Assembly (NCBI GenBank): GCA_003024785.1 | Contig: PUQB01000013.1 | Span: 806,001 to 870,000 of the forward strand | Reading direction: 5' to 3' | Length of the DNA: 64,000 nucleotides | Origin: Selaginella tamariscina | Taxonomy: Eukaryota > Streptophyta > Lycopodiopsida > Selaginellales > Selaginellaceae | Shown: positions 1 through 64,000 of the stretch, piece after piece | Position numbering within the stretch: the stretch's first letter is position 1 | How the letters are laid out: every line of letters starts with the position of its first letter | Made by a program: the position numbers and the translations under genes | The notes under the pieces: model-generated | What the model saw: the letters and a program-made list of their open reading frames with translations, nothing else | Databases searched by the model: none | Told to the model about the DNA's origin: nothing

Positions 1-868
1 TTACCAAAATTTCTAAGGGTTCACAAAGGGGTTTTAAAGTTAGCATATGTGAGCCATGTTCGTGACATCAAATGTAACTCTTGAATCTAAGGGGTTTCAT
101 GCTTGAGGCATGCTCTTTAGGGTTGTGTAATGGGTTTAACACTAAGGAGTTGAATACTTTAGCAAACATACATGTTTGTACTTGTAACCTTGGGCATCCA
201 CTTAAGGAAGGTTAGGTCTCGTAACTAGATGTGTTATTGGCACACTCGGCTAGGTCCTTGGGATCCAAGGGTTTAATTACTTAAGCTTGTTAATAAGAGC
301 TTATTCATGAGACATTCATAAGGTCATGTATTTAGGATTATCCAAACCTAAGAATTTACTTAACAAAATATTTGTGTCTATCTATGACGTACACTCATGT
401 CCTCACTAAATATTAACCTTAGGTCTAGAGTATGACTTGGCCATTCAACCCCTTAAGAGTTAGTTGTGGTTCATGGTACCCCTACACCCTAAAGGGGTTG
501 TACTCCCCAATGAGGATGATTCTTCACGAGGTAAGTCATAGTGTTTTGGCTCTATCAAGGGGGTATGTGCAAGGCATGTCTTCGTAATGAAGTTAGGGTG
601 TCAAAGTTTTTACCTAGAGCCACAAAGGCGGCTTGCCAGGTGCCAACCTTGGAATCCCCTATGTGGAAACCCCACAGAATCTGGTAAAGTAACCTGTATT
701 AGGAACCCAACCCTTAGGAACTTAAGCCCCTAGCTAACCAAGTCCACGAACGAGGCTCACCTTGTAAATCAGGACACGCAAACTAGCCGAGCTCAGGTAT
801 TGTTCCTAGCTTGGCGTGCTTGAGGCGGCCAAAGCAAGGCCTCAACCACTAGTTCTGCGGAACGTTGC
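1..868. other. Non-coding stretch, no gene found
   Basis: No open frame with recognisable protein similarity is seen on either strand. The sequence lies just beyond the 3' end (in minus-strand sense) of the gypsy remnant that follows, so it could include that element's untranslated tail or LTR. No second LTR copy is present in the window to prove this. Confidence 0.4.
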
Positions 869-1050
869 AAAAAGTTCACAAGTTTTATTACCCCCCTTGC
901 ATTACGCGAAGAGCCCCCGGTTCTAATCATTCTATAACAAAAAGTTCACAAGTTTTATTACCCCCCTTGCATTACGCGAAGAGCCCCGGTTCTAATCATT
1001 CTATAACAAAAAGTTCACAAGTTTTATTACCCCCCTTGCATTACGCGAAG
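869..1050. repeat. 70-bp tandem repeat, about 2.6 copies
   Basis: Copies begin at about 869, 939 and 1008, each starting AAAAAGTTCACAAG and running through a C-rich tract and TTGCATTACGCGAAG. The first two units are 70 and 69 bp and nearly identical. The third stops at about 1050. The open frame across it is a by-product of the repeat and has no coding support. Confidence 0.85.
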
Positions 1051-1273
1051 CCAAATACTTTAGAACCATCATTCACTGAGCAAGAACTTAGTTACCAAAG
1101 GTACCACATGTGATAAAAAGTCATTTGGAGACCTTTTGCACGTCTGCAAAGTCTATCACCCGACACAGAAAAAAAGTTGATTAATTTCTTTTTAGTTAAC
1201 TAGAATTTATATCGAAGGCCTCTAGTTAATGTTGTCTGTTGACCCCTAGGTTAAAAAGAAATAACTTTATTTC

Positions 1274-2110
1274 TTAATCAGTTTGAGACCTCGCCTCAAA
1301 CTCATTCACCAACTTCATTGCGTTCTGCAGATTCTCCAATGGTTCCATGTCGACTCGCATGCCGGGTACCCTTTCCACCTAACAAGATATTCACGTTTAT
1401 GTTTTCGTCGTCCATGAATGTTTCACCCCTTTAATATCGCCTCAACTTTGAATTCTTTTTCCGCACCAACTAACTCTAGAGGTGGACGTAAACTATGATA
1501 TCTATATGGATGTTTCTCATCCTTGTGAAATGGCTCGAGCAAATTGACATGAAACACATTGTGTATTGTTCCCAACTCTGAAGGAAGATCTAACCCATAA
1601 GTCATTTTCCTTACTCGCTTCACCACCTTGTATGAACCTATGTAGTGCGATAGAAACTTCTTCAAAAGAGTCATTGGAACCTTCAGGTTTTTGGTACTCA
1701 ATAATAGCATATCCCCAACATATTCTACATCCTGTCGATGTTTATCATATTGCTGACGATACCTTTTATATGCTGTAGCCATCACTTGACGAGCAGCTTC
1801 TCATGTTCGATACAACTATCCAGTGAACTCTGCTACATAGGGAACTTGATTAACATCGTCTTTCGGTAACACCATACCTTGAGGAATACCACTTTTATTC
1901 CTAGTTAACACTTCCATCGAGCTACACCTGATCGCAGTGTGTGTCGAGTTATTGTAACATATCTCAGCCATATCCTAAGTGTTCAACCCAATCAAGTTGA
2001 TCACCTTGAACATAGCATTTGAGATAGTCCTTGACTTGTCGGTTCACCCTTTCCATTTGATCATTAGTTTGTGAATGGTAGGCTGTACTGAACTTCAACA
2101 TCGTACCAAA
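1274..2110 (-). pseudogene. Ty3/gypsy chromovirus pol remnant (integrase C-terminus plus chromodomain)
   Basis: Read on the minus strand, the segment first encodes the end of the integrase core, with a decayed form of the H-PQTDGQTER-V signature near 2050. It then encodes the integrase C-terminal region (LPSELGTIHNVFHVNLLEP at about 1550-1600) and a chromodomain (REYLVRWKGYPACESTW at about 1330-1400), ending at a stop at 1274-1276. Chromodomains at the integrase C-terminus define the chromovirus lineage of Ty3/gypsy retrotransposons and are thought to guide insertion toward modified chromatin. Several stops and frame changes interrupt it, and gag, protease, reverse transcriptase and the upstream integrase are missing. 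It is a truncated fossil. The upper end abuts the palindrome array of element A, so it was probably cut by that element or a rearrangement. Its sequence differs from the two chromoviruses further right, so it is another family. Confidence 0.82.
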
Positions 2111-2162
2111 CTGTTTAAACAACGTATATGTACATGTGTATTTCTATCCCATTCCTTGCCTG

Positions 2163-3256
2163 GGTGGCGGAATTAACCATGCTGCCCCTTCCATGCCGGG
2201 TGAGCTGGATTATTCCCGCCCACCACTATTTATGGCATGGAAGGGGTGGCGGGATTAATCCCGCCCACCACTTAATCCCACCCTGCCTGGTGGGAGGGAT
2301 TAACCCCGCCACCCTTACATGGCGGGTGGGCCATGTTTAAAGGCGGTGGGATAAATCCCGCCACCCATGGCATGCCTAAAGGGTGGGGTTAATCCCGCAA
2401 ACCATGCCCTACCTAAAGGGTGGTGGGATTAAATGCCATGCCTAAAGGACGGCGAGATAAAACCCGCCACCCATGCCTTGCCTAAAGGGTGGCGGGATTA
2501 ATCCCGCCACCCATACCATGCCTAGTGGGCGGGATTAATCCCGTCCCACACTCTTTGAGACATAAATGTGGCGGGATTAATTCCACCTGACAAGCATGGT
2601 ATGGGTGAGATTAATCCCACCCACAACTCTCTCATATAGATAAGGGTGGTGAGCGGGATTAATCCCGCCACCAATGCCATGCTTGGCAAACAGGATTAAT
2701 CCCGCCCCACACTCTTTAAGACATAAAGGGCAGGGCAGGATTAATCATGCCGACTCTTCCATGCTTGATGGGTGGGATTAATCCCGTCAACCGTTCAAGG
2801 AGGCATGGAGGTGGTGGGTCCTGCCCATCAGGCATAGAAGGGTGATGGGATTAATCCCGCCACCCTTTATGTCTCAAAAAATGTGCGGCGAGATTAATCC
2901 CACCCGTTAGGCATGGCATCGATGGGGGATTAATCCTGCCCACCACTCTTATCCATATGAAAGAGTTGTGGGCGGGATTAATCTTGTCCACCATGCATGG
3001 AAAGTGTGGTGGGATTAATCCCGCCCACAATTCCTTTACCTCTATCTCCTACACACACATGAATTTATATGTACGTGTGTATCTGTAAATTATAATTTCT
3101 ATATATCTCTTTCTCACACACATAAATTGTAGAAGACAAGGAAGTGGTGGCAGGATTAATTCTGTCACCCCTTCCCTACCTCCTAAAATGGTAGGCGAGA
3201 TCAATCCGCCCACTTCTTTATGAGACAGAGAAGGGCCGCGGGATTAATTCCGCCAA
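2163..3256. repeat. Array of degenerate GGCGGGATTAATCCCGCC palindromes (array A)
   Basis: Roughly two dozen copies of a self-complementary 18-base motif, or near variants, are spaced irregularly by about 30-60 bases. Typical intact halves are GGCGGGATTAATCCCGCC and GGGCGGGATTAATCCCGCCC. Spacers contain CATGCC/GGCATG and other short inverted pieces. The copies are more mutated than in the array at 50.1-51.7 kb, consistent with the decayed state of element A. The open frames across it (repeating GGINPA and AGLIPP) are produced by the repeat. Confidence 0.9.
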
Positions 3257-3732
3257 ACTCTATATGAATGTACATGAGTATTAGTATAAATAAGTTCTTT
3301 ATCTCTTTTTATTTACTTCTATAATCTTATCATAATATGTTGAGTAAAGCCAGTCAACCATGTAAAACTGTCCAAAACTCACATTTGTGGTGGTTCTAAA
3401 AACAAATGATACCAGTTTTTTACACTATCACAAATGTGAGCTTTGAACACTTAATCTCGTCCACTTATCTCTAAGACAAAGAAGGGTGTATGTGAATTTA
3501 CCAGTGTATTAATATATATAAGCACATGTTTGTCTGTATATTATAATTCCTCGCCATTTAAATAATCTGAGCACTTCAGAAAAAAATATGTATAAACCTT
3601 GTAAACCGGATTTTTATAAGTGTGTGCACATTTTTATATGAATTGGACAATTCTTACACCGTTCCACATAATGCTATTTGTGTCCATATTATGAAAGAAA
3701 AAAAGGTATTGAGATAGTGTGGATGACAACAC
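3257..3732. other. Non-coding spacer of element A with conserved hairpin
   Basis: AT-rich sequence between the array and the methyltransferase-gene remnant. It holds an inverted repeat at 3366-3452 whose arms include CTCACATTTGTG and CACAAATGTGAG, also present in element B at 51818-51904. The distal part (about 3640-3700) aligns with sequence inside element B's gene near 52905-52950, which marks an internal deletion in this copy. Confidence 0.6.
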
Positions 3733-5061
3733 CAGAACAAATCACAAAGATCTAGACGGAGAATAAAAAATTAATTGGGTATTACATTATTAACAGTCAA
3801 CACACGATAACGATGGCCCAACGACTTCTCGATGAACACAATAAAGGAACGATGGTAAAAAAACTTTCCGAGCATACCCATTAAAAGCTGACAAAAAGAT
3901 CGGCATTTTTAGCTAAATCGAATCTCACAACGGAACCGTACCATAAGTTATTGGCAGAATGGGATGCTATTGACACCAACCACTACAACAACAAAATATG
4001 GAAGAAGTTCAAACACACGCAATCCATGTGGGAAACTCTTAGGCGACCATAAAGAGCTACTGCAGGGAGAGAACAAAGTGCGGAATACCGGGTAAGTAAA
4101 TTGTTTTAGCGAGATTTATCTCACCAATATGTTAATTTGTTCTTTTTTAATTTGTAGAGAGCCGAAAAAATTGCAGCAATTGATTTTGCACAGGTGGGTG
4201 AGAAAGAAACATCCTTTCTGATGATGTTGATTTCTTGCCCCGAGAACAAGGTCTTTGCCAAATGGGTGGGTATTATAGAATCATTTGCAAAAGGAACACT
4301 AAAAAAAAGCAGACAAGTAAAGGGGAGTCCTTGGAGAAGTCTGCAAAGAAACCCAATAAGACACTGAAGCATAAGTCTGTTCAAGCTGCGAAGGATGTAG
4401 ACAAAGACTTCAAGCTCACATGGTTGAAGCCTTTGAACGAAACAATGGTGGAGGAGATGAAAGTGTTAGCTGATTTGGTGGTTAATGGCAAATTACAAAT
4501 TAATAACAGTAGCCCCATCTCTCCTTTTCATCTCAAGGCAATAGAGCTGAAGATGATTAAGCACTTCAAGGAGTGGTTGGGAATACATTATCATAAACTA
4601 GGTTGGACTTCGACTTTAAATGTGAAGAGGTCAGCAAATATCTGCATGTGACAGACGATGATATGTTTATCCAATGGGTGAATCAATCGGAAGATTTGGG
4701 CAAGAATCTATTGCATGCCAATTTCAAAAAGGAGAACATCACGATGACGCCTTCTCTTATGGCAGTCCTTCAATAACGGAGAACAGAGTTGAACCTTATA
4801 AAGGAGGATGTTACGAATCATAACAAGTCCTAGAGATGTTTGTTGTTGGATTCAGAGACTTTATGGGGTAACATCACTGCCTGTAGGAAACTGTTTTAAA
4901 TGTTTATGATGGATCAGCAAGTGTCAAAAAATCCTTCTTCAAATAAGGCACTAGAAGATTTAGTGAAGAAGCTTAGCCATGCAAGCATGTACAAAGAAGG
5001 TATTTATTATTGAATTTTTGCACACTTGGCTGATACCTACATTTTCAGGTATTTATTTCTT
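3733..5061 (+). pseudogene. ParB-like / DNA-methyltransferase gene, element A copy, 5' part
   Basis: This matches, exon for exon, the gene in element B (52007-55040). It has the ParB-like stretch at about 3740-3960, an exon ending at a GTAAGT-type donor near 4090, and a downstream exon from about 4158. A lysine-rich linker (KKKQTS to AKKPNKT) at about 4300-4370 is followed by LTWLKPLNE, LADLVVNGKLQINN and FKEWLGIHYHKLGW. The ParB-like part carries several stops and shifts, including a stop in place of the residue before the conserved SGQHT-type motif of copy B. The gene then breaks at 5067, where an LTR retrotransposon is inserted, and resumes at 10156. It cannot encode a working protein. Its value is comparative: at some positions it keeps the reading frame where copy B has lost a base. 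Confidence 0.75.
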
Positions 5062-5066
5062 GATTT

Positions 5067-5897
5067 TGTCACAACCTCCTGTGCAGGATACAGGATTCCG
5101 GATACAGGATACAGGATGCAGGATTTCGGATACAGGATACAGGTTACAGGATATGCCTGCAGGATATTCTTACAGGATATACCTATAAGATATTCCTATA
5201 GGATATGCCTATAGGATATACTACATGATATGCCTAGAGGATAAGGGACACTTCTTGGCTCATGACTAGATTAGACTCATGACTAAATTAGCTTAAAGTT
5301 GTGAGCATAAAAGCTCCGACCTAATTGTTGTACAATCAGTTACTATCAACACCAGTCATTCTATGATCATTCTTGTTCTTGTCTTGTTTGTATCTTGTTC
5401 CTTGCCTCCTGCTCTTGTCTTGCTCTCGGATCCTGTCTTGTTCTTGTCTCGCTCCTAGATCCTGTCCTACTCCTGATTCCTGAGTTCCCAGTTCCTATCC
5501 TGTTCCCTATCCTGCTATCCTGCTCCGGTTCCTATCCAGCTCCTTGTCCTGCTATCCTGCTCCGGTTCCTATCCAACTCCTTGTCCTGCTATCCTGCTCC
5601 ATTTCATATCATGTTCCTTGTCCTGCTATCCTACTCCAGTTTCTATCCAGTTCCTTGTCCTGCTATCCTGCTCCGGTTCCTATTCTGCTCTTTGTCCTGC
5701 TATCCTGCTCCAGTTCCTATCCTACTCCTTGTCCTATTCCTGAGTTCCTAGTTTCTATCCTGCTCCAGTTCCTATCCTGCTCCTTGTTCTGCTCCTGAGT
5801 TCCAAGTTCCTATCTTGCTCCTTGTCCTGCTCTTGAGTCAAGCCTCCTTGTTCTCAGAATCCTGCTCACCTCCTTATTCTTGGATCGTGGCTTGACA
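5067..5897 (+). repeat. 5' LTR of nested chromovirus
   Basis: It starts TGTCACAACC and ends CTTGACA, matching the 3' LTR at 9292-10150. The first 200 bases are made of short GGATACAGGATA / GGATATGCCTATA repeats. A TATA-like ATAAAAGC lies at 5306-5313. The second half is a pyrimidine-rich run of CCTGCTATCCTGCTCC-type units. The two LTRs differ mainly in copy number of the short repeats plus scattered substitutions, suggesting a fairly young insertion. Confidence 0.92.
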
Positions 5898-5997
5898 GTT
5901 TGATAGTAACTGTTTTCATAGCTCCCCGATTTTTGATTACTTTTTTTCCCCTTGGTTCTTCTCCTTTGTTTTCCTCCTTTTTTTTCTTTCATAGATC

Positions 5998-6744
5998 ATG
6001 GCCGTTTTTGAGCAAATTCAACGCGAGCACCAAATGTTGCTTCATGAGCTGGCCACTTTGCGCCAAGTGGTCACCGATCTGCAAGGCTCCACCCATGCGG
6101 CACATGCAGCTGCTGATGCATCCTCCAAGGCTGTTGCGCAGGCTCTCTTTCAGGCATCGGTGGTTCCTTCTTCATCGAACTTTTCTCCGGAGCTGAAGAT
6201 CAGCATGCCAGAAAAGTTCAGTGGCAACCGTGCCAATTTTCAAGGTTTCCTGAATCAGATCCGGCTCTTGATCCGCATGCAACCACGCCACTACTCGACT
6301 GATGCACAAAAGGTTGGCCTTTTGGCATCCTTGCTAAGTGGATCTCCTCGGGCTTGGGTTGCCCCTTTGCTGGAACATGACGATCCATTGATGGAAGATT
6401 TTGAAGGATTCGTGGCTGCCTTTGAAGCCTGCTTTGGAGATCCTGATAAGTACCATTCCGCATGCACGAAGTTACGCAAGTTCACACAAGGATCCCGACC
6501 AGTTTCTGTTTATGCATCCGAATTTCAACAACTTTGCACGAACGTTCCATGGGATGAGACTGCATTGATCGAACATTTCCGTTTTGGGTTGAAGGATGAC
6601 GTGAAGGACCTTCTCCTTACGTTACCGGATGCCCAAACCTTAGCAAAGATCATCCAACAGGCCGTTCGCTGTGACAACCGTTTTTCGAATGTCGTCAGGA
6701 AAAATCTCATCAGTAGTTCATGCAAGTCAATCCTGCAGCTGTAG
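5998..6744 (+). pseudogene. gag (capsid) of nested chromovirus
   Basis: The frame starts ATG at 5998, about 100 bases after the 5' LTR. It encodes a coiled N-terminus (HQMLLHELATLRQVV), then the retrotransposon gag/capsid core: EKFSGNRANFQGFLNQI, LLASLLSGSPRAWV, FVAAFEACFGDPD, KLRKFTQGSRPVSVYASEF and FRFGLKDDVKDLLL. Gag assembles the virus-like particle that packages element RNA in the cytoplasm. The frame breaks near 6690, before the nucleocapsid region. The knuckle is found further on, at about 6840-6900 (CGEVKHKVAEC), with a stop just before it. The start matches the related copy at 58 kb, whose ATG is lost. Confidence 0.85.
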
Positions 6745-6779
6745 CACATGTTTCTGTGACACCTTCTGGAGTAGTCCAT

Positions 6780-7451
6780 ATGGAGGTTGAGAAATACAAG
6801 CGTGGTCCACTTTCAGCTGCGGAAAAGCAACGCCGTCGCAGTGAGAACTTATGCTTGTAGTGTGGTGAAGTAAAACACAAGGTGGCGGAATGTCCTGCTA
6901 AAGCCAAGAAGTTCAAGACGTGCAAAGTTGAAGCCGAAGTTCAATGTCCACTCCGTCTAGGAGCCGCAAAGTTGGACGTAAGTGCAGGCTCCATTGGTGT
7001 TGCTCATACCATTTCATCACTCAAGTTTCCTGTACACATTCGCCTCAATAACCGAGAGCTCAAGGAGTTTGTCCTGTTAGACACTGGTGCAAATGCATGT
7101 TTCATGGATGACATTTGCAGCTCAACATGGCATTCCGGTGGTGAAGTTGAAGCGTGCAGTTTCTGTAAAGGTGGCCGATGTCGTTTGATTGCTTCTGGCG
7201 TAGTTACCCACGCTACCACACCTCTCTCTTGCAGTCATGGCGCATTCAACTGTTCGATTTCCTTCAACTTGATCAAGACTCGGTCGACTCCCATCATTTT
7301 TGGCATGCCATGGTTCGTTGTTGCAAATCCGCAGATCGACTGGAGGTCTAGGACGCTCACGTTTCCTCTCCAACAGCCAAGATCAATCCTATACCTTCCT
7401 GCGTGCAGGATACATCCTTGGTGTCTGAGGCAGTACAAGCTACAGGATTGA
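6780..7451 (+). pseudogene. Nucleocapsid knuckle and aspartic protease region of nested chromovirus
   Basis: A CCHC zinc knuckle sits at about 6848-6893, broken by an in-frame stop between its first two cysteines. Protease follows: HIRLNNRELKEFVLLDTGAN at about 7037-7095 carries the DTG active-site triplet, and IIFGMPWF at about 7290-7320 matches the conserved C-terminal protease strand. The protease would process Gag-Pol. The knuckle stop and a shift after about 7130 disrupt the reading frame. The following stretch (7440-7760) is proline/serine-rich linker made of imperfect repeats (PPRQDSPHVSSSAHPQ-type). Confidence 0.8.
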
Positions 7452-7710
7452 TTGTGCCTGTTCCTATATCAGTGTTGAAGACTCCTCCTCGACAGGATTC
7501 ACCTCATGTCAGCTCCTCAGCACATCCGCAGGCTCTCTCCACTCCTGTAAGTTTGCAGATTCCTGTACAGGGTTCTTCCAATCCTATATCAGTGTCGAAA
7601 GTTCCTCCTCAACAGGATCCACCTCCTGTTGGTTCCTCAGCACATCCGCAGGCTTTCTCCACTCCTGTAAGTTTGCGGATTCAGTACAGGGTTCTTCCAA
7701 TCCTGTATTA

Positions 7711-9280
7711 GTGTCGAAGGTTCCTCCTCGACAGGATTCACCTCTTTTCCGTTCATCAGCACTACAGGTTCATCAGGCTCCAGCAAATTCAACACTCCTA
7801 CAGGACGTCCGTTCGCAGTTGGCTACAGACGACTTGGCAAAGAATGTGTTTTCACACATTCATCCTGACGTTGCAAGTTCCTCTTCCTCCAGTTCCCGTC
7901 CAGACTACAACCTGTTCACCATACAGGATGGACTCCTGTACCGGGAAGGTCTCCTGTACGTTCCTGTTGGTGTTTGCAGGACTCGTGTGGTACAGGATTG
8001 TCATGATACCCCGGCTACAGGACATTTTGGTGTGGCCAAGACAGTTGAGTTGGTGACTCGCAACTATTGGTGGCCTGGGTTGCGAGGTTTTGTGGAGAGG
8101 TTTGTACGGAGTTGTGACACTTGTAGTAGGTCGAAGATGCCTCATCATGCACCCTCTGGTCTTCTTCGTCCTCTTCCTGTTCCTTCTGCTCCTTGGAGAT
8201 CCATTTCTATGGATTTCCTCACAGATCTTCCTCCTTCTCATGGATTCGATGTAGTTCTTGTGGTGGTTGACCGTTTCACTAAGCAGACTCATTTCCTACC
8301 CTGCAACAAGACAGCTACAGGTCAGACAACTGCCGAGTTGGTGATCCGTGAGGTGTTCCGACACCATGGTCTTCCTGAGAGCATTGTTTCCGATCGAGGT
8401 CTACAATTCATGTCCAAGTTTTGGCGAGAGCTTCTTCGGAGTCTATAGGTTAAAGCGGATCTTTCTTCAGAATATCACCCACAAACCGATGGGCAGTCCG
8501 AACGCACAATTCAGACCTTGGAACAGTATCTTCGTTGCTTCATCAGTTACCAGTAGGACAACTGGTTGGACCTTCTTCCAATGGCGGAGTTTGCCTACAA
8601 CAACTCTGTCACGCATCTACAGGACAGACACCTTTCTTTGCTCTTACAGGCCACCATCCACGTTTTGACTTTGCTCCTCCCGCTTCTCCTTCTTCCGCTC
8701 CTGCAGTACAGGATCGTCTTCAGCATCTTTAGCAGGTACAGGATGATCTCCAGGTTCATCTTCAACAGGCACAGGAACGATACAAGCATCATGCTAACGC
8801 TCACCGTCAACCGGCACCTGCATACAAGATTGGTGATCTCGTGTGGCTTCTTCGTCGACACATTCGTACCAACAGCCTTCTTCTAAGTTGGATTTTCAAC
8901 GATTGGGCCCTTACAGGATTGTGGCGGCGGTAAATCCTGTAGCTTTCCGACTCGAGTTACCATCCACGGTGAAACTTCATCCTGTGTTTCACACCTCCTT
9001 GTTGGAGCCGTATCATCCTTCTTCTCTTCATGGTCGTGCTTCTTCTCCTCCCCCTCCTGTGGTCATTGCTGGTGAACCTGAGTACGAAGTTGTAGCCATC
9101 CTTGATTCTCGTCTTCATCGCCGCCAACTTCAATACTTGGTGGATTGGAAAGGTTATTTGCCTACCGATCGCACTTGGGAACCTGCATCTAACTTACTCC
9201 ATGCTTCTTCCAAAGTTGCTGCCTTCCATCGGCATTATCCTGCTAAACCAGGTCCTAAGACTCGTGGAACTCGTCCTTAG
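7711..9280 (+). pseudogene. Integrase and chromodomain of nested chromovirus (reverse transcriptase missing)
   Basis: The order is a short linker, then the HHCC zinc domain of integrase (GHFGVAKTVELVTRNYWW to SCDTC, about 8020-8130). The catalytic core follows, with aspartates in SMDFLTDLPP (about 8205) and SDRGLQFMSKFW (about 8390-8425) and the glutamate in [11 protein letters not shown] (about 8478-8510). Then come the integrase C-terminal fold (LGPYRIVAAVNPVAFRLE, about 8900) and a chromodomain (VAILDSRLHRRQLQYLVDWK at about 9090-9150, GYLPTDRTWEPASN after it), ending at a stop at 9278-9280. Stops at about 8446 and 8554 and shifts near 8600-8880 interrupt the core. The element should have RT and RNase H before integrase; they are gone, and flanking sequences join near 7760. 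Confidence 0.88.
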
Positions 9281-9291
9281 GGAGGAGGTGC

Positions 9292-10150
9292 TGTCACAAC
9301 CTCCTGTGCAGGATACAGGATTCCGGATACAGGATACAGGATGCAGGATGCAGGATACAGGATACGGGTTACAGGATATGCCTGCAAGATATTCCTACAG
9401 GATATACCTATAGGATATTCCTATAGGATATGCCTATAGGATATTCCTATAGGATATGCCTATAGGATATGCTACAGGATATGCCTAGAGGATAAGGGAC
9501 ACTATTCTTGGCTCATGACTAGATTAGACTCATGACTAGATTAGCTTGGAGTTGTGAGCATAAAAGCTCCGACCTAATTGTTGTACAATCAGTTACTATC
9601 AACACCAGTCATTCTACGATCATTCTTGTTCTTGTCTTGTTTGTATCTTGTTCCTTGCCTCCTGCTCTTGTCTTGCTCTCGGATCCTGTCTTGTTCTTGT
9701 CTCGCTCCTAGATCTTGTTCTACTCCTGATTCCTAAGTTCCCAGTTCCTATCTTGTTCCCTGTCCTACTATCCTGCTCCGGTTCCTATCCAGCTCCTTGT
9801 CCTGCTATCCTGCTCCGGTTCCTATCCAGCTTCTTGTCCTGCTATCCTGCTCCATTTCATATCCTGTTCCTTGTCCTGCTATCCTACTCCAGTTCCTATC
9901 CAGTTCCTTGTCCTGCTATCCTGCTCCGGTTCCTATCCTGCTCCTTGTCCTGCTATCCTGCTCCAGTTCCTATCCTACTCCTTGTCCTATTCCTGAGTTC
10001 CTAGTTTCTATCCTGCTCCGGTTCCTATCCTGCTCCTTGTTTTGCTCCTGAGTTCCAAGTTTCTATCTTGCTCCTTGTCCTGCTCCTGAGTTAAGCCTCC
10101 TTGTTCTTAGAATCCTGCTCACCTCCTTGTTCCTGGATCGTGGCTTGACA
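9292..10150 (+). repeat. 3' LTR of nested chromovirus
   Basis: It begins TGTCACAACC directly after the purine tract GGGAGGAGGTGC and ends GCTTGACA at 10150, followed by the target copy GATTT. It is 859 bp against 831 bp for the 5' LTR; the extra length comes from added GGATATTCCTATA/GGATATGCC units near 9390-9480. The TATA-like ATAAAAGC is at about 9560. Confidence 0.92.
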
Positions 10151-10155
10151 GATTT

Positions 10156-10860
10156 TTGTTCATGTAACCGATACCTTCGCCTTCATCTTCACCAAGAAGA
10201 ACAAACATCATTGGACTGGATTTTATATGAATGATGTTGATTCCAGGTGTATTAATATGATTGTTCACTTAATTGTCACGAATGCGCCAAACAATTTCAA
10301 ACGTCCAAATGACTGGCCAAGCATTTGTTTTCACTAAAACAAGCCTGAATTTCCATCTGATACACCAATAGTTGAGAGAGACGTATTCGACAATATACAC
10401 TATCCAAACATTACAAGTCAGGCTGCACAAAGCATCGACAACTTGATCAAGGGTCTTCACTGTGATGCATGGGTTTTTGACTACTGCACTAGGGGATCCG
10501 TCTTGAAGGAGTGTTACCTTCGGGATACATGTGTGTTTGCCGTTGAAAAGGATAAGACCATGGTCGAGGACTTGAACAAGTGGATAGAGAGGTTCTCAAC
10601 TGACTACCCTAACAAACCCATACATGAGTATTTAGGAAAGTTCCTCTTGAGAAGTGCAATAGCTCTGAGGAGGAATCTGGTTCAATGTCGAAGTCTGAGA
10701 ACAATCTTGAACCAGATATTACATCGAAAGTTATCTCAAGGAGTACAGAACATTCACTTACTCAACAGAAGAAATATAAGATGTTGAACGATCTTCCAAG
10801 CAGCTAAAACCTTCTTTGCCTCACTCAAAAAGTAACAACAAAGAAGAATTGATAATGTGT
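10156..10860 (+). pseudogene. ParB-like / DNA-methyltransferase gene, element A copy, 3' part
   Basis: This continues the gene interrupted at 5067. It encodes the methyltransferase C-terminal half: NITSQAA, an in-frame DAWVFDYCTRGSVLKECYL (about 10465-10520, corresponding to motif I of the class) and VFAVEKDKTMVEDLNKWI (about 10535-10590). Element A keeps the frame across GTTGAAAAGGATAAG at about 10540, whereas element B has one A fewer there. The tail is serine/acid-rich and decayed compared with B. A copy broken by a 5-kb insertion cannot be functional. Confidence 0.75.
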
Positions 10861-11133
10861 TGATAGAGTGACAAATAGTTGTAAATGAGTGTAACATAAG
10901 GCATTTTTGTATATTTCGTTTATATTTATACAAAAAATAAATTCTCAAAGATTAGAGAAGCTTTTAGTTCAAACATGGGTCACACATTAATAAGGTAAAT
11001 ATATACCTTGGTAATTAAAAGCCAGCTAACTATCATTTTACAAATGTAATGAAACAGTTCAGAACATGGATTTTCAGTAATGGCATGAGGTAAGAGAGGG
11101 GTATGACAAACATTTATTGTGCCACATGTCAGA
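10861..11133. other. AT-rich spacer within element A
   Basis: No coding signal is seen. The first 100 bases match element B downstream of its methyltransferase gene; the remainder differs from B. Matching resumes at GGTAAGAGAGGGG near 11088. Confidence 0.5.
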
Positions 11134-12219
11134 ATGACAGAGTTCATGCAAGAAATAAATAATAATGCAACTCAAAACATTCTTACTATTGGGACCCCTC
11201 CAGTTTCTACATCACCATTTCTATGTCTTCAATTTCTAAATCACTTTCTTCAGCACCTGTAATATCTGAATCTTGTAAGGATGATGTACAAATAAATAAT
11301 AAAGGGATCTGCAACAATATAGCGTCAAAAGATAAATGTGAAAGGAACCAAACAAGTGAGTTGCAAAGCATTCAAGAGGCAACATTAACCTTTGTTACTC
11401 ATGGCTATATTGTGTTATTGGATGTCAATGATGTTTTGCTTCATTAATAAAGGCCTGAGGACATAGAAAAAGAAATCAAATAGGGAGATTTCATTCGTTG
11501 TCATGATAAATTTTGATATGATATCATTTTTCGTCCAAGGTTGGACCAAAAGCTTAAGGAGATGGATACACTTGTGGGGATTTGGTCATACATGCAATTT
11601 CAGAACTTAACATCGCTATTGAATTTACTTAACAAATATTGTAGTGTTGCAGAAGAGGTGATTCGTAAAAATTAAATTTTTGACCAGCAAATGTGTTATA
11701 AACCTTTCAAATTCTACGATGTAAGAAAGGAAAGCAAGCCATACTTCTTTAAGAATGAAAGATTAAAGCAAGCCATACTTCTTCAAAAATAAAAGATTAA
11801 TTGGGCTTCATTGGGAGATCAATCAGTTAAGAATAATGAAGAATGCACATATCTTAATGGTATACGACTTTCCTTAAAAGGCTATGCTCAACTAAAACAT
11901 TGCTTGTATCCATCCAATCACTTTCGACTCATATTCTAAAATTAATACCATGGATGAGTTAGTGAACTACTTGGATACGTGCCTTAAAAAGAAGAATCTT
12001 GAAAACTTTTATGAGCAATATCCACTATATAAAACATACCCTAATGCTTTTCTTTCTCGTGATTTTGAATTAAAGGAAAACAACTGGGCGCTCTACAATA
12101 TTATTATTAAGGAACGTCATTTTTTAAATAAATCTTTATGCATTCATGTTCTTATCATAACTTATGTATTAACAAAGATGACAACTCTTAATTACATTTA
12201 TGAGAGTGTTAGGTGGTGA
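11134..12219 (+). pseudogene. FCP1/NIF-type HAD phosphatase-like gene, element A copy
   Basis: This is the counterpart of the gene at 55363-56509 in element B. The start region (MTEFMQEIN-type), the HAD nucleophile motif context (IVLLDVNDVLLH at about 11408-11443) and the C-terminal MDELVNYLDTCLKKKNLENF block (about 11950-12010) are clear. The middle, equivalent to the RPGLD and IWS motifs, is at about 11530-11600 and is broken by stops and shifts. A short internal duplication (AAGCAAGCCATACTTCTT) occurs at about 11730-11785. At about 12090 the frame stays open (ALYNIIIKERHFL) where copy B has lost one base. It is a pseudogene overall. Confidence 0.72.
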
Positions 12220-12559
12220 CAACAATATAAAGATATTAGCCAAAATAAATAAATTAATCCGAAGAGTGACGACTTAAACAAAATGAGGAGATTTTTTTAT
12301 ATAGTTAAGGAAAAAGTAATTTCAAATAGATTAACATGTTGATAAGGAAATAATTTCATTTGTAATTATGTTTAATAGTATTTTTTAATTATTGTAAAAT
12401 ATTTTTATGATGAAGAATAATACAAATATTCTAAGATATTTTAAGACTATTCTTTACTAAGTAAGGTTAATGAAGGATTAATTTATTAATTAATTAATAT
12501 TTAAGACTTAATTATATATTTATTAAATAATTAAATAATAATTAAAACTTAAGTATTAA

Positions 12560-12625
12560 TTAATAATTTATTTTATATTCCCATTTTCATGTATCATGCC
12601 CATTTTAGTTACAACGTGCATTAAT
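12560..12625. repeat. Shared right-end segment of elements A and B
   Basis: Sequence from TATTCCCATTTT through TTAGTTACAACGTGCAT is almost identical to 56750-56796 at the end of element B. After it the two loci diverge completely, so this is probably close to the element's right boundary. A related segment in the opposite orientation occurs at about 14002-14060. Confidence 0.55.
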
Positions 12626-15600
12626 GATGTTCCTTAAGTTCAATTCAATATTCGTATTCATGAAAGTACGATGACAAGTTACTAAATTAGCTCAAAAAAA
12701 TAGTCTCCCTTCTTGATAATCGTGATTTAAGGTACCTAACATATGGTTTGATATCCTGTTTGATAACATAAAATTTCTTATCACCTCAATTATTGAGATA
12801 TTTATACTTTAGATTTTAGAAGTATTTGTGAGTCTTTTTAAGATTGGTTATAAATGATTTGGCAAATTATAGTATAATATTTATTAAATATTAAGATTGG
12901 AGCACTTAATATTATAACTTGGTTATGACCACATGGAGTGGAGTGGCTATACTCATGGGATATAAAGACTCAAACGAATTTGAATTTTACACTTTGGTAT
13001 TTTAGCTTAAAATGCAGTTTCAAGTTAGTTAAAAAATGAGGAACAATTTCTCAAATACATTGCTTAGGGAGCAATGTGGTACTTTGTAATGTATCTTAGT
13101 TTAACATATTAAACTAAATATCTTACTCATGTTTGAGGAGTTTTTGTTGAATTATGGGATACAATTGAAACATAAGATTAATATGGCATTTTGGTGTCAT
13201 GATAACATTAATGTAAAAGATTGTATCTTATTAAATCAATTAAATAAATCAAACACTAGTTCATGATTTTTCTTAATTCTTGAATAGTTCATCGAAATAT
13301 TGTAGTACCATTATATTTTCCATCTCAAAACTGAAGTTCGGTTCATTTCAACTAAATTCATATTCATAGTGCAACCCTTGCATTTTAATGAATTAATACG
13401 ATTATAAAGTCATATTAGCTAAATGTAATAACTAGTCAAAAAATTTAGGATTTGAAAGTTAGAATGTATTAATATCAAAGATGTAGCTATTCATTAATTG
13501 GGGATTAATTTAAAGGTGCTTATTAAACACACTAATTGCTTGCATTAGTGGAAATGTTATACTTCAATATAGTGTTGGGGGAACATTTAATAATCAGTTT
13601 GAGAGAGTTGTAAATGAATATAATGTTACAAAGGTGTATATTATTATAAGTTTAGAGAGACTCTTATCATGAAAATTAAGTTTTTAAAATTAAGTATTTA
13701 AACTTAGTGAAATAAGAAATTAAAAATTATTGAATGAACCTAATTAATGTGTAATAAGTACAATAGGAATGGGTTAGTTGAGACACGTGATATTTAAAGA
13801 TCGTTAGTTGAGGCACTAGATATAAGTTGAGTTTCCTAGTTTCTACATTAGTTTGATAAAAATGTATATTAACTTATATTTGCTCCTTAAATTAGTCAAT
13901 ATTTTGAAAGAGTATAAAGTCAGTTGTGAAATACAAATGGTAATGTTATGACACTTGATCACAGATTTGACTTGAATTTGATTCTCATTAAGATGAACGT
14001 TTATAGCTAAAATGAGAATGATACATGAAAATGGAAATATAAAAAATTAATAATTAATACTTATGTATTAATTATTAATATTTTAAATATACATTTTAAA
14101 GAATATTCTTTTTTTAAACATTTATTATTCTAAAAATTATTTCTTTATATTAAAAAATGCTAATTAAATAATTAAAATTGTTAATTATTTTAAAAATGGG
14201 ACTATAGACATTCCCATTTTAGTTACAATGTTTATCAGGAATGAATTTATGTTAATGACACACCAAGTGGATGGGCTAATTTCATGATTGCATGACCTTA
14301 TTATATATGTGTATTACCACACACCTTTGGAATTGCCTTTGGCCAGATTGAGATGTCTATAGAGAGCATGGTTTCAAAATAGTGCTCTTGTATTGGAAAA
14401 GAACTTGATTTTGATAAATGTGTCATACCTAGTCTAATGTAGTTATACACTAATAGGGGATATGTATAGTAGCAAATTCTTATGCGAGTATAAGAAACAC
14501 TAAGAAATGTAAAAATGTGAGGTTAAAATACTGTAACATGCAAAGATGTGAAATCATTAAAAAATTGAAGAAATGTGAAAGCGTTGGGTTAAGTATTTGA
14601 GATGGACTCAAATTGCTTGTTGTGTGTTTAACGATTAAGTGAAGTAATAAAGCAAGTCTTTATTTCTTGTTAACTTAGCAGTTGGCATTCAACATTAACT
14701 AAAAGCCTTTAATATAAATTTTAGTTAAGTAAAGAAATTAATTATTATATTGTTTGCATTAAGTAACAGACTTTGCAAATGTGAAAAGGTCTTCATGTTG
14801 CAGGTGGTGCCTCTGACAATTAAGTTTATAAAGTAAACAACGGTTCTGAAGTACTTGATTTCGTATAATATAAGGGGATAATGAAAATTATGTGAAACTT
14901 TTGCTGACTCCACATAGACTAATATTTTAGTTTTGGTTAAATTTTTTTAACATTATTTAGTTTTGGAGTTAGTGTTATCCATTAATGAGGATGTTGACAT
15001 TTTTAAGGGCGAAGAGAGTGTCATAATTTTATTATAACATATACTTTTTACTTTGGAATTGACTGTTATTACTTACTAAACTATGTTGATAAGCCATAAG
15101 TGTATAAGAAATAGGCCTAATGATGGTTTGGCTAGGTGTCGTTAAGTATTTGTAAAAAACTCTAAGTGAAGTTAGCATTTCCATCTTGTTTTCATTTTTC
15201 GTGGCCTAGTTGGGTTATTGCTTCGGTGAGTTTGATAGATTGGATAAGGGTATAAACACCCCTAGGGTTGCCCTAAACCCCCTGGGTTAGGGAGTTAATG
15301 TGTCGCCACTAAGTATATTCTTATTGAAAATGATATTTTGTGCTAACCCACTTTACAAAATAGGAAAACATATTTTCTTCATTAAAAAAACCATGTGAGC
15401 CCCAATAATCCTTTCTAATTATATGTCAAGAAAAAAAGAGTTAAACTTATTTTAATTATATGTATAATTTTACTATGCATGAGGGCTTTCACATGTGTTC
15501 ACCATAATATGTTCGACTGAAAAGAAATCATAATATGTTCAATTAAAATGAATTTTTAACTAAAATTAGAGTATTCTATTATAAAATGTAGTTTTAACTC

Positions 15601-17685
15601 AATGTTCACCAACAATGAACTTTGAAATACTAATATGAATTTAAATGTAAGATTTTTAAATTTAACAATTACCATATATGCATTTGTATATACAGATTAT
15701 GATGTTTTTATCAATTCTTATGGTTAATAATAGTAATTTTATTTTGTGAAAATTATGTGTTAATACTTAGTTGTAACTCATTTTTAGGAGGGAGTGGTAA
15801 ATAGAGATTGGGGTTTCAATTCCATAATAATATGTATTTTAATTGATTTCCATGAGGATAATTAAGGGAAAGATTTTGCACAAACATATATATTGGAAAA
15901 AACCACCTACACCAAGTATTTCCTCTACATCATTCTCTATAGCATCTATATAACCTTTTGGAATTTCATGTCATTTATCCCCACATTTATCTCATGTACA
16001 CCCCTTGTAAGCCAATATTATTTACCTTTGGGTTTTTAACAAGGATTCTCATAGTGTCAAAGTGTTCTCAGTTGGAATGCACATGTAATCCCTAAAGTTC
16101 ATGACTCTTAAAAGGGTCACTAATGTCAAATTTGAACATAACTTTATTAATGTACTTAATTAACAACTTCAAGTACGGCTTCCCAAAAAAAAAAATTAAA
16201 GTTCATCACTGATCAAACATCCCCATAAGCTTTTAAGATTTTAAGGTTTACTATTTACAGCTCCTTAGTAACTGGTTTTGTTGGTGGTTTAAGAAAATTA
16301 AGATATTGACAAAGAATTATTATTGAGAACATTTTAGTATGGGTTCTCAATCCCTTTTACGAGAAAGTTACCTTTAGATATCAATGATCAAACATCTCAA
16401 TAAGCCTCTAAAATTTCAAGGTTTAGTGTTTGCAACTCCTTAATAGTTAGTTTTGTAGCCTTCCTCTCAATAGGTTGAGATCTTAACAAAGAACTACTTT
16501 TGAAAACATTATTTAACAAATTAACCTTAAAAGTGTTCCATCGTGAGATTACCTGAATTTCTTAATATTTAGAATACCCTCTTCCAAATTAAGGTTTTAA
16601 TTTTCAAGATTTAAAGCCATCTTACAAATATGCTCAAACAATAAGAATCAGTATATTTTAAATAAAATATTGTCATTTAACATTTGTAAGTTAGAATAGA
16701 ATGCTAGTGACAAGTTTTACTAAACCAATTAGCAAATTAATCAATATTTAGTATCTTTTATTAAATGACATTAAATTACTGAAATTGCTAGCAGAGGGGC
16801 ATGACTATTATAACCAATTAGAGAGCTCTAACATATAACTGTTATACAAGGAATTTATTGTGATTATATTGTCACTTACTAAAATATATTCAATTGGTAT
16901 TGAAGATGTTATTGTTTACAAGTGTGTGTATCTCTCTCTCTATATATGTGTGTGTGTGTGTGTGTGGGTGTGGATACATGAAATACAAATTAAATCATTT
17001 CTTTTGAAATAAAATATTTTCAAAATATTGCTCATGTCTAGTTAATTTTGAATTGGTCACTCACTGATATAGAATGATGAAAATTTACACAACAATAATA
17101 AAAATTTAACTACAATATAGGGTCAAATGATAAATAAAAAGTCCTCTATAAAGATTAATATATTTAAATACATGTAACAATTTAAAGAGTCTCAGCAAAG
17201 AGATGCCCTTTCATATAACATACGCATATAAATTAGAATGTATAGACATGATATGTTTTATTTCATGAATATAAGATAATTTTATGCGTATATATGTTTA
17301 GTACACATGAACACTACCTAAGAAAAATGAGTTTGACAAACTATACTTGTACTAAAACATTTTTATTTAAATGTCAGTTTATACATTACAATGGGTGTTG
17401 GCAAAAAAAGGCTTCGTACATAAGATAATTCAAGCTTATTTTGGTACATATCTACATATTCCCTAAAATATCTTGGAGTATTTCATAAAATGGGATTTCA
17501 TATTAAAAAATAAAATGCATTACATATATGTTGACTAGGCTTAAAATTATCAATAAGCTATAAATAATACAAAAAGATTAAGACATACAATCTCGTAATT
17601 TTACAGATTCAAGTGAATGCCGTCTTCCACATCCGGCAGCATAAAAGACATGTTTAGTGAAGTCCTCCATATAGAATATGCGTAC
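12626..17685. other. 5-kb AT-rich stretch without recognisable genes
   Basis: Both strands were read and no frame with family-level similarity was found; only short chance frames occur. It contains a small candidate inverted-repeat element at 13986-14255, a TG microsatellite at about 16948-16970, and a TTTAGGG-complement pair near 15277 that is too short to matter. It is probably old decayed transposon or intergenic DNA. Confidence 0.6.
13986..14255. repeat. Candidate MITE-like fragment related to element A/B ends
   Basis: The left part (about 14002-14060) is an inverted copy of the A/B right-end segment: GCTAAAATGAGAATGATACA followed by TGAAAATGGAAAT. The right end (about 14208-14240, CATTCCCATTTTAGTTAC) is the same motif in direct orientation. 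The two ends thus face each other across about 200 AT-rich bases, as in a terminal-inverted-repeat derivative. Identity of the outermost bases is weak, so the ends are approximate. Confidence 0.4.
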
Positions 17686-17693
17686 ATGTACAT

Positions 17694-17900
17694 GGGTCTC
17701 GGCGAAAAGGAGGCTCCGGCTCAGGAGGCTTCATATTATTCTAGTATATTCGCGGATATTCTAGGGTTATTCTAGCATATTCTAGCATATTCTCAAGAAT
17801 ATTCTAGAATATATAAGTTTTTTTAATATGCCGACTGGTTTAATATACGCCGACTGGCTTAATATATGCCCACTGGCTTAATAAGACATTATCCTAAACC
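17694..17900. repeat. Left terminal inverted repeat and subterminal repeats
   Basis: The first 45 bases pair with the right end at about 26245-26293. Then come several TATTCTAG / ATTCTCAAGAATATTC repeats (about 17735-17815), then three direct copies of (T/C)GCC(G/C)ACTGG(T/C)TTAATA spaced about 21 bases apart (about 17829-17882). The last motif resembles the GCCGACTGA arms found upstream of the methyltransferase gene. These may be transposase-binding sites (inference). A short CCTAAACCCTAAACC lies at about 17892. Confidence 0.65.
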
Positions 17901-17909
17901 CTAAACCAT

Positions 17910-20900
17910 TTATCCTTGTAGCACCGGTGGGTCATGAACTCTGTTGCAATTCACCAGCAAACGGTGGACCTCCATGTCACTGAGCGATCGCCTTTGTAGA
18001 AAATATGTGACTTCCGGGTTCAAGCCAAGCACACGGCTATAGACGAAGTACATGTGTACACATGGGCTCCAACTTTTGCTCTTCTGAAATGTAGAACAAC
18101 TGCATGAAGGATAAGTATTAATAGTCACCTTTGCAGAGTCATTTCCTGCCGACACAACGAAAGCCTCCTTCCGTCCTCTAGCTGTCACTTCAACATTTCG
18201 CACACAACCTAAAAACGTCTTGGCCTTGCGGAAATTCTTCTCTTGTTCCTTAGACATTTTTGTTGGAGTCCGAACCATACGTCCTTCGAAAGGTGGAATT
18301 GTTGTAGATCCAGCTCCACGTGGTGGCGATGGTGTTTTGTCCTTCTGACCCTCATCTACTCTTCCTGCCATCCCCTGTAAACCTTCCAGAACAAAGCCTG
18401 CATCCTGTAGTTCTCTGACCTCCTCACTTGTCAGCTTCGTTTCCTTGAGCACAGGCCAAACCGTTGGTGGTGTTGGAATACGTGACCGAAGAATTTTGCC
18501 GTTTGGCCGCGTGAAACACCCTGAATCTTTTGGGCAGAACCACATCATCTGTTGTACATACTCCTCATTCCCCAAGGCATCAATGTACATTCGTTTTCCA
18601 TAGAATCCTGGTGCTGGCACTCTGCTTGGATAACCGATTGGTTTTCCACACAGAGCAGTTCCTTCCTGATTCATCCCCAAACACTTAACCTTACTGGATG
18701 CTCCGATTCGTCTGATGGCCCACTCTGTTTGAGCAATCTCTCTCTCCGAAACCTCTTCGAACCTTAACCTCTTTCTCCTGTTGTTTTGGACCACCCGCTC
18801 TGTGTACTCTACATCATGTCTGTGTGAACGTCGAGCATCAGACTGTTCTGTTCCTGTGACTGTTCTCCTAACAGTTTGCACTCGAACGTTAGTGGTACAC
18901 GTGAACTCCGGGCTGGTCAAGTGTTCCTCGCCTTCCACCAGATTAATAATTGTTGATGGAGATACACTTTTCCCCTCAGAGAGTTTGCGTTGCACTCGTT
19001 TCAACAGAGTTTCCTTCGAAGGCCCTGACCCTGTATACCTCCCTTCTATTGCCGCTTTCACCTTCGCACTCTGCATAACTGCATCGGTGAGGTCTAACAT
19101 TGTCGCCTCCAGCAGTGGTACTCTTTTGGCCAATCTTGCTCTTCTTGCTCTAGCGTGAATCACTTCAGCATTGTTTGTAGTTGGAACGCTCGCGAGTCCT
19201 TCTTCTGTCATGTCTCCCAGTTCCGCCATGGAGATGTGGTCCTCATGCCTGATCCACCAAGACAGCCATGTCTTCAAAGCTCGAATGTTTGACGCTCGTC
19301 CTTCCCAAAGACTCGAGAATTGCCAGTTGTTCTTTCTTAGATTGTTCATTCAGTGCTGCAGGCCAGGCACGAGCAAGCTTCATGTGTTCTTCGCGATGTT
19401 CTTCTGCGATCCATTTCTTTGTCACCTGACGCACGGATTGCATAAAGTGAAACAGACAGCTTCTTTCCCTCCCTTTCATCTTTGCTCCGTTGTTGAATAC
19501 TTGGCGCAAGGCTATCAATATCGCTCCAGCCTCATCCGACATGAAACCAGCAAAGTTGACATTCTCCAAACCCTGCTTCTTACAAACCTCTAGCATTGTG
19601 TTCAAGAACTTCAGCACTGCAACATTATCTTCGCGGCACATATCTGCGTAAGCTATAGTCACCATGGATCTGACACTGCAAGAGAGCGTTAGATAACGAA
19701 GATTAGAAAGTGTTATGAAGAGTTTTACAACTTACAATGGGTCATAAAGGTGTATTCCAATTGTCGCCCAGTCTGGTATGCGGTGCGTGTGGTCCAGAAC
19801 AACCCATTGATCATGAAGGTCTCCTCCACTTTGACACCTTCTGATGTACTCAACTCCTGAACCCGGTCCCTCAACTGTCATTTTGAAGATCAGAGGCTGC
19901 TCCTCAGCACCATGCAGTTCCATCCCTGGAACATGTATGACGTGAATGAAAGGTATTGGCAGCTTTGTCTTCAGCTCCAGAAGACCCTCGTAACCCTCTC
20001 TAAAGTGTGTCTCCTTCTGTCTTGATTGTGTAATCCAGTCCCGAGTCCTAAAGAAAAGGTCACGTCAGTGTGTAGAGATCTAAAAAAAAATACCTTCGAT
20101 GGTTTGTTAGAGGTTCAAGTTTTGAGAGTAAACCAGTGTACGAGACTTCTCCTTCTTCCTTGAAAAGTTCTTCAAAGATGAGCTCACGCGCGGCTTGAAA
20201 CTCAATCACTCGTTGATTGGTTCGCGGACTGCTCTTTACCACGTTGCTGACACTAGATCTGGCTCGCTGAACGTTTGAAGCTGACACTGAGGGGCTGACT
20301 GGATGCTGATGAACACCTCTGTGAATGAACAACCTTGTAAAAGAAATGTCGTCTGGCAGAATGTAGTACACATAAGCCGGACAAGTGTGCACCAGCAATG
20401 GCTCCTCTCCACAATGCTTACATTTTATGCCTATTACTTTGCCTGTCTCAGTTGTCTTTGCCTTCTCCACAGCACCCTTGAAGTGACATTCATTTGCTTT
20501 CTTCTCAAAAGCCAAGTAGGGGCAAGTAGGATTGATGCATTGGAGATGTCCGACACATGAACTTCGACTGACTCGCGCCGGAACATGCCAGTGTGTTGTG
20601 CTCGGGTGTGTCCAATGGTAGCAGCCATCCTTGCGATTCATCCCCGAGTACTTCTCTGTGCTTTCTGTCTTAGGGGGAAGTTCGAAAATGACATTTCCAT
20701 TGTATATCTGCGGTAGTTCAGAGACTCGTTTAACTTCAGACGAACCAATGAGATCCTTCCCTATCCTACATTTGTCTGCTCTTAGAAGACACACCAGCAT
20801 GGATTCCTCACGCTCCTCTGTCCGCAACCTGAACAACGGGCCCTTTGCCGGGCACAATGTGTAAAAGACAAACTGGTTTGATGCATTGCCTTCTGGTAAC

Positions 20901-21073
20901 AACTCCACATCTTCTCCAGAACTCGCAGAAACTGACATCAATTGAACCACATGTATACTGAACCAACAAGGAATGTTGAAAGCAATGTGAAGATCATGTT
21001 CAAACACAAAAGCATTTCCATCTTCATCGACTGGGAAATCTTTGTCAATGCCTTCATAGGTAACTCTGGCCAT
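17910..21073 (-). CDS. MULE-like transposase (WRKY/GCM-type zinc domain, DDE core, SWIM zinc finger)
   Basis: There are three coding exons on the minus strand, 20094-21073, 19736-20047 and 17910-19675, with GT-AG introns and matching phases, for about 1000 residues. Exon 1 ends with a zinc-binding domain whose cysteines (VGHLQCINPTCPYL, CKHCGEE) precede a GVHQHP terminus. This is like the HxH ending of WRKY/GCM/FLYWCH DNA-binding domains. Exons 2-3 carry an RNase-H-fold core of the Mutator type. The candidate first Asp is in QWVVLDHTHR, the second Asp is in FAGFMSDEAGA, the C..H pair is in SCLFHFMQSV, and the Glu is in TNNAEVIHARARR. The C-terminus has another cysteine-rich patch (about 18500-18680) and a SWIM finger (SCSC then SPCVHMYF, about 18020-18095), both usual in such transposases. 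The reading frame shifts once between about 19340 and 19245 without a plausible intron, so this copy may be inactive or the base may be an assembly error. The start at 21073 is the first ATG of the long frame. Confidence 0.85.
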
Positions 21074-21673
21074 GACAACACAAGGAGAAAGCTCGGTGGT
21101 TTAGGAAAGCAAAGCAAAAGATTAAACACACTTTCTCTTACCAAAAAAAAATTACAATCGTTAACAATAAACGTGAATACACGTTTGTATATAATTAATT
21201 CTATGCTGCCCAGTTCACAGTGTTCTTAATGATGTCCTCTCTAGTATCACCGATTTAATTTAATTTCTACCTTTTATGATTTGAAATATCTTCACATTTA
21301 CCAATTATTCACATATTTTAAAATAAACCCTAAATATTAATGTCACATTTATTCCGTAGGGTTCACTGTTTTCATTGCGGCTAGGGTTTTTTGGTAGATA
21401 GGGTTTACTGTTTCCATTGCGGCTAGGGTTCTTTCAATCTCAGATCTGTTTCCACTGCGGTAGATCCAGAGGGTTCTTTAATCTCAGATCTCAGAGTTAC
21501 GGTTTCCACTGCGGCGCCATCCATTCGACTCGATTCGTGCAGCGCCCAAGTATAACAATGGAGATTTCTGTGCCGATTTAGATTCTCGGCACCATCCTGC
21601 TCAGCCGGCGGCCACAAGGTATGTGTAATTTCTGTATTTTATGATTTGCTGCTCAAAGTATTTCTTTTTCCAG
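21074..21673. promoter_or_regulatory. Divergent promoter region and first untranslated exon of the methyltransferase gene
   Basis: It lies between the two divergent genes. Repeated GCGGCTAGGGTT / GATAGGGTTTACTG units (about 21355-21500) look like a promoter or transcript-start region. The segment ending CGGCGGCCACAAG at about 21618 is followed by GTATGTG, a good splice donor, and the next acceptor TTTTTCCAG is at about 21673. This is therefore a likely leader exon. No TATA box could be assigned with confidence. Confidence 0.5.
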
Positions 21674-22863
21674 AGATATAGGGTCTTCTTATTTGTGCCG
21701 ACTGAGAGCAACGGCACCATCCTGGTTCAGTCGGCAAACACAAGGTATCGTCGATTTATTTATTTTTTTCCTTGCGGCTCAAGTATACGTGTCACAATGT
21801 TTTTTTTTCAGAGTTAATGGGTCTTTCCATTTGTGCCGACTGAGAGTGACGGCACCATCCTGGTTCAGTCGGCAAAAACAAGGTATTTTCGATTTGTTTT
21901 TTTTCTTTCTGGCTCAAGTATTCGTATCACAAGGTTTTTATTTTCAGAGTTAATGGGTCTTCCCATTTGTGCCGACTGAGAGTGACGGCACCATCCTAGT
22001 TCAGTCGGCAGCCACAAGGTATGTTCGATATATTTATTTTTTGCTTTCTGGATCATGTATTCGTATCACATTGTTTTTTTTCAGAGTTAATGTGTCTTCC
22101 ATTTGTGCCGACTGAGAGTGACGGCACCATCCTTTTCAGTCGGCAGCCACAAGGTATTTTGAATTTGTTTTTTTGCTTTCTGGCTCAAGTATCCGTATAA
22201 CAATGTTTTTTTTTCAGAGTTAATGGTCTTCCCATTTGTGCCGACTGAGAGTGACGGCACCATCCTTCTTCAGTCGGCAGCCACAAGGTATTTTGAATTT
22301 TATTTTTGCTTTCTGGTCAAGTATTCGTATCACAATGTTTTTTTTCAGAGTTAATGTCTTCCCATTTGTGCCGACTGAGAGTGACGGCACCATCCTTCTT
22401 CAGTCGGCAGCCACAAGGTATTTTGAATTTGTTTATATTTTGCTCTGCGGCTCAAGTATCCGTATAACAATGTTTTTTTTCAGAGTTATAGTGTCTTCCC
22501 ATTTGTGCCGACTGAGAGTGACGGCACCATCCTTCTTCAGTCGGCAGCCACAAGGTATTTTGAATTAGTTTTTTTTTTCTTTGCGTCTCAAGTATTTCTT
22601 TTAAAACAGTTAATGGGTCTTCCCATTTGTGCCGTCTGAGAGGGACGGCACCATCCTATCTCAGTCGGCACCATTATCTCTTCTGTGCCGTCTGACAGAG
22701 TCGGCACAAACTATCTCAGTAGGCAGGTTTTTTCTTCTACATCTCTCTGCCGACTGAGAGGGTCGGCAGCATCTAGCTTGAGTCGGCAGCCACAAGGTTA
22801 GTCATCTTTGTTTGTTTTTTTATTTTGACTCCTCATCAATTGACTTGTGTGTTTACTTTCCAG
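21674..22863 (+). repeat. Eight tandem 5' UTR exon-intron units, each with an inverted repeat
   Basis: Units begin just after an acceptor-like CAG at about 21674, 21812, 21948, 22085, 22218, 22349, 22484 and 22610 (spacing 126-138 bases). Each has an exon-like block of about 69-71 bases, AGTTAATGGGTCTTCCCATT onward, ending GCAGCCACAAG. GTATTTTG or GTATGTTC follows, then an intron-like block with a poly-T tract and CAG. Inside every block, TGCCGACTGA and TCAGTCGGCA are complementary arms around about 20 bases, enough to form a hairpin. A 71-base unit is not a multiple of three, so a coding role is unlikely. After the last unit more GCCG(A/T)CTGA arms follow (22630-22795), then a donor at about 22799 and an acceptor at about 22863 just before the start codon. 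Confidence 0.88.
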
Positions 22864-22873
22864 AGTTCCCAAA

Positions 22874-25800
22874 ATGGTGAGAGCTTCAAAACGTCTACTA
22901 GAGACTGCGCCTGATGAAGAGCCACGGGAAGAGAAGAGGATATCGAAGCAGAAGCGAGGCAAGAGAGGAGAACCATCTAATGTACCAAAGGAGGATCCTC
23001 CAGTGACTCAGTCTGGAGTAGTAGCAGTTGAGCAAGAACAGCCTCCACCAACAATCACAGATTTCCCGGAGAGCTCGTCGCAGTTGCCTCCTTCATCCGC
23101 TGAGGTTGCAGTCCTGAACGAGCAAGTGCAGATGACAGAGGCAGCTGAAGCTAGCGAGGACGACTTGGAGGAGGCAGTCAGCAAAAAGAGAGGCCGCGGG
23201 AAAGCTGATTCAAAAGGCAAGAAGGCGAAGAGCGATAAGGAGCCGAAGGAGTTATACAGCATACCGGCGAGCCTGCATTTGGAGAGCTCAGCAAACCTGC
23301 TCGACAAAATTACTATCAAGGGACTTGGTGATCCTCCTGATGTGCCCATCTGCAGAATACATTCCAACGAGGTGGTTCGACGAGTGAACCCAGGGGACTT
23401 GGACAGGCTGGTGTCATCGTTGAAGAAGGCTGGTTATCTACGCAACACGGCCATGTTCATTCTGTCCATCGGAGATCGACTCACTGCTGAGGAGCTATCG
23501 GAGCTGTCGAAGGACACGATTCAGTACGAGCAGCACCGGTCTTTCGAGCAAGCTCTTACTCAGCCGGAGTACAAACAGTGGGCTTCAAGGCTCTCAAACA
23601 GGAAGTTTAGCTGTTGGGACGGGAACCATAGGCTACAGGCTTTGCAGAAGCTGTACCGAGAGGATGCAGAGGACAACCAGCGATGGGCTATTGCGTTCGA
23701 TCGAGTTTCATCTCCACGGAGGAACCTCGACATTCTTCAATTGGTTTCGATGTTCCAATCGATTAACATGTGAGTATTTTCTTTTCTTTTTGTTAAGAGT
23801 TTAGACTTAGTTTCGTTGAACAGATCTTCAGCAACATCTGTGGAAACAACGCTACCACATATTCTCCTCGCTGTAAAGGCGGTCTGCACTAGTACAGAAG
23901 GAACTCAGAAAATCCTCGAGTCACTCACGGAGGTTGATCGTCTTGAGGTGCGGAAGTGGAAGGAGAGTTCATCAGGAAAGACGGCTTGGCATCCTCTTCC
24001 GAACCTGATCTGCGCAAAGATACTTTTCAAGGTAACCTCCGATTTAATTTATAGGAAAGAAATTTTTAACTTGTTCTATGTGCAGAACGAGATCGACGAT
24101 GATCTCGACAGAGCAGTCACCAGTGCTAAGGGCAATCCACAGGTTGAGGTGAACCTGAAGCAGCTAGTATACAAGAAGCATGACAAGCGTATGCACAAGT
24201 TCCTCTCCATCATAGACCCAGACTTGGGGGAGGAGTGGTTCCAGAAGGTGACGAACATCTCTCATAAGCAGTGTCGCTGGATGGGCATTGAGAAGCTGTA
24301 TGCGATGTCAAGGGCGAAGATTCCAAACATGCTGCGACTCCGATACCTCAACAAGCTCACCCGTCTCGAATCCAAGGCAGAACAACAGACACTTGGGCTA
24401 CCGGGCATGCAGGACAAAGAGTGGATCAAGTGGTTCACCTTGGACTTATATTGGAAGGCTGTGCGCGAGGAAGCCATTCAGATCCTTAAGGGGTTGCGAG
24501 AGGATGGTGAAGAAGTTGGAACGGATGTCGACTTCATGAGCTGGTTTGACGAGATGAGAATTCGGAGCAAGTGCCTGGTCTTTCAGCCCTTCCATGACGC
24601 ATACGGTTCACTTATTCGATGGAGCCGAATGAGTTTCTGGAGCGTGAGGAATCTGCGCGTCGGATGATATGGAGGTAAGCTTTCAATCCAGCATTGCTAC
24701 TGTCTGACTTTGTGTTGCAGGTTCATACTGGCGAAGCAAATGACACCGTCCCATACGATGAAGCTGTGGACAGATCATACAAGCGAGCCTCACATGTGGT
24801 CGAAGAGCAGAGGAGCTCTAACACCGTTCGAACGGGAGCATGTTCCATTCTGGCTCGACTGTCCGTCGCAACAGCCACCAGCTTGGGAGAGCACACTATT
24901 CGACATGCACGCCAATGATCTACCAGCGATTCTTTGGGAGCCAGAAGAAGTAGAGGCTATCAAGAAGAGCAAGATGAAGAAGACGGTGCGGAAGACAACT
25001 ACACCTGCAAAGGGATCGGGAGCGGGACCAAGCTCTTCTACAGCACCTCCGCCAGCATTCGACTTTACAATCAATGAGGTACAGCCACTTGTAGCTAGTT
25101 TGGACATCAAGGACGACCTGATGACCTTCATCCCGACCCTGGCTGCATCCCGTGGATCCTACGACCTAGCTGTGTGCGACATGGAGGAGATGAGCAGGTC
25201 TTTCTTCGAGCCAGGTGCTTCCCAGACAGAGGTGTACACCAAGCTCCGAGAACAGGTTGACAGACTACATACGGTTGAGTCACAAACGTTGTTCCAGGAA
25301 GTGGTAGGTGAATACGGCTTCAACCTCATCATCCTCGACTTGCCCAATGAGCTTGTATATGGAGGTGCTAGCATCAACAAGGACATTGTGCAGCTAGATC
25401 CGGTGAAGTTTGAGGAGGCCTTGCAGTTCAGTGGAATGCACTTGGCAGCGAGTGGTTTCATGGTCGTCTTCGCGAGTTCTCCTTCTGTTTCGGCGGTGAT
25501 TCAGGCGGCTGCAGTAATCAACTTGGAGGTTGCAGGGACTTACAGCGTCTACCGTGCACGAGGTGGGGATACCGTGACAAAATTAAGGTAAGCTAGCTAT
25601 TCAAGTTCAAGTTTAACTTGGTCTATGTGGCAGGATAACTTGTTAGTTCTCTTGGTGCTGCAAAGCTCTGAGAAGAAGTCGAAGAGGCCAAACCCTCTGG
25701 CGTTGACGAACACGATCCTCGTCGACACTGCCGACCGTTATCAGGAGGCTTGGTAAGGAAGTGCTTTGCTATGTTTATCCTAATGGAAGATTGTGCAGGA

Positions 25801-26096
25801 TTATGATTCAACCGAAGAGTGTTCGACTCATGCAGCTTTTGATCGAGCGTCTCAGTAGACCTGGCGACCTAGTCTGGGATATTGGTTCCGGAACCGGGTC
25901 ATCATTGTTAGCTGCCGTCGAGCTCGGAAGGAATATTATAGGAACCGAGAAGAGTTTCGAACTCTCTAGGTTGGCAACAAACAAGCTTGCAGAGAACATT
26001 AGACCAGAAGAGTTACCTACTCAAACACCTCCACGTCCAAGCGTAACTGGTGGTTCGAGAACTGCAGCTTTACTTAAGATGAAGAAGAAACTTTAG
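22874..26096 (+). CDS. ParB-like domain plus beta-class DNA amino-methyltransferase, carried by the transposon
   Basis: The exons are 22874-23769, 23824-24031, 24086-24674, 24721-25587, 25634-25752 and 25799-26096, about 990 residues. The N-terminus is lysine-rich and nuclear-localisation-like (KRGRGKADSKGKKAK). Residues of about 150-290 form a ParB/Srx-like fold: PGDLDRLVSSLKKAGYL, then FSCWDGNHRLQAL, resembling the GxxR motif of ParB. A long helical middle follows. The C-terminal third is a DNA methyltransferase in beta-class order. A motif IV-like strand comes first (FNLIILDLPNEL, in place of DPPY, about 25319-25354), then KSVRLMQLLIERLSRPGDLV and motif I, WDIGSGTGSSLLAAVELGR (about 25877-25933), then IIGTEK. 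ParB-methyltransferase fusions are a phage/plasmid arrangement, so a prokaryotic origin is likely. Oddities: one frame shift near 24597-24620, a phase mismatch between exons 4 and 5 as drawn, and a degenerate motif IV. Methylation of adenine or cytosine is possible. Activity is unproven. Confidence 0.8.
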
Positions 26097-26159
26097 CTAA
26101 TGTATATTGAGTAATAAATTAAGCTAATATAAAAAAAAATTAAAAAGAAATACAACAGT

Positions 26160-26293
26160 TTTAATAGAATTCTTTTTTGCCGACTGAGGCCAATACTGCC
26201 GACCAGAAAGAATATTCCAAAATATTCTAGAATATTCTTGAATATTCGAGCCCAGGCCTCCTGGGCCCCAAGCCTCCAAAATGGCGACACTCC
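26160..26293. repeat. Right terminal inverted repeat and subterminal repeats
   Basis: It contains TGCCGACTGA and TGCCGACC motifs (about 26178-26205), then AATATTCTAGAATATTC repeats, then GGCCTCCTGGGCC and AGCCTCC with GGCGACAC at the border (about 26245-26290). These pair with the left terminus. It lies about 65 bases past the methyltransferase stop codon, so the gene sits tightly against the right end. Confidence 0.68.
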
Positions 26294-26301
26294 ATGTACA
26301 T

Positions 26302-26546
26302 ATGTTTCTATAGACACATGCCTCTTAAATCGATTTAATATGTATTTGATGGTAGGCCATTCAACAAATAAACTCAATGCATATGTGTAAATATAATTAT
26401 GTGATAATAAAGGTAAAACTTATATAGAAAGGGAAACTATAAAATACATAAAATAATTAAGAATTATAAATTATAATAAATTAAAATTAAAATATTTTTT
26501 TTTATAATTAATTATACACATATGAATTTTATATTTATAGCAATTT

Positions 26547-26589
<43 letters not shown>

Positions 26590-27388
26590 TTAGAGAGATA
26601 GATAATAATTTTATGTATACATATATGAAATTACACGATTGCATATTTCATTTCTCATAAGTAATACTTTCATATTTTAGAATATAAATTACTGATCTAA
26701 AATTTTGATTTATTAGTTAAATTTAATGCAGATTACACAATAAAAATAAATATCCTTTAATATATTTGAATATGTTAAGTTAAATTTCATTAAATCAACG
26801 GTCCTGATTTAATATGAAGGTAATTAGGGATGATAGGATATAAATCAGTGTTCTCATAAGTAATACTGTGTTTGTAAATACATAAAAAGTAATATCTAAT
26901 AAATTAGAATATAAATCTTAATTTGACATGCTATATATAAATATCAAAAACCTTGTGAGAACGTATTAACATATTGATATGTATATATGTATATTTATAA
27001 AGAAAATTAAGCCTAATATAAGTACACACATATATATGTATAATTGTGTTTATGGATATACAAAAATATAAGTGTATATATTTATATATTTCATTTCTTA
27101 TAGATAACATCTTAACATTTTAATAAGTTTACATAACAATATATATATATGAATAAGTGTGAAACAAATTTTTGCAATCAAACTTGTTTTCTTTTTTAGT
27201 TTTTCGTTCACTCATTTATATTGCACATTTACTCTATACAACGCACAGGTGCCACGTCACCATTTCTAGCCCCATAAAAAGAACCACGCGTTTAAACAAA
27301 AAATCATGGATTGGCCACGTCATGTCTTTTGCCCCCTTAAACCCTGATTACGAGGCGATTCAGAAACCCCAAATTTGTAAGGGCGAAC
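26302..27388. other. AT-rich intergenic DNA with TA microsatellite
   Basis: No gene is seen. A (TA)n tract lies at about 26540-26586. The last 200 bases include CCACGT-containing strings (about 27250 and 27315) upstream of the TPD1-like gene and may be its promoter; no TATA box is clear. Confidence 0.5.
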
Positions 27389-27894
27389 ATGGCTTCCAGG
27401 ATCGCTCTCCTTCTCTTGTTCCTTTTTCCTCTTGTCCAGTGTACGACTTATGGTAAGCCCCTCTCTCGCTCTCTCCATCTCTGTCACTCACGCTCTTTCA
27501 TACAGTAGTTTTGTATGAGATTTTTTCTTTCTATCTCACTCTCACATATGGTTTTTGTGTAGGTTGCTCTCCAAACGAGATATCTGTCTCTCAAACCTTT
27601 ACAAGGGTGCTCAGTTCGGATCTGGACCCTGAGAAGCTGGTGTTATCATGGACAGTTGAGATCAAGAACAACTGTGAGGACTGTGACACAACTCAGCTCT
27701 ACATGAACTGTGGGGATTTCCAGTCAGTAACCCCTGTGGATCCTGGGTTGTTTAAGGTTGTTCAGCCTGGTCTGTGCAGTGTTCTAGGTGGGGAGGACAT
27801 CAGTCAGCAGTCTACTGTGAGGTTTGCATACACTTGGAAGCATATGTGGCCGATCAGTGTCAATTCTCCTGTCTACTGGAAAGATTGTTTCTAA
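27389..27894 (+). CDS. TPD1-like small secreted cysteine-rich protein
   Basis: There are two exons, 27389-27452 and 27563-27894, split in phase 1, giving 131 residues. Residues 1-18 are a classic signal peptide (ALLLLFLFPLVQC). The mature part has cysteines at 23, 59, 62, 71, 93 and 130, with CSPNEISVSQ, WTVEIKNNCEDC, LYMNCGDFQS, VDPGLFKVV, GEDISQQSTVRFAY and a C-terminal KDCF. This is the pattern of the TAPETUM DETERMINANT1 / TPD1-homologue family, apoplastic ligands that in Arabidopsis bind the receptor kinase EMS1 during anther cell specification. In seedless plants the family exists but its role is less known. The frame is intact, with good GTAAGC and GTGTAG splice sites. The start codon is the only one giving a signal peptide. 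Confidence 0.85.
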
Positions 27895-28138
27895 TCTGCA
27901 TTTTCTCTTTTTATTTTAATAATTTTCCCATTTTATTTTAATAAATTTTCCAATTATAAACGTATGAAAAAGTAGGATAGTTAGAAATTCCTTGTTCAAT
28001 AAGAGTGGAAAGCAGTCCTTGGAAAGCACAAACAATATTGATCAACCTGGACGTGACACGTGTCGCACGATAATACGAGTATGAATTAGGGTTTTTCTCC
28101 TCTGTTCTTAGGGCTCCTGGCAGAATTAGGGCAGAGCT

Positions 28139-28337
28139 ATGGCGGCAGAGAAGCTGCGGGGAGAAGGTAATGCGCTCTTCAAATCTGGAAATTTCCTCAA
28201 GGCTGCAGCTGTTACACACAGGCGATCAAGTCTGATCCCGAAAATGCCACTCTTTACAGGTATGTATGTGTCATATACACAGTGTATATACATGCTGTTT
28301 ACATAGAGACAGATAATACTCCTTAAACATACATACG

Positions 28338-28414
<77 letters not shown>

Positions 28415-30049
28415 GCATGCACGACTTGAACTTAAAAAATGTGACGCTTTACACTTGTTTATACATACAGAATATGCACATAGAGACATGTATGTACGTA
28501 TATGTGTGTATTTCTCTGTATATACATAAATCAATATATTTATACATGTACAGGCTCATGCACATTAGAAATATTTAGATTCATAAACCGAAATGCCGTG
28601 TACACATACATATAATATGGATGTAGATTATCTGTATCTGTACATACATGTAGACATAGACATAACTCATGTTACAAAATGCACGCACATGCATGTACAT
28701 ATATAATGCTTTATATATTAAAACTACACAATCCTTGTAGCAATCGCTCGGCGGCATTTCTGAACCTTCTCAAAGTTACCAAAGCACTTGCAGATGCAGA
28801 AATGACTATCAAGTTGAATCCCAAGTGGGAAAAGGTACCATTATTATTCATGTATTACAAAGTACATTGTATATTTAGCAACGATAAAATATGATATTGT
28901 CTAGTACATATAATATAGTCAGTTCAGGGTTATTTCAGGAAAGGATGTACCCTGGAAGCTATGGAACGATATGACGATGTAAGCTATTTTGAGTTCTGTT
29001 CTTTATATAAATACATAACGTGTGTGTGTGCGTTTGTGGTGTGTGTGTTTGAACTGTATATTACAGGCTCTTGTAGCTTACCGAGAAGCACAAGAACAGA
29101 ATTCCCAAAGTAGTGAAGTTGCAAACAAGATTAAGAGGCTCTCGCAGTTAATCAGAGACAAGAAACGGGCAAAAAGACAAGTTAGCCAAATCTAATGGTA
29201 CTTCAACAAGTTTCTGCACTTGACAAGCTCAGATCAGAATTCGTAAGTCGTGTTAACATAGTTGAGTATATAATAGGCATATATGTATATATATCTATGT
29301 ATTGTGTGTATATGAGATATGTATTAACTAATTTGTACGCAGGGTGAAACAGAACGTGATATAAAACTGTACAACTTTGCTAAAGAGGTGATTGAATCTG
29401 CAATGAAGCAATGGACTGAGAACCATGGTAAACTCGAGCCAGCCGTTCGATTCTCCGTTGGTAAACCTGCTGATCCACAAGCTGAAGAATATGCTCCTTT
29501 AGTTTCCATATCCAAAGTACGTATAAATAAACTTTGTTTATTAATTGTTTTAAGTTTTACACGCTTTTATCTAGGCCTTTGAGTCTCCAGATACGGTGTC
29601 TAGCTGTGTAAACTTTCTACGTAACTACGCTGTAGAGACATCGTCCGAATGCGCTTGTATAGTCGCACCTAAAGCAAGTATATCCTATCCACAGGTGCGT
29701 GTGTGCGATTGAGAGAGAGAGATTTTACTATACACACGGTTTGTTTGATCACTATACACGCGCTTATGTTTGCGTACAGGTGTGGAAGGGTCAAGGGAGT
29801 AGGAAATGGAAGCACAGTTTATCAGATGGATTTTTCGTGCAAGTAGAGGCACCTTCTTTAAGGAAAGGATGGTTTATTCCCAGCTATGTGGACAAAGGCC
29901 AGACGATATAGGTATATATTCGCATATGCTGTATACGTGTTTATGTTGCATAGATATATGCATATGTGCTGATGGGTGTCGTCTTGTATAGGGACATGGA
30001 ATCCTTGGACATCGATTTGCATGACCTCATTGCACCTTTATTCAGATAA
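28139..30049 (+). CDS. TPR co-chaperone-like protein (similar to Arabidopsis TPR protein At1g04190)
   Basis: Exons are read at about 28139-28259, 28741-28834, 28928-28978, 29067-29242, 29343-29516, 29575-29694, 29780-29889 and 29987-30049. The N-terminus encodes three TPR motifs: EKLRGEGNALFKSGNFLKAA, then NRSAAFLNLLKVTKALADAE with LNPKWEKGYFRKGC, then LEAMERYDDALVAYREAQ. Such TPR clamps bind the C-terminus of Hsp90/Hsp70. The C-terminal region (EYAPLVSISKAFESPDT, VWKGQGSRKWK, DGFFVQVEAPSLRKGWF) is the conserved domain of the plant TPR protein family that includes At1g04190. The frame is broken in exon 1 (near 28208), in exon 4 (near 29180) and at the last junction, where a stop coincides with the donor. 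The exons themselves are well conserved. It is either a recent pseudogene or a gene affected by assembly indels. Confidence 0.72.
28327..28416. repeat. TA microsatellite in first TPR-gene intron
   Basis: A pure (TA)n run is broken once at about 28387. The tyrosine/isoleucine-rich open frames across it on the minus strand are artefacts. Confidence 0.9.
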
Positions 30050-30934
30050 GCTTTACTTTTATTTTGTATAATTCGACTGATCTTTAATTTGTTTAAATTT
30101 TTACGTTGTCATATATATATATCTATCTGTACATATAGACAAATGAACATTATGTCCAGCCTTTTCTAGGTACCTTGTATGTACGAAAGTGTACTGTGGA
30201 ATTCAATAATATACATATGTATATATTTATGTATGTATATCTGTTGCATTATATATATAGGGACGTGGCTCCTAATGTATCATGCATTAATAGCATTGGA
30301 GAGTGTTGTTCGAGGGTCAATTCCAAGGAACAATTTATAATATATTATATATCAATCAGTTTCAATAGATAAGTTTAGCTGGGTTTGGTGGTTTGTCAAC
30401 ATCTGTATACGTTTTTATTAATGTCTGTTTTAGGTCAAGTTAGGTGCTCTGTTTTAGGGCTTGCGTTTTTAATCGCGGATTTGTAACCGTCAGATCACAG
30501 AGCCGTTTCATTATGACAGCCGCTGTGACGTGGCAGAATAGGAGCCGTCGATGTCTGACTCGTTCCGAAGATCAGGGGTTTGGGTTGACGAGCAAGAACA
30601 TGGCGCGGGTAGCTGCACATAATCCTGATTAGTGTTCATTAAGATTTAATCTTCTGTTTGATTCACTTGCCATGTGAAAATCTTGCACATTTGTGTCTGC
30701 TGGACGTTAATCTTTAATCGAGCCACATCGAGCGTTTTTCTTCTATCTGGTAGGTATATACATATGTATATGTATGTGTTCTGTATATACGCCTATATGC
30801 TTGTGTATATATGCTTGTTACGTATATATGCCTGTTATGTGTCATGTTATATGCCCTGTTATGTGTTATGTTATATGCCTGTTATGTGTGTCAATATGCT
30901 CATGTGTTTGTAACAGCTACTCGCTCCCTCCCTC

Positions 30935-31027
<93 letters not shown>

Positions 31028-31427
31028 CATAAGCATAACACTAATAAATGCACACACATACACATAATATATGAAAGATATATCTTGTATTTACCCAAAT
31101 TATGTATACTGTGTAAGAATGTCATACTTGCTTTCTCTGGAAATTCTAGAAATGCACTTTACATATAAATTATATATAATGTAAGCATACTATATACAAA
31201 ATATGAAGAGACAACACATTTTTTATTTATTCAAATGAAGATACTTGCCATGAGCTGGAGAATGTCTCCAACTTTATATAATCTATGCTCTTAATGTATA
31301 CATAGTGGAAGGCATTTATTAAACCAATTATGCATCATTTTATTATCTATATTATGCACAGGATATCTTTTATGTACAAAATACACTTATACATACAATT
31401 AAGTTGGAGAGTGCTTTCTTTGAAACT

Positions 31428-31462
<35 letters not shown>

Positions 31463-32189
31463 AAACTCAATTTGGTCTAATGATTCCATGCGTGTTCTAA
31501 CAAATGCTTCTTTAGAGATTTTCTTTCTAGGTGGGGTATACATCGCGACTCACCGCACACACACACACAGCGGCTGCTATGACATCACCTCAAGTGGATC
31601 ATTCGCCTTTGTACTGTTGGTATGTATTTTATTTTGTTCCTCCACGCAGTTTTCTAATCTAAATTGCCAAATTTGATATTTATTAGTATATATTAGTTTT
31701 TAGTTTTATATCTGGGTGGTCAGTTTGTTTTTTCCTCCTCTGTAAAGATTGGCTATGTCATTCATGGTTTATAAACTTGGGGTGTATGTGTGTCAGGTCA
31801 ACGATATTAGTAACACATATTGAACACAATCCACTCTTGTCCTGTTCATCTTCATGTAGACATAGCCTGCATAATTAAGCATTGCTGCAATGTCCTGTTC
31901 ATAGACTCTGAGTCCATAGTGTATACATACACTGTTGTGTATTCCCCGTGGACTGATACATAGTACATCGCTAAATTCCTGTGTTTCTGATTGTTATGTG
32001 TGTGTAGGTGCATAGATCTAATTATACTCTGAAGTTATCTCTCTCTAAGCTAAACAGATCTTCATTATGAGTATGTGGAGGTCTTGCTCTTTCATTGTAC
32101 AATTGGAGGTACCACTGGCGTTCTTTGACTCTGTCTCTCTAGATTTACTGTTTCCTTTCTTGTAGTAAGCATTGAGATTACCACACACT
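30050..32189. other. Intergenic region with a 90-bp CT microsatellite
   Basis: No convincing gene was found. It holds a (CT)n run at about 30935-31024, AC tracts at about 31427-31453 and 31556-31569, and long stretches of ATGTATATAC-type low-complexity DNA. The part after about 31800, including TTCTTGTAG at 32165, may be the 5' UTR and an intron of the IQD gene. Confidence 0.5.
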
Positions 32190-35116
32190 ATGGGCGGATC
32201 AAAGAAACTATTCAAGTCATTGGGGCTTGTTAAAGCTAAGACTTCAGATGACACTGTAAGTACTGCTGATTTAGTTGATTAATTGTACATTCTTATTAAG
32301 TTAGTGTAATTAGTAACAATTCTTGTTTTCTTTGTAGGAAAATAAAGCTAAGAAATCGAAGCGAAGGAGATGGAAGTTCTGGAAGTCTACAGTACACGCA
32401 ACAAGTGATAAGCAGGATATAGCAAAGAGGAAACCCAATTACCCCCATGGCTCTGAGGATTGGGCAGCCGTTGTTTACAGACCACGTTCCGTGGATATAT
32501 GGTATGTATTCACGTACAGATATTCTATATGTTCGGAAAGAAGAGATTCTAACACATATAAATAGATTCATACGTTGTGGGTGTGTGTTGAGAGAGAGAG
32601 AGATACACAAATGTATGACACCATTGATAGGCACGGAGAACCCTGCGTGCACTTAAGGGGGTTGTGAGGCTACAGGCATTGGTTCGAGGTCGGACAGTGA
32701 GGAAACAGGCATCAATTACACTCCGTTATATACAAACACTGGTGAAAGTTCAGCGTGCTCGTCAAACACGACTTGGCGAGGCGTCTGCAATACGTGGCAT
32801 CCCTCAAAAGCAAACACCTGGAGATAACAAAGTTCAGGACACTGAGGTGCGTGCGTGCGTGCGTGTGTGTGTGTACTACAGGTGGTGCAAGGGAAATAGA
32901 TACATAAATGTATATGTACATCTATACATAAATGTATCACAATACATGTGTGTGTACATGCACACATACATGTATATCTTTATATAAAATAATATGTGTG
33001 CAGAATGGATGGTCAGATAGTGTTTGGACCAAAGAAGAAATACACAACAAAATCCAACAGAGGCATGAAGCTGCAGTGAAGCGTGAGCGTGCATTGGCCT
33101 ATGCTTTCTCACATCAAGTAAGATATGCAGATAGCGTTATACACACACACACTCACGATAGCATAACCAACTAGTATAACCCTTGATATATATATATATA
33201 TATATATATATATCAAGGGTTATACTAGTTGGTTATGCTATCGTGCGTGTGTGTCTATATATATATACACACCGCATTTGGTGTACAAGTTTGACTTGAA
33301 TGCGTCCTTCTCCAGTGTGGACCATCTTTTCATTTAAGTATGTTATATTAATATATATATATTAATTAGCATTTTAAATATATTAGGCAAAGTGTATGCC
33401 TGGTCCTACATGCTTTAATTGTTTCACAAGTACTAAGTGAGTGCGGGCGGTTCTTTTAAGGCAGAAAGCTGTGCAGCTTATTTATATGTAATAATGAAGA
33501 TAAAAACACTATCAATTATTTTGTGTGTTTTTCCTACTTTGCATTTAAACCAGGGTTGAATTGTGTGCGTGCGTGCGTGTGTGTACGTGATAGAGAGATT
33601 TATCTGTGTATATCAATATATGTATGTACTGCATTTATGATATTTGCGTGTTATGCTTGTGTGTATAACCCATGGAGAGAGACCTATAACACACCTTACA
33701 GAGTTGCACGTGCTTGTAAATGAGCAGTGTATGTATGCATGTACGTATCTGTATCCATATGTAAATATCTATAATCTCATGATCAACCACACACACACAC
33801 ACACACACAGGGACACAGACTGAAGCTGGACACAGCTCTCTCTCTCTCCTTCAAACGTTTCTTATATGGCAGAACTTAGACCCTTTAGTGTCTTCAGTTG
33901 CATGCGTGTATCTGCACGCGCGCGCGTGTGTCTGTGTGTGTATGCACAGGTACACACGTATATATACATATATGTAAATATATTTCTGAATGCAGTGGCG
34001 AGCTCATCCACGACCAACCAAGAGCTCAGAGAATCCTGAATGGGAATGGGGATGGCTAGAGCGATGGATGGCTGCAAGACCATGGGAAAGCCAAGCAGTG
34101 GAGGAGGTACTGTATACACATATATGCATGGATATACACACAGATTATATACTATGTTATGTACATTTATACCCTTGTGCTTTTGGTTATATCAGGCTCT
34201 TAAAAATGGAATACATACGAAACAACCTGTGAAGAGTCCACTCAATGGAGTTCATAAGGTATATTTATATGTATACTTTACATACATGTATATAGATATA
34301 TATACTTGTACACACTTTCTTTCATTAACTTTGATATTAATTAATATACATAAAATTCAGGAACACGAGCTCATTGATTCACCAAAGAGTGTACAATCCA
34401 ACAGTAAGTTCCAAGGTTCAGATAAGAGCTCCCTGGGCTAGTTAAGGTAAAACTTGTTAAGTAAATATTAATTATTAATTATTAATTACTATATATAATT
34501 GTATATTTAACATGTATATAATATAATGTAATGTATCAGGTACCTTCTACTCCTCCAAGGATGACAGAGCCCACTGCAAATGGGGTTGAGAAGCCCGTGG
34601 TGAAGTCTAGGTACATGAATCCAAGAACTAAACCAGGTATTAATTAACTTAAATTTTGTATTAAACATTCAGTTTTAAACTCTATGCTATTTGAACAGTT
34701 AGAAACATGTATATATAAAATTTCCTGTATAATGTAATGTAAAGGTTTCAAAACACAGAAGTTAATAAACGTTAATTTGTTTTAAATATACTAAAAATGT
34801 AAACTAATTAATGTATTAATGTATTAATTTAGATATTACAGTCAGTCCAGCAAATAAAGAAGAGAAGCCACGTTCGAACAGTCTCACCAAGCAGAGGCCG
34901 AAGAACGAAGAGCACGATGTGAACAAGAAGCGTCTGTCACTTCCAGCCAAGAACACCAAAGATTCCAAGGAATCTTCCATGACTCCAACGCGGTTTCAGT
35001 CTCCAGCTGTGACACCAAAGAAGAAGGTATCATTCATTCACTAAATCATGATTAATTAAGTTAATAATCCGGTGAATAATCATAAGTCATGGTACCACTA
35101 TTAGTTAATAGTCTCC

Positions 35117-35185
<69 letters not shown>

Positions 35186-35351
35186 AGAATACCTACTTAT
35201 ATATATGCATGATGCATATTCATACACATGTATGTGTGTATGTATATGTGATGTTATTGTAGTTATACTAATGGTTAACAATTAGGATGGATTGGGAAGG
35301 AGCAAGGATTTTACTCAATCTCCAGCAGTGACACCAAAGAAGAAAATATGA
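32190..35351 (+). CDS. IQD (IQ67-domain) calmodulin-binding protein
   Basis: Exons are read at 32190-32255, 32338-32501, about 32631-32846, 33004-33117, 33996-34106, 34196-34258, about 34361-34440, about 34541-34638, about 34832-35026 and 35286-35351. The N-terminus is basic ([21 protein letters not shown]). The IQ67 region is recognised from [20 protein letters not shown] (32650-32705) and KVQRARQTR. Downstream come the IQD-specific [20 protein letters not shown] with [11 protein letters not shown], and [13 protein letters not shown]. The C-terminus has KKRLSLPAK and two copies of [10 protein letters not shown] at the last two exons. IQD proteins bind calmodulin and act as microtubule or membrane scaffolds. 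Oddities: the first IQ motif expected before LRALKG is not visible, and the junctions at exons 2/3 and 7/8 do not keep phase as drawn. Those two boundaries are uncertain. Confidence 0.8.
33145..33254. repeat. 110-bp near-perfect palindrome in IQD intron
   Basis: The arms contain CATAACCAACTAGTATAACC and its complement GGTTATACTAGTTGGTTATG, and they meet in a (TA)n core at about 33185-33216. Only one mismatch is seen across about 55 bases per arm (CTCACG against CGTGCG). The flanks are AC/GT tracts. It could form a cruciform in DNA or a long hairpin in the intron RNA. Confidence 0.92.
35119..35185. repeat. Compound CT/CA microsatellite in IQD intron
   Basis: A (CT)n tract of about 45 bases is followed directly by (CA)n. 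It lies in the last intron of the IQD gene. Confidence 0.9.
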
Positions 35352-37470
35352 TTGAGTTCTACATTTCAGTATATTCGGAGTTTGCAATTTTTTATTCCTG
35401 TTTTAAATGTTTTTTCTTTTTTCTCCTTTTTCTTTTCAATATTTGAGTTTTGAGAGATGAGGGAGAAGCCGAGTGTTTGTTTTGTGTATTTTACTTGTTT
35501 TGTGTATATACTTGTTTTTGTACAGCCATAAAGGCCCTGTGTGTGTGTGTGTGTGTGTGCGTGTGTGTTTGAGAGAGAGAGAGAGGCACCATCAATTATT
35601 TGGTTTAACATATTTGGTTTAACATTGGTTTTGTTAATCTTGTGAGTATGCACACACACACATACACACAACTGTATAATACATATGTTGTCTGTGACTA
35701 CGTAGATTACTTTCATATAGCATATACATGCCGTATCTTTTATATAATATTTTTATCTATTAGTCTACAAAATATTATTTTAATGTAAACTTTACATTTA
35801 CGACAAATAGCCTAATTATAAATAAGCCAAAAGCTGTATACATCGTACCTCAATTTAAATTATTAAACTATTGTTAATGTATTGTGATCTCATATGATTG
35901 CTATTTTTTAAATAAAATATTTAAAATATTCATATTAAAACTTCATACTATTACATGTTTTAAAAATGTTATACACATATATATAACAAATATACACATG
36001 TATATAAATAAACAAACGTACATATATATGTATTATTAAATAAAACTTAATCCAGCAACTAAGTCACTAATTATATCTTTGTTAAGTAATTTTTATTTAA
36101 TATATATTTCATCATTGATATTTAAATTCTATCAACATAGGATATTTTCTATATTTTTTAATTAAAAAATTTCCTAAGTAAAATCTAAACCATTAAAAAA
36201 AGAACATAGTTCACAAAATTGAAGTGCATAATGCAATTAAAAACAATTACGTACGGTTAAATATTTTTCAATTAAAGTATATTCTTCACCCTTCCAAAAC
36301 TTAAATTTTCTATGAATGCTCCACATTTCACATGTATATTTATAAATATGTATCATATTATATATCTCAATACATTTTAATTTTATATAATTCAATAGAA
36401 TTTATGTATATCTAACATATTTAAACACATATATTCATATTAAAACTTCAAATAGTGGAACATAACCTAACATTGTGTATGTATATATATATAAGTATGT
36501 ATATTAATTTAAATGCTGAAGCATTACCACATGTAAAGTTTTAATTAAATACATATGCACATATACATATATGTATCGAATAAAACTTAATTCATTTCCT
36601 TATATATTGCATTATCAATATCCAAGCCCACACTAATAGGTTTTAATTTTTAATATTAAATAAAATTCAATCAAGATATATTTGTAAGATTTACTTAACC
36701 ATCCCATCACCTTAAATATAATATATTATTAGGATAATTTGATAATAATCATTAATTGGTAATAGTTCATCCTAGCTTTTTTCTATTTAAGGTTGAAATT
36801 ATAATTAAACCATTTAATTAAAATATATGTTTGAATTTATTTTATAATAAGTTTACCTTAAACATAGGATATTACTTGTGAAAAACCAGATGTTAATAAT
36901 TATATTTGTTTACTATATTAAAAACTTATAGAAATACTGTTCATTAGAGAATATACAAAATCTTTGGTAACATACAAAGGAACATACTTAACACATAATT
37001 ATTAATAATGATATTTAGTATTATTAATTGTTGAATATAATATTTAGAATCTTACAACCGGATATTCTAATATTTTATGTTGTTATTTCTTATCTTAAAT
37101 ATAAAATATCAACAAGATATTTCATTTTTCAGTTCTTTACTATTAAAACTTTTTAAATTCAATATTAAAATAAAATTTAAACCATCAATTTAAAACATAT
37201 TCTACATCCTTGTATTTAAAATGAAGTTTCTCACTTAACGTGTGAAACACGAATACTATAATAAATATTACATTAAAAGTAATATTCTGAAATATTAAAG
37301 CACAGTTAGCTTACTTAGATATTATTATAATAACTTAATACATGGATTAAATCTTAATCACTTTGTACCATCACACACACACACACACACACACACATAT
37401 AATTTCTTACCATTAATAATTATTTATATTTTAGTTACGTTTTATTGTAAAACATAATGAGTAAAAACAC
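35352..37470. other. AT-rich intergenic region, no gene seen
   Basis: The first 350 bases are the likely 3' UTR of the IQD gene, with TG and GA tracts near 35540-35585. The rest is A/T-rich with no recognised coding or repeat family. An AC microsatellite lies at about 37372-37395. Confidence 0.55.
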
Positions 37471-37877
37471 TTAAAATGCTATCACAGGACCTGGAAAGTC
37501 TCCAAATCTCCGCTTCTCGGCTGCCAAAGCTAACTTAATTATAATGCTTATTAAAATGTTAATTAATTACAATATTTATAATATACAACTAACGACTAGA
37601 ATACTAAACTACAATTGAAATAAATAGAACTAAGCAATTAAAATCACTTATAAAGTCTAAGTGATAACTATAAATGAATAATAATGCAACTTAATAAGAT
37701 CAAAACTTTAATTAAATGTTTATATACCTGATTCAACTGCGATTACAGGTCCAAGAGCGGCGGGAGGAGACTGTTGGTTCTGACGGGTAGCAAAGACACC
37801 TGTATGTATGTATGTATTAACGCTCTATTAGTATATATAGGTTAATATTAGTTATAACTATACAGTGTAGACATATT

Positions 37878-37956
<79 letters not shown>

Positions 37957-38391
37957 CAGAATATACTGTACAGTCTATGTCTAAAGCATTTTATAGCACA
38001 TGTGCACCTACAAATTAACTTATTATAATGTTAATACATACTTGAGTTAAATATACACGATAAGATATATATATTTAACATACACATAATGCTTAAATTT
38101 TATTTAAGATATATCCTATCGATTAAGATGTGTATATATATGTATTAACTATCTGTGTATTCGTATATGTATATATATAAACATACATATGTACATCTAC
38201 ACCATACAAGGAACATTCGTAAATACACATATGCACATCCGATCTCACGCACGCGGGCGCACACACACACACTTACCTAAATATCCATACCCAGGCTTCG
38301 CAAACAGCATTTTTCGACTTCCTTCGACGTGTATAGAGAGGATTGAAATACATGCAAATATTACAAGAAAAACTTTCAAAAGTCGAAACAT
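37471..38391 (-). CDS. Putative 81-residue secreted protein with a repeated GPVIA motif
   Basis: There are three exons on the minus strand, 38277-38391, 37728-37799 and 37471-37529. All have GT-AG borders and phase-1 joins, giving 246 bases and an intact frame. The protein starts with a signal peptide (LLKVFLVIFACISILSIHVEG, reported here as residues 4-24 in shortened form: VFLVIFACISILS). The mature part is short and basic: SRKMLFAKPGYGYLG, then QSPPAALGPVIAVES, then AEKRRFGDFPGPVIAF at the C-terminus. The motif GPVIA occurs twice. I do not recognise a named family. The layout, with signal peptide, short variable region and conserved-looking C-terminus, resembles a plant peptide-hormone precursor. 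A likely untranslated leader exon ends at a GTGAGT donor at about 38460. Alternatively it could be a chance assembly of small frames, but three consistent splice phases argue against that. Confidence 0.6.
37880..37952. repeat. AT then GT microsatellite in the secreted-protein gene intron
   Basis: (AT)n at about 37880-37910 passes into (GT)n at about 37911-37952. Confidence 0.9.
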
Positions 38392-39106
38392 ATTTTCAGG
38401 TTTAAAGAAAACCGAAATAATTAAACTAAATAATATGAATCTATACACATATATACTCACCAGTCATGTATTAGTCAGATCTCAAAAATCAACGGCTGGA
38501 ATAACCATTCGTCATTTGAGGGTCCGGATTTCTGGATAGTACAAAGAAGCTGAGGTGCACACCAAGCTTGTTGCACAGGATATATGCTATTTAATTAATT
38601 ACAATTTATTATTTTAAATTTGTATGTATGTGTAGCATATTTTCTAGGCGATTACACAGCATATCCACATGCTAGCTGCACGTACGATATGTATATGTAT
38701 ATGCAGACATCCATATATAAGTACGTATATATATCTATATTTATGAGTATTTATTAACGTACCACCTGCAAAATAAATAAGTAAAAATAAATATATAAGA
38801 TAAAGAAGAATAAGGGGTTCCAGTCCCACATTCTAACAATAAATAACACACCGAGAATAATGTTTAATGTTGAAAGGTTTAAATTTTGGATCGGTTTTTA
38901 ACTATATAACCTACAAATAATGGTTTCATTTATGGAAATTTCACAAATAGGTAGCTCATTAGTGTGTGTGCGTGTGTGTGTGTGTAGAGACACACACACA
39001 CAAAAGATTATAACTTGTGTATATACATGTGAGATACCAAGAGATTACGTGCTATATGATGTATGTAGATATTCACGCGCACACACTTGCATATCATATA
39101 CACACC
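38392..39106. other. Intergenic region between the secreted-protein gene and murF
   Basis: It holds a probable leader exon of the minus-strand secreted-protein gene (about 38461-38560, ending in a GTGAGT donor on that strand) and TG/CA tracts near 38960-39003. The two minus-strand genes are only about 0.7 kb apart. No other coding signal is seen. Confidence 0.45.
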
Positions 39107-42100
39107 TTATGCAAAGGTCGATTTAATGGCATCAGCTACAAGCTCCATCTGCATTCCTCTGCTGCCTTTGACGAGCACCACATCACCAGGTCTAAGCTTC
39201 TTAATAAGCTCTTTTCCAAGTATTACAGAGCTTTCACACTTCAAGACTTCACACTCCCCAGAAACTAAGTAACACAAAGCATTGAAATAAGAATGGTTTA
39301 ATATATAAATAAAAGTAATAATTCAATAACATAATTATCGTATTAAATCTAGTATATACATGAGCAATACATATCATGTATAAAACTCATTACTAAAGCA
39401 ATAAGTAACATATAATTCATACTCTGTGCATGCGTCCGTGACTATCATAAAATATTTACTAATATCCGTATGTATGAGTATCTCCACTACAGTGGGTGCT
39501 TGCGTGTGTGTGTGTGTGTGTGAAACCTAAAACTATATAGTAAATCTTATAGTGACATTGTACTACAACATTACGAACACATTCTATATTTATTTCTCTA
39601 GTATTAATATTATACTATATTTATTAATAAAAGTATTTTCTTAGTAACTTTTTCATAATTTTTACCTTGACGGTCCAAAGCTTCACAAAAATGAGTCCCT
39701 GCTACAGCAATAAGTCCCACGGGCATATTTTGGCATCTTTTAATGGTGCCTAAATGAGCGGCTTGGGATATACTTCCAAGCTCTAGCATATCCCCCAGTG
39801 CGACAACTTTCCTACCATGTAGGCCCTCCAGAATATCCAATGCAGATGTCATGCTTACCGGATTAGCGTTGTATGCATCGTTAATTAGCTTAAGTCCCGA
39901 GTTTAACGTTTCCAGCCTGGAACATGCACTTACTTAACACACACATACGCATATGTGTGTCATGCGTGTTTAATTGATCATATATACAACCTAGACAATA
40001 TATACAAAGAAGACCTATTATATTTTGTAACATACAATTCAAATGTACATAAACTTTATACATACACTTGTACATCTCCATATATTCCTTAGACATTTAT
40101 ATTGCACATATATACTATATATAAGCTATACATATTATATGTAGATGTTATGTTCACACGAAAATATATTATACGCATGCTGCACTCACGAGTTATGAAC
40201 TTAAGTATACATTTTAAGTTATATACAATGTAATCCATAAGTATAATACAATAAAAAACTGTAATGATATAAAATTTATGCTTCTGCACGTACATATACA
40301 TATACATGTGTGCAGTGTGTGTGAACTCTAACCTGGATCGCATTCCAACCGTTGAAAATCTGGAGATGGATCTGGCCGCTACATCAAGTGGGACTCCAAG
40401 GCTTGTTGCTACGCAAACTGCTGCACATGCATTTGTTGCATGATGATGGCCGGGGCAATGCATATCCACCTTAGAAGAAAATTCACCTGCAAATATATAT
40501 AGATATCAAAACCCACCATGTGTGACGATCACTAACATCAACAAGAAGAGTTTTGTGTCGTGCGCGCGCGCGCGCGTGTGTGTGAGAGAGAGAAGTACCT
40601 TGCTGTAGCGTGAAACTCACACCTCCTCCACCATCCGTAACTTCCACGTTTAGCAATCTCTCACATCACTCGCTTCTGAGCGTCCAAATAGCTTCTGTAA
40701 CATGTATACTTAGATATATCTGTGCGTATGTATCTACGGGTGTATACATATGCATATATTTACATGCACCAATAAACTCATATAAAGGAAGCAGATATGC
40801 AGATATTTATATATTTACATCTGTAAGGTGTATGAATACATACATGCATGCAGAGACTCGTGTGTGTGATGAGAGAGAGAGCGAGAGAGAGAGAGAGATC
40901 TTACGGTTTGTGCTCCACTCGGAACAGGCAAAGCCATAACCATAGGATCATCCGCATTTAAGACACAAGTATTTCCCACGCTAGCATCTGTGAAGAGCTC
41001 CCCTTTAGCAGCAGCAATTTCTTCAACACTTGCAAAGTTCTCCAGATGTACAGGGCCAATGTTTAAAACAACGCGTGTGTGTGGTGATGCAACTCTGGAC
41101 AGCGTAAGGATTTCCCCAGCGTGATTCATTCCCATCTCTAACACACAAGCTGAGGAATTAGATGGCATTTCCAGGAGTGTTAGTGGGAGACCTATGTGAT
41201 TGTTCATGTTTCCCCTTGTCTGTCATATATGTGTATGAGCATATTTAACATACATGCATGTAGATATAGATAACAAATACACGCATACGCATGCGCACGC
41301 ACTTGATGGATGTGTCCAAGGGATTCTAGAGCCAATGAAGTCATAGCTCTAGTTGTGGTTTTCCCGCAGCTTCCAGTAATACCAATCACATGTCCAGTGT
41401 ATCTCTTTCTCACTGATATTGCTAGCAAATGTAAGGCTTGTAACGTGTCTTCGACCTCTACAAAGCCAACAGGCCAGTCTTCCGGCATTTTCCTCCCTAT
41501 GGCCCCGCACAACCTAAAAGTCGTGTGTGTGTCTGTGTCTGTGTCTGTGTCCATATATATGTATAAGTATTGTGTTTTGTTACATGTAAGATTATACCCT
41601 CGATTACCTAGACCCTGAATGCATATATACGTATGCACGCATGCATGGTATGTGTGTGTGTGTGTGTCTATATAGATAGATAGATAGATTTTACCAGCTG
41701 CTAGAGCATCAGCAAGGAAATGGTTCCCATCAAAATGGTCACCAATCAATGCTAAGAACCATTCTCCACGATGTATTTTCCGACTATCGGTGCAAATGCT
41801 GCCTGGAAATCCATGTTTGCGTTGAATTCCTTTCACAACCTGCACACACCAGTGTGCGTGTGTGTGTGTGTTTTTAACATATACATGCACTTTAGCTGCA
41901 AATATTGACTAGTAAAAATCAAATTACTTAATGGTAAATAGAATATAATGCACACCAAGTCATATAGTACAGATATACACACGTACACACGCACACATAC
42001 ATATATCTTTGTACAATTAGTAGTATATGCATATTCTGATCCCTGTGTGTGCGTGCGTGTAAATATCAGCAAATGTATTATAATATATATCATTTAGCTG

Positions 42101-42391
42101 CATAAATAAATTGATATCTTAGATCTAATGTATATGTGTGCATGTGTGCCTGCATAATATGTGTGTACATGTAGTTAACATTTAATACATATACCAGTAC
42201 ATATCCGACTTACTAACCTGGGCAATGTGGGGACTTTCCCATATAATCCCATGCTCTCCATTTTGCCAATCCCCAAATGACGATCGAATTGAGACAGAGT
42301 TCCTGGTAGATCTTCTACAGCCGATTGCTTGCCCGAAGGCATATTGCACTCCATAGAAACTGATTCTCATCATTGCTATGCACTTTCGCAA
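39107..42391 (-). CDS. murF: MurF: UDP-MurNAc-tripeptide D-alanyl-D-alanine ligase, plastid peptidoglycan
   Basis: Minus-strand exons are 42218-42391, 41695-41839, a 7-base exon 41608-41614, 41303-41513, 40905-41219, 40599-40694, 40333-40486, 39666-39916 and 39107-39264, about 502 residues. MurF adds D-Ala-D-Ala to the peptidoglycan precursor using ATP. Mur ligase signatures in order are STDSRKI-like CTDSRKIHRGEWFLAL, EVEDTLQALHLLA, the ATP-binding loop GITGSCGKTTTR, NMNNHIGLPLTLLE, LEMGMNHAGE, HLENFASVEEIAAAKGEL, HCPGHHHATNACAA, NDAYNANP, ALGDMLELGS and RPGDVVLVKGSRGMQME. The first exon is basic and Ser/Arg-rich, fitting a chloroplast transit peptide. Mosses use MurF for plastid division, and flowering plants usually lack it. 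The sixth exon carries a 2-base excess (near 40638) that breaks the frame; everything else joins in phase. In other organisms MurF acts next to MurE and DDL; no such neighbours occur here. Confidence 0.9.
41608..41614 (-). other. Inferred 7-base microexon of murF
   Basis: On the minus strand ATTCAG, GGTCTAG, GTAATCG reads as acceptor, exon, donor. Exon 2 ends in phase 1 and the P-loop exon opens in phase 2. Inserting these seven bases restores the frame and adds a Gly-Ser-Arg-type link; omitting them puts a stop at the start of the next exon. The total coding length then divides by three once the separate 2-base excess is allowed for. Confidence 0.6.
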
Positions 42392-42946
42392 GCCCTAACC
42401 CTAGAATGCAGATTCTCTGTTTTTAGGGTTCTTCCGGGGTTGAGGGTTTTATTTTAAAATTTTAAAAATCCGATTTTAAATTATATATTTTTATACGTGT
42501 ATTGTATAGTATCAAACATTGAATATACATTAGCCATAGTATTCAGATTATTACTTAATTGAATTTAATTTCTGAGGTTACATCAATTACGTTCCATAGT
42601 GAAGAGCCCTATCCTTGACGCAATTGCATAGAGTTTTCCTTTGTCGATTAACCAACAAAGTCTAGATAATTTACATGTGTATGTGTACGTCTTATATATG
42701 TTAATAGTTTTTAACACAACGTCTACAACTCCAACTCTGGACCTTTCAATACGAACACCATCAACAATTGATAAGTAAAATATTGACATAATTAATAATA
42801 TAAATATTTCTAGAATCTTAGACAAAAAAGCTTTTGGCCGTGTAAATAACGGAACTATTGCTATATAAACTCACATTTTCATATGCTTGGCACCATATTC
42901 GTTTCCATTTGATATCTATTAGCATATCCCTTGTTGTATTTAAAGC

Positions 42947-43730
42947 ATGGCATTCAGCAAGGCTATGGCAAGTATATTAGCCACCCTTATGGTGTCAAGC
43001 ATGTTGTTCAAGCTTGGTTAGGAATTTCTAGCACAGCCACTTACTATGATACATATTACCGTAAGCTTCATCATCTTAGTTATTGTGTAATTTCCGTGTT
43101 AGCATTATAGAGAGAGCGAGAGATTGTTTTTAAAGTGTTGAAAACAAACGTATAAAGATGATGTATATGTGTAGCAGCGTTTATTTCTTTTTATTTTATT
43201 TTATTAAATATAAATATTTAATTGTTTATTTTCTCTTTTCTTTTTTCATCTGCAGCATCAGCGTGTTATGGAAATGATCCGCTTCCATCCGACAACTTAT
43301 TTGCGGCAGCCGCTCCTTCCATTTACAACAATAAGGCTGCCTGCGGAAAATACTATTGTGTTAAATGCACAGGTATTTATGTTTTATAAAGGAAAAAATA
43401 AACATGTAATTAATAATTAAGTACAGTAATGGATGTTACAATGGAAATTCCATCCGCGTTAAGATTGTAGATCTTTGTCCGGGCTGTCGAGGTGCATTTG
43501 ATCTTTCTAAGCCAGCTTTCCAACGCATTGCCAATCCAGATGCCGGTGTGATCAATATTGATTACAATGCGTAAGTTAAATTAAATTAACAATGTAAACT
43601 TGTGTATATGTTAATTTGTAGTATTATAGTCATGAAAACATAACATAATAACTATTAACATCAGCATTTACCTAAGTTACACGTTAATACGTACTGATAT
43701 CGTGTATAATGGCTGTGTTTCAGGTGCTAA
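42947..43730 (+). CDS. EG45 / plant natriuretic peptide-like secreted protein (expansin-like fold)
   Basis: The first segment (about 42947-43062) gives a signal peptide (MASILATLMVSSMLF) followed by STATYYDTYY. The second exon (43256-43371) encodes PSACYGNDPLPSDNLFAAAA and AACGKYYCVKCTG. The third (about 43427-43571) encodes CYNGNSIRVKIVDLCPGCRG, then AFDLSKPAFQRIANPDAG and INIDYN. A two-codon last exon ends at 43730. This is a single double-psi beta-barrel domain like the expansin N-terminal domain, as in plant natriuretic peptides and citrus blight-associated p12. These proteins are apoplastic and linked to water and ion balance. The aspartate of the VDLCPGC motif is present. Two problems occur: a stop (TAG at 43019-43021) and shift between signal peptide and domain, and a one-base mismatch at the second/third exon join. 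It may be newly inactivated or affected by assembly indels. Confidence 0.75.
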
Positions 43731-44012
43731 GAGAGATGACTTCTGGCCGTTAATAAACTACCTGTGCCATTTTAATAAATAAGGAATAAAATTGCTCTCT
43801 CTCTCTCTCAGAGTTAGGGTTATTTCTTGTTTAAACTTATAATATATGGACTTCTATTACTATGTTCAATGACATTAAATATATATTGTTAACCTACATG
43901 CGCTTATATTTTTATGTATATCCTAGTATACATGACTATGTGCCTATGTGTACGTGCAATGACCGTAAGTGTCTTGTAACTGGTGTATGCGTGTGTTTTG
44001 CAGTACTTTCCT

Positions 44013-44520
44013 TGGACTTTATATACATGGTTTGGTTAGACTGTATTACCTAAATGTGTCCGTGGATATGCATCCACAAAAGCATGTGTCTGTGTATGTG
44101 TGCAGATGCATATGCACATATGAGAGCAGTGGGATACACATATATGTAGCAGATATTCTATGGTTAACAAAGTCTAATACTTGTAGAATATAGAACAGAA
44201 GTCTACAACGGGTATGGACTTTATATACATGGTTTGGCTGTTTATGTATATACCTGCTTATGTTGTATGGACTTTATATACATGGTTTGGCTGTTTATGT
44301 ATATGACGTAAACTACTTGGACTGTATTACCTAGTGAGTTCCTTTCAATGTAAATATGTGTCCGTGGATATGCATCCACGAAAGCATGTGTCTGTATAGA
44401 TGCATATGCACATATGAGAGAGAGAGAGCAGTGGATACACATATATGTAGCAGATCATATTATATGGTTAACAAAGTCTAATACTTGTAGAATACGTCTA
44501 GAACAGAAGTCTACAACAGG
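44013..44520. repeat. Tandem duplication of about 230-250 bp
   Basis: Segment 44013-44210 recurs at 44268-44520: GGACTTTATATACATGG, TGTGTCCGTGGATATGCATC, ATGCACATATGAGAG and GAACAGAAGTCTACAAC in the same order. A third copy of only the first motif lies at about 44216-44240. No coding role is seen. Confidence 0.8.
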
Positions 44521-44632
44521 AATAGGATAAGTTGGAACATTCCTAGCATATTATATTAGCGGAGCCCACACTTGGTAAACAAGAGACCACGTATGTTTCT
44601 GATTGAAGATCAATCTTTTGTAGTAGCAAACA

Positions 44633-44885
44633 GCATGGGATTTAGCTAGTTTATTGGCCACTATTATGGTGTTAAGCATGTTATTTAACCTTGCCACATA
44701 CTACCATGAGCTTCTCTTATTATTATTACTTATTTGTGTCTAATATTTTAATTGTGTTATTAAAGTAGTAGTATAATTATTATTTATTAAAGTTTTGTGT
44801 AGATCCACACTTATTCTTCATGTTTTTTTCAAAAATAGACAGCTTCCAACTAACAGAATGTTTGCTCCTGGGACATGTTAATAGT
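44633..44885 (+). pseudogene. Decayed fragment of an EG45/natriuretic-peptide-like gene
   Basis: It resembles the gene at 42947 by nucleotide alignment. A start-like ATGGGATTTAGC is followed by TTATTGGCCAC, TTATGGTGTTAAGCATG and CACATACTACCATGAGC. About 150 bases later CTTCCAACTAAC and TTTGCTCC match the start of the second exon. Stops and lost cysteines show it is dead. It records a local tandem duplication of the gene. Confidence 0.6.
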
Positions 44886-45079
44886 TAATTATTCATAAAT
44901 AACAATTCAACATAGAATTTCTTTTATAAATAAAAGAAAAAAAAGTTCATTCAAAGATGCTTTACAACTTAATTTGTAAATACCTTTTAATCAATAAAGA
45001 ATTGATTTAACTAATGCTTGGTTGCAATTGAACATATATAAAATCTTTTAAAAGTTGTAAGTATTATATAATCTTATAT

Positions 45080-45660
45080 GTTGTGTGTGTCTAGTATATA
45101 TATATATATATACATGTGTGTGTGCAATTTTGTGAGTAGATCGGCTGGTTAAGCAAATTGTCATTGAGGCTATGCATTGTTTATTTTCACAACCTTAGAA
45201 TAGTTCATCCTGGGCGCAAGGATATTGTATGATTTATAAGATTTTGTCCAGGATGGTCTGCCCTCAACATTGAGGATGGTGCATGGTTTTAAATAATGAA
45301 CCTTGTTAAGGTGAAGTTGATATTATATATTAAAAAAAAAAAAATTAAACTCATAACTTTTAGAGCCAAACTAGAAGGTTGTGAGTTTGATTACTTTTAA
45401 GGCAAAGTTATTATTGTATATTGAAAAGTAATTGAATTTACAACTTTTTAAGTTATGCATTGTCCTTGATGTCGAAGATATTGCATGGTTTAAGGCAATG
45501 TTAATATTTTATAATGAAAAAAATCAAACTCACAACCTTCGCAAACTCACAGCTCTTTGGGTCCATGCACCATCTTTGATATTGAGGATGGTGCATGGCT
45601 CCATAAGGTTATAAGTTTTGCCCCCAATCTTGTCAGGTTCACTGGTTCGATGTTCTAGGG
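45080..45660. repeat. Repeat block containing the unoccupied paralogue of a retrotransposon target
   Basis: The segment 45112-45265 (AATTTTGTGAGTAGATCGGC through GATTTTGTCCAGG) is a second copy of the sequence that flanks the retrotransposon at 57321-63507. The rest contains repeated phrases (GAGGATGGTGCATGG at about 45280 and 45582) and inverted phrases (GTTGTGAGTTTGATT and AATCAAACTCACAAC). Its class is unknown; a small non-autonomous retroelement is possible. Confidence 0.6.
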
Positions 45661-45805
45661 CTTGGGAACGCATTTCTGAAACGATATGTCATGCCCCACC
45701 ATACTACACAAGACACTAATGTGCCATGAGCCATGGTCATTGGCCACATATGGACTTAGTCAATATATGTTTTCAATTCTTGAACCTTACTCAATAGTAG
45801 CAATG

Positions 45806-45930
45806 TGCAACATTTGTAAGAGAAGAATGCCTTCAAAAGTTTTATGAAAGTATGGCGTAAAGATTGTGCAACATTTGTAAGAGAAAAAATGCCTTCAGAA
45901 GTTTTGTGGAAGTATGGCGTAAAGATTGGG
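45806..45930. repeat. Two tandem copies of a 61-bp unit
   Basis: GTGCAACATTTGTAAGAGA through GGCGTAAAGATT occurs at about 45806 and again at about 45867 with a few substitutions. No function is evident. Confidence 0.8.
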
Positions 45931-46165
45931 GTACAAAATCCAATGTAAGTTTTGTACGGTTGGATCGTAGTGGGAAGCAGCACCTCTAGACAAAAATATC
46001 CAAAGCCACTCTCAAGAAGCTACACAAGGCTTAAAGAGAACATCTTGGGCATACAAGGTAATGTGAGAGGTTGTGATAAAATCACAGTAGAGCAAAGAAA
46101 CAAAGCAAAACAGGAAGTGGAAGAAAGTAGCAGCAAATAGATTTCTTTAAAGTGGCCCAAATTTA

Positions 46166-46640
46166 TAGGATTAATCCCGCCGGCTCTTTCTTGTCGGAGG
46201 GAGTCCAAGGCGGGATTAATCCCGCCCACAATTCTTACGACGGGGAATGGGTGGCGGGATTAAACCCGCACATAACTCTCTCCAAAACTATGATTTCAAA
46301 GAGATCTCGGGATAAATCCTGTCCCCAAATCCTTAAAACAGGGATGTGGTGGCGAGATTAATCCCGCCACCCCTTCCCTGCCTCCTAAAATGGTTGGCGG
46401 GATTAATTCCGCGACAACTCTTTCTAATAAATTCTGGTAACTCTCATCAGTTAAGAAGGTTATCGGCGGGATTAATCCCGCCACTCTTTTTCAGTGGCGG
46501 AGAAGCATTGCCCGAGAGATGGTGGCGGGATTAATCCGCCACCTCTTCGAAGAGGCGAAAAAGAAATGGCCGGATTAATCCCGCTGCCCCGGTTAACCTA
46601 GAATATTAAGTTAAAAGGATATTTAAACGGGATAAATCCC
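46166..46640. repeat. Palindrome array without adjoining genes (orphan array)
   Basis: About ten copies of GGCGGGATTAATCCCGCC-type palindromes are spaced 40-60 bases apart, the same family as arrays A and B. No methyltransferase or phosphatase sequence follows within the next 3.4 kb. This is therefore a solo array, a truncated element, or a displaced left part of element B. Confidence 0.88.
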
Positions 46641-48000
46641 TAACGGAATATATTATAATCCTAATGCATTCCTAAACCCCTAAATTGTAATTTTAAGAGA
46701 GAATGTAAGAGAGTGAATCTTTATAAGTATTTTTAAATTTGTTTATAATACTTACTTGTAAACAGCACTGAAGGCGCTGTGCTTTCTTATAAAGAATAGC
46801 ACCCAATTTAATCTCGCTCCTGAGATGATCACTATGAAGAAAAAAGAAGATCTAAAGAGTGAAAAATACAGAAATGAAGAAACCCTTGCCGGAGAAAGAA
46901 TCAGATCTGAATTTGAGTGGGAAATTAAATGCATTTTCAAATTTACATGTCAGACCGACAATACATATGTCAGAAATTCAAATTTTTTAAAAAGAACAGA
47001 AAATAAAATTTAAGATGAGTTGACACAAATTCCGACACTTTTGACATATATACTCTCCAGTTCCAATGAGTATTTTAAAATTGCATTTAATGTTAAGTGA
47101 TTCAAGGCTGTTTAATATTACGAAATTTTAGACTATATTCTACATTCTTAGTATTCAAGTATATTTATATTATATATATATATAATATATACTTATACAA
47201 TAAATAAATTGATATATTATTATGTATCATTTAAAATATATTCATAGTCTGTTTATTATTATTATTTTCTTAATTACTCGAGTATTTAGTTTTCATTTCC
47301 TAGTATCAATGGGATATTCTTTATATTTTATTAATATTTGAAGAATATTCTAATATTAAACCTGATTATCATAATTAAATTAGTCTTGTTCTTAATTATT
47401 GCAGTAATTATTCTACATTTGTATATATTAATGGGATTTTCTCAATTAATTTGTTATTATTTCAAGAATATTCATGTGTTAAACCTTATTATCAATATTA
47501 AATTAATATATATTATTAAAACTAATATGATATATATAGATAAAATGATGTTTATATATGTTAATTTAAATATGTTCATATGTATATTAATATCATTTCC
47601 TTAATTACTTGAGTAATTAATCTTCTTTATATTAATGGGATATTCTTTATTATTTTCTTATTATTCCAAGAATATTCCAATATTAAACATGATTATGATA
47701 ATTAATTTAGTTAATTATTTGAGTACTTAATTTACATTTGTATATATTAATGGGATTTTCTCAATTAATTTCTTATTATTTCAAGAATATTTCAATGTTA
47801 AACCTTTTTATCAATATTAAATTAATATATATTATTAAAACTATATATGGCTATATATTAGATAAAATCATATATTATTATGTATAATTTAAAATATGTT
47901 CATAGTGTTTATTAATATTATTTTCTTAATTATTCGATGTTTGTTTTGCACACATATATAAACACAATCATAAATTTACACACGCATTACAAGAACTTAC
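46641..48000. other. AT-rich DNA with imperfect tandem segments
   Basis: TTTCAAGAATATTCATGTGTT with the following ATTAAATTAATATATATT recurs about 320 bases later (about 47460 and 47780). TGGGATATTCTTTAT phrases occur near 47310 and 47640. No gene is recognised on either strand. Confidence 0.6.
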
Positions 48001-48167
48001 AAAAACACATATGCACACACATGCACAACCCTAAACCAAACTGAAGAAATATGTTGCTTCTTTATTGAAAACATCATGTTCAACGCATGTATGATATATG
48101 TACTCAATCTGTGTGTATGTAACACATTGAATTTACATGTGTAATATTTATATTAAGCTTGTTGGGA

Positions 48168-48732
48168 GCAAACCCTAAACCCTAAACCCTGTGTATACAT
48201 GTGTGTACAAAAATAATTTTTCAACACTCTCTCTTCACACCATGCATGATCCATCCTAAACCCTAAACCCTAAACCCTAATATGTAACACAATGAATTTA
48301 CTCATGTAATATGTATGTATGTCTGTGTGTATACACGTGTGTATGTATATGTGTACTCTGTATGTATATATGTGTACTTTCTGTCTTTCTCTCATACATA
48401 CACCATGCATGATCCATGTTAATATGTACTGTCTCTCTCTTAAACATACACACCATGCATGATCTATAATATGTACTCGGTCTCTCAATATTATGTACTA
48501 ATATGTATGTCTGTGTGTATAATACACACCATGCATGATCCATAATATGTACTGTCTCTCTTCTCTCATATACTATGTATGTATATCTGTGTATAATATG
48601 TGTAAGTATATATGTGTACTAATATATGCAATGTGTACAAAAATAATTTTTCAACACTCTCTCTTCATACATACACACCATGCATGATCCATCCTAAATC
48701 CAAAACCCTAAACCCTAAACCCTAAACCCATG
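48168..48732. repeat. Three interstitial telomere-type (CCCTAAA)n blocks with shared spacers
   Basis: Short runs of AAACCCT occur at about 48170-48190, 48255-48280 and 48703-48730, three to four units each. The spacers repeat too: ACACCATGCATGATCCAT-like phrases occur at about 48237, 48395, 48447, 48525 and 48677. This is the plant-type telomere motif in an internal position. Confidence 0.88.
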
Positions 48733-49099
48733 TAATATGTATGTATGTCTGTGTGTATACACGTGTGTATGTATATATTATGTGTATTAATATATGCAAT
48801 GTGTATGTATGTATTGATACACATGAAACTTTAACACTCTCATGGACACACACATGTTAAATCCCTGCATGATTTATATTTTTTGTATGTGATACACCCA
48901 CGCACACGCACGCGCTAATAATATAATGAAAGAATATTCGTTTAGGGCGAATCTATATTTTATTCTTTTTAGGGTTTAAGTATATTCTCAGAAGGAATAT
49001 TCTATTAGGGTTAATATATATATTTAATTCCTTTAGGGTTTAGGTATATTCTTAGGGTTTCAAGAGGCGGCGGCTGTGAAATCGGCGGCGGCGGCTGTG

Positions 49100-49115
49100 C
49101 ACACAGGTGAGATCT

Positions 49116-49150
<35 letters not shown>

Positions 49151-49415
49151 ATATGTATAGGAGTGTGCGTATAATTTATTTATTAGTTTTATCTCTCGCA
49201 CACACACGCACACTCCTGTGTATGTATATGTGTGTGTGGGTGTGTGTTTGTTTATCTGTATGATTTTATTTGTTTCGCTCACACACGCATACACACGATA
49301 TACATATACACATATATATATATACCTATATACATATATACATACATATATTATGTGTACCAGTATCTATAAATTTTTTTTATTGATCTATCTCTCCCAC
49401 ACACACGCACACTGC

Positions 49416-49480
<65 letters not shown>

Positions 49481-50120
49481 TATATAATCAATGCATATTA
49501 ACAAATAGTATACAACACTAGTTTATATATATGCTTATATATTCATATGGGTTATATATATATACACATATATATGTGTGTGTTTATCTGTATAATTTTA
49601 TTTATTTATTAGTTTTATCTCTCGCACACACACGCACACTCCTGTGTATATATGTGTGTGTGTGTGTTTGTTTATCTGTATGATTTTATTTGTTTCGCTC
49701 ACACACGCATACACACAATATACATATACACATATATATATACCTATATACATATATACATACATATATTATGTGTACCAGTATCTATAATTTTTTTTTA
49801 TTGATCTATCTCTCCCACACACACGCACACTGCTTTACATACACATATATATATATATATAAATCAATGCATATTAACAAATAGTATACAACACTAGTTT
49901 ATATATATGCTTATATATTCACAGACTCTCTATATCTATATACACACATATATATGTGTGTGTTTATCTGTATAATTTTATTTATTTATCTATCTCTTGC
50001 ACACACACGTACACTCCTATACATACATACATACATATATATATATATATATTATACACACATATATATATGTGTGTTTTTATCTGTATAATTTTTTTAT
50101 TTATTAATTTTATCTCTCGC
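49100..50120. repeat. Triplicated microsatellite-rich block
   Basis: The sequence at about 49160-49550 recurs at about 49575-49925 and in part at about 49955-50120. Shared phrases include TTAGTTTTATCTCTCGCACA, TATGTGTACCAGTATCTATA and ATTAACAAATAGTATACAAC. The first copy contains a 55-base (CA)n run at about 49419-49474. No genes are seen. Confidence 0.85.
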
Positions 50121-50138
50121 ACACACGCTAAGCCCTCG

Positions 50139-51705
50139 AGCGGCGGGATTAATCCCGCCGCTATAGGTTTATGGCCTCGGCGGCGGGATTAATCCCGCCG
50201 CTATATGGTTGGGGCCATGGCGGCGGGATTAATCCCGCCGCCCATGGCCTGCGTGAGGGGCCTCGGCGGCGGGATTAATCCCGCTGCTCATCCATGCCCT
50301 GCGCGGAATGCGGCGGGATTTATCTCGCCGGCAATGGCCTGTGTGAAGGCCCTAATGGACGGGATTAATCCCGGCGGATTCCGCGCAGGGCATTTATAGG
50401 GGATGGGCGGCGGGATTAATCCTGCCGCTCATGAGGCTAACCGAAGAGCCTGCATGACATGTCCTGCGCGTAAGGCGGCGGGATTAATCCCGCCGACCAG
50501 AAAATTCACGCAGGACATGAACGGCGGGATTAATCCCGCCCCACGCTCATGCCCTTCGCGGAGGGCGGCGGGATTAATCCCGCCGCTCAGGCACTTCCGC
50601 AGGATATAAGCGGCGGGATTAATCCCGCCCCCACCCATCCCTGTTCAAAATGCCGCAGCCAATATATATGTGTAAGCACATGATTACAAGAGGGGCGGGA
50701 TTAGTCTCTCCGAACCTTCATTGCCCGGTGGCGGGATTAATCCCGCCACCCTTCTTTTTTTCCTCCATTGGTATGTTGAATCAATCCCGACTAACTCTGT
50801 CTGAGACGGAGAAGGTTTACAAAATACCAATGGAGGGAACTGAGAAGGGTGGTGGGATTAATTTCACCATCCCTTACATGGTGGGCGGGATTAATCCCGC
50901 CGCGTACGCATGCCCTGCGCGGAATCGGGCGGGATTTATCCTGCCGCCATTGGCCTGCCTGAAGGGCCTAGGCACGGGATTAATCCCGCAAGATTTCGCA
51001 CAGGGCATTGGCGTTCGGCGGGATTAATCCCGCCGACTAAGGCCCGAGTGAAGGGCCTGGGAGGCGGGATTAATCCCGCCGGACGCCAATTCCCTGCGCA
51101 AATCGGGCGGGATTTATCCCGCGCCATTGGCCTATCTGAAGTGCCTAGGCGGCGGATTAATCCCGCCCGATTTCGCGCAGGGAATTGGCGTCCGGCGGGA
51201 TTAATCCCGCCGCATAGGGACTGAGTGCCTGGCGGCGGATTAATCCCGCCCGATTTCGCGCAGGGAATTGGCGTCCGGCGGATTAATCCCACCGCATAGG
51301 GACCGGTGAAGGCCCTGGGCGGCGATTAATCCCGCCGAGTCTTCAATGCCTGTTGGAGGAATGAATCCCGCCACCCTTCGCTTTTTTCTCCATTGGTGAG
51401 TCGGACCAATCCTAAACGTTTCTGTCTGAGACGTAGAAGGTTTTCAACATACCAATGGAGAGAATTGGGAAGGGTGGGGAAATTCATTTAACCATCCCTT
51501 ACATGGTGGGCGAAATTAATCCCGCCCCCTTTCTGGAGTCACTGAAGGGGTGTGAGAAATAAATCCTGCCCAGTTCTCTTTAAGACCGAGAAGGGTGGCA
51601 AGATTAATTCCGCATTCCCGTTCAAGGCCTCCAGAAAGGTGGCGAGATTAATCCCGCCCACTCTTTCAGGAGGCATTGAAGGGGTGGCGAGATTAATCCC
51701 GCCGC
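50139..51705. repeat. Main array of GGCGGGATTAATCCCGCC palindromes (array B)
   Basis: About 35-40 copies are present. The first three are exact 20-base palindromes, CGGCGGGATTAATCCCGCCG, at 50141, 50181 and 50221, exactly 40 bases apart. Later spacing is about 40-50 bases. Spacers are not random: phrases such as TGCCCTGCGCGGA on one side face TTCCGCGCAGGGCA on the other, which makes longer nested palindromes. GATTAATC is constant, while the flanking GC arm varies in length. Copies decay toward 51300-51705. Confidence 0.93.
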
Positions 51706-51817
51706 ACCTTCCATGTGAATATATATGTGTATTAGTATATATAAGTTGCATATCTCATTTTATTTACTTTTATCATCTTATCATAATATTTCGAGTAAAA
51801 GCTAGGAATCTATGTAA

Positions 51818-51904
51818 AACTGTCCAGAGCTCACATTTGTGGTGGTTCTAAAACGAAATGTTATCTTTCTTTTGCATTAGCACAAATGTGAGCTTCGGAC
51901 AGTT
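51818..51904. repeat. Conserved inverted repeat between array and gene (element B)
   Basis: AACTGTCCAGAGCTCACATT with TGTG pairs with CACAAATGTGAGCTTCGGAC with AGTT: 22 of 24 positions are complementary around a loop of about 39 bases. The same hairpin is kept in element A (3366-3452) although most of that element is decayed. It could be a small-RNA hairpin or the remains of a miniature element. Confidence 0.85.
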
Positions 51905-52006
51905 AATTACGTCTACTTCTCTCTGTGTATTATTTTGTATATTCGGGTTTATACAAGTGTGTGTGCGTTTTTATATGATTTGTATTCATAGTGTATTATT
52001 TTGCAG

Positions 52007-55000
52007 AAGGACGATTTGATCAAACAAGGAGATCGAGTCATTAGTATGGAGTCGTCGTTAAATTCTGGGTAAGAATTAAAATAAAATCTGTTATACTCGG
52101 ATACTTGAACTAATCATTTTTGTATTCAGATGTGGAATTGAGGTGACATTAAAGACAAGAGCAGGAGAAGAGATGGGCAGGGGGATTCTGGAATCAACTT
52201 GGCCATATTTTAAGATAAATGGGAAGCGCATTGGAGCAACCATGGCTGCTGTCAAATTAACCTCTGTCACATCTCATGGACAAGCAAAACAATGGAAAGT
52301 AGATTCGCTAGTCAAGCACCCGAAAGCAGGCTGCGAACCCAGATTGGACGATTCTCGACACATATGCCTTGTTCCATCCAATGTCACGTTCTTGGATCCA
52401 GAGGTCGTCAGTTACAACATTAATTTCGGGTGGTTTTGTCGACTTGTGGATAATGACGTTCACGTGTTCACTAAATGATGTTGACCTTGGAGTTCTTCTT
52501 CAACTCAACGAAAGCCCATCTATGGAGGGGATCCATCTGGATGTCTACTTCGAAAATCTTCAGACTCATCGAGTAGGTGTATTGTCAGGAGATATTGCTT
52601 CACAATATAGAAAATCAGCAAGTGAAGCAATCTTCCCTCTCACATTGAAGAAGAACACAGCGACATCATAATGGAGATTGAGAGGGTGGCTCGGTCTCAG
52701 GTTCTCTACAGATCACGTTCAATTTGCTTAGGGAGCTTTGGGAGCTGGAAGAGTGTACCGAGAACACTAGAACAGCTGCAGTCGGGGATCACACATGTTG
52801 ATTCGAATCGCAAAAGAAATCATTAATCGTTTTGTCTGCAACTTCAATTACAGGCCACTCAACCAGGAACGTGTAGCTGAGCTCATGGAGAAGATGAAGG
52901 ACGACAATTCTTATACGTTCCACATATGCTGTTTTGTGTCCATACTATGAAAGAAGGAAGGGCGCTGACAAAGTCTGATCACAACACCAGAACAACTCAT
53001 GAAGATTCAGACGGAGAATAGAAAATCTATCAAGTACTACATCATTAGTGGCCAGCACACAATAACGGCAAGCCCAAGACTTCTCGATGAACACAACAAA
53101 GGAACGATGGCAACAAAACTTTCCGAGCATACCCGTGAGAAGCTGACAAAAAGATCGGCGTTTTTAGCTAAGCCGAATCTCACAATCGAGCAGTACCATA
53201 AGTTATCGGCGGAATGGGACGCTGCCGACACAACCACTACAACAGCAAAATATGGGAGAAGTTTAAACACACGCGAGCCGTGTGGGAATCTCTTCAGCGA
53301 CCACAAAGAGCTACCGCAGGGAATACACAATCTGCGGAATACCGGGTAAGCAAATTGTTTGGGCGGATTTATCTCGCCGGTATATTAATCTGTCTTTTTC
53401 CTCAGAGAGTTGAAGAAATTGCAGCAGTTGATTTTGCCCAGGTGGGCGGGAAGGAAACATCCTTTCTGATGATGTTGATTTCTTGCCCCGAAGATAGGAT
53501 CTTTGCCAAATGGTTGGGGATTATGGAATCCTTTTCAAAAGGAACACTGAAGAAGAAGCAGACAAGTGAAGGGGAGCCCTCAGAAAAGTCTGCAAAGAAA
53601 CCCAGTAAGACGCCGAAGGCTAAGTCTGTTCAATCTACAAAGGATGTAGACAACGATTTCAAGCTCACATGGTTGAAGCCTTTAAATGGAACAACGATGG
53701 AGGAGATGGAAGTCTTGGCTGATTTGGTGATCGATGGCAAACTACAAATTAATAACAGCAGCCCAACCTCTCTTTTCATCTCAAGGCAATGGAGTTGAAG
53801 ACGGTCAGGCATTTCAAGGAGTGGTTGGGAATACACTGCCACAAACTGGGTTGGACCTCGACTTCAACATATGAAGAGGTCAGCAATATTTGCATGTGAC
53901 GAACGATGATATGCTTGTCGAATGGGTGAACCAATCGGAAGATCTAGGCGAACTATTGCACGCCAACGCCAAAAAGGAGAACATTGGGATGACGCCTTCT
54001 CTTATGGCAGTCCTTCAGCAGCGGGAAACCGAATTGAACCTTATAAAGGAGGATGCTACGAATCACGACAAGCCCTACAGATGTTTGTTGTTAGATTCGG
54101 AGACTTTATGGGGTAACATCACTGCTTGTAGGAAACCGTTTCAATTGTTCGTGATGGATCGGCGGGTGTCAAAAAATCTTTCGACAGATAGGGCACTAGA
54201 GGATCTGGTGGAGAAACTTAGCCGTGCAAGCATATACATAGAAGGTATTTATTATTGAATTCATGCTTGCGCTCTTCACTGATACCTACTTTTTCAGGTA
54301 TTTATTTCTTGATTCTTGCTCATGTCACCGATACTTTTGCCTTCGCCTTCGCCAAGAAGAATAGACATCGTTGGACAGGATTTTATATGAACGATGCTAA
54401 TCCCAAGTGCATTGATACGTTGTTCACTTGGTTGTTAGGAATGCGCCAAACAATTTCAAGCTTCCAAATGACTGGCCAGGCATCTGTTTGCACTCCAACG
54501 GCCCTGAACCTCCATCCGATACACCGATAGGTATGAGTGACGTATTCGGCAATGTACGTTATCCAAACATTACAAGTCAAGCGGCACGGAGCATCGTCAA
54601 CTTGATAGGGGTCCTCACAGTGATGCGTGGGTTTTTGACTACTGCACTAGGGGGTCCGTCTTGAAGGAGTGTTACCTTCGGCATACATGTGTGTTTGCCG
54701 TTGAAAGGATAAGACCATGGTTGAGGACCTGAACAAGTGGATAGATTGGGTCTCAACTGAGTACCCCAACGAATCCATAAAGGCGTATTTGAGAAAGTTC
54801 CCTCCAGATAAGTGCGATAGCTCTGAAGGTGAATCTGGTTCAATCTCGGAGTCTGAGAACGAACTTCAATCAGATATTAGACCGGAAGTTATCTCGAGGA
54901 GTACAGAACATTCGCACACTCCAGGACCCATGGAAACATCAATAGAAGATGCAGAAGATCTTGAACCATCTCACAAGCGGCTTAGACCTTCTTCGCCTCA

Positions 55001-55040
55001 CTCAGAAGGTAATAGCGAAGAAGAATTGATAATGAATTGA
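52007..55040 (+). CDS. ParB-like domain plus DNA amino-methyltransferase-like protein of element B
   Basis: A first visible exon after an acceptor at 52006 (KDDLIKQGDRVISM) joins at about 52067/52131 to a long exon. ParB-like features are RPLNQERVAELMEKMKDDN (about 52855-52910) and IKYYIISGQHTITASPRLLD (about 53030-53090), the position where ParB has its GxxR-type motif. An intron with GTAAGC and CTCAG borders lies at about 53346-53406. A lysine-rich linker (KKKQTSEGEPSEKSAKKP) and LTWLKPLNG, LADLVIDGKLQINN, FKEWLGIHCHKLGW and RCLLLDSETLWGNI follow. A methyltransferase motif I-like SDAWVFDYCTRGSVLKECYL (about 54618-54677) is followed by VFAVE and an acidic tail ending at 55040. Frame breaks occur near 52470, 52680, 52950, 53220, 53785 and 54705. 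The last is one A fewer than in element A. The nearest relative in the window is the MULE-borne gene at 22874, with the same domain order but little residue identity. Function is inferred from fold motifs only. Confidence 0.65.
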
Positions 55041-55362
55041 TAGAGTGATGAATAGTTGTAAATGAGTGTAACATAAGGCATTTTTGTATATTTCTTTTAT
55101 ATTTGTACAGAAAATAAATTCTCAAGGATTAATGAAGCTTTTAGTTCATACGTCTCCGGTACCGAACCGGGCCGGGAGGGTGTCCCAGTGTTATTGATGG
55201 ACAGACAAGGAAGAAGACCTTTACTGATTATAAGCTTCTCTGGCATGGTTGATTGAGACTACAATAATTTTAATCATAATAAAACAATTAACAACATATA
55301 TTAAATTATTAAACTAAGGTAAGAGAGGGGTTTGGTGACAATTTCTTGTGCCACATGTCAGA
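55041..55362. other. Spacer between the two genes of element B
   Basis: No coding signal. The first 110 bases match element A. 55150-55310 is unrelated to A and contains a GC-rich patch (CCGGTACCGAACCGGGCC, itself partly self-complementary) at about 55157. Confidence 0.5.
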
Positions 55363-56509
55363 ATGACAGAGTTCATGCAGGAAATAGATAATAATGCAGC
55401 TCAAAACATCGTTACCATGGGGGCCACTTCATCATCATTTTTATTGGCTTCAGTTCCGAAATCAATTTCTTCAGCGCATGCAATATCTGAATCTTGTAAG
55501 GATGATGTACAATTAAATGATGAAGGGATAGGCAACGAGATAGTGGCAACGGATAAATGTGAAAGGGAGCAAACAAGTGATTTGCAAAGTATTCAAGAGG
55601 CAACGCCATCTCATGTTACTCATGGCCATATTGTGTTGTTGGATGTCAATGGTGTTCTGCTTCATCGACAAAGGCCCCAGGATAGAAAAAAAGAATTCCT
55701 TGTCATGGTAAATTTCGATATGATATTATTTTTCGTCCAGGGTTGGATCGTCTCTTTCAAAAGCTTAAGGAGATGGGTGCGCTTGTGGGGATTTGGTCAT
55801 GCATGCAGATTCATAACTTAACACCGCTGTTGAATTTACTTAAGAAACATTGTAGTGTTGCAGAAGAGGTGATTCGTAAAGATTGGATTTTTGACCAGCG
55901 AATATGTTATAAACCTCTCGAATTTCACAATATAAGAAAGGAAAGCAAGCTGTACTTCTTCAAGAATGAAAGAATAATTGGGACTCATGGGGAGATCAGT
56001 CGCTTAAGGATAATGAAGAACGCACAGATGTTAGTAGTAGACGACTCTCCTTAGAAGGCTATGCTCAACCAAAACATTGCTTGTATTCATCCAATCACTT
56101 TCGATCCATATTCTGATACCGATATCATGGATGAGCTAGTAAACTACTTGGATACGTGCCTCAGAAAGAAGAATCTCGAAAATTTTTGTGAGCAGTATCC
56201 ACCGTATCATACATTTCCTGAAGCTTTTCTTTTTCGTGATATTGAATTTTATAAAATGAAGGATAGCAACCGGGCGCTTTATATATTATTCTTAAGGAAC
56301 GTCAGTTTTTAGATGAGCCTTTATGCAGACCTTCTCTTATCACATCTTATGTATTAACAAGGATGGCAACTCCCAATTGCATTCGTGAGAGTGTTAAGTG
56401 GTGGCAACAACATCAAGATATTGACCAAAATGATTTGATTAATCCGGAGAGTGATGATTTAGACAAAATAAAAAGATTTCTTTGTATGATAGAAAGAAAG
56501 TATTTATAA
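55363..56509 (+). CDS. FCP1/NIF-type HAD phosphatase-like protein of element B
   Basis: From ATG at 55363 the protein has a variable N-terminus (MTEFMQEIDNNAAQN), then the HAD nucleophile motif in IVLLDVNGVLLHRQRP (about 55630-55675). Motifs of the FCP1/NLI-interacting-factor family follow: FRPGLDRLFQKLKEMGALVG with IWS (about 55733-55795), KDWIFDQRICYKPLEF (about 55880-55925), QMLVVDDSP (about 56025-56054), NIACIHPITFDP and MDELVNYLDTCL. The tail is IRESVKWWQQHQDID, ending at 56509. FCP1-type enzymes dephosphorylate Ser/Thr in proteins such as RNA polymerase II. The second aspartate of the DxDx(T/V) motif is Asn here (DVNG), as in a plant FCP1-like subgroup, so catalysis is uncertain. Breaks: a shift near 55715, a stop at 56052-56054 and a missing base near 56280 where element A is in frame. 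Confidence 0.7.
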
Positions 56510-56800
56510 AAAATTAACATGTTGATAAGAAAATGATTTCATTTGTAATTATGTTTGATAGTATTTCTTCATTATTGTAAACTATTTTTAGAATAATATG
56601 AATATTCTAAGATATTTTAGGAATATTCCTTACTAAGTAAGGTTATTGAAGGATTAATTAATTAATTAATTAATATTTAAGGCTTAATTACATATTAATT
56701 AAATGATTAATTAATAATTAAAACTTAAGTATTAATAGTAATTTATTTTATATTCCCATTTTTACGTATCATGCCCACTTTAGTTACAACGTGCATCAAT
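56510..56800. other. AT-rich tail of element B
   Basis: It is non-coding and matches 12290-12620 of element A, including GAATATTCTAAGATATTTT and the TTAATTAATTAATTAATATT run. It ends near TTAGTTACAACGTGCAT. Confidence 0.6.
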
Positions 56801-57236
56801 ACACGATATAGGATACAGGATATAAGATACATGATATGCCTATAAGATAAAGGACACTATTTTTAGTTCATGACTAGATTAGCCCTTGGAGTATTTTTTA
56901 GCTCATGCTTAGATTAGCTCTTGGAGTTATGAGTATAAAAGCTCTGACCTAATTATTGTATAATCAGTTACTATCAACACTAGTCATTTTACGATCATTT
57001 TTGTCTTGTTCTTGTCTTTCTCTTTGCCTCATGTTCTCATTTTGTTCCTAGTTTTTGTCTTGCTCTTGTCTTATTCCTAGCTCTTGTCCTGCTCCTGAGT
57101 CAAGCTTCCTTGTTCTTGAATTGTGGCTTGACAGTTTTATAGGAACTGTTTTCTTAACTCCCCGATTTTCAGTTACTTTTTTTTTCTCCTTAGTTTTTCC
57201 CCCTTGTTTTCCCCCTTCTTTCTTTCACGGATCATG
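56801..57236 (+). mobile_element. Truncated LTR plus leader of the chromovirus family
   Basis: It starts inside an LTR (GATATAGGATACAGGATATA). It includes the TATA-like TATAAAAGC at about 56935, the pyrimidine-rich part, the LTR end GTGGCTTGACAG (about 57123-57134), and the untranslated leader up to ATCATG at 57231-57236, which is the gag start context in the 5998 copy. It is cut there and joins the repeat that carries the next insertion. Internal coding regions are absent. Confidence 0.8.
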
Positions 57237-57320
57237 TGTGTGTGTAATTTTGTGAGTAATCGGCTGGTTAAGCAAATTGTTTGAACTTCGTTGAGGCTAT
57301 GCATTGTTTATTCTCACAAC

Positions 57321-57906
57321 TGTCACGACCCAATATAGGATATAGGATACAGGTTACAGGATATTCATACAAGATATGCCACATGATATGCCTAGAGGAT
57401 AAAGGACATGTGGACTCATCTTAGCCTCTGCATGTATGCAGCCACTTTTAGATACATGCAACCACTTTTAGCACTCATGCCTAGATTAGCTCTTGGAGTT
57501 GTGAGCATAAAAGCTCCGACCTAATTGTTGTACAATTAGTTACTATCAACACCAGTCATTCTACGATCATTCTTGTTCTTGTCTTGTTTGTATTTTGCTC
57601 TTTGCCTCCTCCTTTTGTCTTGCCTCTAGTTCCTATCCTGCTCTTGTCTTGTTCTCGGATCTTGTCCTGCCCTCGGATCCTGTCATGTTCCTGTCTTGCT
57701 CCTAGATCCTGTTCTGCGCCTTCCTGTCTTGCTCATGTCTTGCTCTCGGATCCTATCCTATTCTCGTCTTGCTCCTGGATCCTGTCTTGCGCCTGGTCTT
57801 GCTCCTGAGTTCCTAGTTCCTGTCCTGCTCCTGTCCTGCTCCTGAGTTAAGCCTTCTTGTTCTTGGAATCCTGCTCTCTTCATGGTTCCTAGATCGTGGC
57901 TTGACA
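57321..57906 (+). repeat. 5' LTR of full-length chromovirus
   Basis: It runs TGTCACGACC to GGCTTGACA and carries ATAAAAGC at about 57507. It is shorter than the LTRs of the copy at 5 kb because it has fewer GGATATGCC and CCTGCTATCC units. Confidence 0.9.
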
Positions 57907-57989
57907 GTTTAATAGTAACTCCTTTTATAGCTCTCCGTTTTCCAGCTACTTTTTTTCCTTGATTCTTTTCCTTCGTTTTCCTCCTTTCT

Positions 57990-58930
57990 CTTTCATAGAT
58001 CAGGCTGATTTTGAGCACTTTCAACACAAGCACCAAATGTTGCTTCATGAGCTGGCCACTTTGCGCCAAATGGTCACCGATTTGCAAGGTTCCACCAACG
58101 CGGCACATGCAGCTGCTGATGCATCTTCCAAGGCTGCTGCACAAGCTCTCTCTCAGGCATCGGTGGTTTCCTTGTCATCGAACTTTTCTTTGGAGCCGAA
58201 GATCAGCATGATAGAAAAGTTCAGTGGCAATCGTGCCAATTTCCAAGGTTTCCTAAATCAGATCTGGCTCTTGATCCGTATGCAACCACGCCGCTACTCG
58301 ACTAATGCACAAAAGGTTAGCCTTTTGGCATCCTTACTAAGTGGATCTCCACGGACTTGGGTTGCCCCCTTGCTGGAGCATAACGACCCATTAATGGAAG
58401 ACTTTGAAAGTTTCGTGGCTGCCTTTGAAGCCTGCTTTGGAGATCCTGATAAGTACCGTTCTGCATGCACAAAGTTACGAAAGCTCACTCAAGATCCCGA
58501 CCAGCTTCCGTCTATGCATCCGAATTTCAGCAACTTTGCACGAACATTCCATGGGACGAGATGCATTGATCGAACACTTCCGTTTTGGGTTGAGGGATGA
58601 CGTGAAGGACCTTCTCCTTACGTTACCGGATGCCCAAACATTAGCGGAGATCATGCAACAAGCCGTTCGCTGCGACAACCGTTTGTTCGAGCGTCGTCAG
58701 GAAAGATCCCGTCAGCAGTTCCTGCAAACCAATCCTGCAGCTGTGGTACATGTTCCTGCACCACCTTCTGGAGTAGTTCCTATGGAGGTTAGAAATCCAA
58801 GCGTGGCTCTCTTTCCGCTGCTGAGAAGCAACGTCGCCGTAGTGAGAACCTATGCTTGTATTGTGGTGAGCAGGACACAAGGTGGCAGATGTCCTATTAA
58901 AGCCAAAGTTCAAGACGCGTGAAGTTGAAG
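57990..58930 (+). pseudogene. gag region of full-length chromovirus
   Basis: It encodes the same capsid core as the copy at 5998 (HQMLLHELATLRQMV, EKFSGNRANFQGFLNQI, FVAAFEACFGDPDKY, FGLRDDVKDLLLTL). A frame shift lies near 58490 and a zinc knuckle remnant (ENLCLYCGE) at about 58844-58872. The canonical start codon is lost. It cannot make a full Gag. Confidence 0.82.
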
Positions 58931-59039
58931 CTGAAGTTCAGTCGGAAAACTTCAATGTCCACTTCGTCTAGGAGCCGCAAGTTGGACGTAGGTGCAGGCT
59001 CCATTGGTGCTGCTCATACCATTCCATCACTCAAGTTTC

Positions 59040-59990
59040 CTGTACACATTCATTTAATAATCGAGAGCTCAAGGAGTTTGCCCTGTTAGACACTGGTGCA
59101 AATGCATGCTTCATGGATGACACTTTTGCAATCAACATGGCATTTCGGTGGTGAAGTTGAAGCGTGCAGTTCCTGTAGAGGTGGCCGATGGTCGTCTATT
59201 GCTTCTGGCGCAGTTACCCATGCTACCAACCTCTCTCTTGCAATCATCATTCAACTGTTCAATTTCCTTCAACTTGATCAAGACTCGGTCGACTCCCATC
59301 ATTTTGGGCATGCCATGGTTCGTTGTTGCAAATCCGCAGATCGACTGGAGGTCTAGGACGCTCACGTTTTCCTCTCTGCAGTAGGATCAATCCTGTACCT
59401 TCCTCGTGCAGGATACATCCTTAATATCTGAGGCAGTACAAGCTACAGGATTGACTGCCTGTTCCTGTACCAGTGTTGAAGACTCCTCCTCGACAGGATT
59501 CACCTCATGTCAGTTCCTCAGCACATCCGCAGGCTCTCTCCACTCCTGTAAGTTTGCGTTCCTGTACAGGGTTCTTCCAATCCTGTATCAGTGTCGAAGG
59601 TTCCTCCTCAACAGGATCCACCTCCTGTTGGTTCGTCAGCACTCATAGGCTTCCCTCACTCCTGTGCAACCACGGACTCCTGTACAGGATTCTTCCAATC
59701 CTGTACACTCGTCAACATCCACACAGGTTTTTTCCCAATCCTGCCTCTTTTGTTACTCCTTTGTTCCACCCCCCAAGATCCTTCCTCTTTTTCAGTCACA
59801 GCTCCCTCCTTCTCCTCTCCGAGTTCTTACCACTACCATGCATGAACTTGCCACTGATCCTGCTCCTTTCCACCTTTTTGCCTTTCAAGTAACTCCTACG
59901 TCCTCTTTACCTTTCCTGTATCTGACTCTCCTGTTTTTAATCTCCTTCTCCTACTCCTTTCCTTCTCCTCCTTCTTCCCTACCATCCAAG
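59040..59990 (+). pseudogene. Protease remnant and proline/serine-rich linker of full-length chromovirus
   Basis: LLDTGANACFMDDT at about 59083-59124 holds the aspartic protease DTG triplet, and GMPWFVVANPQIDWRSR is at about 59305-59356. The following 600 bases encode a PPRQDSPHVSSSAHPQ-type low-complexity linker in changing frames. Confidence 0.75.
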
Positions 59991-59999
59991 TACACGACT

Positions 60000-61420
60000 T
60001 TAAGGACGTTTTTGACAAGCACAAGGCTGCAGTTCTTCCTGTTCACAGGTCCTACGACTGTCCTATTGATCTTGCGAAGGAAAGACTCCACCGTTCGGAC
60101 CGATTTATGCATTGTCACCCACAGAGTTGGAGGTTCTTCAGTATATCGAGGACAACTTGGCATCCGGCTTCATTCGTCACTCAAAGTCCCCTGCAGGAGC
60201 CCTATCTTCTTTGTCAAGAAGAAGGATGGGAGTTTACGTTTGGTTGTGGACTACAGGGGTTTGAATCAAGTCACCATTCGGAATCGGTACCCGTTGCCAT
60301 TGATCCCGGAACTTCGATCGGCTGCGAGGAGCAAAGGTGTTCACGAAGATCGACTTACGAGGGGCCTACAACCTTGTACGATTCGTCCAGGCGATGAGTG
60401 GAAGACTGCCTTTCGTACAAGGTATGGACACTTCGAGTACACGGTGATGCCTTTCGGCCTTACCAATGCCCCAGCTGTGTTCCAACATATGGTGAACGAC
60501 ATCGTGACTTCTTGGACCAGTTTGTGGTGATCTACCTCGACGACATTTTGATTTTCTCCAAGGACCAGGCGGCACATGACAAGCATGTACGATTAGTTCT
60601 ACAGCGGCTTCGCGAGCATGGCCTGTATGCGAAGTTGGAGAAGTGTTTTTTCGATAGGGATTCTGTGGAGTTCTTGGGCTACATCGTCTCTCCTGCTGGC
60701 GTTTCCATGGACATGCACAAGGTGAAGACCATCGTGGAGTGGGAGAGGCCCAAGTCTGTACGAGATGTACAATGTTTCCTTGGCTTTGCAAACTTCTACA
60801 GGCGTTCATACAGGACTTCTCCAAGCGTGTACTTCCACTCACGGAACTCACCAAGCGCACAGGTTTTCTCTTGGTCCGACAAGGCGGAACATGCATTCAC
60901 AACACTCAAGGACGTTCACGACAGCTCCGATTTTAGCACATCCTGATCCTTCTCGTCCTTTCTTCGTTGAAGCAGATGCCTCGGATTTTGCAGTAGGATC
61001 CGTCCTATCACAAGTTGGAGAAGACAAGTTGCTTCATCCTGTAGCTTTTCACTCTCGTAAGTTCCTTTCGGGAGATCAATTACGAGATTCATGACAAGGA
61101 ACTCAAGGCCATTGTGGATTCGTTCAGGAGTGGCGGCATTTCCTGGAAGGTGCTGCACATCCTGTACAAGTTCTTACGGATCACAAGAACCTGGAGTATT
61201 TCAAACGGATCACCTGGAGTATTTTCAAACGGCTCGAGTTCTCAGTCGGCGATAGGCTAGGTGGGTGGAGTTCCTATCACGTTTTGATTTTGTCATCGTC
61301 TATAGGCCCGGTTTTTGGAATGGCAAGGCGGACGCATTGTCTAGGCACTCTTACCTTGCACCGACCCCGGGCGATCCTGCATATGACTGTCAAAGGCAAG
61401 TGTTGTTGGGTCCTATCGAT
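60000..61420 (+). pseudogene. Reverse transcriptase and RNase H of full-length chromovirus
   Basis: RT motifs in order are [19 protein letters not shown] (about 60215-60270), [20 protein letters not shown] (about 60435-60490) and the YLDD catalytic box in [15 protein letters not shown] (about 60525-60570). KLEKCFFDRDSVEFLG and [11 protein letters not shown] follow. RNase [21 protein letters not shown] (about 60958-61017) and [12 protein letters not shown], then [20 protein letters not shown] (about 61286-61345). Together they copy element RNA into DNA. Shifts occur near 60330, 60515, 60810 and 61080. Confidence 0.88.
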
Positions 61421-61429
61421 TCCAACTTG

Positions 61430-62925
61430 CGGCACTACAGGTTCATCAGCTCCAGCAAATTCAACACTCCTACAGGACATCCGTTCGCAATTGGCTACAG
61501 ACAACTTGGCAAAGAATGTGTTCTCACACATTCGTCCTGACATCGCAAGTTCCTCTTCCTCCAATTCCCGTTTAGACTACAAGTTGTTCGCCATATGGAT
61601 GGACTCCTGTACTGGGAAGGCCTCCTGTACGTTCCTGTTAGTATTTCCAGGACTAGTGTGGTACAGGATTGTCATGATACCCGGCTACATGACATTTTGG
61701 TGTGGCCAAGACAATGGAGTTGGTGACTCAAATTATTGGTGGCTTGGGTTGCGAGGTTTTATGAAAAGGTTTGTACGAAGCTGTGACACCTGTACAGGTC
61801 GAAGATGCCTCATCATGCACCTCTAGTCTTCTTCATCCTCTTCCTGTTCCTTCTTCTCCTTGGAGATCCATTTCTATGGATTTCCTCACATATCTTCCTC
61901 CTCATGAATTCGATGCAAGTTCTTGTGGTGGTTGACCGTTTCACCAAACATGCTTATTACCCTGCAACAAGATAGCTACAGGTCAGACAACTGCTGAGTT
62001 GGTGATCCGTGAAGTGTTCCGACATCATAGTCTTCTGAGAGCATTGTTTCGATCGAGGCCACAATTCATGTCCAAGTTTTGGCGAGAGCTTCTTCGAAGT
62101 CTACACGTTAAAGCGGATCTTTCTTCAGGATATCATTCACAAACTGATGGGCAGTCAGAACGCACAATTCAGACCTTGAAGCAATATCTACTCATCAGTT
62201 ACACAACAGGAACAACTGGTTTGACCTTCTTCCAATGGCGGAGTTTGCCTATAACAACATCGTTCACGCATCTACAGGCCAAACACCTTTCTTTGCTCTT
62301 ATAGGCTACATCCACGTTTTGACTTTGCTCCTCTTACTTCTTCTTCTTCCGCTCCTGCAGTACATGATCGTCTCCAGCATCTTCGTCAGATACAGGATGA
62401 TCTCCGGTTCATCTCAGCAGGCACAGGAAGGATACAAGCATCATGCTGATGCTCACTGTTAGCTGGCACCTACATACAAGATTGGTGATCTCGTGTGGGC
62501 TTCTTCGTCGACATATTCGCACCAACAGGCCTTCTTCTAAGTTGGATTTTCAATAATTGGGCCCTTACATGATTGGGGTAGAGGTCAATCCTGTAGCTTT
62601 CCGACTGAGTTACCATCTACCGCGAAACTTCATCCTGTGTTTCACACCTCCTTGTTGGAGCTGTATCATCCTTCTTCTTCTGGTCGTGCTTCTTCTCTCC
62701 CCCTCCTGTGGTCATTGATAATAAACCTGAGTATGAAGTTGCAGTCATCCTTAATTCTTGTCTTCATCGCCACCAACTTCAATACTTGTGGATTGAAAAA
62801 GTTATTTGCCTACTGATCGCACTTGGGAACTTGCATCCAACTTACTCCATGCTTCTTCCAAGGTTGCTACCTTCATTGGCATTATCTGCTAACCAGGTCC
62901 CAAGACTCGTGGAACTCGTCTTTAG
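61430..62925 (+). pseudogene. Integrase and chromodomain of full-length chromovirus
   Basis: The zinc domain and core are recognisable: RSCDTC at about 61775, SMDFLTYLPPHEF-like at about 61870, FMSKFWRELLRSL at about 62067 and [13 protein letters not shown] at about 62138. The integrase C-terminus and a chromodomain (YEVAVILNSCLHRHQLQYL, about 62728-62790) follow. Every block is interrupted by small indels. The purine tract GGGAGGAGGTTC precedes the 3' LTR. Confidence 0.85.
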
Positions 62926-62936
62926 GGAGGAGGTTC

Positions 62937-63507
62937 TGTTACGACCGATACAGGATTCTGGATACAGGATACGAGTTACAGGATATTCCTATAGGATATG
63001 CCTACAGGATATGCCACATGATATGCCTAGAGGATAAGGGACATGTGGACTCATCTTAGCCTCTGCATGCATGCAACCACTTTTAGCACTCATGCCTAGA
63101 TTAGCTCTTGGAGTTGTGAGCATAAAAGCTTCGACCTAATTGTTATACAATCAGTTACTAATCAACACTAGTTATCTCTACAATCATTCTTGTTCTTGTC
63201 TTGTTTGTATCTTGCTCCTTGCCTCCTCCTCTTGTCTTGCCTCTGGTTCCTATCCTGCTCTTGTCTTGTTCTCGGATCTTGTCTTGCCTCGGATCCTGTC
63301 CTGTTCCTGTCTTGCTCCTAGATCCTTTTTTGCACCTTCCTGTCCTGCTCTGTCTTGCTCCCGAATCTTATCCTATTCCCGTCTTGCTCCTGGATCTTGT
63401 CCTGCGCCTGGTCTTGCTCCTGAGTTCCTAATTCATGTTTCTGATAGTCAAGCCTTCTTGTTCTTGAAATCCTACTCTCTTCCTGGTTCCTGGATCATGG
63501 CTTGACA
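62937..63507 (+). repeat. 3' LTR of full-length chromovirus
   Basis: It begins TGTTACGACC after the purine tract and ends GGCTTGACA. It is 571 bp against 586 bp in the 5' LTR. The target-copy bases ACAAA follow. Confidence 0.9.
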
Positions 63508-63512
63508 ACAAA

Positions 63513-64000
63513 CCTTAAAATAGTTCATCCTTGCGCAAGGATGTTTTATAATCATAAGATTTGTCCAGGTGGTCATCGGAGACTTCGCAGGCCAGTTGTG
63601 GTGCTTCTCAGGAAGCTGCAGTGGTCGCCAGGACACTATCGAGAGTGTCCAACCCCCGGGGGTTCGGTCGAACGCCGGCCTTACCTCAGGAGTGGTGGAA
63701 TGTATTAGGATGGCTTTTACCCGGACGCCACGAGGGTCCATGTACATGTGAGAGGGGGGTTCTACTGGGATGACTAGGCAGAGAGGATTGCGGGACCCAG
63801 GAGTCAGCAAGCGGGGGAACTCCCGCTAGTGGGGAGAATAGAAAGAATAGGATGTATATATTGCCTGTCTGAGTACAACTATCTCCAACAGTGGAGTAAT
63901 CTATAAAATGCAGACTTGACTCCCAAAAAGACCTCGACCCACTACCAGCCTTTTGGCTTATATAGTGGGTACCTACCACTAGTCCCTAGCTCCATGTGGC
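63513..64000. other. Continuation of the target repeat, then unassigned sequence
   Basis: 63513-63570 continues the repeat seen intact at 45200-45265. The remaining sequence to the window edge is GC-richer. On the minus strand it contains CACTATATAAGCC at about 63955-63967, followed by CTCCACTG and GGGTCCCGC phrases that look promoter-like. It may be part of another LTR, but only one copy is visible and the window ends here. Confidence 0.3.

Follow-up and report, generated by a model that had tools for sequence, protein, structure and literature searches.

A Mutator-like transposon of Selaginella tamariscina that pairs its transposase with a methyltransferase-domain gene and arrays of a candidate binding motif

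What does a gene resembling a bacterial-type DNA methyltransferase do inside a plant transposon? The question is raised by an element in the window analyzed here, a stretch of 64,000 nucleotides of S. tamariscina DNA; to our knowledge, only few cases of mobile elements fighting silencing with proteins of their own are known. A sequence-only reading had described an 8.6-kb unit bounded by terminal inverted repeats (TIRs), carrying a transposase gene next to a spliced gene with a ParB-type module and a beta-class methyltransferase. The unit is real and discrete, although its last base is 26292, one before the end claimed. It is a Mutator-like DNA transposon (MULE) with two divergent genes, a transposase gene (T) and the methyltransferase-domain gene (M).

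The TIRs are imperfect, with GGGTCTCGGCG... at one end and ...GGCGACACTC at the other, and are flanked by a 9-bp target site duplication; both features are of the Mutator kind, nine bases being the typical length of the duplication. In the available part of PMC6446971, MULEs are described as making duplications of mostly 8–11 bp and as having TIRs in many groups. When 20 copies of the element were fetched, 19 aligned over more than half of the unit and one (L021) over its 3′ part only (among the best six pieces per copy); locus L029 was largely N. Both ends were present in 15 of the 20. A perfect 9-bp duplication was seen at the expected place in 7 of these 15 and in the window copy; L018, L019, L021, L022, and L026, each with one end missing, were left out of this count. 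A first, eight-base reading of the duplication gave way to nine bases. The alignment used below has 19 rows, the window and 18 other copies, with L021 and L022 left out.

Table 1. Positions of element features in the window
Feature	Positions	Strand	Basis
Left 9-bp target site duplication, CATGTACAT	17685..17693	.	identical to 26293-26301
Whole element, Mutator-like, T and M divergent	17694..26292	.	sharp ends common to multiple copies
Left TIR region, GGGTCTCGGCG... start, GAATATTC-type repeats	17694..17820	+	
Left subterminal GCCGACTG copies (2 exact, 1 degenerate; 19-bp period)	17829..17882	+	
Transposase gene T, exons 21073-20097, 20047-19736, 19675-17910	17910..21073	-	copy comparison, splice signals, open frames
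Intergenic region, probable bidirectional promoter and leader	21074..22873	.	gene starts
Tandem repeat, units of 130-138 bp, 16 exact GCCGACTG sites	21683..22831	.	
Gene M, exons 22874-23769, 23824-24031, 24086-24674, 24721-25587, 25634-25752, 25799-26096	22874..26096	+	copy comparison
Segment with CWDGNHRLQAL, earlier labelled ParB-like (putative)	23246..23769	+	conserved in second family
First methyltransferase-domain half, motif IV position FNLIILDLPN	25301..25587	+	
Second methyltransferase-domain half, SAM-binding motif I WDIGSGTGSS	25799..26096	+	Pfam N6_N4_Mtase; PDB chain 1g60, E 0.0021
Right subterminal TGCCGACTG copy	26178..26187	+	
Right TIR region, overlapping GAANNTTCNNGAA units	26206..26292	-	
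Right 9-bp target site duplication, CATGTACAT	26293..26301	.	matches left copy

The models of T and M were built from splice signals and open frames rather than from RNA. T is open in 1 of the 19 aligned sequences (L014; 1018 aa) and M in 3 (L009, L014, and L015; 992 aa), and the window copy is frame-shifted in both genes. At the frame-shifting places it differs from all 18 other aligned copies, and a gene model drawn from the window alone therefore has false introns. Indeed, the first M model contained two extra short introns, which copy comparison exposed as frame-shifts of the window copy. The spliced gene of the sequence-only reading thus holds as a six-exon gene on the plus strand, with CWDGNHRLQAL, WDIGSGTGSS, and IIGTEK at the positions claimed, but not in the window-only form. 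The last M intron was placed from splice signals only, and a few copies (frames of ~167 aa) could be read without it.

T has three exons on the minus strand and contains D/D/E-type motifs and a CxC...CxH (SWIM-like) motif. We take its motifs VVLDHTH, FMSDEAG...CLFHF, and TTNNAEV to match the MULE triad. Profile matches lay under the cut-off: Pfam MULE gave E values of 0.13–0.15 on exon pieces and did not appear for the full-length L014 protein, which matched DUF951 best (E 0.0031), and the SWIM zinc finger profile gave E values of 0.0086 (window exon) and 0.04 (L014 protein).

M ends in a beta-class DNA amino-methyltransferase domain (Pfam N6_N4_Mtase, E 1.1e-8 with the full protein). The PF01555 match scored 35.8 bits against a cut-off of 26.7 and took in the SAM-binding motif I region, spanning profile positions 164-219 of 221 only; phrog_67 matched the same domain with an E value of 1.8e-10. 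With its TIRs and 9-bp duplication, the element hence is what had been proposed, a MULE-like unit holding a transposase and a beta-class methyltransferase-domain gene between its ends. Local hhalign alignment to phage enzymes covered the motif I half only (64 columns, Prob 97.7, against at most 0.30 for each of 20 shuffled queries). When the alignment was forced to be global, FNLIILDLPN fell on the SPPY/DPPY motif of 8 phage enzymes. A search of the methyltransferase part against phages (tblastn, E ≤ 10) gave 795 records, none spanning 80% of the query; among the matches listed, many phage records are annotated as DNA methyltransferases.

The enzyme class claimed for M is thus borne out by the domain, but the catalytic motif reads DLPN instead of [DSN]PP[YFW]. 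DLPN occurs in 16 of the 19 aligned sequences, including the window (ELPN stands in L024 and NLPN in L026; in L019 a frame-shift falls on the motif). Active DNA methylation by M appears doubtful, judged from this sequence, because DLPN lacks the aromatic fourth residue.

The ParB-type module gained no support. No ParB match to the full M protein appeared in Pfam at E ≤ 10 (HMMER filters drop most matches above 0.1), and tblastn of the segment gave chance-level matches, in 1 phage and 67 plasmid records, none of them annotated as ParB among the 1 and 15 matches listed. The single-sequence AlphaFold model of the segment had a pLDDT of only 33.9, too low to speak for a ParB fold.

Relatives of either protein were sought outside this genome. 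None was found in the protein database for T (5501 candidates scored, E ≤ 1) or for M (7995 candidates sharing most words, E ≤ 1e-3, the query being the window-based model, wrong in two places). One IMG/VR scan returned nothing for M, and neither search yielded a full-length M homologue. A Ty3-type integrase encoded in the window matched nr/uniref records of Centaurea and Phytophthora; since eukaryotic proteins are therefore represented in the database, the lack of matches to M and T is informative, although transposon genes often go unannotated. Among the matches listed by full-text literature searches, none described such a transposase-methyltransferase pair; the sequence-only reading likewise knew of no plant family with it.

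A search of this genome for the same gene pair, which that reading had proposed, uncovered a second, diverged family (L030) with 57% identity in T and 50–55% in M. The three T motifs are kept in both families, the CxC...CxH motif is kept in L030, and family 2 also has DLPN. Nine further loci fell into family 1 (L031, L032, L034, L035, L036, and L039) or family 2 (L033, L037, and L038), with no third family seen among them. Both genes are strongly constrained (pN/pS of 0.279/0.834 for M and 0.263/0.796 for T). The first half of the methyltransferase domain, with motif IV, has kept its constraint (pN 0.333 versus pS 0.846).

One non-coding feature is common to both families, a 9-letter motif, TGCCGACTG, which we take to resemble ParB boxes. 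In both, its inverted pairs are arrayed in the stretch separating the divergent genes and single sites stand near the ends, with a spacing that differs between families. The window element has 16 of its 19 sites between the genes, and those in the tandem repeat make up seven inverted pairs (TGCCGACTG...CAGTCGGCA, 30–31 bp apart) and two singles; L030 has a single exact site at its right end and a near-exact one at its left. Of the 8-mers that occur in both intergenic regions, only the two lying within TGCCGACTG are abundant (minimum counts of 18 and 16, with 3 for the next). Exact GCCGACTG sites numbered 16 and 20 in these regions, whereas 200 simulations of each averaged 0.03 and 0.02. Across the 19 aligned family-1 sequences, 245 of 247 GCCGACTG sites lay in non-coding element DNA, with none in M (62 kb), one in T (60 kb), and one in the flanks (28 kb). 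Genome-wide, the family-2 palindrome was found 1135 times and a family-1 28-mer 901 times (reversed controls, 0). Among the matches listed, 6 of 8 and 14 of 32 motif clusters had a methyltransferase match within 4.5 kb, and 2 of 8 and 18 of 32 had none. The variable spacing and the near-absence of the motif from coding DNA and flanks suggest that the arrays are a candidate binding site for an element protein, by analogy with VANDAL/VANC. As the searches outside this genome gave no full-length homologue of M, homology does not tell which protein binds, and T is an equally good candidate.

Several known systems resemble parts of this arrangement. VANDAL21/Hiun of Arabidopsis is a MULE with VANA, VANB, and VANC, and in VANC-type systems, too, a short motif is repeated in tandem within noncoding stretches of the element; the likeness is drawn from these arrays. 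In contrast, the accessory protein here has a methyltransferase domain (N6_N4_Mtase being the only domain Pfam named in M), and the arrayed VANC21 motifs share one orientation, whereas TGCCGACTG occurs mostly in inverted pairs and also near the ends. In Spm/En, TnpA similarly binds a short motif near the ends and in the promoter and counters methylation, but Spm/En belongs to the CACTA superfamily and encodes other proteins. MuDR of maize (mudrA, mudrB) and MULEs with extra open reading frames (MutB, SET, OTU) also join a transposase to a second gene or domain; in the available text of PMC6446971 "methyltransferase" occurs 0 times, and a SET domain is given for one Phytophthora group. The accessible part of PMC5890265 describes mobile elements encoding DNA methyltransferases of their own, namely the DNMT-bearing retrotransposons of Symbiodinium and Klebsormidium (the latter's DNMT under purifying selection) and DIRS elements with Dam-type methylases. 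These differ in being retroelements with C5-type or Dam-type enzymes, and that part mentions no cognate motif array. Bdelloid N4CMT is, like M, a beta-class N6_N4_MTase in a eukaryote, but is a catalytically active host gene fused to a chromodomain, outside any transposon (PMC8885841, available part).

Our best reading is a two-gene MULE in which methyltransferase-derived M (or T) would read the element's own motif array and so control silencing or transposition. Specifically, M, built from a beta-class amino-methyltransferase, would bind the intergenic TGCCGACTG arrays and the single sites near the ends, recruit or keep an active state there, and counter silencing and/or ready the ends for transposition. 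With the SAM-binding module kept and the catalytic motif degraded, M would work chiefly by binding, as a VANC-like or TnpA-like regulator; we give this a probability of about 0.45. The parallel of the arrays with VANDAL/VANC lends the anti-silencing idea of the sequence-only reading indirect support. We consider it rather unlikely that the element is a self-marking system, whose amino-methyltransferase protein would recognize its own 9-bp site in the bidirectional promoter and at both ends and write, read, or block a DNA mark that decides between silencing and transposition.

That M is an active writer, methylating adenine or cytosine in or near the arrays and so marking the element's own DNA, as the sequence-only reading suggested, seems unlikely. 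The intact motif I half and the constraint on the motif IV half are consistent with it, and DIPY in two of the eight phage enzymes compared indicates that a hydrophobic second residue is tolerated; a beta-class N6_N4_MTase also deposits 4mC at bdelloid transposons (PMC8885841, available part). The missing aromatic residue, common to both families, argues against it. We find it similarly unlikely that the arrays are binding or enhancer sites for the transposase, with M doing another job, such as that of a transposition cofactor. Transposases commonly bind subterminal repeats, and the window element and L030 both have single sites close to each end, but most window sites are between the genes and M is about as conserved as T. 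An action of the motif in RNA, the tandem units being M leader exons whose inverted pairs form hairpins, is improbable: family-1 units do repeat donor-like (CACAAG|GTAT) and acceptor-like (TTTTCAG|AGTT) sequences and one unit folds into a stem, but the fold is weak (z-score −1.57), the single sites near the ends are unpaired, and the family-2 palindrome has no loop. Finally, host gene fragments are often captured by MULEs (PMC6446971, available part), but M as a functionless, passively captured passenger is scarcely credible because the pair and its arrangement are kept in two families at ~50% identity under strong constraint; we conclude that M belongs to the core of the element and is no captured fragment.

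In this multicopy MULE, a bacterial-type DNA methyltransferase scaffold now serves as a core gene, and a candidate target motif has survived while the surrounding DNA was replaced. Through the motif the function can be tested directly, and it offers a handle on the co-evolution of transposons and host methylation. If the enzyme is active, unusual base methylation in a plant would have a source carried by the element, and the proposed reading, if true, would show a mobile element controlling or protecting itself in an unfamiliar manner.

Window positions 17694-26292 are a single transposon that begins GGGTCTCGGCG, closes with GGCGACACTC, and is flanked on both sides by a 9-bp duplication, CATGTACAT. 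It carries two genes, a transposase gene (T) and a gene with a methyltransferase domain (M), and the single unit proposed by the sequence-only reading is real. The assembly comprises 1391 contigs (300.7 Mb). We fetched 20 further copies, 15 with both ends; the duplication was perfect and in the expected position in 7 of the 15, imperfect or shifted in 5 (L009, L016, L023, L024, L027), and absent in 3 (L013, L017, L020; the left end of L017 is a contig end). When the last exon of M was used as query, all 150 matches scored, among 1398 first-look candidates, were at least 87% identical, and 83 of these (row count) were 100% identical over the full query. The window element and its copies (family 1) form a large family, and such identities suggest that it is recent.

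Features of the window and of L030, a copy of family 2
Feature	Sequence	Position	Strand	Description
Transposon	window	17694-26292		family 1
T	window		minus	3 exons; 1018-aa product in open copy L014
M	window		plus	6 exons; 992-aa product in open copies L009, L014, L015
Repeat units	window	21613-22870		upstream of M
Heat-shock-element-like repeats	window	17797; 26225-26235; 47461		
Retrotransposon	window	5995-8445		broken; integrase matches
Retrotransposon	window	57905-61823		broken
Reading frame	window	41207-41908	minus	GITGSCGKTTT stretch, presumably MurF-like (peptidoglycan ligase)
Heat-shock-element-like repeats	L030	640-645		
Host reading frame	L030	1-600; 8720-8800		apparent retrotransposon, which we take to be copia-type
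Exact motif site	L030	165		left flank

The T product contains VVLDHTH, FMSDEAG...CLFHF, and TTNNAEV, which we take to be the MULE DDE triad, and a C-terminal CxC...CxH, presumably a SWIM finger; Pfam matches were below threshold (SWIM, 0.0086 and 0.04; MULE, 0.13-0.15). The end of M matched N6_N4_Mtase (PF01555) at 35.8 bits (cut-off 26.7; profile positions 164-219 of 221). It also matched phage methyltransferase families (phrog_67, 1.8e-10), and there was a weak match to M.MboIIA (1g60; E 0.0021). For the ParB-like module proposed by the sequence-only reading, profile search, tblastn, and single-sequence folding gave no support. Upstream of M lies an apparent chain of tandemly duplicated mini-exon/mini-intron units that carry matching donor-like and acceptor-like sequences. 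The two broken retrotransposons in the window are related and were typed as Ty3/gypsy by their gag/pol-like frames.

Both genes are frame-shifted in the window copy. Of 19 aligned family-1 sequences, three have an open M (L009, L014, L015), and only one, L014, has an open T as well. Many of the differences among copies are single-base indels, part of which may be assembly errors.

The same gene pair recurs in a diverged second family of this genome. A Pfam search of the genome gave 739 candidates, and among the 150 listed many had a frame length unlike that of family 1. One, L030, carries T and M in the same divergent order, with 57% (T) and 50-55% (M) identity to family 1, as a nested insertion in the reading frame of an apparent retrotransposon; L033, L037, and L038 also belong to family 2. 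Comparison of L014 with L030 shows saturation at synonymous sites and few protein-changing differences: pN/pS is 0.279/0.834 over 872 codons in M and 0.263/0.796 over 997 codons in T. The gene pair common to the two families and the low pN of both genes show that T and M have travelled together and that each is important to the element.

Apart from TGCCGACTG, which contains the only two abundant 8-mers common to both, the intergenic regions of family 1 and family 2 have little in common. Family 1 has mainly inverted pairs 30-31 bp apart within a 130-138 bp tandem repeat; family 2 has the palindrome CAGTCGGCATGCCGACTG with a period of 39-40 bp. The window element has single sites close to each of its ends; in L030 the right end has an exact site and the left end near-exact ones. 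The element contains 19 of the window's 20 GCCGACTG sites. Across the 19 aligned sequences, motif counts were 27 (left end), 1 (T), 203 (intergenic), 0 (M), 15 (right end), and 1 (flanks); old copies are poor in sites (one in L023). A genome-wide count gives 1135 occurrences of the family-2 palindrome and 901 of the family-1 28-mer (reversed controls, 0). Among the clusters listed, at least 6 of 8 palindrome clusters and at least 14 of 32 28-mer clusters lie within 4.5 kb of a methyltransferase match in either orientation, two of the 14 resting on one common match. The motif was kept while its spacing and surroundings were replaced, which suggests that a protein of the element recognises it.

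Perfect heat-shock-element-like repeats of three units (GAANNTTCNNGAA or TTCNNGAANNTTC) number 1 near the left end of the window element, 3 near its right end, and 2 near the left end of L030, against means of at most 0.005 in 1000 simulations; the L030 right end has none, and one more lies elsewhere in the window. They may make the element stress-inducible.

Full-length relatives outside this genome were found neither for M (protein database, including eukaryotic records, and IMG/VR) nor for T (same protein database). Known element-borne DNA methyltransferases include C5 enzymes in retrotransposons and Dam-type enzymes in DIRS elements (PMC5890265), whereas M is amino-methyltransferase-type and sits in a MULE; the beta-class enzyme acting on bdelloid transposons is a host gene (PMC8885841), unlike M, an element gene; and MULEs can carry extra ORFs (PMC6446971). 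Among the best-ranked matches of literature searches in openly available full text, no MULE was described as carrying a DNA amino-methyltransferase gene or the TGCCGACTG motif.

Motif IV of M reads DLPN and is kept in family 2. When profile alignment with eight phage enzymes is forced to be global, DLPN falls on their SPPY/DPPY motif; the local alignment is confined to the motif I half. Active methylation by M is a rival to binding: motif I is intact, and the second position of DLPN need not be disabling, because two of the eight phage enzymes have DIPY. The missing aromatic residue, however, is probably disabling, and on this ground we favour binding by M over catalysis. By binding, M may use a methyltransferase scaffold to do a job like that of VANC, the anti-silencing protein of Arabidopsis VANDAL MULEs, which binds motif arrays.
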